Origin: a virus
Reading direction: 5' to 3' (one strand)
Virus record (IMG/VR): IMGVR_UViG_3300044630_000361
Coordinates: 1 to 34,879 of that record
Length of the DNA stretch: 34,879 nt
Part shown: piece after piece, positions 1 through 34,879 of the stretch
How the letters are laid out: each line of letters starts with the position of its first letter
Position numbering within the stretch: position 1 is the first letter of the stretch
Translations under genes and position numbers: made by a program
The notes under the pieces: model-generated
What the model saw: only the letters and a program-made list of their open reading frames with translations
The model's database searches: none
Told to the model about the DNA's origin: nothing

Positions 1-837
1 AGCATCTTCAAGCAGTTCTTTCTGCTTGTAAACTTTGAAAATGCTTTCTAGTAAGCTAGTGCCAAACGGAAAATTGTTGTCTAATCCTTCGCTTAGACTA
101 ATATGTATAACATGTTTAGCATCAATATTATATTGATTTTCTGTTTTAGAAAATCTATTTCCATTTAAATTTGTAGGGAATGCACCTGTCATGCCACGCG
201 AGCCGCCGGCGCCGCCTTGGCCTGGAGCAAAACTACTGCCGTATTGACTGCCGCCACCAGTTGTATTACTGGGGCTAATAGCAGTAGTTGCAAGTGTTTC
301 AAAGTTAGGATTAAAATCACGTATAACGTATTGTTCAGGTTTCTTTCCTTCGCTTTCATTAACGATAATGCGATCAACCTTCTGCGGATCTACGTACATC
401 CAAGACTGCGTTTCAGGATCTCTTACAAAGAAAACATCTCCGTATTTGAATACATTGCGAACAACTTTAAAGATTCGTTTCTCAAATTTATTCAGCTTAG
501 TCCATTGTTGCATGAACTTTCTAATAATTTTTACTTCTGTAGGTGTAGCTTGTTCTTTGAAGAAAACACGAAATGGTGTTCCGTTTTCTTCATTTAACTG
601 GCTGCAAAATTCTGCAAGAATGTCTAATGCGGCATTAACTTCGCTGTCCGCATCCATAGTATCGTACTGCCCGTACCGTTCTAAACGATTTGGATGTCCA
701 GAATATACATCTGGCAAATAGCTAGAATAATTTCGATGCGTAGGATTGGCACGATTATCTGAGTTAACAGAACCGTTAACCGGACTCATTGCACCCGATG
801 TGTCAACTAATGTGAAGTATTTTTTCCAGCCAGCCAT
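1..837 (-). CDS. 20: Portal vertex protein gp20, N-terminal 279 residues (runs off window start)
   Basis: Reading the minus strand from the ATG at 837 gives 279 codons with no stop to the window edge, so the C-terminal part lies outside. The product starts MAGWKKYFTLVDTSG. It has the gp20-like segments DSEVNAALDILAEF, RIFKVVRNVFKYGDVFFVRD and MYVDPQKVDRIIV, and ends at the edge in YKQKELLEDA, which matches the T4 gp20 stretch LKLLEDAVVIYRITRAP. The portal forms the dodecameric ring at the capsid vertex through which DNA is packaged and to which the tail attaches. A Gly/Ser-rich loop around residues 205-235 looks like a marine-phage insertion. The gene begins 11 nt after the tape measure stop, with no clear Shine-Dalgarno, so it is probably translated from the same late transcript. 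Function is confident from motifs; total length is unknown. Confidence 0.9.
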   Translation of the reverse strand, partial: MAGWKKYFTLVDTSGAMSPVNGSVNSDNRANPTHRNYSSYLPDVYSGHPNRLERYGQYDTMDADSEVNAALDILAEFCSQLNEENGTPFRVFFKEQATPTEVKIIRKFMQQWTKLNKFEKRIFKVVRNVFKYGDVFFVRDPETQSWMYVDPQKVDRIIVNESEGKKPEQYVIRDFNPNFETLATTAISPSNTTGGGSQYGSSFAPGQGGAGGSRGMTGAFPTNLNGNRFSKTENQYNIDAKHVIHISLSEGLDNNFPFGTSLLESIFKVYKQKELLEDA

Positions 838-848
838 ATTATTTTACT

Positions 849-3125
849 TTAAAATTTAAAAAGATCTCCGCTTAACCCTTTGGTAGCTTCCGCAGTATTT
901 CTAGTTTGTTCTGCGGTTTCTTTCAGAAATCTCAGCATTTCTACTGTTTGTTTATTTAACGTTACTAGCTCGGTCTGTAAATTTTCAAAGTATTTGATCG
1001 GCGAGACTATCTCCGGGCCAGCTTCACCAACAAGTGCATTTGTTGGACTATCAACAATACCACCATCAGCCATGGGTTTTTTACCAGTTAGACCGCCCCA
1101 ATTTTGATAAGCACCATAAGCGCCGCCAACTAATCCGCCTACTGCGCCGCCAATTACTGTACCTACTCCAGGAACAATACTGCCCATCATTGCACCCATA
1201 CCAGCACCGGATAGTGCAGAGCTACCTATATCGAGTCCTGCGGCAGTTTTTTCGTTTCCGCTTTCTCGGGCTTTGTCTGCCGCATAATCTAATACCAGTC
1301 CGCCTGCTAGACTACCAATACCGCCTTTAGCTGCATTGGCTAGTTTACCTAGTTTACTTGCCTTGCCGCCGCCCTCAGTGCTTGGTTTAGTAGTGTCTGG
1401 TTTATTTTTATCTTTCTTGTCTAGTATATCTTCAGCGCCGGCGGCAGCGCCAACCATTCCTTTACCAACTATTCTAACCCACAATGCAGTTGCAGGTGAA
1501 CTGCCAGGAACCATTCCTTTAGCTTTTGAAATTGCATCTGATGCTTTATCTTTGGCCATTGCCAGTTTTTCTGCTATTAGTTCTTTGCTTTTCCATAATA
1601 CTAAAGCTGCAATACCTGCAACTAATAATTTTGCACCTAAATTTAATTCAGTAAAGCCTGTTATAAGAAATGCTAGTCCTTTAGACATAGTTGCTATCAT
1701 TTCTGTAGCCCATTTAATAGCAGGACTTAATAAATCGTTAGTTGATTGCCCTATTTCTTTAAAGGCTTTATCAGTTTCAGCCATTACTGCTGCTTGAGAC
1801 TTCTCCTGTTTTATTCTGTTTAGTCTTATTTCTTCTTGACGCTTGTCATAATCTTTTTCGTCAGCAATACCTTGTGTCCGTAACTTGTTTTCAGCACCGA
1901 TAAGTCCATTCATTACCTGACCGTATTCTCCGCCCATGGTTGCAATAGCATCACCTGTTTGACCAAATTGCTGACTTGCTGCCTTGCCTGCTAACAGTGT
2001 TTTTCCGTATTCTGAGTTAACATCTTTCATGGTCTTGGTTTGATCCATGGCAGTTTTTGTCATTGCGTTAAAACCTGCTGCTACTCCAGGGGCTACACCT
2101 TGTAAAGTTTGAGCTGCTTTTGTAACAGGTGGAAGTCCTAATGCAGTTGACATTACTAAATCAGTTGCACCAGCAATACCGCTGGCTGCTGCTTTGTCAT
2201 ATGCTGCTTTAGTTTTTGCACGTTCAGCTTCGTCCATTGTAGAAAGTTTACGTTGGAATGCTTCGTTTTGTGCTGCCTTTTTACCTTCTTCTGCAAGTTT
2301 GTCTTTACTTACGCCTGTAAACTGAGTTAATGCATCTAGCTCAGTCATATACGCAGCAGTAGAGGCAGCAAGCGCCTGTGTATTCTGCATTTCTTGACGA
2401 GTTCTACCACCGGTGCTTGCAATGTAGGTTGCCATAGTACTGTTAATTTGCTCAGTACTGTATCCTAGCGCCATAAGATTTGTACCTATTTCACTGCTAA
2501 TTAAATCTTTGCTTAGCCGTACAAATGCTCGAGTGCCGCCATCAACACTTCCGCCCATTCTTGCAAGTGCTTCTCCGTTTGATTTTACAAACGTTCCAAA
2601 CTCAGTTAGACTCATGTAGGTGTTCAGTGCCGCTTGTCTAAGGTCAGTAAGGCTGCCTCCAAAATTTGCACCTACTTGTGTTATCTGCTGATACGTTTTT
2701 ACGTTATCTTGTTGATATGTAGCTACTTTACCAAATAGTCCCATAACTACACCAAGTACGCCTGGAAGTCTTTCTAATGCACCAAACGCATCGCTGGCCT
2801 GTGCTGTACCCGCTAAAAGTTTATCAATTAATGGTGATAGAGAAGTACTTAATCTATCAAGTCCTTGTGCTGCACTAGTACCACCCGCTGCAACTTTATT
2901 AAATGCTCCTGCACTTTTTTCACCAGCTACGGCTGAATTTTTAAGACCGTCGTTGACTTTGGCCACTGTGGCCGGATCTATACCTGCCTTAGTACCAATG
3001 CTGTTGATATTCGCTTTGGCGTTTCCGCCTGTGACGGCGGCAAGTAGAAGTTTTAACGTAGCTTCTGTTGCCGCGTTATTCAGTTCTACGTATTCGTTGC
3101 CTATTGAGCCAGTTACGTCTGCCAT
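849..3125 (-). CDS. Tail tape measure-like protein (758 aa)
   Basis: A 758-residue Ala/Gly-rich, largely helical protein. It has a predicted membrane-like segment at about 498-511 (AKLLVAGIAALVLW), a Gly-zipper hydrophobic stretch at about 640-672, and near the C-terminus the motif pair MADGGIV (685-691) and LVGEAGPEIV (698-707). That pair is a recurring signature of phage tape measure proteins. A charged helical tail follows (715-750). Tape measures fill the tail tube, set its length and pass into the host envelope at infection; the T4 counterpart by role is gp29. The neighbours fit: the portal follows directly, and gp26-like tail chaperone genes lie head-to-head upstream. The ATG at 3125 has no obvious Shine-Dalgarno but lies about 48 nt downstream of the start site expected from the minus-strand late box at 3179-3186. 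Other tail or virion roles are possible; the family motif makes tape measure the best call. Confidence 0.75.
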   Translation of the reverse strand: MADVTGSIGNEYVELNNAATEATLKLLLAAVTGGNAKANINSIGTKAGIDPATVAKVNDGLKNSAVAGEKSAGAFNKVAAGGTSAAQGLDRLSTSLSPLIDKLLAGTAQASDAFGALERLPGVLGVVMGLFGKVATYQQDNVKTYQQITQVGANFGGSLTDLRQAALNTYMSLTEFGTFVKSNGEALARMGGSVDGGTRAFVRLSKDLISSEIGTNLMALGYSTEQINSTMATYIASTGGRTRQEMQNTQALAASTAAYMTELDALTQFTGVSKDKLAEEGKKAAQNEAFQRKLSTMDEAERAKTKAAYDKAAASGIAGATDLVMSTALGLPPVTKAAQTLQGVAPGVAAGFNAMTKTAMDQTKTMKDVNSEYGKTLLAGKAASQQFGQTGDAIATMGGEYGQVMNGLIGAENKLRTQGIADEKDYDKRQEEIRLNRIKQEKSQAAVMAETDKAFKEIGQSTNDLLSPAIKWATEMIATMSKGLAFLITGFTELNLGAKLLVAGIAALVLWKSKELIAEKLAMAKDKASDAISKAKGMVPGSSPATALWVRIVGKGMVGAAAGAEDILDKKDKNKPDTTKPSTEGGGKASKLGKLANAAKGGIGSLAGGLVLDYAADKARESGNEKTAAGLDIGSSALSGAGMGAMMGSIVPGVGTVIGGAVGGLVGGAYGAYQNWGGLTGKKPMADGGIVDSPTNALVGEAGPEIVSPIKYFENLQTELVTLNKQTVEMLRFLKETAEQTRNTAEATKGLSGDLFKF

Positions 3126-3149
3126 TGTTTTTTATGAGTTATATGAGCA

Positions 3150-3157
3150 CATAAATA
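3150..3157 (+). promoter_or_regulatory. Late promoter box CATAAATA (plus strand)
   Basis: CATAAATA matches the T4-superfamily late promoter -10 box (TATAAATA, or NATAAATA in marine relatives). With T4 spacing, transcription would start near 3163, giving a leader of about 37 nt before the gp26-like ATG at 3200. It lies in the short gap between divergently read genes. Confidence 0.6.
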
Positions 3158-3178
3158 AGAGTGTTAGTATTCATTGTT

Positions 3179-3186
3179 TATTTATC
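3179..3186 (-). promoter_or_regulatory. Late promoter box GATAAATA (minus strand)
   Basis: The plus strand reads TATTTATC, so the minus strand reads GATAAATA, a one-base variant of the T4 late box. The expected start is near 3173, about 48 nt upstream of the tape measure ATG. It faces the plus-strand box at 3150-3157, so the two transcripts would overlap at their 5' ends by about 10 nt. Confidence 0.55.
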
Positions 3187-3199
3187 GGAGATTAAAACC

Positions 3200-4072
3200 A
3201 TGGTCACATCAGTACCAAATATTCAGCCAAACCCATTAGCTTCATTTATGAGGCAACCAAAAATCTATATTCGCTTACCTAGTCAGGGCGAATTCTGGCC
3301 TGCTGGTTCACTGGCTGCTTCCGAAACAGGAGAATATCCAGTTTACTCAATGACTGCTAAAGATGAACTTATGTTAAAAGTTCCCGATGCCGTAATGAGC
3401 GGACAGGCAGTTGTTGATGTGATCCAACATTGTATACCTCATGTTAAAAATGCATGGAATGTTCCTAGCATTGATTTAGATGTTATTCTTATTGGTATTA
3501 GACTTGCAACCTACGGTGAAAAAATGGTTACACCTATTACATTAAACGATGAAGATGAGATGGAATATACAATAGATCTTCGAAATGTAATGGACAGTTT
3601 AATGGCCAACATTACCTGGGATCCAGTTGTTCCAATTAACGAAGATTTAACTGTATATGTTCGTCCTATGGACTATAAACGAATTAGTACCAGTGCAGTA
3701 AGTACATTTGAAACACAAAAAATGTTACAGATTGCCAACAACAATACAGCCAGTGATGAAGAAAAGATACGGGCATTTAAAGAAAGTTTTAACAAATTAA
3801 GTGAAGTAACCATTGGAATAGTCGAACATAGCATATTTAGAATTGATTCAAGTCAAGGACCCACTGACAATCCTAAACATATTAAAGAGTTTATTGAAAA
3901 TGTTGACAAAGACATTTTTAACGTAATTCAAAATCATCTTGATCGATTAAAAGATATTAATGCAATTAAACCAATACAGGTTCCAGTTACTGAAGCAATG
4001 CGAGCTAGGGGTATTACTACAGAATTTATCGAAGTTCCACTAGTGTTTGATCCATCAACTTTTTTCGTATGA
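3200..4072 (+). CDS. 26: Baseplate hub/tail chaperone gp26-like protein (T4_baseplate family)
   Basis: A 290-residue protein resembling T4 gp26 and marine homologues. The N-terminus has NPLASFMRQPKIYIRLPSQG, then EFWP and the segment PVYSMTAKDELMLKVPDAVM (about 47-66), typical of the family annotated as T4 baseplate protein. The start at 3200 is chosen over an in-frame ATG at 3161 because a GGAG lies about 10 nt upstream and the family motif begins just after it; 3161 would also precede the expected transcription start. In T4, gp26 is needed for hub assembly, and gp26-type proteins have been proposed to act like tape measure chaperones. It lies head-to-head with the tape measure gene. Its last sense codons contain T TTT TTC, and its stop overlaps the next ORF as ATGA, so a -1 frameshift could append that ORF. 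Confidence 0.75.
   Translation: MVTSVPNIQPNPLASFMRQPKIYIRLPSQGEFWPAGSLAASETGEYPVYSMTAKDELMLKVPDAVMSGQAVVDVIQHCIPHVKNAWNVPSIDLDVILIGIRLATYGEKMVTPITLNDEDEMEYTIDLRNVMDSLMANITWDPVVPINEDLTVYVRPMDYKRISTSAVSTFETQKMLQIANNNTASDEEKIRAFKESFNKLSEVTIGIVEHSIFRIDSSQGPTDNPKHIKEFIENVDKDIFNVIQNHLDRLKDINAIKPIQVPVTEAMRARGITTEFIEVPLVFDPSTFFV
4060..4066 (+). promoter_or_regulatory. Candidate -1 frameshift slippery heptamer T TTT TTC
   Basis: In the gp26-like frame the codons read act ttt ttc gta tga, so TTTTTTC sits exactly as X XXY YYZ, one sense codon before the stop. A -1 slip continues cgt atg agg into the downstream ORF and would yield a fusion of about 365 residues (289 + Arg + 75). No strong downstream pseudoknot is visible; the only nearby inverted repeat is ACTTTG (4088-4093) with CAAAGT (4104-4109), which is weak and about 21 nt away. 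No upstream Shine-Dalgarno-like stimulator was seen. Confidence 0.5.
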
Positions 4073-4296
4073 GGCTTTTGTATCTCGACTTTGATGGAAT
4101 AAACAAAGTTGTAAGAGATTATGAAAATGATACAAAAGCCATGCGCGAAGAATTGTTTAGACTAACTTGGTATATGCGAGGTGGACTATCATTCTCTGAA
4201 GCATTTTTATTAACGCCTGAAGATAGAACTTGTATTACAAATATTATTGAAGACAATCTTAAGGCTACTAAAGATTCAGGATTACCGTTCTTTTAA
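4069..4296 (+). CDS. Small baseplate hub assembly/tail chaperone protein, 75 aa (gp51-position)
   Basis: A 75-residue acidic helical protein (MRLLYLDFDG..., with MREELFRLTWYMRGGLSFSEA at about 27-47). Similar small ORFs directly follow the gp26-like gene in marine T4-like phages, where I recall them being annotated as hub assembly proteins. The similarity to T4 gp51 is positional; T4 gp51 is much longer. Its ATG overlaps the upstream stop (ATGA, 4069-4072) and has no Shine-Dalgarno of its own. It is therefore made either by coupled re-initiation or as the C-terminal part of a -1 frameshift fusion from TTTTTTC at 4060. The frameshift form would match the two-form (G/GT-type) tail chaperones of lambda. 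Its 3' end overlaps the convergent minus-strand gene by 3 nt. Confidence 0.65.
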   Translation: MRLLYLDFDGINKVVRDYENDTKAMREELFRLTWYMRGGLSFSEAFLLTPEDRTCITNIIEDNLKATKDSGLPFF

Positions 4297-5438
4297 ATCA
4301 TCATTCCTAAAAAGTTGCTCTTAAATTCTGCAACTATTTTCTTCTTCTTAAGTTTCTTTTTCTTTTCTTCAGATTCTCTAATGCCTGCTCGCTCAGCAGC
4401 TTTGATAGCCAATTTATCTTCTGGAGATTGTTGGAATCCTGGTTTAGCACGGGCAGCATCTGCGGCTGCTTTAATGGCAGCATCTTGTTGTGCTTTAGCC
4501 GCATTAGCTTGTTTTGTTTTTTCTATGTCAGCATTACGTTGGTCAGCATCTGCTTGATTTTTTGCTAATTTATCAGCGGCAGCTTTTGCAGGATCGTATA
4601 TAGATCCTTGTGGCTCTGTTGCCGGTGCTGCACCTGGTGCTGCCGGAGGTGTTGCTCCGCCTGCTGCCGGAGGTGTACCTGGTGCTGCTGGAGGTGTTGC
4701 TCCGCCTGCTGCCGGAGGTGTACCTGGTGCTGCGCCTGGTTTACCAGCTGCTGGTTTGTCTGCTGCTGGCTCAGGGGCATTAATACTCTTTTCTAACTCG
4801 CCTGCTAGCTGTTGCTTAGTAGGTTTATCTAACTTATCAATAGCCTGCATTATACTTCCTATATCACCTGCCGGTGCAGATGCAGTTGGTGCTTCAGGTG
4901 CTGCGCCCGTTGCAGGTGCTTCAGGTGCCGCGCCTGCACCAGGTTGAGCAACATATGGGCGCCCAGTGTCGCCGCCTCCCGCTGGTGTTGCGTAAGTACT
5001 TGGTGGCGTAGCCGGTTCTGCTCCGCCTGCTGCCGGAGGTGTACCACCTGCTGGAGGTGTACCGGGTGCTGCCGGTGCAGCACCGGTAGCCGGATCCCAC
5101 GATGCTTTAGCATCAGAGTATCCTTTTTTAGCATCAGCCCATGCATTTTTTATCCCACGGCCTGCGGCACCTACTGCTCCTGCAACGTTACCGGCAGCTT
5201 TTCCTAAGAAGGAACCAACTCCTTCGTTTAAACATTGCTTATGATATGAATTAATTAAATTAACAGCAAAAGATTCATCTAGTGCTTTTGCTCTTGATAG
5301 TCCTAAATCCTGGACTGTGATTACATACCCTAGATTTAAAAGGTGCTGCTGAGATTTTATTTTTCTTGGTAGTCTACTAGCAACACTTTCATAATATGGT
5401 GTTTTTGTTTTTGTTGCTACGAGTTGAGAAATTTTCAT
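4293..5438 (-). CDS. Pro/Ala/Gly-rich linker protein of unknown function (381 aa)
   Basis: I do not recognise a family. Seen in order: a folded-looking N-terminus (1-75, MKISQLVATKTKTPYYESV...), a Gly/Ala zipper helix (about 73-115), a long Pro/Ala/Gly linker (about 116-190), a short helical motif (about 192-219, IMQAIDKLDKPTKQQLAGEL), a second linker containing two perfect 15-residue repeats (unit GTPPAAGGATPPAAP), and a charged Lys/Ala/Glu helix to the end with the basic stretch EEKKKKLKKKKI. The helical motif resembles the C-terminus of the protein encoded just upstream (5450-6820), suggesting a related pair. The ATG at 5438 has AGGA 6 nt upstream and follows the previous stop by 11 nt. 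Its position between tail and portal genes and its late promoter suggest a virion or assembly protein; this is inference. Confidence 0.7.
   Translation of the reverse strand: MKISQLVATKTKTPYYESVASRLPRKIKSQQHLLNLGYVITVQDLGLSRAKALDESFAVNLINSYHKQCLNEGVGSFLGKAAGNVAGAVGAAGRGIKNAWADAKKGYSDAKASWDPATGAAPAAPGTPPAGGTPPAAGGAEPATPPSTYATPAGGGDTGRPYVAQPGAGAAPEAPATGAAPEAPTASAPAGDIGSIMQAIDKLDKPTKQQLAGELEKSINAPEPAADKPAAGKPGAAPGTPPAAGGATPPAAPGTPPAAGGATPPAAPGAAPATEPQGSIYDPAKAAADKLAKNQADADQRNADIEKTKQANAAKAQQDAAIKAAADAARAKPGFQQSPEDKLAIKAAERAGIRESEEKKKKLKKKKIVAEFKSNFLGMMI
4636..4725. repeat. Two tandem 45-bp repeats inside the 381-aa gene
   Basis: Positions 4636-4680 and 4681-4725 are identical except for one base (gccgga versus gctgga). 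Each encodes 15 residues of the Pro/Ala/Gly linker, and a partial third copy begins at 4726. All reading frames stay open through the repeat, which explains several spurious overlapping ORFs here. Confidence 0.9.
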
Positions 5439-5449
5439 ATGAGTTCCTA

Positions 5450-6820
5450 TTATTTCTTAAGATATGCTAATACTTGCTGTTGAGCTTTAGGGTCTAGTTT
5501 CAATATCTGATCAAGCATGTCTTTGATATTTACCGGTTCTGCACCCATTGTTGGTTGAACTTTGCCTGCTGGTGCTGGCAGTGACATATCAGTAAAAGTC
5601 TTAGATATTACTGCTGGATCCACACCTGCACTTTGTAATATCTTAGCAACTTCATCGCTGTCTGTCGGACTGCCTGCTTTCGCCCATGCTTTTTGTAATG
5701 TACTAGCATCTACTTTATTGCCTGTAATACCAAACAGTTCGTTAAGTTGTTTATTATTTAGAGATTCTTTTACTGGTGCAGGTGGTTGTTGATTAGTTGC
5801 CGCACTGGCTACACCACCTGCAACTGCTGCGCCTACTTGTTGTAACTGAGTAACTAACGCAATACTTGATTTGGCGGCGTCTTTAGCGGCTATGGCAATT
5901 TCTCTAGTTTTACCAATCATTTCTTGATATTCAGGGCTAGAAACTTTTGCCATCATTTCTGCAAACTTATTGACTGCATTAGGATCAACTACTCCGCCTG
6001 ACCCGAACTTTGGCATTAATGAATCAAATGCATTTTTTAACGCTGATGTTTCTGGTTCCTTAGTAACGGCATTGAATATAGCACCGTTATAATCCATATC
6101 ATGTCTCATGATCTTCATGCCTCTTAAATCTGCAATAATATCAGACTTTAATCCTGCCTTAACCATGTCTCCAATTTTAGCTGCTCCACCTGCGGCTAAG
6201 CCTGCAATGGCACCTGTAGTAGCACCACGACCGATAGCAGTTGATGCTTTTTGACCTTGTAGTAACCGGTCAGCAATGTTTAAAATGCCTACTGCAATAC
6301 CAGTGCCTGTTCCTATTGCTAATGCTCCGGCAGCTACTCCTCCTGCTGCCGCTACACCTAATGCGGCTGCGGCTGAACCTGCAATGGCCAACAAGAATTT
6401 ATGTAGGTTAGGATTGCTCTTAGCAAACTCTCCGTATTTGGCCAGCTGAGCCGCTAGCTTGGGATTCTTTGCAGCAATAGATGTTTTAATTTCTTCAAAC
6501 TTTTGATCAAATGCTTGAACAGGAGCACTACTTTGTAGCATACCTCCAAATTTATTAAACCACACATCACCTATCTTATCCTTGGCAGCACCAGCAGCAT
6601 CGCCCACTTTACCTAGCATACTTCTGCCGGCACCAGTTTCTATGCTTTTAAACAGTTGTTGAATCTGGTCAGGTTGTAACGCAACCTCACATAGTAAAGG
6701 GTGAATCTCTCTTTCCCAAGTAGTAAAATATTGATCGCCGTGACCTATACTTTCAAATATAGATTTCTTAGGAGAATTTTCTATTTGTCTTAATCTAGCA
6801 GATAATTGGTGCATGTCCAT
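5450..6820 (-). CDS. Ala/Gly-rich protein with hydrophobic glycine-zipper core, unknown function (456 aa)
   Basis: I do not recognise a named family. The N-terminus (1-70) is mixed and globular-looking (MDMHQLSARLRQIENSPKKS...). Residues about 140-185 form a long Ala/Gly hydrophobic stretch (ALGVAAAGGVAAGALAIGTG) that could insert in a membrane or pack as glycine-zipper helices, followed by a second one at about 200-222. A Pro-rich linker (about 345-355) leads to two small helical modules and a C-terminal motif NIKDMLDQILKLDPKAQQQV similar to one in the next gene. The start at 6820 has AGGA 8 nt upstream and lies about 18 nt after the transcription start predicted from TATAAATA. It is the first gene of the minus-strand late operon that continues to tape measure and portal. 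A virion or ejected protein is plausible, not shown. Confidence 0.7.
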   Translation of the reverse strand: MDMHQLSARLRQIENSPKKSIFESIGHGDQYFTTWEREIHPLLCEVALQPDQIQQLFKSIETGAGRSMLGKVGDAAGAAKDKIGDVWFNKFGGMLQSSAPVQAFDQKFEEIKTSIAAKNPKLAAQLAKYGEFAKSNPNLHKFLLAIAGSAAAALGVAAAGGVAAGALAIGTGTGIAVGILNIADRLLQGQKASTAIGRGATTGAIAGLAAGGAAKIGDMVKAGLKSDIIADLRGMKIMRHDMDYNGAIFNAVTKEPETSALKNAFDSLMPKFGSGGVVDPNAVNKFAEMMAKVSSPEYQEMIGKTREIAIAAKDAAKSSIALVTQLQQVGAAVAGGVASAATNQQPPAPVKESLNNKQLNELFGITGNKVDASTLQKAWAKAGSPTDSDEVAKILQSAGVDPAVISKTFTDMSLPAPAGKVQPTMGAEPVNIKDMLDQILKLDPKAQQQVLAYLKK

Positions 6821-6843
6821 AACAATATCCTGAATGTATTTGT

Positions 6844-6851
6844 TATTTATA
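6844..6851 (-). promoter_or_regulatory. T4-type late promoter TATAAATA (minus strand)
   Basis: The plus strand reads TATTTATA, so the minus strand has the exact T4 late consensus TATAAATA. The predicted start near 6838 gives a leader of about 18 nt with AGGA before the ATG at 6820. A 7-bp inverted repeat (AATGAGC/GCTCATT) abuts its upstream side. Confidence 0.75.
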
Positions 6852-7285
6852 ATGAGCTTACGCTCATTTGCTCTTTCGTTTACACTCAGAGCAATTACTC
6901 CGTCGAAGACGAAATAATATTATTCAGATTGTTCAGTCACACTTTGCCCTGACCGGGCAAAGAAAACATTATTCGAGTTGAACATATGTCACTTAGTGTT
7001 ACTGCATTACAGTGGCGGTTGGCCTGTACCACGAGCAGTGTCTTATTCCAGCGGCGGTAAACAAATATACACTAACATACTTGCTTACGTAGGGCGTCTC
7101 TAGCCCTTCATTTTGCCTAAATTCTTGTTTCAAATAACCAAACCGCGGCGAATTTGCGATCCTCGTCCTGTAAAGGATAGTGGTTAAGTGCTTGCTTCAG
7201 CGGCAAGACTGCGGATTCCTGCGACCCTAGGTCCAGGTTTCTTCTGTTCGGCACACGATATTAGCCTGTGCGAGCTTAAACTGAA
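6852..7285. other. Gene-free, stem-loop-rich intergenic region
   Basis: There is no convincing ORF on either strand for about 430 nt, and the composition is visibly richer in G+C than the neighbouring genes. Hairpins that can be read directly: 6851-6857/6862-6868 (loop TTAC), 6868-6873/6889-6894, 6901-6904/6908-6911, 6942-6949/6955-6962 (8 bp CTTTGCCC, loop TGACC), 7091-7095/7103-7107 (7-nt loop), 7187-7195/7203-7210 (8 bp with one bulge, 7-nt loop), 7218-7226/7230-7237 (8 bp with one bulge, CTA loop) and 7251-7255/7267-7271. None is followed by a clear T run, so simple intrinsic termination is not evident. It lies between the nuclease gene and the late structural operon, both minus strand. 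It could hold a 3' processing/termination structure, a small RNA or a homing scar. Confidence 0.6.
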
Positions 7286-7714
7286 TTAAATTTTGGATTT
7301 AATGTGAGAGCCATGGACACGGACAGAAATTTGTCCGTTATAGTATTCATCGGATTCTAATACTTTGCGGTCGAATTGTTCGCGGGCCTCAATGTAAGAT
7401 GTTTCTGCTTTGCTTTTACAGTAGTGCAATATTTCTCTTGTGAAATTTTCTTTGCCAAATAACTCAACGTCTTTGTTAAGTTCTATATTTGAGCCATAAT
7501 ATTCTTGCCAGTCGCTGTCAATTTTGCTTCTGATCTTCTTTTTCTTCTTTGTGCCGTTCTTTAACTTTACAGTTTTGTAGGTCGTTTTACTAAATTTTGC
7601 TAACTTTTTGCCTATGTAGAGTCTGCCAGAAGTATTGCATGAGATAAGATAAACAAATCCCACACAATCTTCAGGCAGTTCTGTAACTATAGAACCTTTA
7701 TGGTACCAAGTCAT
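7286..7714 (-). CDS. GIY-YIG endonuclease, SegE-like (142 aa)
   Basis: The protein carries a GIY-YIG core: GFVYLI at 19-24 and RLYIGKK at 31-37, then SDWQEYYGSN (67-76), a conserved-looking GKENFTREIL (87-96), and a candidate catalytic Glu at 109 (SYIEAREQF), followed by YYN at 124-126. This order matches the SegE-type GIY-YIG family of T4-like phages, which are free-standing homing nucleases that cut one DNA strand or both and spread into related phages; some related proteins may have other DNA-processing roles. A Lys-rich insertion (about 47-64) lies between the YIG motif and the C-terminal half. It is the last gene of the gp55-gp47-gp46 operon, starting 3 nt after the previous stop with no clear Shine-Dalgarno. 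A structured gene-free region follows it. Confidence 0.75.
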   Translation of the reverse strand: MTWYHKGSIVTELPEDCVGFVYLISCNTSGRLYIGKKLAKFSKTTYKTVKLKNGTKKKKKIRSKIDSDWQEYYGSNIELNKDVELFGKENFTREILHYCKSKAETSYIEAREQFDRKVLESDEYYNGQISVRVHGSHIKSKI

Positions 7715-7717
7715 TGA

Positions 7718-7915
7718 TTACTTTGCTGTCTTAGCTTCCTTGCGAGCATTCTTTTCTTCTGTGATCTCATTGCGTCTTGCTTTTACTAGCTTACTTAACT
7801 CTGCTAGAGCCTTGCGACTACGAGTTCCGGCTGCGCTGTTACCACCTGAAAATTTTGCATCTTCTGCTAAAAATTCTGCAAATTGTGTTTGTAATTGTTC
7901 GTTAATTGTTGTCAT
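7718..7915 (-). CDS. Small basic protein, histone H1-like (Hc1-type), 65 aa
   Basis: A 65-residue protein whose second half (AAGTRSRKALAELSKLVKAR, then RNEITEEKNARKEAK) resembles the Hc1 family of bacterial histone H1-like proteins, known from Chlamydia and from marine phages. In such proteins an acidic/neutral helix is followed by a basic helix that binds DNA without sequence specificity. The ATG overlaps the end of the upstream gene by 14 nt, so translation is probably coupled. The upstream 104-residue protein shows the same pattern of an Ala-Thr-Arg start followed by a Lys/Arg helix, suggesting an old duplication. Role in the phage (compacting or protecting phage DNA, or displacing host proteins) is inference; the family call is by eye. 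Confidence 0.55.
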   Translation of the reverse strand: MTTINEQLQTQFAEFLAEDAKFSGGNSAAGTRSRKALAELSKLVKARRNEITEEKNARKEAKTAK

Positions 7916-8216
7916 TTTGTTTTTCCTTTTTTGGTTTTCTTGGCATTGGCTTTGTTCTTTTTGGCCTTGCTTTTTCTTCTCTTTGCAGTTTTTTCTCTGC
8001 TTTTAAGTTTGCTACATGTTCTTTGTACACTAGTAGTCCTTGCCTTTTTAATTCTTTAGCAAATCCTTCTACTGCTCTAAGGTGTTTTCTAGTAGCAAGC
8101 CCTGGTTCTCTGCCTCTCGTTCTAACAAACAATAGTGTTTCGTTATGAAGTCCGGCAAATGCACTAACAAGTTGAGAGTACAACTCCTTGTATTTGTTTA
8201 TCTGATCATTCGACAT
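7902..8216 (-). CDS. Basic C-tail protein, possible histone H1-like (104 aa)
   Basis: The protein has a helical N-terminal half (MSNDQINKYKELYSQLVSAF), a central ATRKHLRAVEGFAKELKRQG segment, and a very basic disordered tail (KARPKRTKPMPRKPKKEK). The layout, a short helical domain plus Lys/Arg/Pro tail, is that of H1-type nucleoid proteins, and the central segment aligns loosely with the 65-residue neighbour. An in-frame ATG at 8249 would add 11 residues but would overlap gp46 by 44 nt. The start at 8216 gives an 11-nt overlap suited to translational coupling; neither start has a good Shine-Dalgarno. It lies between gp46 and the 65-residue gene in a tightly packed operon. It probably binds nucleic acid; the exact role is unknown. 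Confidence 0.6.
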   Translation of the reverse strand: MSNDQINKYKELYSQLVSAFAGLHNETLLFVRTRGREPGLATRKHLRAVEGFAKELKRQGLLVYKEHVANLKAEKKLQREEKARPKRTKPMPRKPKKEKQNDNN

Positions 8217-9990
8217 AGTCAACATCGTTTGAGTAGCTGGTAAATCCATTTTCTTTGATAACTCTTAGAACATTGTTTACGCGACCAACTAGTTCATCCT
8301 TGTGTGATATTAAGTATATATTCTTATTTCTCTCCCTGGCCATTTTTTTCAAGACCGCTAGAGCAGATTCTACTCCTGCGGCATCCATGCCAGCATCTAC
8401 TAGTTCGTCAATAAACAACAAATTGATACTTTGATATAAGCCTTCCCAAACATCTCTAAATGCAAAGCTCATACTTAGAATTAACCTGTTACGTTCTCCA
8501 CGTGATAAGTTATCAAAATCTAAATCTTGTCCTAGCTGGGTTATCTCAACTGTAAGATCATTTTGAAAAACCACACGATGTGGAAGTCCTAGCTTGTCAA
8601 TGTAATAGCTTAGGCGCTTGTTTAGATACAATAAGTTTTGATCAATAATCTTCTTACGGATAAAACTATCTTTATTTGTTAACAACTTGTGAAGAAATTC
8701 TTGATGATCTTTAAGTTTTATTAGTTCGTTAACAACTTCCCAATTAATTTCTTGAATAGCAGTACGATTTAATTCTTGAATCTGTTCCTCATAGGGATTT
8801 TGTTCATCAATTTTTAGAGTTAGGCTATTCTCGAGGCTAGTTAAATTGTTTTTATGTCCAAGTGCTTCTGCTTCTGCATCATAAAATGTTCTAGGCATAG
8901 GTGATGTATCATCGTTTCCTATCTCATCTACAATCTTTTTTAAGTCATGTGACACTTTGTCAAAATACTTTATGGATTCCCCAAGATGTTGGGTTGCAGT
9001 TTTGGTCATTTCTTCATGTTTATGATCATGTAACTCTTGTTCACAAGCATGACATGTTTTATTCCCTAGAGATTCTAATTCTTTTGCGTACTTCTTAACG
9101 GTTCTCTCAGCCTGACCTACAGCAGATTCTAATGTGGCCTTTTGTTTGTTTAAGTTTTGTACCTTAGTATTGTGTTCATTCCAATGTTTGAGTTGGACAT
9201 GTGCTAGTAACTCCACCTCAATATCAACATTTTCAAGTCGCATCATTGCACGACCTAAGTTTTCAATGTCTGATTCTTTCTTAGATTCCCAAGCTGCACT
9301 CTTAATTTTTAAACTATCAATGCTTTTTTGTACATTTCCATTGGCAGTCTTGACAGCTTCAATCCTAACTGTTTCAATTTGAATAGCATCTTTATTTTCT
9401 TTAACTTGTAATTTTAATACTTCTGCTTTTTCAGAGAGTAAAGTAATGCCTAACAGTTGTTCAATAACTTCACGTTGTTCTGCAGCCTTCATTGACAAGA
9501 ACGGTTCAGTATATGTATTAAGTGCCACTAGGTGTTTAAACATAGTGTGTGACATACCTAGCATCTGTTCAATAGCTTTTTGTGTTTCTCTGCTATCTCC
9601 TTGAGCTTCGTCTTCGCCCTTATCCTCTGTCTTTAATTCTTGATCATTGACATAGAGTTTTAATATATTAGGTTTACGACCACGTTCGATCTTGTACTTT
9701 ACTGCATTTTTTTCAAACTCAACAGTTACTAACATGCCTTTGCCGTTAGTCTTGTTAATTAAGTTTTCTTTTTTAATATTAGTTAATGCCTGACCGTACA
9801 ATGCATAACTCAATGCATTGATCATAGTAGTCTTACCTGTGCCGTTGCGTGACCCTGTATCATCTCCACCTAGATCTAAATTAGATCCTAGTACCAACGT
9901 GAGGTGCTCTTTGTCAAAATCAACGGCCTGTGTTTGATTTCCTACCGATAGGAAATTCTTCACAGTGATATTCTTTATTTTAAAACTCAT
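8206..9990 (-). CDS. 46: Recombination endonuclease subunit gp46 (SbcC/Rad50-like ATPase)
   Basis: A 594-residue SMC-like ATPase, close to T4 gp46 in length. Visible motifs: Walker A GSRNGTGKTT (46-55), zinc hook CHAC (313-316) between two coiled-coil arms (about 185-300 and 320-460), ABC signature LSRGE (495-499), Walker B LLFIDEL (524-530) and the switch His in LISHKDE (560-566). With gp47 it forms the Mre11-Rad50 type complex that resects double-strand ends, giving 3' tails for recombination-dependent replication and helping host DNA breakdown. The start ATG overlaps the gp47 stop (ATGA, 9987-9990), ensuring coupled, roughly equal production of the two subunits. All catalytic motifs are intact. 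Confidence 0.95.
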   Translation of the reverse strand: MSFKIKNITVKNFLSVGNQTQAVDFDKEHLTLVLGSNLDLGGDDTGSRNGTGKTTMINALSYALYGQALTNIKKENLINKTNGKGMLVTVEFEKNAVKYKIERGRKPNILKLYVNDQELKTEDKGEDEAQGDSRETQKAIEQMLGMSHTMFKHLVALNTYTEPFLSMKAAEQREVIEQLLGITLLSEKAEVLKLQVKENKDAIQIETVRIEAVKTANGNVQKSIDSLKIKSAAWESKKESDIENLGRAMMRLENVDIEVELLAHVQLKHWNEHNTKVQNLNKQKATLESAVGQAERTVKKYAKELESLGNKTCHACEQELHDHKHEEMTKTATQHLGESIKYFDKVSHDLKKIVDEIGNDDTSPMPRTFYDAEAEALGHKNNLTSLENSLTLKIDEQNPYEEQIQELNRTAIQEINWEVVNELIKLKDHQEFLHKLLTNKDSFIRKKIIDQNLLYLNKRLSYYIDKLGLPHRVVFQNDLTVEITQLGQDLDFDNLSRGERNRLILSMSFAFRDVWEGLYQSINLLFIDELVDAGMDAAGVESALAVLKKMARERNKNIYLISHKDELVGRVNNVLRVIKENGFTSYSNDVDYVE

Positions 9991-11000
9991 AGATTGTTAT
10001 AGATATTCAGTAATACAGCTTTGTCAAACTGTTCGGATTCAATATTGATTAACTGTTCGGACACAATTTGATCTACACTTTCAAATTTTTGATCTGGATT
10101 GTCGTCAATTGTACCGTCTAGTGTGGTCTTGTCCTGTATAAGACTAATTTCTCGAATGTCATACTCGTTAGTAAACGTTTCTTTAATGAAGTTTGCTTCC
10201 TCGTAACTAATATCGATGTCAAGATTAACTTTAAAATGCATCTTGGACTTCATAACTTCGTCTTTGCGATCTAACAAATCACTAAGTTTGATGTTTCTAT
10301 ACTTAGGGCAATCTGGCCAGGTGCGATAATCGGGCTCCCCACCCCATTCTAGTATCATCATTCCTCTATCGTCATCCCACACGTCTGCAAAATTATGTGG
10401 AAATGCATTACCAATGTAGTGTACATTGCCTTTGTTTTGTCTTTTATGGAAGTGACCGCTGAATACATACTCAGGTTTACCAAAGTCTGAAGCTTTGAGT
10501 TCACCGTGATCCGGCATTTGCACCATTGCATTCATATAGAATAGGGGCAGTTCAAAGTGTCCAAATACATATTTGCTGGTAAGCTGGTTCATTGATTTCC
10601 ACTCATCGCCCACTAGCCACGGAACAAGCGTGACTTCACCAATGGTTGTTACACCTTCGACAACGGTTACACCGGGGACATGTCGTCCGAACGCAGAGCT
10701 ATGGATGTCACGTTTGTCTTTATAGAACAAATCGTGATTACCTGGAAACCAAAAGAACTGCTCAAAGGCAGCACCTAGTTTTTCTAAACACCTTAAACTG
10801 GTATCTAATGTAATTAGATTAAGACTGTTACGGTTATGACTCCAGTCTCCAAGAAAGATTGCTGTTTCACAACCTTCTTTCTGGGCTTCTGCAATAAACC
10901 AGTCAACGAATTCTTCACAGTCTTTAAGATGCGTTCCCGAATTTGATTTTAATCCAAAGTGTATGTCTGTAAAACATGCTACCTTTTTAAACAAGGTCAT
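9987..11000 (-). CDS. 47: Recombination endonuclease subunit gp47 (SbcD/Mre11-like nuclease)
   Basis: A 337-residue calcineurin-like phosphoesterase with the full metal-binding motif set: DIHFG (12-16), GDWSHNR (51-57), GNHD (87-90), GHFE (147-150) and GHFH (182-185). This is the layout of T4 gp47 and bacterial SbcD. It is the nuclease half of the gp46/gp47 complex that trims DNA ends. The C-terminal third (about 235-337) is acidic and probably binds the gp46 coiled-coil base. The ATG at 11000 has a strong TAGGAG 10-12 nt upstream. It lies 46 nt after gp55 and is read on the same strand, so the host-type promoter before gp55 probably also drives it. The short gap holds a 10-bp palindrome. Confidence 0.95.
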   Translation of the reverse strand: MTLFKKVACFTDIHFGLKSNSGTHLKDCEEFVDWFIAEAQKEGCETAIFLGDWSHNRNSLNLITLDTSLRCLEKLGAAFEQFFWFPGNHDLFYKDKRDIHSSAFGRHVPGVTVVEGVTTIGEVTLVPWLVGDEWKSMNQLTSKYVFGHFELPLFYMNAMVQMPDHGELKASDFGKPEYVFSGHFHKRQNKGNVHYIGNAFPHNFADVWDDDRGMMILEWGGEPDYRTWPDCPKYRNIKLSDLLDRKDEVMKSKMHFKVNLDIDISYEEANFIKETFTNEYDIREISLIQDKTTLDGTIDDNPDQKFESVDQIVSEQLINIESEQFDKAVLLNIYNNL

Positions 11001-11021
11001 ATATTATTATCTCCTACTGAC

Positions 11022-11031
11022 AGTGTACACT
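11022..11031. repeat. 10-bp perfect palindrome AGTGTACACT between gp55 and gp47
   Basis: The only notable element in the 46-nt gap upstream of gp47. It could be an operator or chance; it is too short to form a stable hairpin. Confidence 0.3.
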
Positions 11032-11046
11032 TTTTAACAAACAAAG

Positions 11047-11979
11047 TCAAACATCAGTCTCTTCAGATTCTTCCAAGTTGTCTTCCTCACTCTTGGGCAT
11101 ACGGAAGTTTTTGTATAGTTCTGCTTGTCGAGCATTTTCTTCTGCATATTCTTGTTGATTTTGTCGTGTTAAACTAGGAGTTAGTCCATGTGACTCTAGC
11201 ATATCATCTCGAATGTTTTGGTTCTTTTTTTCAATGTTGAGAACCCTAGTAAAGCTGTTGGTTACGGCTGCGGTGTAATACGCAAACGGGTTTTCTGATT
11301 TGGACTCGTCAAACTGTAATCCAATCTGAGACAACTGAAGAACTGCTTGGCCCCGCATTTCTTCAACGTAGGTATATCCCCGCCAGTTGCTACGCTGTGC
11401 ATATCGTTCGCTTAGTTTGATATACATTTTGCCTAAATTTTCAGTAATCCTGCCATGCTCTTTACTAAATTTGCCAGTATCTACTAGACCTTTCCAATGA
11501 CTCTTACCTACACAAATTAGCTCATCATTTTCATTAAACTTCCAGTGTTGGTAAGGAGGAAAGTTTACTTTTTCGTGCCCGTCTGCTGTACTTTTAACAG
11601 TCTTCTTACGTCCAGGTGCTAACGGAATATGATCAAACGTCATGATCCTAAACACAACATCAACTTTGGCTATTGTTTTATAATCTGGAGTACATTCAAT
11701 TAGTTTAACTTTTTTATCCCCACTGGCCCTTGCCAGTGCAAATGTTGCAATTCCGATACGTTTTGCTTTAGCCCGCTTGGCATCTGCAATTGTCCTAATA
11801 TTAATTTTATCAAGATTGGACAAAATTATATCATGTTGGCTATACTCCGGACTGGTAAAACTTGAAAATGAACTCTTACTTCTATGAATTTCTGCCAGTA
11901 AATCTCTATTGTTTAAGTACTTTACTTTTCTGCCTGACGGAACGATACCTGTAGGAACAGGGGTTGGTGTAATGGTCAT
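11047..11979 (-). CDS. 55: Late transcription sigma factor gp55 (enlarged, 310 aa)
   Basis: The N-terminus has KYLNNRDLLAEIHRSK (20-35), matching T4 gp55 YVNNKELLQAI. Residues about 176-255 (ENLGKMYIKLSERYAQRSNW, GYTYVEEMRGQAV, FDESKSENPFAYYTAAVTNS, FTRVLN) match the T4 gp55 sigma region-2-like core (KRFNFSGYTQ..., FDETKYKNPHAYITQA). gp55 binds host core RNA polymerase and recognises late TATAAATA promoters. T4 gp55 has 185 residues; here about 130 extra residues (roughly 40-170) separate the two conserved parts. The T4 C-terminal clamp-binding hydrophobic motif (SLDFLYE) is not visible; the tail is acidic (KSEEDNLEESEETDV). It is the first gene of a minus-strand operon with gp47 and gp46, preceded by an AAGGAT element about 13 nt upstream and by a sigma70-type promoter. 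The window also shows matching late boxes, supporting the role. Confidence 0.85.
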   Translation of the reverse strand: MTITPTPVPTGIVPSGRKVKYLNNRDLLAEIHRSKSSFSSFTSPEYSQHDIILSNLDKINIRTIADAKRAKAKRIGIATFALARASGDKKVKLIECTPDYKTIAKVDVVFRIMTFDHIPLAPGRKKTVKSTADGHEKVNFPPYQHWKFNENDELICVGKSHWKGLVDTGKFSKEHGRITENLGKMYIKLSERYAQRSNWRGYTYVEEMRGQAVLQLSQIGLQFDESKSENPFAYYTAAVTNSFTRVLNIEKKNQNIRDDMLESHGLTPSLTRQNQQEYAEENARQAELYKNFRMPKSEEDNLEESEETDV

Positions 11980-12005
11980 ATTGTTGTTATTATCCTTATT
12001 AAGAC

Positions 12006-12035
12006 ATTATAGCATTGTAGAAATGGTAATGTCAA
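12006..12035 (-). promoter_or_regulatory. Host sigma70-type promoter before gp55
   Basis: On the minus strand: TTGACA (12030-12035), 18-nt spacer, TATAAT (12006-12011), with TGC directly before the -10 (extended -10). Both hexamers match consensus exactly. The expected start is near 11999, giving a short leader to the gp55 ATG at 11979. This would let unmodified host RNA polymerase read gp55, gp47 and gp46 early. Confidence 0.8.
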
Positions 12036-12052
12036 CCATTATACGAGCGTTT

Positions 12053-12060
12053 TATTTATT
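12053..12060 (-). promoter_or_regulatory. Possible late box AATAAATA upstream of gp55
   Basis: The minus strand reads AATAAATA, matching the looser marine late box. The predicted start near 12047 would give a leader of about 68 nt to gp55 and run across the sigma70 promoter. In AT-rich DNA this can arise by chance. Confidence 0.3.
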
Positions 12061-12090
12061 GGTTAAATATACTACACGAGGAATTATAGA

Positions 12091-12870
12091 ATGGCTACTG
12101 AATACGATCAACTTAGCAGTGATAGAAGAACAGAAATTGTAAGAAAGCGTTCCCCACGATTGGGTGCTTCTACTTTTGGAGAAAGAGTTGTTCCAGGAGT
12201 ACCCGAGGGTGCAGAACCAGAAAAACCAGAAAAGCTGGAGGTAGAGTTTCAAGATATTAAAGGCAACCTATCAAAAGATGACACCCGAGTTAAAATATTA
12301 GTTCCTCCAAAATACATTACTAAATTTCTTAAAGGACCAAATGATGAGATTGCTAATATTGGAGGAATATTATTTCCGTATACTCCGAGTGTTAGTTATG
12401 AAGCTAAGGCCGAATACGCCGAATCAAAACCTTTACATTCGAACTTTTCTACTAACTTCTATCAAAGAAGTAATATAGGTAATATTTCAATTAGCGGAAA
12501 ATTTTCTGTAGAAAACGCAGACGATGCTGTAATATATCTATCAACTATGCATCTTTTAAAATCTTTAACAAGAATGAGGTTCGGTGGTGATCTAGATGCA
12601 GGCGCCCCACCCCCTGTTTGCAGATTATATGCCGGTGGTGAAGCAATGTTGCACAATGTTCCCGTAGCAATTACAAGTTATAGAATAGAGATGCCCGACA
12701 GTGTAGACTATTTTACAATTTCTAATCATATAGATTTTGGTACAACCGCAGTTCCTGTAGTATCTACTATTGCAATTACCTGTGTGCCTATGTATAGCAG
12801 AGCTGAAATGCAGAAATTTTCTGTAGCTAGTTATAATGATGGTGCCTTTTGGAAACAAGGATATATTTAA
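12091..12870 (+). CDS. Baseplate tail-tube junction protein (gp48/gp54-like, tentative), 259 aa
   Basis: A 259-residue protein with a disordered, charged N-terminus (1-60) followed by a beta-rich domain: LFPYTPSVSYEAKAEYAESK, HSNFSTNFYQRSNIGNISIS, then a helix with STMHLLKSLTRMRFGGD and PPPVCRLYAGGE. This pattern (a P-x-T-P-S strand, HSN..., FxRS/L-T-x-MxFG, PPPV-L-Y) is common in myophage structural proteins that join the tail tube to the baseplate. By position before gp53, hub and gp5, it most likely fills the gp48 or gp54 role. The ATG has GAGGAA about 10 nt upstream. It is the first gene of the plus-strand baseplate operon; no good late box was found directly before it (GTTAAATA at 12062-12069 is a poor match). 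Its stop overlaps the gp53 start as TAATG. Confidence 0.6.
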   Translation: MATEYDQLSSDRRTEIVRKRSPRLGASTFGERVVPGVPEGAEPEKPEKLEVEFQDIKGNLSKDDTRVKILVPPKYITKFLKGPNDEIANIGGILFPYTPSVSYEAKAEYAESKPLHSNFSTNFYQRSNIGNISISGKFSVENADDAVIYLSTMHLLKSLTRMRFGGDLDAGAPPPVCRLYAGGEAMLHNVPVAITSYRIEMPDSVDYFTISNHIDFGTTAVPVVSTIAITCVPMYSRAEMQKFSVASYNDGAFWKQGYI

Positions 12871-13166
12871 TGACTATGTACGCTAAAACAAGTCCTTATT
12901 ATAATTCGTCAATGGTTAATAATTACCTTGATGTTATTAATTTTAGAGACATACCCAACGAAAGAGATGATATCTTGTTTGAATTGACTGCTACCTATGA
13001 ACATCGTCCTGACTTGCTGGCCTATGATTTATATAAAGATCACAAACTGTGGTGGGTGTTCGCCGTCAGAAATAGATCAGTTATCAAAGATCCGGTATTT
13101 GATATGGTAGCCGGTGTCAAAATTTATTTGCCCAAAGCATCTACTCTACAAAGAGTGATAGGATAA
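12870..13166 (+). CDS. 53: Baseplate wedge subunit gp53
   Basis: A 98-residue protein with the characteristic gp53 core: YYNSSMVNNYLDVINFRDIP, ERDDILFELTATYEHRPDLL (31-50), then AYDLYKDHKLWWVFAVRNRS (51-70) and the end AGVKIYLPKASTLQRVIG, which reads like the LysM-like C-terminus of gp53. Marine T4-like gp53 proteins are about this length, half the size of T4 gp53. In T4, gp53 locks six wedges around the hub. I start at 12870, where ATG overlaps the upstream TAA, rather than at an in-frame ATG at 12849 that lies inside the previous gene; the chosen N-terminus MTMYAKTSPYYN fits the family. Confidence 0.85.
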   Translation: MTMYAKTSPYYNSSMVNNYLDVINFRDIPNERDDILFELTATYEHRPDLLAYDLYKDHKLWWVFAVRNRSVIKDPVFDMVAGVKIYLPKASTLQRVIG

Positions 13167-13170
13167 TTGT

Positions 13171-16100
13171 ATGGCTGCAAATGAAGCTGAAAGAAAAACT
13201 GACACAGCTAAAACTAATCCAGACGGCGAAGCCAAGGCAGACGTTAATGCAAAACCTCAAGTTGTTCAATCTGCTGAAGCAAACATTTTAAATTCCTACA
13301 GATCTATTACATATAGTTTTACTCTTGCTGGATTGAAAAAAGGATACTTAACAGATCCTAAAAAATACAGAGAAAGTGAATTAGATCTAGTGGTAATAAA
13401 ATCTGGAGGCAAGGGAAATTCTAAAATGACTGTCTCTGCCAATATGGGAAATTCAGGAGAAGTTTCTCGGCAGGCCCGCGCTGATTTTGCTGCACAGGAC
13501 CCTAGACGAGTAGATCTTACTCCTGAACAAAAGAATGTTCCTTTACGAGACTACGGCTCCGAATTAATAAATGGGTTTAACACAGAAAGTCCTGGGCGAT
13601 TTGATATGTTTCTTGAAAATGTAGAAGTTGATACAATAATGGCGTTTACTAATGCCGGCGGAACTACATTACCAACTCAAATTAAATTTGAAGTTATTGA
13701 ACCCTACAGTATTAACGGATTTATTGAAGCACTCCATGTTGCAGCTATTGCCGCCGGATATCCTTCTTACCTGCAGGCTAGTTTTGTTCTAAAATTAGAA
13801 TTTTGGGGTTATCCTGATGAGGGCGAATTTTCAGAACCAATAAAAATTCCCAAGTCTGAAAGATTCTTTCCTTTAGGACTTACCGGTATGGAGGTTGATA
13901 TTACTGAAAGGGGAACTAGATATAGATGTAGTGCAGTTCCATTTAATGAACGTGCGTTTGGGGAACCAAACGTTGTTAAAAAACCTATACAGATGTCGGG
14001 GATTACTGTTAAAGATATTTTGTTAGACTTGGTTAAAAATGTCAATGAACAGGTTGCACTTTCTGAGAAAGACGGTAAAACAGAATCACTAGGTAATAAG
14101 CACGACACCTACAGTATAAAGTTTCCAAGTTGGGTAGACGGTGAAGGTTGGAAAGACACTCCTGATAATAAAATTGGACTTTCAAAGTTAGTTGAAATCT
14201 TAAAAGACAATGCACTATATAAGATGGTTGATCCAGCCACTACTGAAAAAGCCACAGCATATAAAGCAGCCGGAACACAACAACCTACCGCTGCTCAACA
14301 AGCTAAAGAGCCTGAAGCAGTTAAGTATACTCCTGGAAAAACTGTAGTTCAGTTTGCTGAAGGAATGAATATACATGAGGCTATATCTTCTGTTATTCGT
14401 GACAGCGAATTTGCTAGGGACATTTTAAAAAACGTAAAGTTAAGTATTGACGATTTTGGAATGATGGAATATTTTATGGTCAAAATGGAAGTTACTAATC
14501 TTGATATAATTAATGAATCATCAAAAAAACCATTTCAAAATTTTGAATATGTTGTTACACCTTACAAGGTGCATTACACACGTATTCCTACCTATGGTCA
14601 AGAACAGATAGATGATAAAAAATTAAAAAAATTAAGCCTAAGAGAATACAATTACATCTATACCGGCAAGAATATAGACATTATAAATTTTAAACTCAAT
14701 TTTAATACATTATTTTTTGAAGCTGTACCTGCGGCTATGGGTAATAACGATATACCGGCTGCCAAAACTGGCGCCGCACCTAATAATGCAGTTGATACGA
14801 AACAAAATCCGTCAAATTCAGAATCAACAGAAAACCAACAACTCCCTAGTCCGCCTACTAAAGTTGAAACAAGCTCTGTTCAAAGCACCGGCGGCAATGC
14901 CGGTCAACCGCTAAATGATTCATATGGTATACTAGCAAAGAAGATGCACGACGCTATCATTAATTCTAAAGCTAGTATGATTGTTGGTGAAATAGAATTA
15001 TTAGGTGATCCTTTTTATATTGCCACCGGCGGCGTAGGCAATTATGTTTCTAGTCCCGACGGGCGAGGAAAAACTAAAGACGGAGAAGCCGACCACATTT
15101 ATAGCGAAGTATTGATTACGATAAATTTTCGTAACCCAATAGATATTAATCCGGACACAGGCATGATGTACTTTGATCCTAAGTTAATTCCATTTAGCGG
15201 AGTCTACAAAGTTAACCAAGCAACTAGTACTTTCAAAGACGGCACATTTAAACAGCGTTTACAAATTTTAAGGTTACCTGGACAAATATTAGATCAGGAC
15301 ATTGCTCCTAGTGACCCGGCCGATAGAATGATCACTACCCCGTCGGTTGTTGATCGTGTTATTCCGGATACTACTAGAGCAGAAAATCCAAGTCGACGAT
15401 TAGATTCAAGTACAGCAATGGAACAACTTAATAGGGGCTTGCCAAGTCCCGGCTTACCTGGTGAGTTAAGTAACTTTACTGCGGCCACAGGAGGCCTTGG
15501 CGGATCTACAGCCGGAATGTTAATGCAAACCCCTGGCAGTGTATTAAGATCCGGGGTACTATCAGCAGGTTCTTCTATAATAGGGCAACCTTTGCCTATT
15601 GATATATCTTCTAATATTAGATTAAATTCGTCTGGCCTCGGAGCTATAAATCAAACAGGATTAGGTTCTGCTGCTTTAATTGCCGTGGCCGCAAACGTGT
15701 TAACAGGTAACATTCCGGTACCCCGAGCACTGGGTGCTGTTGCTACGGCAATTGGCGGTATAGCTATTGCATCTGTTCTTAACAAACCAAACATAGGGTC
15801 TGGTATAGGAGAAGGTGCCACAATTAAACTGCCAGGTGTAGTCACAGATCCTACAGCATTAGATGTTAAGTTTGGTTCTACAATTGATCCAACTAGGCTA
15901 GCCAACGGATCAGTCAACAGTATACTTGGCGGAACAAAAGAATTAGGAGTAGCCGCTGTTGGAATAATTAGTAGTTTAGGAACTAAAATTTCTCCCTTTG
16001 TTAACGACATTGGCAGCAAGATTGCAGCATTTAACGGATCTACTGCTGACCCCAACGCAATTGGTGCTCGGGCAGGACTGGACGTTTCACAACTGTCTGG

Positions 16101-16653
16101 TTTAAGTAGGCAATACCAAAGTAAATCTTTAAATCAAATTGCAAGTTTTGGAAATAATACACCCGAAGGAGTTAATCTTTCTCAGGCTGCAGACGCCGGT
16201 GTTGTATTAGATTATATTTCTCCAAGCAAGATTAAAAATATTCCTCCTACCATGCCTTATTCAACTGCACCTGCACCTGGAGTAGACATTGCTTATGTCA
16301 ACGAAGTTGCTGCTAAAGGAGGCGCTACTGCCGTGGCAAACTTATACGGAGTTAGTGATATTAAAAGTATATCAGGTAATCTTTTACCAGCTGGGGTAGT
16401 TGCATCTGCGCTGGCTAATATACCTACATCGCAGGTTAACCCATTTTCTAATATTACTGGGCAGTTTAATGCAGTGGATGTTAATTCTATAAAAGACAAA
16501 GCTGTATCTGGCCAATCTCAACTATCTGGATTAACTGGATCTGTTCCTATCCTAGATAAAAATTTAATAGGATCAGTTAGTGCTAAATTTGGAAGTAGCG
16601 CATCTGCTAGTCCACTAAACAAATTAATAAACGGAACCTTTAACATAGGATAA
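13171..16653 (+). CDS. Very large baseplate hub protein in gp27 position (1160 aa)
   Basis: The N-terminal half (about 35-540) is a folded beta-rich protein with conserved-looking stretches: GRFDMFLENVEVDTIMAF, FEVIEPYSINGFIEALHVAA, YLQASFVLKLEFWGYPDEGE, and later MEYFMVKMEVTNLDI and YEYVVTPYKVHYTRIP-like FEYVVTPYKVHYTRIPTYGQ. The second half (about 700-1160) is Ser/Gly/Ala-rich with hydrophobic Ala/Gly stretches near 830-875 and no clear fold. Position directly before gp5, with SD AGGA 9 nt upstream of the ATG, suggests it is the hub ring partner of gp5 (gp27 role); T4 gp27 has only 391 residues, so most of this protein is extra. I did not recognise detailed gp27 motifs, so the name rests on order and the beta-rich N-terminus. 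Confidence 0.55.
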   Translation: MAANEAERKTDTAKTNPDGEAKADVNAKPQVVQSAEANILNSYRSITYSFTLAGLKKGYLTDPKKYRESELDLVVIKSGGKGNSKMTVSANMGNSGEVSRQARADFAAQDPRRVDLTPEQKNVPLRDYGSELINGFNTESPGRFDMFLENVEVDTIMAFTNAGGTTLPTQIKFEVIEPYSINGFIEALHVAAIAAGYPSYLQASFVLKLEFWGYPDEGEFSEPIKIPKSERFFPLGLTGMEVDITERGTRYRCSAVPFNERAFGEPNVVKKPIQMSGITVKDILLDLVKNVNEQVALSEKDGKTESLGNKHDTYSIKFPSWVDGEGWKDTPDNKIGLSKLVEILKDNALYKMVDPATTEKATAYKAAGTQQPTAAQQAKEPEAVKYTPGKTVVQFAEGMNIHEAISSVIRDSEFARDILKNVKLSIDDFGMMEYFMVKMEVTNLDIINESSKKPFQNFEYVVTPYKVHYTRIPTYGQEQIDDKKLKKLSLREYNYIYTGKNIDIINFKLNFNTLFFEAVPAAMGNNDIPAAKTGAAPNNAVDTKQNPSNSESTENQQLPSPPTKVETSSVQSTGGNAGQPLNDSYGILAKKMHDAIINSKASMIVGEIELLGDPFYIATGGVGNYVSSPDGRGKTKDGEADHIYSEVLITINFRNPIDINPDTGMMYFDPKLIPFSGVYKVNQATSTFKDGTFKQRLQILRLPGQILDQDIAPSDPADRMITTPSVVDRVIPDTTRAENPSRRLDSSTAMEQLNRGLPSPGLPGELSNFTAATGGLGGSTAGMLMQTPGSVLRSGVLSAGSSIIGQPLPIDISSNIRLNSSGLGAINQTGLGSAALIAVAANVLTGNIPVPRALGAVATAIGGIAIASVLNKPNIGSGIGEGATIKLPGVVTDPTALDVKFGSTIDPTRLANGSVNSILGGTKELGVAAVGIISSLGTKISPFVNDIGSKIAAFNGSTADPNAIGARAGLDVSQLSGLSRQYQSKSLNQIASFGNNTPEGVNLSQAADAGVVLDYISPSKIKNIPPTMPYSTAPAPGVDIAYVNEVAAKGGATAVANLYGVSDIKSISGNLLPAGVVASALANIPTSQVNPFSNITGQFNAVDVNSIKDKAVSGQSQLSGLTGSVPILDKNLIGSVSAKFGSSASASPLNKLINGTFNIG

Positions 16654-16656
16654 TAT

Positions 16657-18951
16657 ATGGGATTTGAAACAAGAAAACGTGCCCCACTACCTAATCCGGG
16701 CCCCTTCCTTGCAGAAGTAACAAACCATCTTGATCCAACTTATATGGGCGGACTTGAAGTTGCTTTAATTAAAGGTATGCCTAGCTCTACAAAGATTCAA
16801 GGCGAAACTTATGTAGTTCGTTACCTAAGTCCTTTTGCAGGCAATACTTCTATTAGGCACGAAGGAACTAACAGCAGCGATTTTAATGATGTACAAAAGA
16901 GCTACGGTTTTTGGGCAGTACCTCCAGACGTTGGAACCACAGTTATGGTTATCTTTATTGACGGAGATCCTAATCAAGGTTATTGGATGGGATGTGTAGC
17001 TGATGTATTTCAAAATCATATGGTGCCTGGTATTGCCGCCAGCAAACAAGTTGCGGTCACAAAAGAACAGCGTAGAAAATACGGCACAGATTATTTGCCC
17101 GTTGCAGAATTTCACAAAAGCTCTAAGAAGTTAGAAAACCCTAACGTAGAAAGATTTGCTAAACCAGTACATCCTTTTGCAGATAGATTGGTACAGCAAG
17201 GATTGTTGTTAGACACAGCTCGCGGCGTTACTTCTAGTAGTGCAAGGCGAGAAGTACCTAGCGGAGTGTTTGGTATTAGCACCCCTGGCCCGCTTGATGA
17301 TAGTGCTGGTGCTAAACGAGGTAAGTTGGGTTACGAAGGAAATGCACAAGCACCTGTTAGTAGACTTGGCGGCAGTAGTTTTGTCATGGATGACGGAGAT
17401 GTCAACGGACAGAATGAACTGATTAGACTTAGAACAAGAACAGGTCATCAAATCTTAATGCACAATAGTCAAGACTTAATCTACATTGCTAACAGTAAAG
17501 GCACCGCATGGATTGAAATGACCAGTAATGGTAAGATTGATATCTACGCCGCAGACAGTGTTAGTATTCATACTGAAGCAGATTTTAACTTCCGTGCCGA
17601 TCGAGATGTTAATATAGAAGCAGGCCGCAACATTCAGATGCGAGCAGGTAAAAATATGGAAACTAACATTACAGGATACAATTATCTTGTAGTTGATGGC
17701 GACCAAAAAATTGCCGTTAGAGGAAAGCACGACGAAACAATTGGTAGTTTGGTAAGTATTACAGCAGGACTTGGGTATGACGTTGAATCCGGCGGCGAAA
17801 TTAATTTCTCTGCTGAGGGAGCAGTAAGCCTTGCTGGTGAAGGCAATATCAATCTAGGTACAGCCGGAGTGCTTAATTTAGGTGCTAATGGAAATGTATT
17901 AATTTCTGGATCAAATGTACATTTAAATGGTCCAGCAGCCGGAGCCCCAAACATTGCAACGTCTGCAGAAGTTCCTCCAGATTTGCCACTGTTTAGTCTA
18001 CCGGATAAACAAGTTAGCTACGGATGGAGCGATGGTAAGTTTTATAATACTGGAACTATTAAAACTATCATGCAACGTGTGCCAACACACGAACCTTGGC
18101 CGCAACATGAAAACATTAATCCTACTAAAGTTAGTTCTACTGCTACAGACGTTACTCTTGCAAACGCACCTGGATCTGCACGTGTCGCTGCTGGCGTTCC
18201 CCCTAATCCTGCTGCTGGCAAACAAGAGCCTGCTAATCCACCTGAAGTTGTTCCTGGAACTTGTACTCCTGAATTTTCTAAAGATATTAACGCTAGTTCC
18301 GCCGCCCCAGGTATTGCTGCCCTCAAAGCCGCCTGCGCCAAATATGGAATAACAAGTCCTTATGCAGTAGCTTCTTTGTTAGGTATTGCAGGCGGCGAAT
18401 GTCGTTGGAAGTTAGTTGAAGAAGGATTTAATTACTCTGCAGACAGACTATTACAAGTGTTTCCTAGTGTGTTTAAAGGTGATAAAGCACTTGCCCAACA
18501 ATATGCAGGCAACCCTAATAACAGTTTGCCTGAATTCTTGTACGGATACCAAACTGCTAAAGGTAAAGGTTTAGGTAATACTCAGCCAGGTGACGGCGGC
18601 AACTTTATAGGCCGAGGTTACATTCAGTTAACCGGCCGCGCCAACTATAAACGTTACGGTAATATGGTGAACAAAGATTTACTTAACAACCCTAAATTGT
18701 TAAGCGATCCTGCTATATCAGCTGAAGTTAGTGTCAAATACATGCTTGATAGATGTAAGGTTGCACAAACAGATCCTAACTATTTTGAAGCGGCTTGCAA
18801 GTCTATTGGCTTTAATACGCCAGATATCAAAGCCAAGAAGAAGGGTTATTATGAATGCTTTTTAGGACAGCTACAGGGTAAATTAGTAGGTACAGGCAGT
18901 GGCGGCATCCTCAGTGACAGCAGTGGCAACCCTATAAAAACCGGCTCTTAA
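16657..18951 (+). CDS. 5: Baseplate hub/tail spike gp5 with C-terminal GH19 lytic domain (764 aa)
   Basis: Three parts can be seen. (1) N-terminal OB-fold of gp5/VgrG type, about 15-125: NPGPFLAEVTNHLDPTYMGG, YGFWAVPPDVGTTVMVIFID, GDPNQGYWMG. (2) A repetitive triple beta-helix region, about 285-430, with short alternating units such as NIEAGRNIQMRAGKNME and INFSAEGAVSLAGEGNINLG. (3) A C-terminal glycoside hydrolase family 19 domain, about 545-745, with catalytic-type Glu581 in GGECRWKL, EEGFNYSADRLLQVFPSVF, and the hallmark GRGYIQLTGRANYKRYG from about 651. gp5 forms the membrane-piercing spike, and its enzyme domain cuts peptidoglycan at infection. In T4 gp5 the lysozyme lies between the OB-fold and the beta-helix and belongs to another family. 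SD AGGA precedes the ATG. Confidence 0.9.
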   Translation: MGFETRKRAPLPNPGPFLAEVTNHLDPTYMGGLEVALIKGMPSSTKIQGETYVVRYLSPFAGNTSIRHEGTNSSDFNDVQKSYGFWAVPPDVGTTVMVIFIDGDPNQGYWMGCVADVFQNHMVPGIAASKQVAVTKEQRRKYGTDYLPVAEFHKSSKKLENPNVERFAKPVHPFADRLVQQGLLLDTARGVTSSSARREVPSGVFGISTPGPLDDSAGAKRGKLGYEGNAQAPVSRLGGSSFVMDDGDVNGQNELIRLRTRTGHQILMHNSQDLIYIANSKGTAWIEMTSNGKIDIYAADSVSIHTEADFNFRADRDVNIEAGRNIQMRAGKNMETNITGYNYLVVDGDQKIAVRGKHDETIGSLVSITAGLGYDVESGGEINFSAEGAVSLAGEGNINLGTAGVLNLGANGNVLISGSNVHLNGPAAGAPNIATSAEVPPDLPLFSLPDKQVSYGWSDGKFYNTGTIKTIMQRVPTHEPWPQHENINPTKVSSTATDVTLANAPGSARVAAGVPPNPAAGKQEPANPPEVVPGTCTPEFSKDINASSAAPGIAALKAACAKYGITSPYAVASLLGIAGGECRWKLVEEGFNYSADRLLQVFPSVFKGDKALAQQYAGNPNNSLPEFLYGYQTAKGKGLGNTQPGDGGNFIGRGYIQLTGRANYKRYGNMVNKDLLNNPKLLSDPAISAEVSVKYMLDRCKVAQTDPNYFEAACKSIGFNTPDIKAKKKGYYECFLGQLQGKLVGTGSGGILSDSSGNPIKTGS

Positions 18952-18957
18952 AATAAT

Positions 18958-18965
18958 AATAAATA
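18958..18965 (+). promoter_or_regulatory. Possible late box AATAAATA before gp25
   Basis: AATAAATA lies 5 nt upstream of the gp25 ATG, and no Shine-Dalgarno is visible. With T4 spacing transcription would begin at about the start codon, so a leaderless message is conceivable. In this AT-rich 18-nt gap, chance is also possible. Confidence 0.35.
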
Positions 18966-18969
18966 TACC

Positions 18970-19407
18970 ATGCCCTATAAGAATTTAGAAATTAATGTTA
19001 CGAATTATAATAGTCAACATACTAACAAGCTGACTCACTATTATAAGGGTTTTAGCACAACTAATCCCGACAACAGAGGATCTAAACTCTACGACTTTGA
19101 TTTGATTAAACAAAATATTCTTAATCATTTCAACACAAGAAAAGGACAACGAGTAATGAATCCCACCTTTGGTACTATTATTTGGGATATACTTATGGAA
19201 CCGTTGACACCGCAGATCAGGAATGTATTAACTAAAGATATTGAGACTATATGTAACACTGATCCTAGAGTATATCCTACACAAATACAAGTTAACGAAT
19301 ACGAGCAAGGATATCTAATAGATATTGTTCTTGTGATGAAAAATACCGACCAATCGTCAGCATTAAAATTAGTGTTTGATCAGAAAGTTGGTCTAGTACT
19401 ACAATAA
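18970..19407 (+). CDS. 25: Baseplate wedge subunit gp25
   Basis: A 145-residue protein of the gp25/GPW family. The core reads LIKQNILNHFNTRKGQRVMN (46-64), PTFGTIIWDILMEPLTPQI (65-83), and then DPRVYPTQIQVNEYEQGYLI. The R-x-x-NP-x-FG-x-x-I-x-x-L-x-EP pattern is the family hallmark, and the length fits. In T4, gp25 sits in the inner baseplate, clamps gp6 to gp53 and starts sheath polymerisation. It starts 18 nt after the gp5 stop and lacks a Shine-Dalgarno. The order gp5, gp25, gp6 groups inner-baseplate genes together. Confidence 0.9.
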   Translation: MPYKNLEINVTNYNSQHTNKLTHYYKGFSTTNPDNRGSKLYDFDLIKQNILNHFNTRKGQRVMNPTFGTIIWDILMEPLTPQIRNVLTKDIETICNTDPRVYPTQIQVNEYEQGYLIDIVLVMKNTDQSSALKLVFDQKVGLVLQ

Positions 19408-19427
19408 TATGCGCGGTTAATTTTTAC

Positions 19428-19435
19428 AATAAATA
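19428..19435 (+). promoter_or_regulatory. Late box AATAAATA before gp6
   Basis: AATAAATA in the 46-nt gap between gp25 and gp6. The expected start near 19441 leaves a 13-nt leader with the purine-rich AGAAAAG before the gp6 ATG at 19454. This spacing is better than that of the box before gp25. Confidence 0.5.
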
Positions 19436-19453
19436 TGGTATCTAGAAAAGAAT

Positions 19454-22400
19454 ATGATTCCTTCAACTAACTCTCAACTACTGGTCGGCGAAGATTGGAA
19501 AAAAGTTTACCAATCTTTCCGAAATGCTGACTTTAAAAGCTACGACTTTGAAACACTAAGACGTACAATGATTTCCTATCTTCAGGAAAATTATCCAGAA
19601 GATTTTAACGATTTTATTGACAGTAGTGAGTATATTGCTCTAATTGACCTTATTGCGTATCTAGGTCAAAATCTAAGTTTCCGTGTTGATTTAAATGCTC
19701 GAGAAAACTTTTTAGAAACTGCTCAACGTCGTGACAGTATTCTACGTTTGGCACAATTAATTAGCTATCGTCCTAAGCGCAACACACCTGCAAACGGCTT
19801 TTTAAAAGTTACAGCTATTTCTACAACTGACAGCGTCATTGATTCTAACGGAAACAATTTAGCCAATACTACCATCGGATGGAATGATGCTACTAATTCT
19901 AATTGGTACCAACAATTCATTAACATTATGAATTCTGCAATGAGTTCTGATTTTGGAAATCCGGCTGACAGAGAAACATTAGACGGTATTTTAACAGAGC
20001 AATATTATTTTAACGGCGCAACAACTGATGTTCCATTGTTTAGCTATAATAAAAACATTGACGGAGTATCAATGGGATTTGAAGTAGCACCATGTACGTT
20101 TATTGGTAAAACATTTGTATATGAAGCTGCACCCGAACCTGCTAACAAATTTAGTTTTGTTTATAAAAATGATAATCAAGGATCGGGTAGCGCAGATACC
20201 GGATTCTTTACTATGTTTAAACAGGGATCATTGAGTATGGTTCAGTTTACACTTGATAATCCGGTACCTAACGAAATTGTAGGAATCAATACTCCTGATA
20301 TTAACGATACAGATGTGTGGTTATGGCAGCTAGATAAAGATGGTAATTTTGCTACATTGTGGACAGATGTTCCTACAATTAACAACAGTAACAACGTTAT
20401 CTACAATAGTCTTAATAAAGATTTACGAACCATTTATGCAATTGCTCCTAGAGAAAATGATCAGATTGATTTAAATTTTGCTGATGGTGTGTTCGGCGAT
20501 TTGCCCAAGGGGCAATTCAGATTATTCTATAGACAGAGTAATGGAAAGTCTTATGTTATTAAACCTGAGCAAATGAGTGGTATTGTTATCCAAGTACCAT
20601 ACGTTAACGGGTCAAATCAAACTCACACGTTACAATTAACACTAAGTCTACAGTATACAGTTAGTAATAGTTCTGGACCGGAAACAAACGCCAGCATTCA
20701 AACTAAGGCTCCTCAAAATTATTACCTACAGAATAGAATGATTACCGGAGAAGATTATAATATTGCTCCGCTGACTGCAGGTTCTGATATATTAAAAATT
20801 AAGAGTGTCAACCGAGTAAGTAGCGGCCTAAGCAAATATTATGACATTTCAGATGTTACCGGCGGTTATAGTAAAACAAATATTTTTGCTGCCGATGGAA
20901 TTTTGTATCAAGAAGAAACTGAAGAATATTTTGAGTTTGAATTTACTAGCAGAAATCAAGTGCTATCTGTTATTAAGAATACACTAGCCCCTGTTGTATT
21001 ATCTAATGGCATTCGTTCTTTTTATATTGAAAAATATACAAATTTAGATTTAACTTCATTGGCGTTAACATGGAATGAAGTTAATAAAACACCTGGACAG
21101 AGTCGAGGCTATTTCTCAAATATTTCAGGAGTTATGGCAGTAGGTGAATACTCAGAACAAAATTTAAGATATGTTTCCCCGGGCGCACTAGTTAAATTTA
21201 ATCCAACAACTGGCAAGTACTTTGACAGCAATAATAATCTAGTAACTGTTCCTACCTCAGGTATTATTCCGGCAGGCGGCAAAGACTACCTGTGGTCTAT
21301 GGTATACCAAGTTATCGGTGATGGTGGCAACAGTGGAGTTGGTACATTAGATGACGGAACTGGTCCTGTAATATTTGCAAGTCGTGTTCCTCATGGAGCT
21401 GTACCAGTTGAGGTAGTACCTAAGTATATTCATACTTTAAATTATTCAATTGAAAATGAAATTGCAAATCTTTGTATGAGCCAAAGAAATTTTGGTTTAA
21501 CAATATCGAGCGATGCCAGAACTTGGGATATAATTTTAAATTCTAATTTAAATTTAACTAATTCTTTTAGTTTAGATAACCAAGGTAACGTTAGCGATGC
21601 TGGATTAGATTCTAGCTGGATCATAGCTTTTGTTTGGACTGGAAAGAATTACAAAGTTCGTTATAGGAATTTGTTTTTTATATTTGAAAGTCAAGCTGAA
21701 ACATCATTCTATATAGATACTGATTCTATTAACTATGATTTTACAAACAATTCTGTTATTAAAGATAGAGTTGATGTCTTATCAGTTAACCCAGAACCTA
21801 AGTCAACTCGTCAGTGGTATAGCGGAACAACTAATCCGTCTTCTGTATTAGGAGAGAATGGGGATTATTACATTAACATTGCTACTAATAATGCATTTAG
21901 AAAAGTATCAGGTGTTTGGTTATTAGGAAATAGTTTCTCAGGAAAACTAACTTCAGATTATTCTTGGCAAATTGATGGTCCAGTAGTTGAACCTGACGGA
22001 TATGTGGAACCTAAAAAGGTTAAAGTAAGTTTTTATGATTATAATAATACTGGACAGCTTGCAGATCCGGACTCTTTTAAATCTATAGTCAACCCAGAAT
22101 ACGTTGATTCTACAACAGGATTCAAACAGAATTTTGTTTATTTTAAGAAATTAAGTGATGGGTTGCGATATACTCTTACTACAGGAATAATTCCTTTTAA
22201 CACTGAAGACGATTTCTTCATTTATAAATCTACAAATTTAGTAGCAGACAACGATTTATTTTATTTTTACAGCTCAGATTTAAATGTTGTTAAGTACTGG
22301 TCTGAATTAACTCAAAAATTAATATATACTGATCAATATTTTGCTCGAGCAGGCAGATCGGATTTAAATTTCCACTATATACATAACAGTGGATCTGATA

Positions 22401-22999
22401 GACGTATTGACCCTAGTAAATCAAATATTATAGACATCTATGTATTGACTACTGGATATGATAATGAAATAAGAAGTTGGCTTGCTGGTAATTCTGCTAG
22501 ACAACCATTACCACCGACTAGCAGTAGTTTAGAACAAAATTACTCTAGCAGTCTGGAACCAATTAAGGCAATCAGCGATGAAATTATTTTTCATTCTGTA
22601 AAATATAAAGTATTATTTGGAAGTAATGCTACTACTAGCTTACAAGCTAAATTTAAAGCAGTAAGAAATTCTGAAAAACCAACTACAGATAATGATTTAA
22701 AAACTAGAATACTAGTAGCAATTAATGAATTCTTTGCTTTAGAAAATTGGAATTTTGGACAATCGTTTTATTTTAGTGAATTGTCGGCTTATGTAATGAA
22801 CCAACTAACCCCTGACATAACTAATTTTGTAGTCACTCCTAAAAGCGTTGGTAGTTTTGGTAGCTTGTACGAAGTTGCCTGTCTCTCAAATGAAATTTTT
22901 ATCAATGGGGCAAATATTTCAGACATAGAAATAATTGATGCCATTACAGCATCGCAGATAAAATCAATATCAGCAATTGTAACAACCAGTGGAACCTAA
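19454..22999 (+). CDS. 6: Baseplate wedge subunit gp6 (enlarged, 1181 aa)
   Basis: The N-terminal part carries the gp6/J-like signature: FKSYDFETLRRTMISYLQEN, YPEDFNDFIDSSEYIALIDL, IAYLGQNLSFRVDLNARENF, then RRDSILRLAQLISYRPKRNT (to about residue 116). The C-terminal part returns to the conserved end: FYFSELSAYVMNQLTPDITN, FVVTPKSVGSFGSLYEVACL, SNEIFINGANISDIEIIDAI. T4 gp6 has 660 residues, so this form is nearly twice as long; the extra material is mostly beta-rich sequence in the middle (about 450-1000). gp6 forms the iris ring that holds the wedges together and opens when the tail contracts. It follows gp25, carries its own possible late box, and ends 1 nt before the next ORF. Confidence 0.9.
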   Translation: MIPSTNSQLLVGEDWKKVYQSFRNADFKSYDFETLRRTMISYLQENYPEDFNDFIDSSEYIALIDLIAYLGQNLSFRVDLNARENFLETAQRRDSILRLAQLISYRPKRNTPANGFLKVTAISTTDSVIDSNGNNLANTTIGWNDATNSNWYQQFINIMNSAMSSDFGNPADRETLDGILTEQYYFNGATTDVPLFSYNKNIDGVSMGFEVAPCTFIGKTFVYEAAPEPANKFSFVYKNDNQGSGSADTGFFTMFKQGSLSMVQFTLDNPVPNEIVGINTPDINDTDVWLWQLDKDGNFATLWTDVPTINNSNNVIYNSLNKDLRTIYAIAPRENDQIDLNFADGVFGDLPKGQFRLFYRQSNGKSYVIKPEQMSGIVIQVPYVNGSNQTHTLQLTLSLQYTVSNSSGPETNASIQTKAPQNYYLQNRMITGEDYNIAPLTAGSDILKIKSVNRVSSGLSKYYDISDVTGGYSKTNIFAADGILYQEETEEYFEFEFTSRNQVLSVIKNTLAPVVLSNGIRSFYIEKYTNLDLTSLALTWNEVNKTPGQSRGYFSNISGVMAVGEYSEQNLRYVSPGALVKFNPTTGKYFDSNNNLVTVPTSGIIPAGGKDYLWSMVYQVIGDGGNSGVGTLDDGTGPVIFASRVPHGAVPVEVVPKYIHTLNYSIENEIANLCMSQRNFGLTISSDARTWDIILNSNLNLTNSFSLDNQGNVSDAGLDSSWIIAFVWTGKNYKVRYRNLFFIFESQAETSFYIDTDSINYDFTNNSVIKDRVDVLSVNPEPKSTRQWYSGTTNPSSVLGENGDYYINIATNNAFRKVSGVWLLGNSFSGKLTSDYSWQIDGPVVEPDGYVEPKKVKVSFYDYNNTGQLADPDSFKSIVNPEYVDSTTGFKQNFVYFKKLSDGLRYTLTTGIIPFNTEDDFFIYKSTNLVADNDLFYFYSSDLNVVKYWSELTQKLIYTDQYFARAGRSDLNFHYIHNSGSDRRIDPSKSNIIDIYVLTTGYDNEIRSWLAGNSARQPLPPTSSSLEQNYSSSLEPIKAISDEIIFHSVKYKVLFGSNATTSLQAKFKAVRNSEKPTTDNDLKTRILVAINEFFALENWNFGQSFYFSELSAYVMNQLTPDITNFVVTPKSVGSFGSLYEVACLSNEIFINGANISDIEIIDAITASQIKSISAIVTTSGT

Positions 23000-23000
23000 C

Positions 23001-26000
23001 ATGGCGGATATTAAGAAATCAGTTAACCTACTACCAGAATATCTACGAACTGATAAAAATTCTAAATTTTTATCTAGTACAATTGATCAATTTATTCAAA
23101 CTCCTCAAGTTGAAAGACTTGACGGTTTTGTTGGATCGAAGATAACGCCTAACTATAATCCTACTACAGATTTTTATCTTGATGAGTTATCTTCCTTAAG
23201 AAATAATTATAGTTTAGAGCCAGCATTAGTTTTTAAAGATGCAAATGATAACATCACTGATGTTGTTTCCTATGACGATTTAATTAACGAAATTAGAATA
23301 CAAGGCGGAAAGAATTCTAATCTTGATTCAATTTTTAATTCAAAATTCTATTCATACGATCCATTAATTGATTGGGACAAGTTAATAAATTTTACAAACT
23401 ATTATTGGTTGCCAACAGGTCCTGATGTTATTGCATTAGATGTATCTGAAACAGTTAACGACATTGTGGGCAATTCTTCCTATACAATGTCTAATGGATA
23501 TGCGTTAAGCAATGGAATGAAGATTGAAATTGCAAGTGTTGTATACATAGTTGAAGGAGTAGGGTCTTCAATTAATTTAATTAACTACGCATTACTAGAT
23601 TCTTATGACAGGACTGCTACAGTATTTGATGAAAAATTTGACAATGTAGAGTTTGACGAATTTCCATTTGATGGTGATAAAAAGTTACCATTGACTCCTG
23701 ATTATACTACAATTAGCAGAGCCAGCGCTGACTTGAATCCATGGACACGTTACAACAGGTGGTTCCATAAAGAAATCATTAGAGCTACATCTGAGATTAA
23801 CAATGTTCCGGTGATCTATCCGTTAGAAGCAAGAGCTAAACGTCCTATTATCGAATTTAAGCCTAATCTACAATTATATAATTTTGGAAAAGCTGGAATT
23901 AAAAACATTGATTTAATTGATGATACTACAACTGATGCATTTGCTACAGTTGATGGTACCTACGGATACTATATTGACGGTGTGCTATTACAGCAAGGAC
24001 ATAGAGTAGTCTTTAACGTAGATACTGACATAGATGTTAGGGGCAAAGTATTTTCTGTTAATTTTGATCTAACAGGAGAAGTTCCTGTACTACGTCTTAT
24101 TGGTGCTGATGATCTAATTCCAAATGATAGAGATTCCGTTAGTGTAAATTTAGGCACAGAGTATTACGGTACAAGTTGGTATTTTAATGTTGCTACTAGC
24201 AAATGGTTATATGCTCAACAACATACCAAGGTAAATCAACCACCGCTGTTTGATCTCTTCACTAACAACGGTACTAGCTATACAGATATTTCTGAAGCAA
24301 ACAGTTTTACAGGAAATCAAATTTTTGGATACGAACTAGGTTCTGGCGCAAACGATCAAATTTTAGGATTCCCATTAAAATATCAAAACAATATTGGCGC
24401 CGGTAGCTACCTATTTAAAAATTATTTTATGTCAGAGTCAATTACTTTGATTGATAATAATTTAAGTAAGACTATCTCAACTTCTATTACCTATTTAAAA
24501 CTAGATGACAATTTAGTTAATGTTTGGGCCGAATCTGTAAATTATAAAATACCAGTATTAGAAATACAAACAATTACTACTGATACAAATACAATTACCG
24601 TAACCTGTTTAGATTCTCCGGTAGATACTAATCTAGTAGCGTCAGTTTATGTAAACAATGTAAAAATTACATCAACAGCATCTATTACTTCTAGTAAAGT
24701 TGAATTGATCACCAGTAATACGTTATTAGAAAACGATGTAGTATTGTTGAAGATAGAAACAGACCAAGTTCCTAATGCTAATGGTTATTATGAAACTCCA
24801 ATAGGATTAACAAATAATCCATTAAATGGTTCACCAATAAGTCTAACACTAAGTGAGTTAGGAGACCATTTATCCACAATGGTTAATAAAACTTCTGCAT
24901 ATGATGGAACTAACTTAAGAGATTTATCAGACTATACAAAATACGGATCAAGATTAGTTATTAACGCTAACCCAATTTCTTTCTCACAAATATTCTTTGG
25001 TAAGAAAGAACACAATGTAGTCGATGCAATACGAGCAGCTGGGAATCAATACGATCAATTTAAAATGAATTTTTTAAGGTCATTGGTACAAGTTGATAGT
25101 CAAACATCTCCCGCCGATGCAGTAGATTCAATTATAAAAACTCTTAATACTGCTAAAGATCTTAAATCTCCATATCAGCGATCTGATATGATTGGATACG
25201 GGCAGAATAAAGTAGTAAGAACATTTACTGTTACTGATACTTTTAATGTTGAGTATCCTATAGGGTTTGAATTTGATTTAACAAGATTAAGTTTTCAATC
25301 AGTTATCATTTATGTAAATGATGAACAATTGATTCGAGATCGACAATATACATTTAATTATATTGATGGATCTGTAACTTTACTATTGCCATTAGTAATA
25401 GGTGATGTTATAGCAATTCATTGTTATTCTAATACGTTGGGCTGTTATATTCCTCCTACTCCTAGTAAATTAGGACTATGGCCTGCGTACGAACCTATAT
25501 TGTTTACTAAACAAACACCTGCAAACGGCCTTGTAGAATCAATAAGATGCCACGATGGTAGTATAATAGTTGCCTACGGCGATTACAGAGATGCTATTAT
25601 TCTAGAATTTGAAACTCGAATTTTTAACAATATTAAAGTTTCATATGATAAAAATTTATTCGATATGTTGGCATTTTGCCCAGCAGCTTTTAGAGAAAGG
25701 CAATATACAGTAGCTGACGTAAACGGTATTCTTATAAATGATTTTTCACGATGGGCGGGTAAGTACGGAGTTGATGTATCAACAAATAGTACGTTTAACG
25801 AAGGAAGCGCCTTCACTTGGAATTATGTAGGTACTGTGGATAATCTTCTAGATTTAGAAGTTTCTGGATCATGGAAGGCATTGTTTTCTTATTTCTATGA
25901 TACTATTCGCCCTAATATTGCTCCTTGGGAAATGCTTGGATTTATAAATCCTCCCGATTGGTGGGCATCTGAGTATGGAGTCGCACCTTATACCTCTTCT

Positions 26001-29000
26001 AATACTATGCTTTGGACAGATTTAGAAAACGGGTATGTAAGAGGTACTGATATCTATCTTTCTGATTATGCAAGACCTGGCCTGTCTTCTATTATCCCAG
26101 TTGACATTAATGGTGATTTAAAAAACCCCAACACGTTTTTAGTTTCAGAAAACTCATACCAAAACAAAAAAGAAAAATGGAAGTTCGGGGATGTCGGACC
26201 AGCTGAGTTTGCATGGAGGTCTAGTTCTCAATATCCTTTTGCATCTTTAGCAGCCGCTGCTCTATTAAACCCTTGTTCATTCTGTGCTAATCTATATGAC
26301 GTTAGCAGATCAGACATTAACGTTACCGGACAGGCAACATATACAAGCGATGATCTATATTTAGATCCTAGAAAATTAGTAATTGAAGGGGAAGATAACA
26401 ATCAGATTGCAGGTTTTGGATCCTACGTTATCGAAAATGGTAAATCTAAAGACCAAAATTATATTACAAGATTAAGACAAGATCTTGAATATCTTAATTT
26501 TAATCTTTTCCATAAGGTTGGCGGCTTTGTCAGCAAAGAAAAATTACAAATTATTATTGATTCAGTAGACCCTACCTCTACAAGCCCGGGAGTTGTGTTA
26601 CCGTCTGAAGACTACTCACTAATTTTAAATGTAAGTAATCCTGTTAACACTGCTAGTATTTCTGGAATCATTGTTCAAAAATCTAATGGTAAATTTATTA
26701 TTAAAGGATACGATGTAACAAATCCATACTTTAAAATATTCCGTCCAATTGTTTCTTTTTCTTCTGGAGTTGTTAAAGTTGGCGGCACATCAGAAGAGTT
26801 TACTGAATGGTCTAACATAGTTAATAATGGTAACAATGGATTAAGTAGTGTTGATACTACCTCAGCGGAATCTACAACTGGCCGCTATTACAAACAAGGT
26901 CAACTAGTAAGATACAATAATAAATTTTATAGAGTTAAGATTGGACACAACGCAGGTTCTACATTTGATCTAACATTGTTTCAAGGTATTCCCACACTTC
27001 CTGTTAAGGGCGGCGCAACAGCGCAGCAACCATCAAAATTTGAAACAACTGTAACACAGATTCCTTATGGATCAGAATTTACAAATGTTCAAGAAGTGTA
27101 TGATGTAATTTTAGGTTATGGTGCATATCTAGAGAGTCAAGGATTTATATTTGATGAATTTAATACAGATTTAAATGAAATACTTAATTGGAAATTTACA
27201 GGAAAAGAATTCTTGTATTGGTCTACGCAAAATTGGGCCGACGGTAACTTAATTACATTAAGCCCGTTTGCAAATTATATCAAATATAATTTTCCAAACA
27301 CAGTAGTAGATAATATTTCTACAGGAAAATATGAATACAGTCTATTAAAGGCAGACGGTAAACCTTATCCTATTGATAGATTTACTATGTCTAGAGAAGA
27401 TACAATATGCACAATTAAAACTAGAGATGCAAACGAGGGCTTATTCTTTGCAACATTAAATTCTGTACAAAAAGAACACGGTATGGTGTTTAATAACTTT
27501 ACAGTATTCAACGATACTATCTATGACGTTGAGACAGGATATAAGCAACGAAGAATTAAACTTTCTGGATTTAGAACAAAAAACTGGAACGGAGATTTGT
27601 TCAGCCCTGGATTTGTATACGATAATGTTGAAATTACCGATTGGCAACCATATAAGAAATACTTACCGGGTAAAGTTGTAAGGTATAACGGTAGGTATTA
27701 CCAATCTTTGAAATCAATTAGTGCTAATGTTACGTTCAATTTCAACGAATGGGATCAGCTGCGAGACAAACCAGTTCCACAACTGTTACCTAACTTTGAT
27801 TACAAAGTTAATCAGTTTGATGATTTCTATAGTTTAGATATTGATAATTTTGATTATGGTCAACAGCAATTGGCGCAACATTTAACAGGATACACTCCTA
27901 GAATATACTTAAACAATATCTTTACTAACCCGATTAGTCAATATAAATTCTATCAAGGAATGATTAAAGATAAGGGTACTAAAAATGCAGTTGACAAATT
28001 ATCCAAAGCTAGTGAATTTACTAACAAGGGTGAGATTTCTTTTAAAGAAGAGTGGGCTTTTAGAATAGGCCATTACGGTAGTTTTGGTACTTTAAATGAA
28101 ATAGAATTTTCTTTAGAAGAAGGAACCTTTTTAGAAAATCCTTATCTAATTAAATTTGCCGATTTAGTACCAACTGATTCAAATCCTTTAGTTAATTATG
28201 TAATACCTTCAGACTTACTACTAACCCCAGTTGACTATTCACCTGCTGCTACTATCGATTCTTATCCTAGCACTTGGTTAGATAATAATTTAAAATTAAC
28301 CACAGCGGGTTATGTACGTCCTGACGATGTTACCTCTACTGCCTATAATAAAAACAGTCTGTTAGACATTGCTAATAATTCTGCAATACAAGACGGAGAC
28401 ACAATTTGGTTAGGTTTTCAAGAAAATGGAGACTGGACAGTATACAGATATGCAAAACAACTTGCTGAGATTACAGGAGTGTTTGTTAGTGCGCCAGGTG
28501 GCGAAATTACTTTTGTAACTGATGGACATCATAATCTTCAACCTGGAGATGTTATCTCTGTAGCAAGATTTAATAATCAGGTTAATGGAGTTTACATTGT
28601 TAACTCTGTTGTAACAATCAGTCAATTTACAGTTTCTAGTTCTTTATCCAGTATAGAAAATGAAGCATTATTAAATTACGGTGCCCTGTATAAATTTGAA
28701 GAAGCTAGATATAGTAATCTTGATGAGCTAGCAGCAGTTACTGATTTATTAAAATTAAATGCCGGTGATAAAGTTTGGATTGATAACGGAACTGGCGGCA
28801 AGTGGCAAGTTTACGAAAAAATTAAAAACTATTCTGCGGCAGTTTCAGATACAGTTAACACACCACCCGGACAGCAGTTCGGAACATCAATCTTTGCATC
28901 CGATGATAGCCCTGTAATGTTAGTATCTGCACCAGGATGGAAAGTTGACGGAACATTTAATTGGGGACGAGTTAAAGTCTTTAATAACGTAAACGGTATC

Positions 29001-32000
29001 TGGGCACGAAAATATGATTATATTTTAAATAGTGCTCAAAAAACATACGCCAGCGCAACTAGTTCTACACAGTTTGGTTATGCTTTACAATATGATATTG
29101 CAAAAAAGTTGTATGTAACTGGAGCTCCTGAGGCTACTTATGTTAGAGCAACTGGAACTAATGTATTAACTTTTAGTACTGGCACCGGATACGCTAGACC
29201 TTACATCAATGAAGGATTAGTTAAGATTGATAGTCGTCAAGAAGATTTTCCAACATTTACTGAAATTGTATTAACTAATACAGCTACATTAAGTAACTCT
29301 AGGTTCGGCCATTCTATATATGTAAATCAAGTTGCGTCTAATGTGTCTACAATGATGTTGGTTGGTGCTCCTGGAATCTCATCATCTATTAGCACAGGTT
29401 CTGTATATGCTTATGTTGTAAGTTTTGGTACAGGAACATTTACCTCTACGACTGGAATTTCTCGTGGCGGCCAGGGAATAGCCTCAGCAGTGTTATCTGG
29501 ACTAACAACAGCTGACAAATCAAATACATCTACTATTTCGTTAAGTTTTTCAAATCCTGAAACTTCGAATGGAGTTCCTGCAACTGGAATTATTAGCTGG
29601 TTAACTACTTCAACAACTGCTACTGCTACTGCTACTTCAATAATAATTACTAGTCCAGGATGGGGGTATTTACAAGCTCCAACAGTGTTAATTATTGGAA
29701 ATACTACCGGAACTAACGGAACAGTTACAACTACATTAAAGAATGAAACAGTAGTTAATGACCATCCAGAATTATTTGAAATTAAACCTAATTCAATATT
29801 GTATGCTGGGGATCAATGGGGACATAAAATTGCCGGATCACCTGATAGTTCAAGAATTGCAATTAGCGCCCCGGGTAAATTTAATACCTCTACCGGTGTT
29901 GTAGAAATTTTTAATAATAATTTACAATACCTACAAACTTTATCACACTTAACTGGTAAATTTGGATATGATGTTGCTATGTCAACAAATTACCTAATTA
30001 TATCTGCACCTGAGTTTAAAGAAACAAACGAACCTTACGGTAAAGTTGACATTTATAAACTAACTAATTTAACTTCTACAGGTACATATACATTAGTACA
30101 AACTATTGTCAATCCTCTACCTACCAATGATTTAAAGTTTGGTTACTCTATATCTATCAGTAAAGATGAAAAGACAATTGGTATCAGCGCTCTAGGCAAA
30201 ACTAGAAGTCAAGACCAAATATTTGATGAATATAATAATTCAGGTAAGACTACATTTGACAATAATTCTACAAAGTTTAATGAGTCGTTGCCGGATGCTG
30301 GAACAGTTTATTTGTACAATAAGATAGGCAACAAATTCATTCAAGCTGACGAATTGAACGATGTTAGGATAATTGAAGATGTTACAGAAGCATCTATAAT
30401 ACCTTTTGATATTCCTACACAAGCCCCAACAGCTCCTGTAATCACTAACATCGAGTTGTCTGAAAATCCTGCAAACATAGGAAATACCATAGTTGTTACA
30501 TTCCATACAGATGTTGATATTAAGTATATTATTGGACAAGTTGATGGGCTAACATATGGTCCTTACGGCGGCACAATTCAAAATTCTCCAAATCGTGATC
30601 ATTATTTTTATATTGATACTACTCGATTCCCTGCTGGCATTCGTAATTTGGTAATCTATGCTCAAAACGCATTAACAGACGTTTGGGGAGCTGGATATAC
30701 AACATTTACTTTAGAACCTGCAGTTTACACTATTTCTGCTGGTAGCAGATATGGTAGTGCAGTTGTAGTAACCAATAATGGTGTGTTTGTAGGAGCACCG
30801 ACAAATCAAAGTAATTTATTACCTGCTCCTGCAACTGATGCTTCTAGATTGTTTATCTTTAATAAAGTGAATACAAATTCTCTAAGCTGGAATGTGTTAA
30901 GAGAACAATCAGACTTAGTTGATATTTCAACAGTTGGGCGTGTCGCACTAATTGATACATTGAAAGAAGAGATTATTGATTATCTTGATGTTATTGATCC
31001 AGTTAAAGGAAAGATTGCAGGTATTGCCGAACAAGAATTAAAATATAAAGCCGCATTTGATCCTGCTACATATTCTATAGGACTTGCAGGCACAATTGTC
31101 AACACTGAAACAAACTGGTTAGATGAGCATGTTGGTGAATTATGGTGGGATTTGAGTACTGCTAAGTATACCTGGTATGAACAAGGCGACGAGATATTTA
31201 GAAAAAATAATTGGGGTAGATTATTCCCAGGTGCAAGTATTGATGTTTATGAATGGGTAAAATCAGATCTACTACCAAGCGAATGGGCTGCACAAGCTGA
31301 CACTACTAAAGGATTGACAAATAGTATTAGTGGCCAACCTAAATATCCTGACAATAGTGTTATCTCAGTTAAACAAGTGTTTAATAATGTAACAGGCGCA
31401 TTTGAAAATGTTTATTACTTCTGGGTTAAGAATAAAGTAACATTGCCTTCTGTTAAAAATAGAAGGTTAAGTAGCTATCAAGTTTCTAATTATATTGCGG
31501 ATCCCGTTGCTAACGGATTAAAATTTATTGAAATATTATCTCCTGACACTGTTGCATTTGCAAATGTCCAACCACTACTAGTTGGTAACAGAATTAATGC
31601 AAATATCAGTACTCATTATTATTCATCTACTCCTACTCACACTGAATGGTTGTTATTGAATGAAAGAGATCATACAAGTTTACCTAATACGCTCTTAGAA
31701 AAGAAATTATTTGACAGCTTATTAGGGCACGATAGTTTAGGCACAGTTGTTCCTAGTAAGAGTCTTACCTATAGAAATAGATACGGAATTGGAATTCGTC
31801 CTCAACAAACTCTGTTTAAAGATAGATTGGCAGCATTACGTAACTTAATTTCTTTTGTAAATTCTGTATTGCTTGAAAATAGAATTGTAGGAAATTATTC
31901 TTTTGAAAACCTTAACAAGGTAGAAGAAATTCCTGCATTACTTTCATACGAGTATGATGCAATAGTTGAAGATACCGCTGCACTTGATGAAGTCTTTACA

Positions 32001-34879
32001 GTTAACTATATACGTGCTAGCTTAGAATGTTATGCAGAAAACGGAAAAATAAAAAATGTAACTATTATTAATCCTGGTTTCGGATATACCATTGCTCCAA
32101 AGGTTAAAATTCTTTCAGCCGGCACCTCTGTGGGGGAGATTGTAACAGAATTAAATTCAGAAGGCAAGATAATTTCTGCAACTATTACTAATGTAGGAGC
32201 TGGATACCAAGACGGGCTTTTAAAAATTGAAGTTAGACCGCACACAATTATTGTTCAGGCTAACGCTGATTATAACGGAAGATGGACCAAGCACAGTTTT
32301 AATTATTCTTTAAGAGTATGGGTTCGAACTCAAACTCAAAAGTACAATACACCATTGTTCTGGAAAACAGTTGATTGGGTTAATAGTACCTATGATGCAT
32401 ATAAAACTGTAGGATACACTATATCTAATCTGTTTGAATTAGGATCGTTAACTTCTATTGCTAATAGTGACTACGTAAAAGTCAAAAATATTGGCGATGG
32501 AAAATATGCAATATTGCAAAAAGTAGAAGCTGCTGGAAATTATATTCCTTCATATGATATTGTCTACAGAGAACAGGGGACTATACAGTTATTAGATACT
32601 TTGTGGGATTACAGTTTAGGCAAGTATGCTTACGACAGTGCAACTATTGAAGAAACTTTATACGACCAAATTCCTGATCAAGAATTGTATTATATTCTTA
32701 CTGCCCTAAAAGATAATATTTTTATTAATTCGTTAAAAGTAAATTGGAATTTGTTTTTCTTTGCAGCAGTTAAGTATGCGCTAACAGAACAGAAATTATT
32801 GGACTGGGCATTTAAAACTTCCTTCATCAACGTCTTTAATAACATCGGTACACTTGATCAGCGTCCTGTTTATAAATTAAATAATGAAGAATATTTTGAA
32901 AGTTATATTAATGAAATCAAACCTTATCATACAAAGATAAGAAGTTATACTTCGATCTACGATAAGATTGAACAGTCTAATCTATACACAACTGACTTCG
33001 ATTTACCGTCTTACTATAATACAGTCAGCGACTCTCTTGAAGTAGTTGGGCTAGGTGATCCATTACTAGATACATATCCTTGGAAATCATGGGCAGACAA
33101 TTATAAATTCTATGTTGGAGCAATTGAAGTAGGATATGCAGGCACAGGATATACTCAAAGACCTACAGTAACTATTACTACTGCTACTAGTGACACTGGT
33201 TCGGGTGCAACTGCCGAAGCATACATTAGAAACGGTGAAGTGTACAAGGTGTTAGTAACCAATCCGGGAGCTGGATATGTAATTCCACCAATCGTAACTA
33301 TTTCTAATAGTAATGTAGGTAATGATCCTGCTAGGGTATCTGTTATAATGTCCAATGATACTGTTCGAAAAAATATTATTGGGATGAAGTTTGACAGAAC
33401 TTCTACAGTAGGTGACATTGTTGATTTAACAGTAACTGACGAATTTGTATGTGACGGAACATTGGACAAGTTTACATTAACATGGTTAGCAAGTCCAGAC
33501 AAACGTACTATTACTCCGTTATTAGATGGCAAATTAATATTTGGTGCAGACTATACTATTGAATATTATCAAGTTAAGGTATCTCAAACTGGTATAGATA
33601 TTCCTCAGGCGTTCCCAAGAAATTCTTGGGAAGGTGAACGAATGGTTGACCATCGTTATAAGTATTTCTTGAATACAGAACGATCAGGAGAACTACCAGG
33701 TTATATTCGACACTATGCTAAGTTTGTATTCTTAAATCAAGTTCCAACTTATGGACAAGTTTTTAAAATTACCTATAATAAGAATATTGATTTGTATAAT
33801 GCTGTAGATAGAATTAATAGTCTATATAATCCTAGTGATTTGATGCCAGGTAAAGAATTGCCCCTACTATTAAACGGCGCAGAATATCCAGGAATATCTG
33901 TTCAAGGCTTACTGTTTAATCAAACCCCTAACTGGGATAATACCGGTACAGGGTTTGATTCTGCTCCTTGGGGCGAAACTGTTAATAGTTATGCAGTTAC
34001 TAAACTTCTGGGAGATTTGGATGTAAATCAAACACAATTTACGGTCAGTTCTCTTGATGGAATTTTTGCAGGACAGACTATTGTTCCGTTAAACACCTCT
34101 ACTCAAATTTTTAAACCTACTACTATTGTATCAGGTGTTGGTCCAGGTAATAAAGTGTATGTTACTACATTAGACTTAGTAGATACACAAATAAAAAGAA
34201 TCTTCTCAACATATACAATTTCTGGGTTATCTGGTACTACTCTTGTCGGAAGCGGCGCAGAATTTAATATAATTGATACCGGCACTGGAACTTACAGCAT
34301 TTCAACAGTAACTAATAGCGGGTTGAACTATCGAATAGGACATAAGATCAAGATTTCAGGTTCAGCACTAGGTGGTGTAGATGGAGTCAATGATGCTATA
34401 ATTACAGTTGATAATAATTCTCCATCCCCAATTGTTGGCTATGCTAGTATTGTTGAAGGTACCGCCGCAGGCACATCTTATACAGTGTATACTAACATAA
34501 CAGGCACAAACTATCAAGTAGGTTCTAATGCTACTTTTGATTTAATAGTAGATAACACTGGGTATAACGTACGGGTTTCGTCAACTGGTACGGGCGGCGC
34601 AAATTATGTTTTCCGTGATAAAATTTTAATTGACGGAAATACTATTGGCTTTCGTAACACTGGTACTAATAATATTACACTTACTGTTAACGATTTAACA
34701 GATACCAGTATTCGTATTGTAACTTCTGAAGGCGTTATTCAATCAGGTTCTCCTGCTGGATCTACAATAATTATTAACACTAAGGATTCATTTAATACTG
34801 CTATCAGCGTAGGAGATTTAGTAGCGGTTGTAGGAGTTAATAGTCTTTACGGGTACGGAATTCGATCAGTTTCTACCTT
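23001..34879 (+). CDS. Giant multidomain baseplate wedge/tail protein, gp7 position (partial, at least 3959 aa)
   Basis: The ATG at 23001 opens a frame that remains open to the window end (3,959 codons plus 2 nt); the C-terminus is missing. The start is 1 nt after gp6 with GGA about 8 nt upstream, so translation is coupled. The N-terminus (MADIKKSVNLLPEYLRTDKN, then ERLDGFVGSKITPNYNPTTD) resembles very long structural proteins after gp6 in marine T4-like phages. Other regions: HDGSIIVAYGDYRDAIILEF (about 851-870), two V-x-x-RYN carbohydrate-module-like motifs (about 1290-1313 and 1553-1570), seven FG-GAP-like repeats (about 1960-2625) with an Ig-like insertion (about 2475-2573), several PG-x-GY-x-x-x-P repeats (about 2219, 3025, 3066, 3381, 3422) and two related beta units near the edge (about 3755 and 3846). 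By position it replaces T4 gp7 (1032 residues); homology to gp7 is not shown. It may also carry receptor-binding modules. Confidence 0.8.
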   Translation, partial: MADIKKSVNLLPEYLRTDKNSKFLSSTIDQFIQTPQVERLDGFVGSKITPNYNPTTDFYLDELSSLRNNYSLEPALVFKDANDNITDVVSYDDLINEIRIQGGKNSNLDSIFNSKFYSYDPLIDWDKLINFTNYYWLPTGPDVIALDVSETVNDIVGNSSYTMSNGYALSNGMKIEIASVVYIVEGVGSSINLINYALLDSYDRTATVFDEKFDNVEFDEFPFDGDKKLPLTPDYTTISRASADLNPWTRYNRWFHKEIIRATSEINNVPVIYPLEARAKRPIIEFKPNLQLYNFGKAGIKNIDLIDDTTTDAFATVDGTYGYYIDGVLLQQGHRVVFNVDTDIDVRGKVFSVNFDLTGEVPVLRLIGADDLIPNDRDSVSVNLGTEYYGTSWYFNVATSKWLYAQQHTKVNQPPLFDLFTNNGTSYTDISEANSFTGNQIFGYELGSGANDQILGFPLKYQNNIGAGSYLFKNYFMSESITLIDNNLSKTISTSITYLKLDDNLVNVWAESVNYKIPVLEIQTITTDTNTITVTCLDSPVDTNLVASVYVNNVKITSTASITSSKVELITSNTLLENDVVLLKIETDQVPNANGYYETPIGLTNNPLNGSPISLTLSELGDHLSTMVNKTSAYDGTNLRDLSDYTKYGSRLVINANPISFSQIFFGKKEHNVVDAIRAAGNQYDQFKMNFLRSLVQVDSQTSPADAVDSIIKTLNTAKDLKSPYQRSDMIGYGQNKVVRTFTVTDTFNVEYPIGFEFDLTRLSFQSVIIYVNDEQLIRDRQYTFNYIDGSVTLLLPLVIGDVIAIHCYSNTLGCYIPPTPSKLGLWPAYEPILFTKQTPANGLVESIRCHDGSIIVAYGDYRDAIILEFETRIFNNIKVSYDKNLFDMLAFCPAAFRERQYTVADVNGILINDFSRWAGKYGVDVSTNSTFNEGSAFTWNYVGTVDNLLDLEVSGSWKALFSYFYDTIRPNIAPWEMLGFINPPDWWASEYGVAPYTSSNTMLWTDLENGYVRGTDIYLSDYARPGLSSIIPVDINGDLKNPNTFLVSENSYQNKKEKWKFGDVGPAEFAWRSSSQYPFASLAAAALLNPCSFCANLYDVSRSDINVTGQATYTSDDLYLDPRKLVIEGEDNNQIAGFGSYVIENGKSKDQNYITRLRQDLEYLNFNLFHKVGGFVSKEKLQIIIDSVDPTSTSPGVVLPSEDYSLILNVSNPVNTASISGIIVQKSNGKFIIKGYDVTNPYFKIFRPIVSFSSGVVKVGGTSEEFTEWSNIVNNGNNGLSSVDTTSAESTTGRYYKQGQLVRYNNKFYRVKIGHNAGSTFDLTLFQGIPTLPVKGGATAQQPSKFETTVTQIPYGSEFTNVQEVYDVILGYGAYLESQGFIFDEFNTDLNEILNWKFTGKEFLYWSTQNWADGNLITLSPFANYIKYNFPNTVVDNISTGKYEYSLLKADGKPYPIDRFTMSREDTICTIKTRDANEGLFFATLNSVQKEHGMVFNNFTVFNDTIYDVETGYKQRRIKLSGFRTKNWNGDLFSPGFVYDNVEITDWQPYKKYLPGKVVRYNGRYYQSLKSISANVTFNFNEWDQLRDKPVPQLLPNFDYKVNQFDDFYSLDIDNFDYGQQQLAQHLTGYTPRIYLNNIFTNPISQYKFYQGMIKDKGTKNAVDKLSKASEFTNKGEISFKEEWAFRIGHYGSFGTLNEIEFSLEEGTFLENPYLIKFADLVPTDSNPLVNYVIPSDLLLTPVDYSPAATIDSYPSTWLDNNLKLTTAGYVRPDDVTSTAYNKNSLLDIANNSAIQDGDTIWLGFQENGDWTVYRYAKQLAEITGVFVSAPGGEITFVTDGHHNLQPGDVISVARFNNQVNGVYIVNSVVTISQFTVSSSLSSIENEALLNYGALYKFEEARYSNLDELAAVTDLLKLNAGDKVWIDNGTGGKWQVYEKIKNYSAAVSDTVNTPPGQQFGTSIFASDDSPVMLVSAPGWKVDGTFNWGRVKVFNNVNGIWARKYDYILNSAQKTYASATSSTQFGYALQYDIAKKLYVTGAPEATYVRATGTNVLTFSTGTGYARPYINEGLVKIDSRQEDFPTFTEIVLTNTATLSNSRFGHSIYVNQVASNVSTMMLVGAPGISSSISTGSVYAYVVSFGTGTFTSTTGISRGGQGIASAVLSGLTTADKSNTSTISLSFSNPETSNGVPATGIISWLTTSTTATATATSIIITSPGWGYLQAPTVLIIGNTTGTNGTVTTTLKNETVVNDHPELFEIKPNSILYAGDQWGHKIAGSPDSSRIAISAPGKFNTSTGVVEIFNNNLQYLQTLSHLTGKFGYDVAMSTNYLIISAPEFKETNEPYGKVDIYKLTNLTSTGTYTLVQTIVNPLPTNDLKFGYSISISKDEKTIGISALGKTRSQDQIFDEYNNSGKTTFDNNSTKFNESLPDAGTVYLYNKIGNKFIQADELNDVRIIEDVTEASIIPFDIPTQAPTAPVITNIELSENPANIGNTIVVTFHTDVDIKYIIGQVDGLTYGPYGGTIQNSPNRDHYFYIDTTRFPAGIRNLVIYAQNALTDVWGAGYTTFTLEPAVYTISAGSRYGSAVVVTNNGVFVGAPTNQSNLLPAPATDASRLFIFNKVNTNSLSWNVLREQSDLVDISTVGRVALIDTLKEEIIDYLDVIDPVKGKIAGIAEQELKYKAAFDPATYSIGLAGTIVNTETNWLDEHVGELWWDLSTAKYTWYEQGDEIFRKNNWGRLFPGASIDVYEWVKSDLLPSEWAAQADTTKGLTNSISGQPKYPDNSVISVKQVFNNVTGAFENVYYFWVKNKVTLPSVKNRRLSSYQVSNYIADPVANGLKFIEILSPDTVAFANVQPLLVGNRINANISTHYYSSTPTHTEWLLLNERDHTSLPNTLLEKKLFDSLLGHDSLGTVVPSKSLTYRNRYGIGIRPQQTLFKDRLAALRNLISFVNSVLLENRIVGNYSFENLNKVEEIPALLSYEYDAIVEDTAALDEVFTVNYIRASLECYAENGKIKNVTIINPGFGYTIAPKVKILSAGTSVGEIVTELNSEGKIISATITNVGAGYQDGLLKIEVRPHTIIVQANADYNGRWTKHSFNYSLRVWVRTQTQKYNTPLFWKTVDWVNSTYDAYKTVGYTISNLFELGSLTSIANSDYVKVKNIGDGKYAILQKVEAAGNYIPSYDIVYREQGTIQLLDTLWDYSLGKYAYDSATIEETLYDQIPDQELYYILTALKDNIFINSLKVNWNLFFFAAVKYALTEQKLLDWAFKTSFINVFNNIGTLDQRPVYKLNNEEYFESYINEIKPYHTKIRSYTSIYDKIEQSNLYTTDFDLPSYYNTVSDSLEVVGLGDPLLDTYPWKSWADNYKFYVGAIEVGYAGTGYTQRPTVTITTATSDTGSGATAEAYIRNGEVYKVLVTNPGAGYVIPPIVTISNSNVGNDPARVSVIMSNDTVRKNIIGMKFDRTSTVGDIVDLTVTDEFVCDGTLDKFTLTWLASPDKRTITPLLDGKLIFGADYTIEYYQVKVSQTGIDIPQAFPRNSWEGERMVDHRYKYFLNTERSGELPGYIRHYAKFVFLNQVPTYGQVFKITYNKNIDLYNAVDRINSLYNPSDLMPGKELPLLLNGAEYPGISVQGLLFNQTPNWDNTGTGFDSAPWGETVNSYAVTKLLGDLDVNQTQFTVSSLDGIFAGQTIVPLNTSTQIFKPTTIVSGVGPGNKVYVTTLDLVDTQIKRIFSTYTISGLSGTTLVGSGAEFNIIDTGTGTYSISTVTNSGLNYRIGHKIKISGSALGGVDGVNDAIITVDNNSPSPIVGYASIVEGTAAGTSYTVYTNITGTNYQVGSNATFDLIVDNTGYNVRVSSTGTGGANYVFRDKILIDGNTIGFRNTGTNNITLTVNDLTDTSIRIVTSEGVIQSGSPAGSTIIINTKDSFNTAISVGDLVAVVGVNSLYGYGIRSVST
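28878..30870 (+). repeat. Seven FG-GAP-like beta-propeller repeats in the giant protein
   Basis: Each unit begins FG or a variant and later has a GAP-like turn: FGTSIF...SAPGW...VKVFN (28878), FGYALQ...TGAPE (about 29074), FGHSIY...VGAPG...VYAY (about 29307), WGHKIA...SAPGK...VEIFN (about 29817), FGYDVA...SAPE...VDIYK (about 29964), FGYSIS...SALG...VYLYN (about 30138), YGSAVV...VGAPT...LFIFN (30750). Seven units are what a closed integrin-alpha-type propeller needs. Blades 3-4 and 6-7 are separated by inserted segments. Confidence 0.7.
34263..34691 (+). repeat. Two tandem related beta units at the visible end of the giant protein
   Basis: Units start FNIIDTGTGTYSIS (34263) and FDLIVDNTGYNVRVS (34536). 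Each continues with a G-x-x-Y step (GLNYRIGHKIKISG versus GANYVFRDKILIDG) and ends in an I/L-T-V strand. Spacing is about 91 residues. More copies may follow beyond the window. Confidence 0.5.

Follow-up and report, generated by a model that had tools for sequence, protein, structure and literature searches.

A predicted seven-bladed FG-GAP propeller without calcium loops in a giant virion structural protein of uncultured phages

The giant protein and its gene neighbourhood

The window under study (the whole viral stretch of 34,879 nucleotides, IMG/VR record IMGVR_UViG_3300044630_000361) contains on its plus strand, on which all features given below are situated, an open reading frame of 3963 aa for a giant virion structural protein (22989..34877). 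Residues 1938-2650 of this protein (28800..30938, inserts included), as recognized by profiles, AlphaFold2 models, and structure alignment, form with near certainty as to the predicted fold a seven-bladed FG-GAP (integrin alpha) beta-propeller without calcium loops. The propeller is set into one variable site of the giant protein.

The gene begins with GTG and runs off the window with its 3' end open; in the near-identical contig L001, the same gene comprises 4966 codons from stop to stop. By its profile match to phrog_10938 over the scaffold (E 1e-293), the protein belongs to the RaK2-type giant virion proteins. The N-terminal scaffold (residues 1-1819; 22989..28445) is common to RaK2-type jumbo phages, is matched by tblastn in 59 phage records, and includes a Pfam match to CBM_5_12 (carbohydrate-binding module 5/12) at residues 1552-1574 (27642..27710). 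The C-terminal flank of the propeller module (residues 2665-3319; 30981..32945) is common to RaK2 and Vibrio phage 2.275.O. Altogether, the flanks match the isolates RaK2, PA5oct, Atu_ph07, Phosso, SCTP-2, and Vibrio 2.275.O, in which the propeller site holds 139-1524 other residues and no propeller match worth reporting.

The giant gene directly follows the gene of a gp6-like baseplate wedge subunit (19454..22999; phrog_10646, E 7e-280), in a cluster that further contains a gp25-like wedge protein (18970..19407; PF04965, 35.8 bits, cut-off 27.2), a gp5-like baseplate hub and tail lysozyme (16657..18951; phrog_13211, E 1e-52), and a possible gp53-like wedge protein (12849..13166), whose match to PF11246 (19 bits) lies below the cut-off of 21. 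In the gene order of T4, the place directly after gp6 is that of gp7. The first-pass annotation had spoken of a T4-type wedge protein, which holds for the gene order and not for the sequence: no Pfam gp7 domain was found at E up to 1 in 12 family members, and from the PDB, searched up to E 10, the 12-row profile A2 retrieved no T4 gp7 chain and five sequences, all of them chitin-binding parts of chitinases or deacetylases. Sequence homology to T4 gp7 found no support in these PDB and Pfam results.

Blade motifs and fold of the propeller

Seven FG-GAP-type units, as proposed in the first-pass annotation for 28878-30870 (residues 1964-2627, a span opened by the first FG and closed by strand 3 of the seventh unit), begin at residues 1964, 2029, 2106, 2277, 2325, 2384, and 2588 with the pairs FG, FG, FG, WG, FG, FG, and YG in this order, and every pair has a GAP-like triplet after it. 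With a spaced regular expression, six units are detected; all lie within the region, and the rest of the 3963 aa has none. In 2000 shuffles of the region, the expression reached a mean of 0.05 and a maximum of 1. The seventh unit (YG...VGAP) has a shorter spacing and escapes the expression; it was recognized by eye.

Blade 1 extends, from FG to strand 3, over residues 1964-2001 (28878..28991), blade 2, with a long 2-3 loop, over residues 2029-2081 (29073..29231), blade 3 over residues 2106-2147 (29304..29429), and blade 4 over residues 2277-2308 (29817..29912). Blade 5 (residues 2325-2358; 29961..30062) holds, together with the stretch just before it, the sole match to Pfam FG-GAP_2; blade 6 (residues 2384-2444; 30138..30320) possesses a conserved 2-3 loop of 33 residues and a GAP triplet degenerate to SAL, and blade 7 covers residues 2588-2626 (30750..30866). 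Concerning the metal-ion binding of the DxDxDG type that had been considered, the claim fails, since such a calcium loop is present in none of the seven blades; the FG-to-GAP loops are short, with 12-18 residues between the two motifs.

In an alignment of the blade motifs (36 rows, i.e., the window and 35 loci, with blade 7 reached in 35), a hydrophobic residue plus Gly/Ala occupies all seven FG places in 33 of 35 rows and a strict aromatic-Gly pair in 16, whereas at least one FG place fails in L064 and L065. The GAP-like triplet is found in 24, 35, 34, 29, 13, 21, and 33 of the 35 rows for blades 1-7, respectively, and majority-residue identity in the blade cores amounts to 0.6-0.8 (34 rows).

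Searches against the PDB led to integrins: with an 18-row profile of the region, all 41 sequences at E up to 1 were integrin alpha chains (best 2e-7), and with a 34-row profile (best 1.5e-9) 33 of 39 rows were integrin, the other six being fatty-acid-binding proteins at E 0.27 or worse. AlphaFold2 predicted a propeller both for the window region (pLDDT 69, pTM 0.66) and for the compact relative L029, whose propeller of 490 aa lacks inserts (pLDDT 86, pTM 0.87), and the best Foldseek match was integrin alphaV (7e-12). Structure alignments span the whole integrin alpha propeller with Z about 31-33; by VIA-align, the two models gave Z 32.0 and 33.0 against integrin alphaM, and 3.3 and 3.1 A over 369/452 residues against alphaIIb (1tye). 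As the unrelated WD40 propeller Ciao1 reached nearly as high a value with the window's model (Z 29.8), Z alone is no proof of the integrin type. Taken with the profile and AlphaFold2 results, the alignments bear out the integrin-type propeller put forward earlier, and neither model showed another fold.

Two other readings meet this evidence. The window protein scores just under the cut-off of 23 for FG-GAP_2 (PF14312; 22.1 bits, as compared with 32.7 bits in the relative L057), such that Pfam would have overlooked the propeller, and a chance assembly of motifs with no propeller present could be read into this; the shuffles, the profile matches, and the two models oppose it, and the integrin profile, the models, and the structure alignments refute it unless all err together, which leaves it a negligible probability. 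The propeller might also be an enzyme cutting host surface sugars, similar to sialidase-like propellers, given that Foldseek also retrieved bacterial sialidases, from rank 11 downwards (4.9e-9). This is quite improbable, because integrin chains outrank the sialidases there and no glycosidase was retrieved by the sequence profiles, which led to integrins.

Inserts in the propeller loops

Two stretches of the region, residues 2148-2262 and 2463-2582, are inserts and not blades. The first (29430..29774) follows strand 3 of blade 3, is modelled with low confidence, and makes the blade-3 insert of the window around 115 aa longer than that of L003. The second (30375..30734) lies between blades 6 and 7 and is all-beta; it has no Pfam match, is by our reading of the strand pattern Ig-like, and is absent from L008, L011, L017, and L029. 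Of 146 propeller proteins, 94 have inserts of at least 40 aa; blades 3 and 5 receive most of them, behind strand 3, with positions uncertain in distant members and with a split-alignment artefact behind the three table entries of negative median length.

All-beta and helical inserts as well as CBM5/12 are found in the propeller loops. Among six large inserts scanned, CBM5/12 exceeds the cut-off in two, those of L098 and L137, and no CBM was found in the other four; the insert of L140 contains a weak match to Gp7_5th (E 0.17). Since the scaffold also holds CBM5/12 in 10 of 12 members regardless of a propeller, the module alone does not point to a propeller.

Distribution and divergence among relatives

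A tree built from the flanking core contains 175 sampled proteins, of which 146 possess the propeller and 29 lack it, a split that corresponds to one change; as the tree (one FastTree run) is midpoint-rooted, it is compatible with gain as well as with loss. The family was sampled as the best 80 loci from each of three scans, so the count of 146 in 175 reflects the sampling and is not a frequency. From 300 sequences, 289 with the whole core were kept, 198 remained after removal of near-duplicates, and 23 were dropped as too short, 11 with and 12 without a propeller match. Of these 12, L159 continues for 861 aa past the core without a propeller, whereas the remaining 11 extend no further than 248 aa. 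The propeller clade is large and consists of uncultured, partly jumbo-sized phages.

The 29 propeller-less proteins include all six isolates examined (6 of the 59 phage records matching the scaffold). A tblastn search of 50,697 phage records with the propellers of the window, L008, and L060 found no isolate with a propeller at this site; elsewhere in the genome, propeller profile matches occur in two of the six isolates, Phosso (22 matches) and Atu_ph07 (2). One scan of genome contigs for a cellular source or host gave 35 pattern matches and no relative, and a search of the virus's own record, which coincides with the window, brought nothing further.

A unit model detected seven units in 43 of the 146 propeller proteins, six in 30, eight in 3 (one extra unit each, at 2.3-3.6 bits), and two to five in 70, and none in all 29 propeller-less proteins and in 146 reversed sequences, the training rows being also part of the test set. 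L128 is the sole distant member in which seven blades were read by eye. The degenerate units in distant members, with five or fewer detectable in these 70 proteins, could indicate a decayed or neutral passenger without selected role; with the frame open, the blade cores conserved, and the propeller persisting in all 146 clade members, this is very improbable.

Median identity is lower in the propeller (0.31-0.35) than in the core and the C flank (0.39-0.42), a divergence that fits a putative binding of host surfaces. Counting against such a function, near relatives share 47-83% identity in the propeller core, which is not hypervariable, and the conserved blade-6 loop suits a structural contact too. 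The least alignable part of L001 (3721-4200) lies outside the propeller and could be a host-specific tip.

Proposed role of the propeller

The giant protein, presumably in six copies, would be situated at the baseplate periphery, in the place of T4 gp7, with the propeller as a rigid display platform. Its loops would carry exchangeable inserts, much as the I domain sits in some integrin alpha propellers, and these inserts may be what first touches sugars or proteins on the host surface, ahead of tail contraction. Such a peripheral adhesion platform is the most likely role of the propeller, a hypothesis to which we give about an even chance; host-surface binding would fit the variable loop inserts, two of them with CBM5/12.

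Its main rival is a docking part: as a protein-protein hub, the propeller would keep tail fibres or adjacent wedge proteins in place and have no contact with the host. Propellers commonly serve as protein hubs, and this one persists throughout a deep clade (146 proteins) with conserved blade cores and a conserved blade-6 loop. The gene lies among wedge genes, and T4 gp7 contacts gp8 and gp10 according to PMC3004832. Large variable loop inserts, some with carbohydrate-binding modules, speak against docking, as do the RaK2-type relatives that do without a propeller, such that this role is plausible, if on balance somewhat doubtful.

Beyond the adhesion platform as such, we put forward tentatively, as a rather unlikely extension, that the clade acquired an integrin-like receptor head in its baseplate wedge on a single occasion, that the loops are sockets for exchangeable adhesion modules, and that selection of the host falls to the wedge protein as well as to the fibres. 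In contractile-tailed phages, fibres and spikes attached to the wedge are usually credited with host recognition; a giant wedge protein with an integrin-type propeller and loop inserts would place a candidate device for adhesion within the very part that sets off contraction. As most of the sampled uncultured relatives possess the propeller and the examined cultured ones do not, it may be a common surface-contact device, and as the propeller members found here are all uncultured, work on isolates would have missed it.

Comparison with known systems

No description of such a propeller was found in searches of an open-access library. Closely similar is the integrin alpha propeller (PDB 3v4p, 1tye, 9t3y), which likewise consists of seven FG-GAP blades and with which the alignment starts at the N-terminal strand and continues until blade 7 is complete; the I domain inserted in some alpha chains may be likened to the loop inserts of the phage propeller. 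Despite this similarity, the phage propeller lacks calcium loops, shares only about 16-20% identity, and is situated inside a giant protein with no known beta partner or membrane anchor. These two features of a whole integrin alpha chain, like its thigh and calf domains, would not be expected in a virion protein, and the giant protein is not classed as an integrin. Bacterial integrin-type propellers, as described in PMC3192720, agree in prokaryotic setting and in the number of seven FG-GAP repeats, but have a calcium site in every blade, whereas the phage propeller has one in none.

Among phages, the RaK2-type giant protein (RaK2 ORF070, PA5oct gp355, Atu_ph07 gp180) has the same flanks and the same place after the gp6-like gene, with 139-1524 unrelated residues where the window protein has the propeller. 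Stand-alone FG-GAP phage proteins (the 393-aa 'hemagglutinin' of Atu_ph07, S-TIM5 H6WG31, and A0A6J5S3H5) match the L029 model in predicted fold, but are separate and not part of a wedge giant protein; the Atu_ph07 'hemagglutinin', also found by profile (3.5e-5), is encoded between mazG-like and tail sheath genes. For the RaK2-like jumbo phage CBB, PMC5259590 describes propellers of the Kelch type (CBB_550, 552, and 554), one of them found in virions, which are encoded by separate genes, in contrast to the FG-GAP type inside the giant protein here. Beta-propellers are also contained in the nozzle proteins of T7 and SU10 (named in PMC10607447), equally in a phage tail, but in the nozzle of short-tailed phages. 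FG-GAP propellers are already on record from bacteria and, as proteins of their own, from phages; the present one widens the range known for the calcium-free kind.

Sequence units of the propeller

Positions 28878-30870 encode residues 1964-2627 of the giant ORF, which opens with a GTG start at 22989 and, at 34877, runs past the end of the window. The seven FG-GAP units claimed here by the first-pass annotation are all present, starting at residues 1964, 2029, 2106, 2277, 2325, 2384 and 2588. A spaced expression recovers six units, all within the region and none elsewhere in the giant protein (shuffled region: mean 0.05 units, maximum 1); the seventh is more tightly spaced and was identified by eye. 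Pfam FG-GAP_2 scores narrowly below its cut-off in the giant protein (22.1 vs 23 bits). Blade 7 is reached in 35 of 36 aligned rows, and each of the seven FG places carries a hydrophobic residue followed by Gly or Ala in 33 of these 35, and a strict aromatic-Gly pair in 16 of the 35; the GAP-like triplet is poorest in blade 5 (13/35 rows).

Scanning viral contigs with the window region yielded 22 loci, and an alignment-based second scan 43, on contigs partly overlapping those of the first. The near-identical contig L001 holds the whole giant protein (4966 codons stop to stop); the open frame of another propeller-bearing relative, L224, extends over 6204 codons and surpasses those compared alongside it. 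A unit profile, applied to 146 propeller-bearing proteins, 29 propeller-free proteins and reversed sequences, detected seven units in 43 of the 146, six in 30, eight in 3 and two to five in 70, and zero in the propeller-free and reversed sequences. In the distant member L128, seven units are legible by eye, with large inserts in between. Save for three weak extras the counts end at seven, a distribution that fits a seven-bladed ring with units undetected in distant members.

Predicted fold and calcium loops

When an 18-row profile was run against all PDB sequences, its 41 distinct matches with E no higher than 1 were all integrin alpha chains, the best being integrin alpha-4 (2e-7). With a 34-row profile the best match reached 1.5e-9 and 33 of 39 rows were integrin alpha; the other six were fatty-acid-binding proteins with E of at least 0.27. 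For the window region, structure prediction gave a model with pLDDT 69 and pTM 0.66, an insert (2148-2260) being under 50; for L029, a compact relative lacking large inserts, it gave pLDDT 86 and pTM 0.87. Foldseek ranks integrin alpha chains at the top (7e-12), sialidases starting at rank 11. In VIA-align, the window and L029 models score Z 32.0 and 33.0 against alphaM, and cover 369 of 452 residues of alphaIIb (1tye) at 3.3 A and 3.1 A, respectively. A WD40 protein reaches Z 29.8 against the window model, so what points to the integrin type is the motif together with the sequence profiles rather than Z. The N-terminal strand of the propeller aligns with integrin residue 1; in integrins, this strand closes the propeller ring (PMC3192720). 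Both models and their alignment with integrin alpha thus bear out the proposed propeller, and the predicted fold is of integrin type.

Concerning metal ions, several blades of the integrin propeller have the calcium motif between their strands 1 and 2 (PMC3192720). Whereas the bacterial integrin-type propellers described in that source carry a calcium site in every blade, DxDxDG was looked for in the FG-to-GAP loops of the giant-protein propeller and found in 0 of 7 blades. Because these loops are short and devoid of the motif, the metal-ion binding suggested by the first-pass annotation is unsupported.

Genomic position

A gp6-like wedge gene lies directly upstream of the giant gene on the same strand. 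Also upstream on this strand are genes for a structural protein, a gp5-like hub lysozyme, a gp25-like protein (score over cut-off) and possibly a gp53-like protein (score below cut-off). In T4, the place following gene 6 is that of gene 7. The order of gp6-like gene and then giant gene is found in five isolate records: Phosso, RaK2, PA5oct, Atu_ph07 (annotated) and Vibrio phage 2.275.O (by position). T4 gp7 is a peripheral wedge protein present in six copies and touching gp8 and gp10 (PMC3004832). The proposed placement as a wedge protein is supported by gene order but not by sequence homology to gp7, which was searched for in Pfam (12 family members) and in the PDB and not found; the gp7 role is therefore based on gene position. 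Elsewhere in the window (8206-11000, minus strand), adjoining genes with AAA_23/SMC_N and metallophosphatase matches resemble the SbcC/SbcD or gp46/gp47 nucleases.

The propeller as a module

The propeller constitutes a module between conserved flanks of the giant protein. Phage records with matches number 59 for the N-terminal and 56 for the C-terminal flank, all at <60% identity, and zero for the propeller region, queried from the window and from two relatives. Between the flanks, the six isolates examined possess 139 (RaK2), 282 (Vibrio phage 2.275.O), 322 (PA5oct), 432 (SCTP-2), 1470 (Phosso) and 1524 (Atu_ph07) residues, and the propeller profile has no match at this site in any of the six (best E 0.71, SCTP-2).

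The distribution was counted in three pooled family scans (best 80 loci from each), after removal of near-duplicates, for the 175 proteins extending at least 900 aa beyond the core, a flanking part that excludes the propeller. At profile E below 1e-5, the propeller is present in 146 and absent from 29 of this pooled sample, the latter being the six isolates and 23 contigs. Among the 80 loci nearest to the window it is present in 76, and the remaining four stop short of the site. In the midpoint-rooted tree of the core, one change separates the groups with and without propeller (supports 0.999 and 1.0). Three propeller-bearing contigs (L090, 228,849 bases; L137, 200,843 bases; L199, 230,059 bases) indicate by their size that the propeller-bearing group includes jumbo-sized viruses.

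In the C-terminal half of the giant protein, repeats of the GxGYxxxPxV type occur at about 32001-32217 and 33114-33300 (residues about 3005-3076 and 3376-3440) and probably account for an unexpected phrog_460 'head closure' match; in Atu_ph07 and Phosso, the variable site is filled with repeats of a similar type.

Inserts and rate of change

Inserts of at least 40 residues are found in 94 of the 146 proteins, most commonly after strand 3 of blade 3 (50) and of blade 5 (34), and longer ones of about 500-590 residues in the 2-3 loop of blade 2, the places being uncertain in distant members. Of the window's two inserts, one lies in blade 3 and the other, all-beta, between blades 6 and 7; both are mostly missing among 116 relatives. 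Several relatives carry helical repeat inserts: in L009, L010, L014, L015, L018 and L021, the blade 3 and blade 5 loops contain repeated helical-looking segments of the VIYALAxNLxAPLYYGExxIxxWMxxGL type. Pfam gave no match to such inserts in L014 or in L057, which shares its contig with L015. Among six large inserts scanned with Pfam, CBM_5_12 exceeds the cut-off in two (L098, L137) and is absent from the other four. The scaffold, the N-terminal part common to RaK2-type jumbo phages, contains CBM_5_12 in 10 of 12 members, so that the predicted sugar binding is general to the giant protein, not propeller-specific.

Median identity to the 116 relatives is 0.42 in the core, 0.39 in the C flank and 0.31-0.35 in the blades; the propeller therefore evolves faster than the scaffold, yet is not hypervariable. 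Residues 3721-4200 (L001 numbering) are alignable in just 15 of the 116, and a stretch other than the propeller may be the most host-specific part.

Possible function and comparison with other propellers

Beyond fold, place, module character and distribution within the sample, which the results establish, the propeller would be exposed at the baseplate rim, on a giant protein presumably present in six copies, and might serve as an adhesion platform whose loops bear exchangeable modules, a candidate function to which we give an even chance. The main alternative, somewhat doubtful in our estimation, is that the propeller acts as a hub on which fibres or wedge proteins dock.

In the open-access literature searched we found no description of a wedge protein with an FG-GAP propeller, and a large survey of jumbo phages (PMC7824862) uses none of the terms propeller, integrin and FG-GAP. 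Two of the six isolate genomes have FG-GAP matches in places other than the giant gene. In Atu_ph07 (L309), a 393-aa 'hemagglutinin' with a predicted FG-GAP propeller is encoded between mazG-like and tail sheath genes (3019-4200, minus strand); Phosso (L067, PV764938.1) has similar matches in two genes adjoining its mazG-like gene. Many propeller-profile matches are found in two very long hypothetical proteins of Phosso (48338-57826 and 57900-68978, minus strand; frames of 3182 and 3702 aa), separate from its giant wedge-position protein.

FG-GAP propellers as such are already known from bacteria (PMC3192720). They have also been predicted for numerous viral proteins, among them stand-alone phage proteins such as S-TIM5 H6WG31 and the 'hemagglutinin' of Atu_ph07. 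Other kinds of propeller in phage tails are the Kelch-type propellers reported for CBB (PMC5259590) and those of the T7 and SU10 nozzles (PMC10607447).
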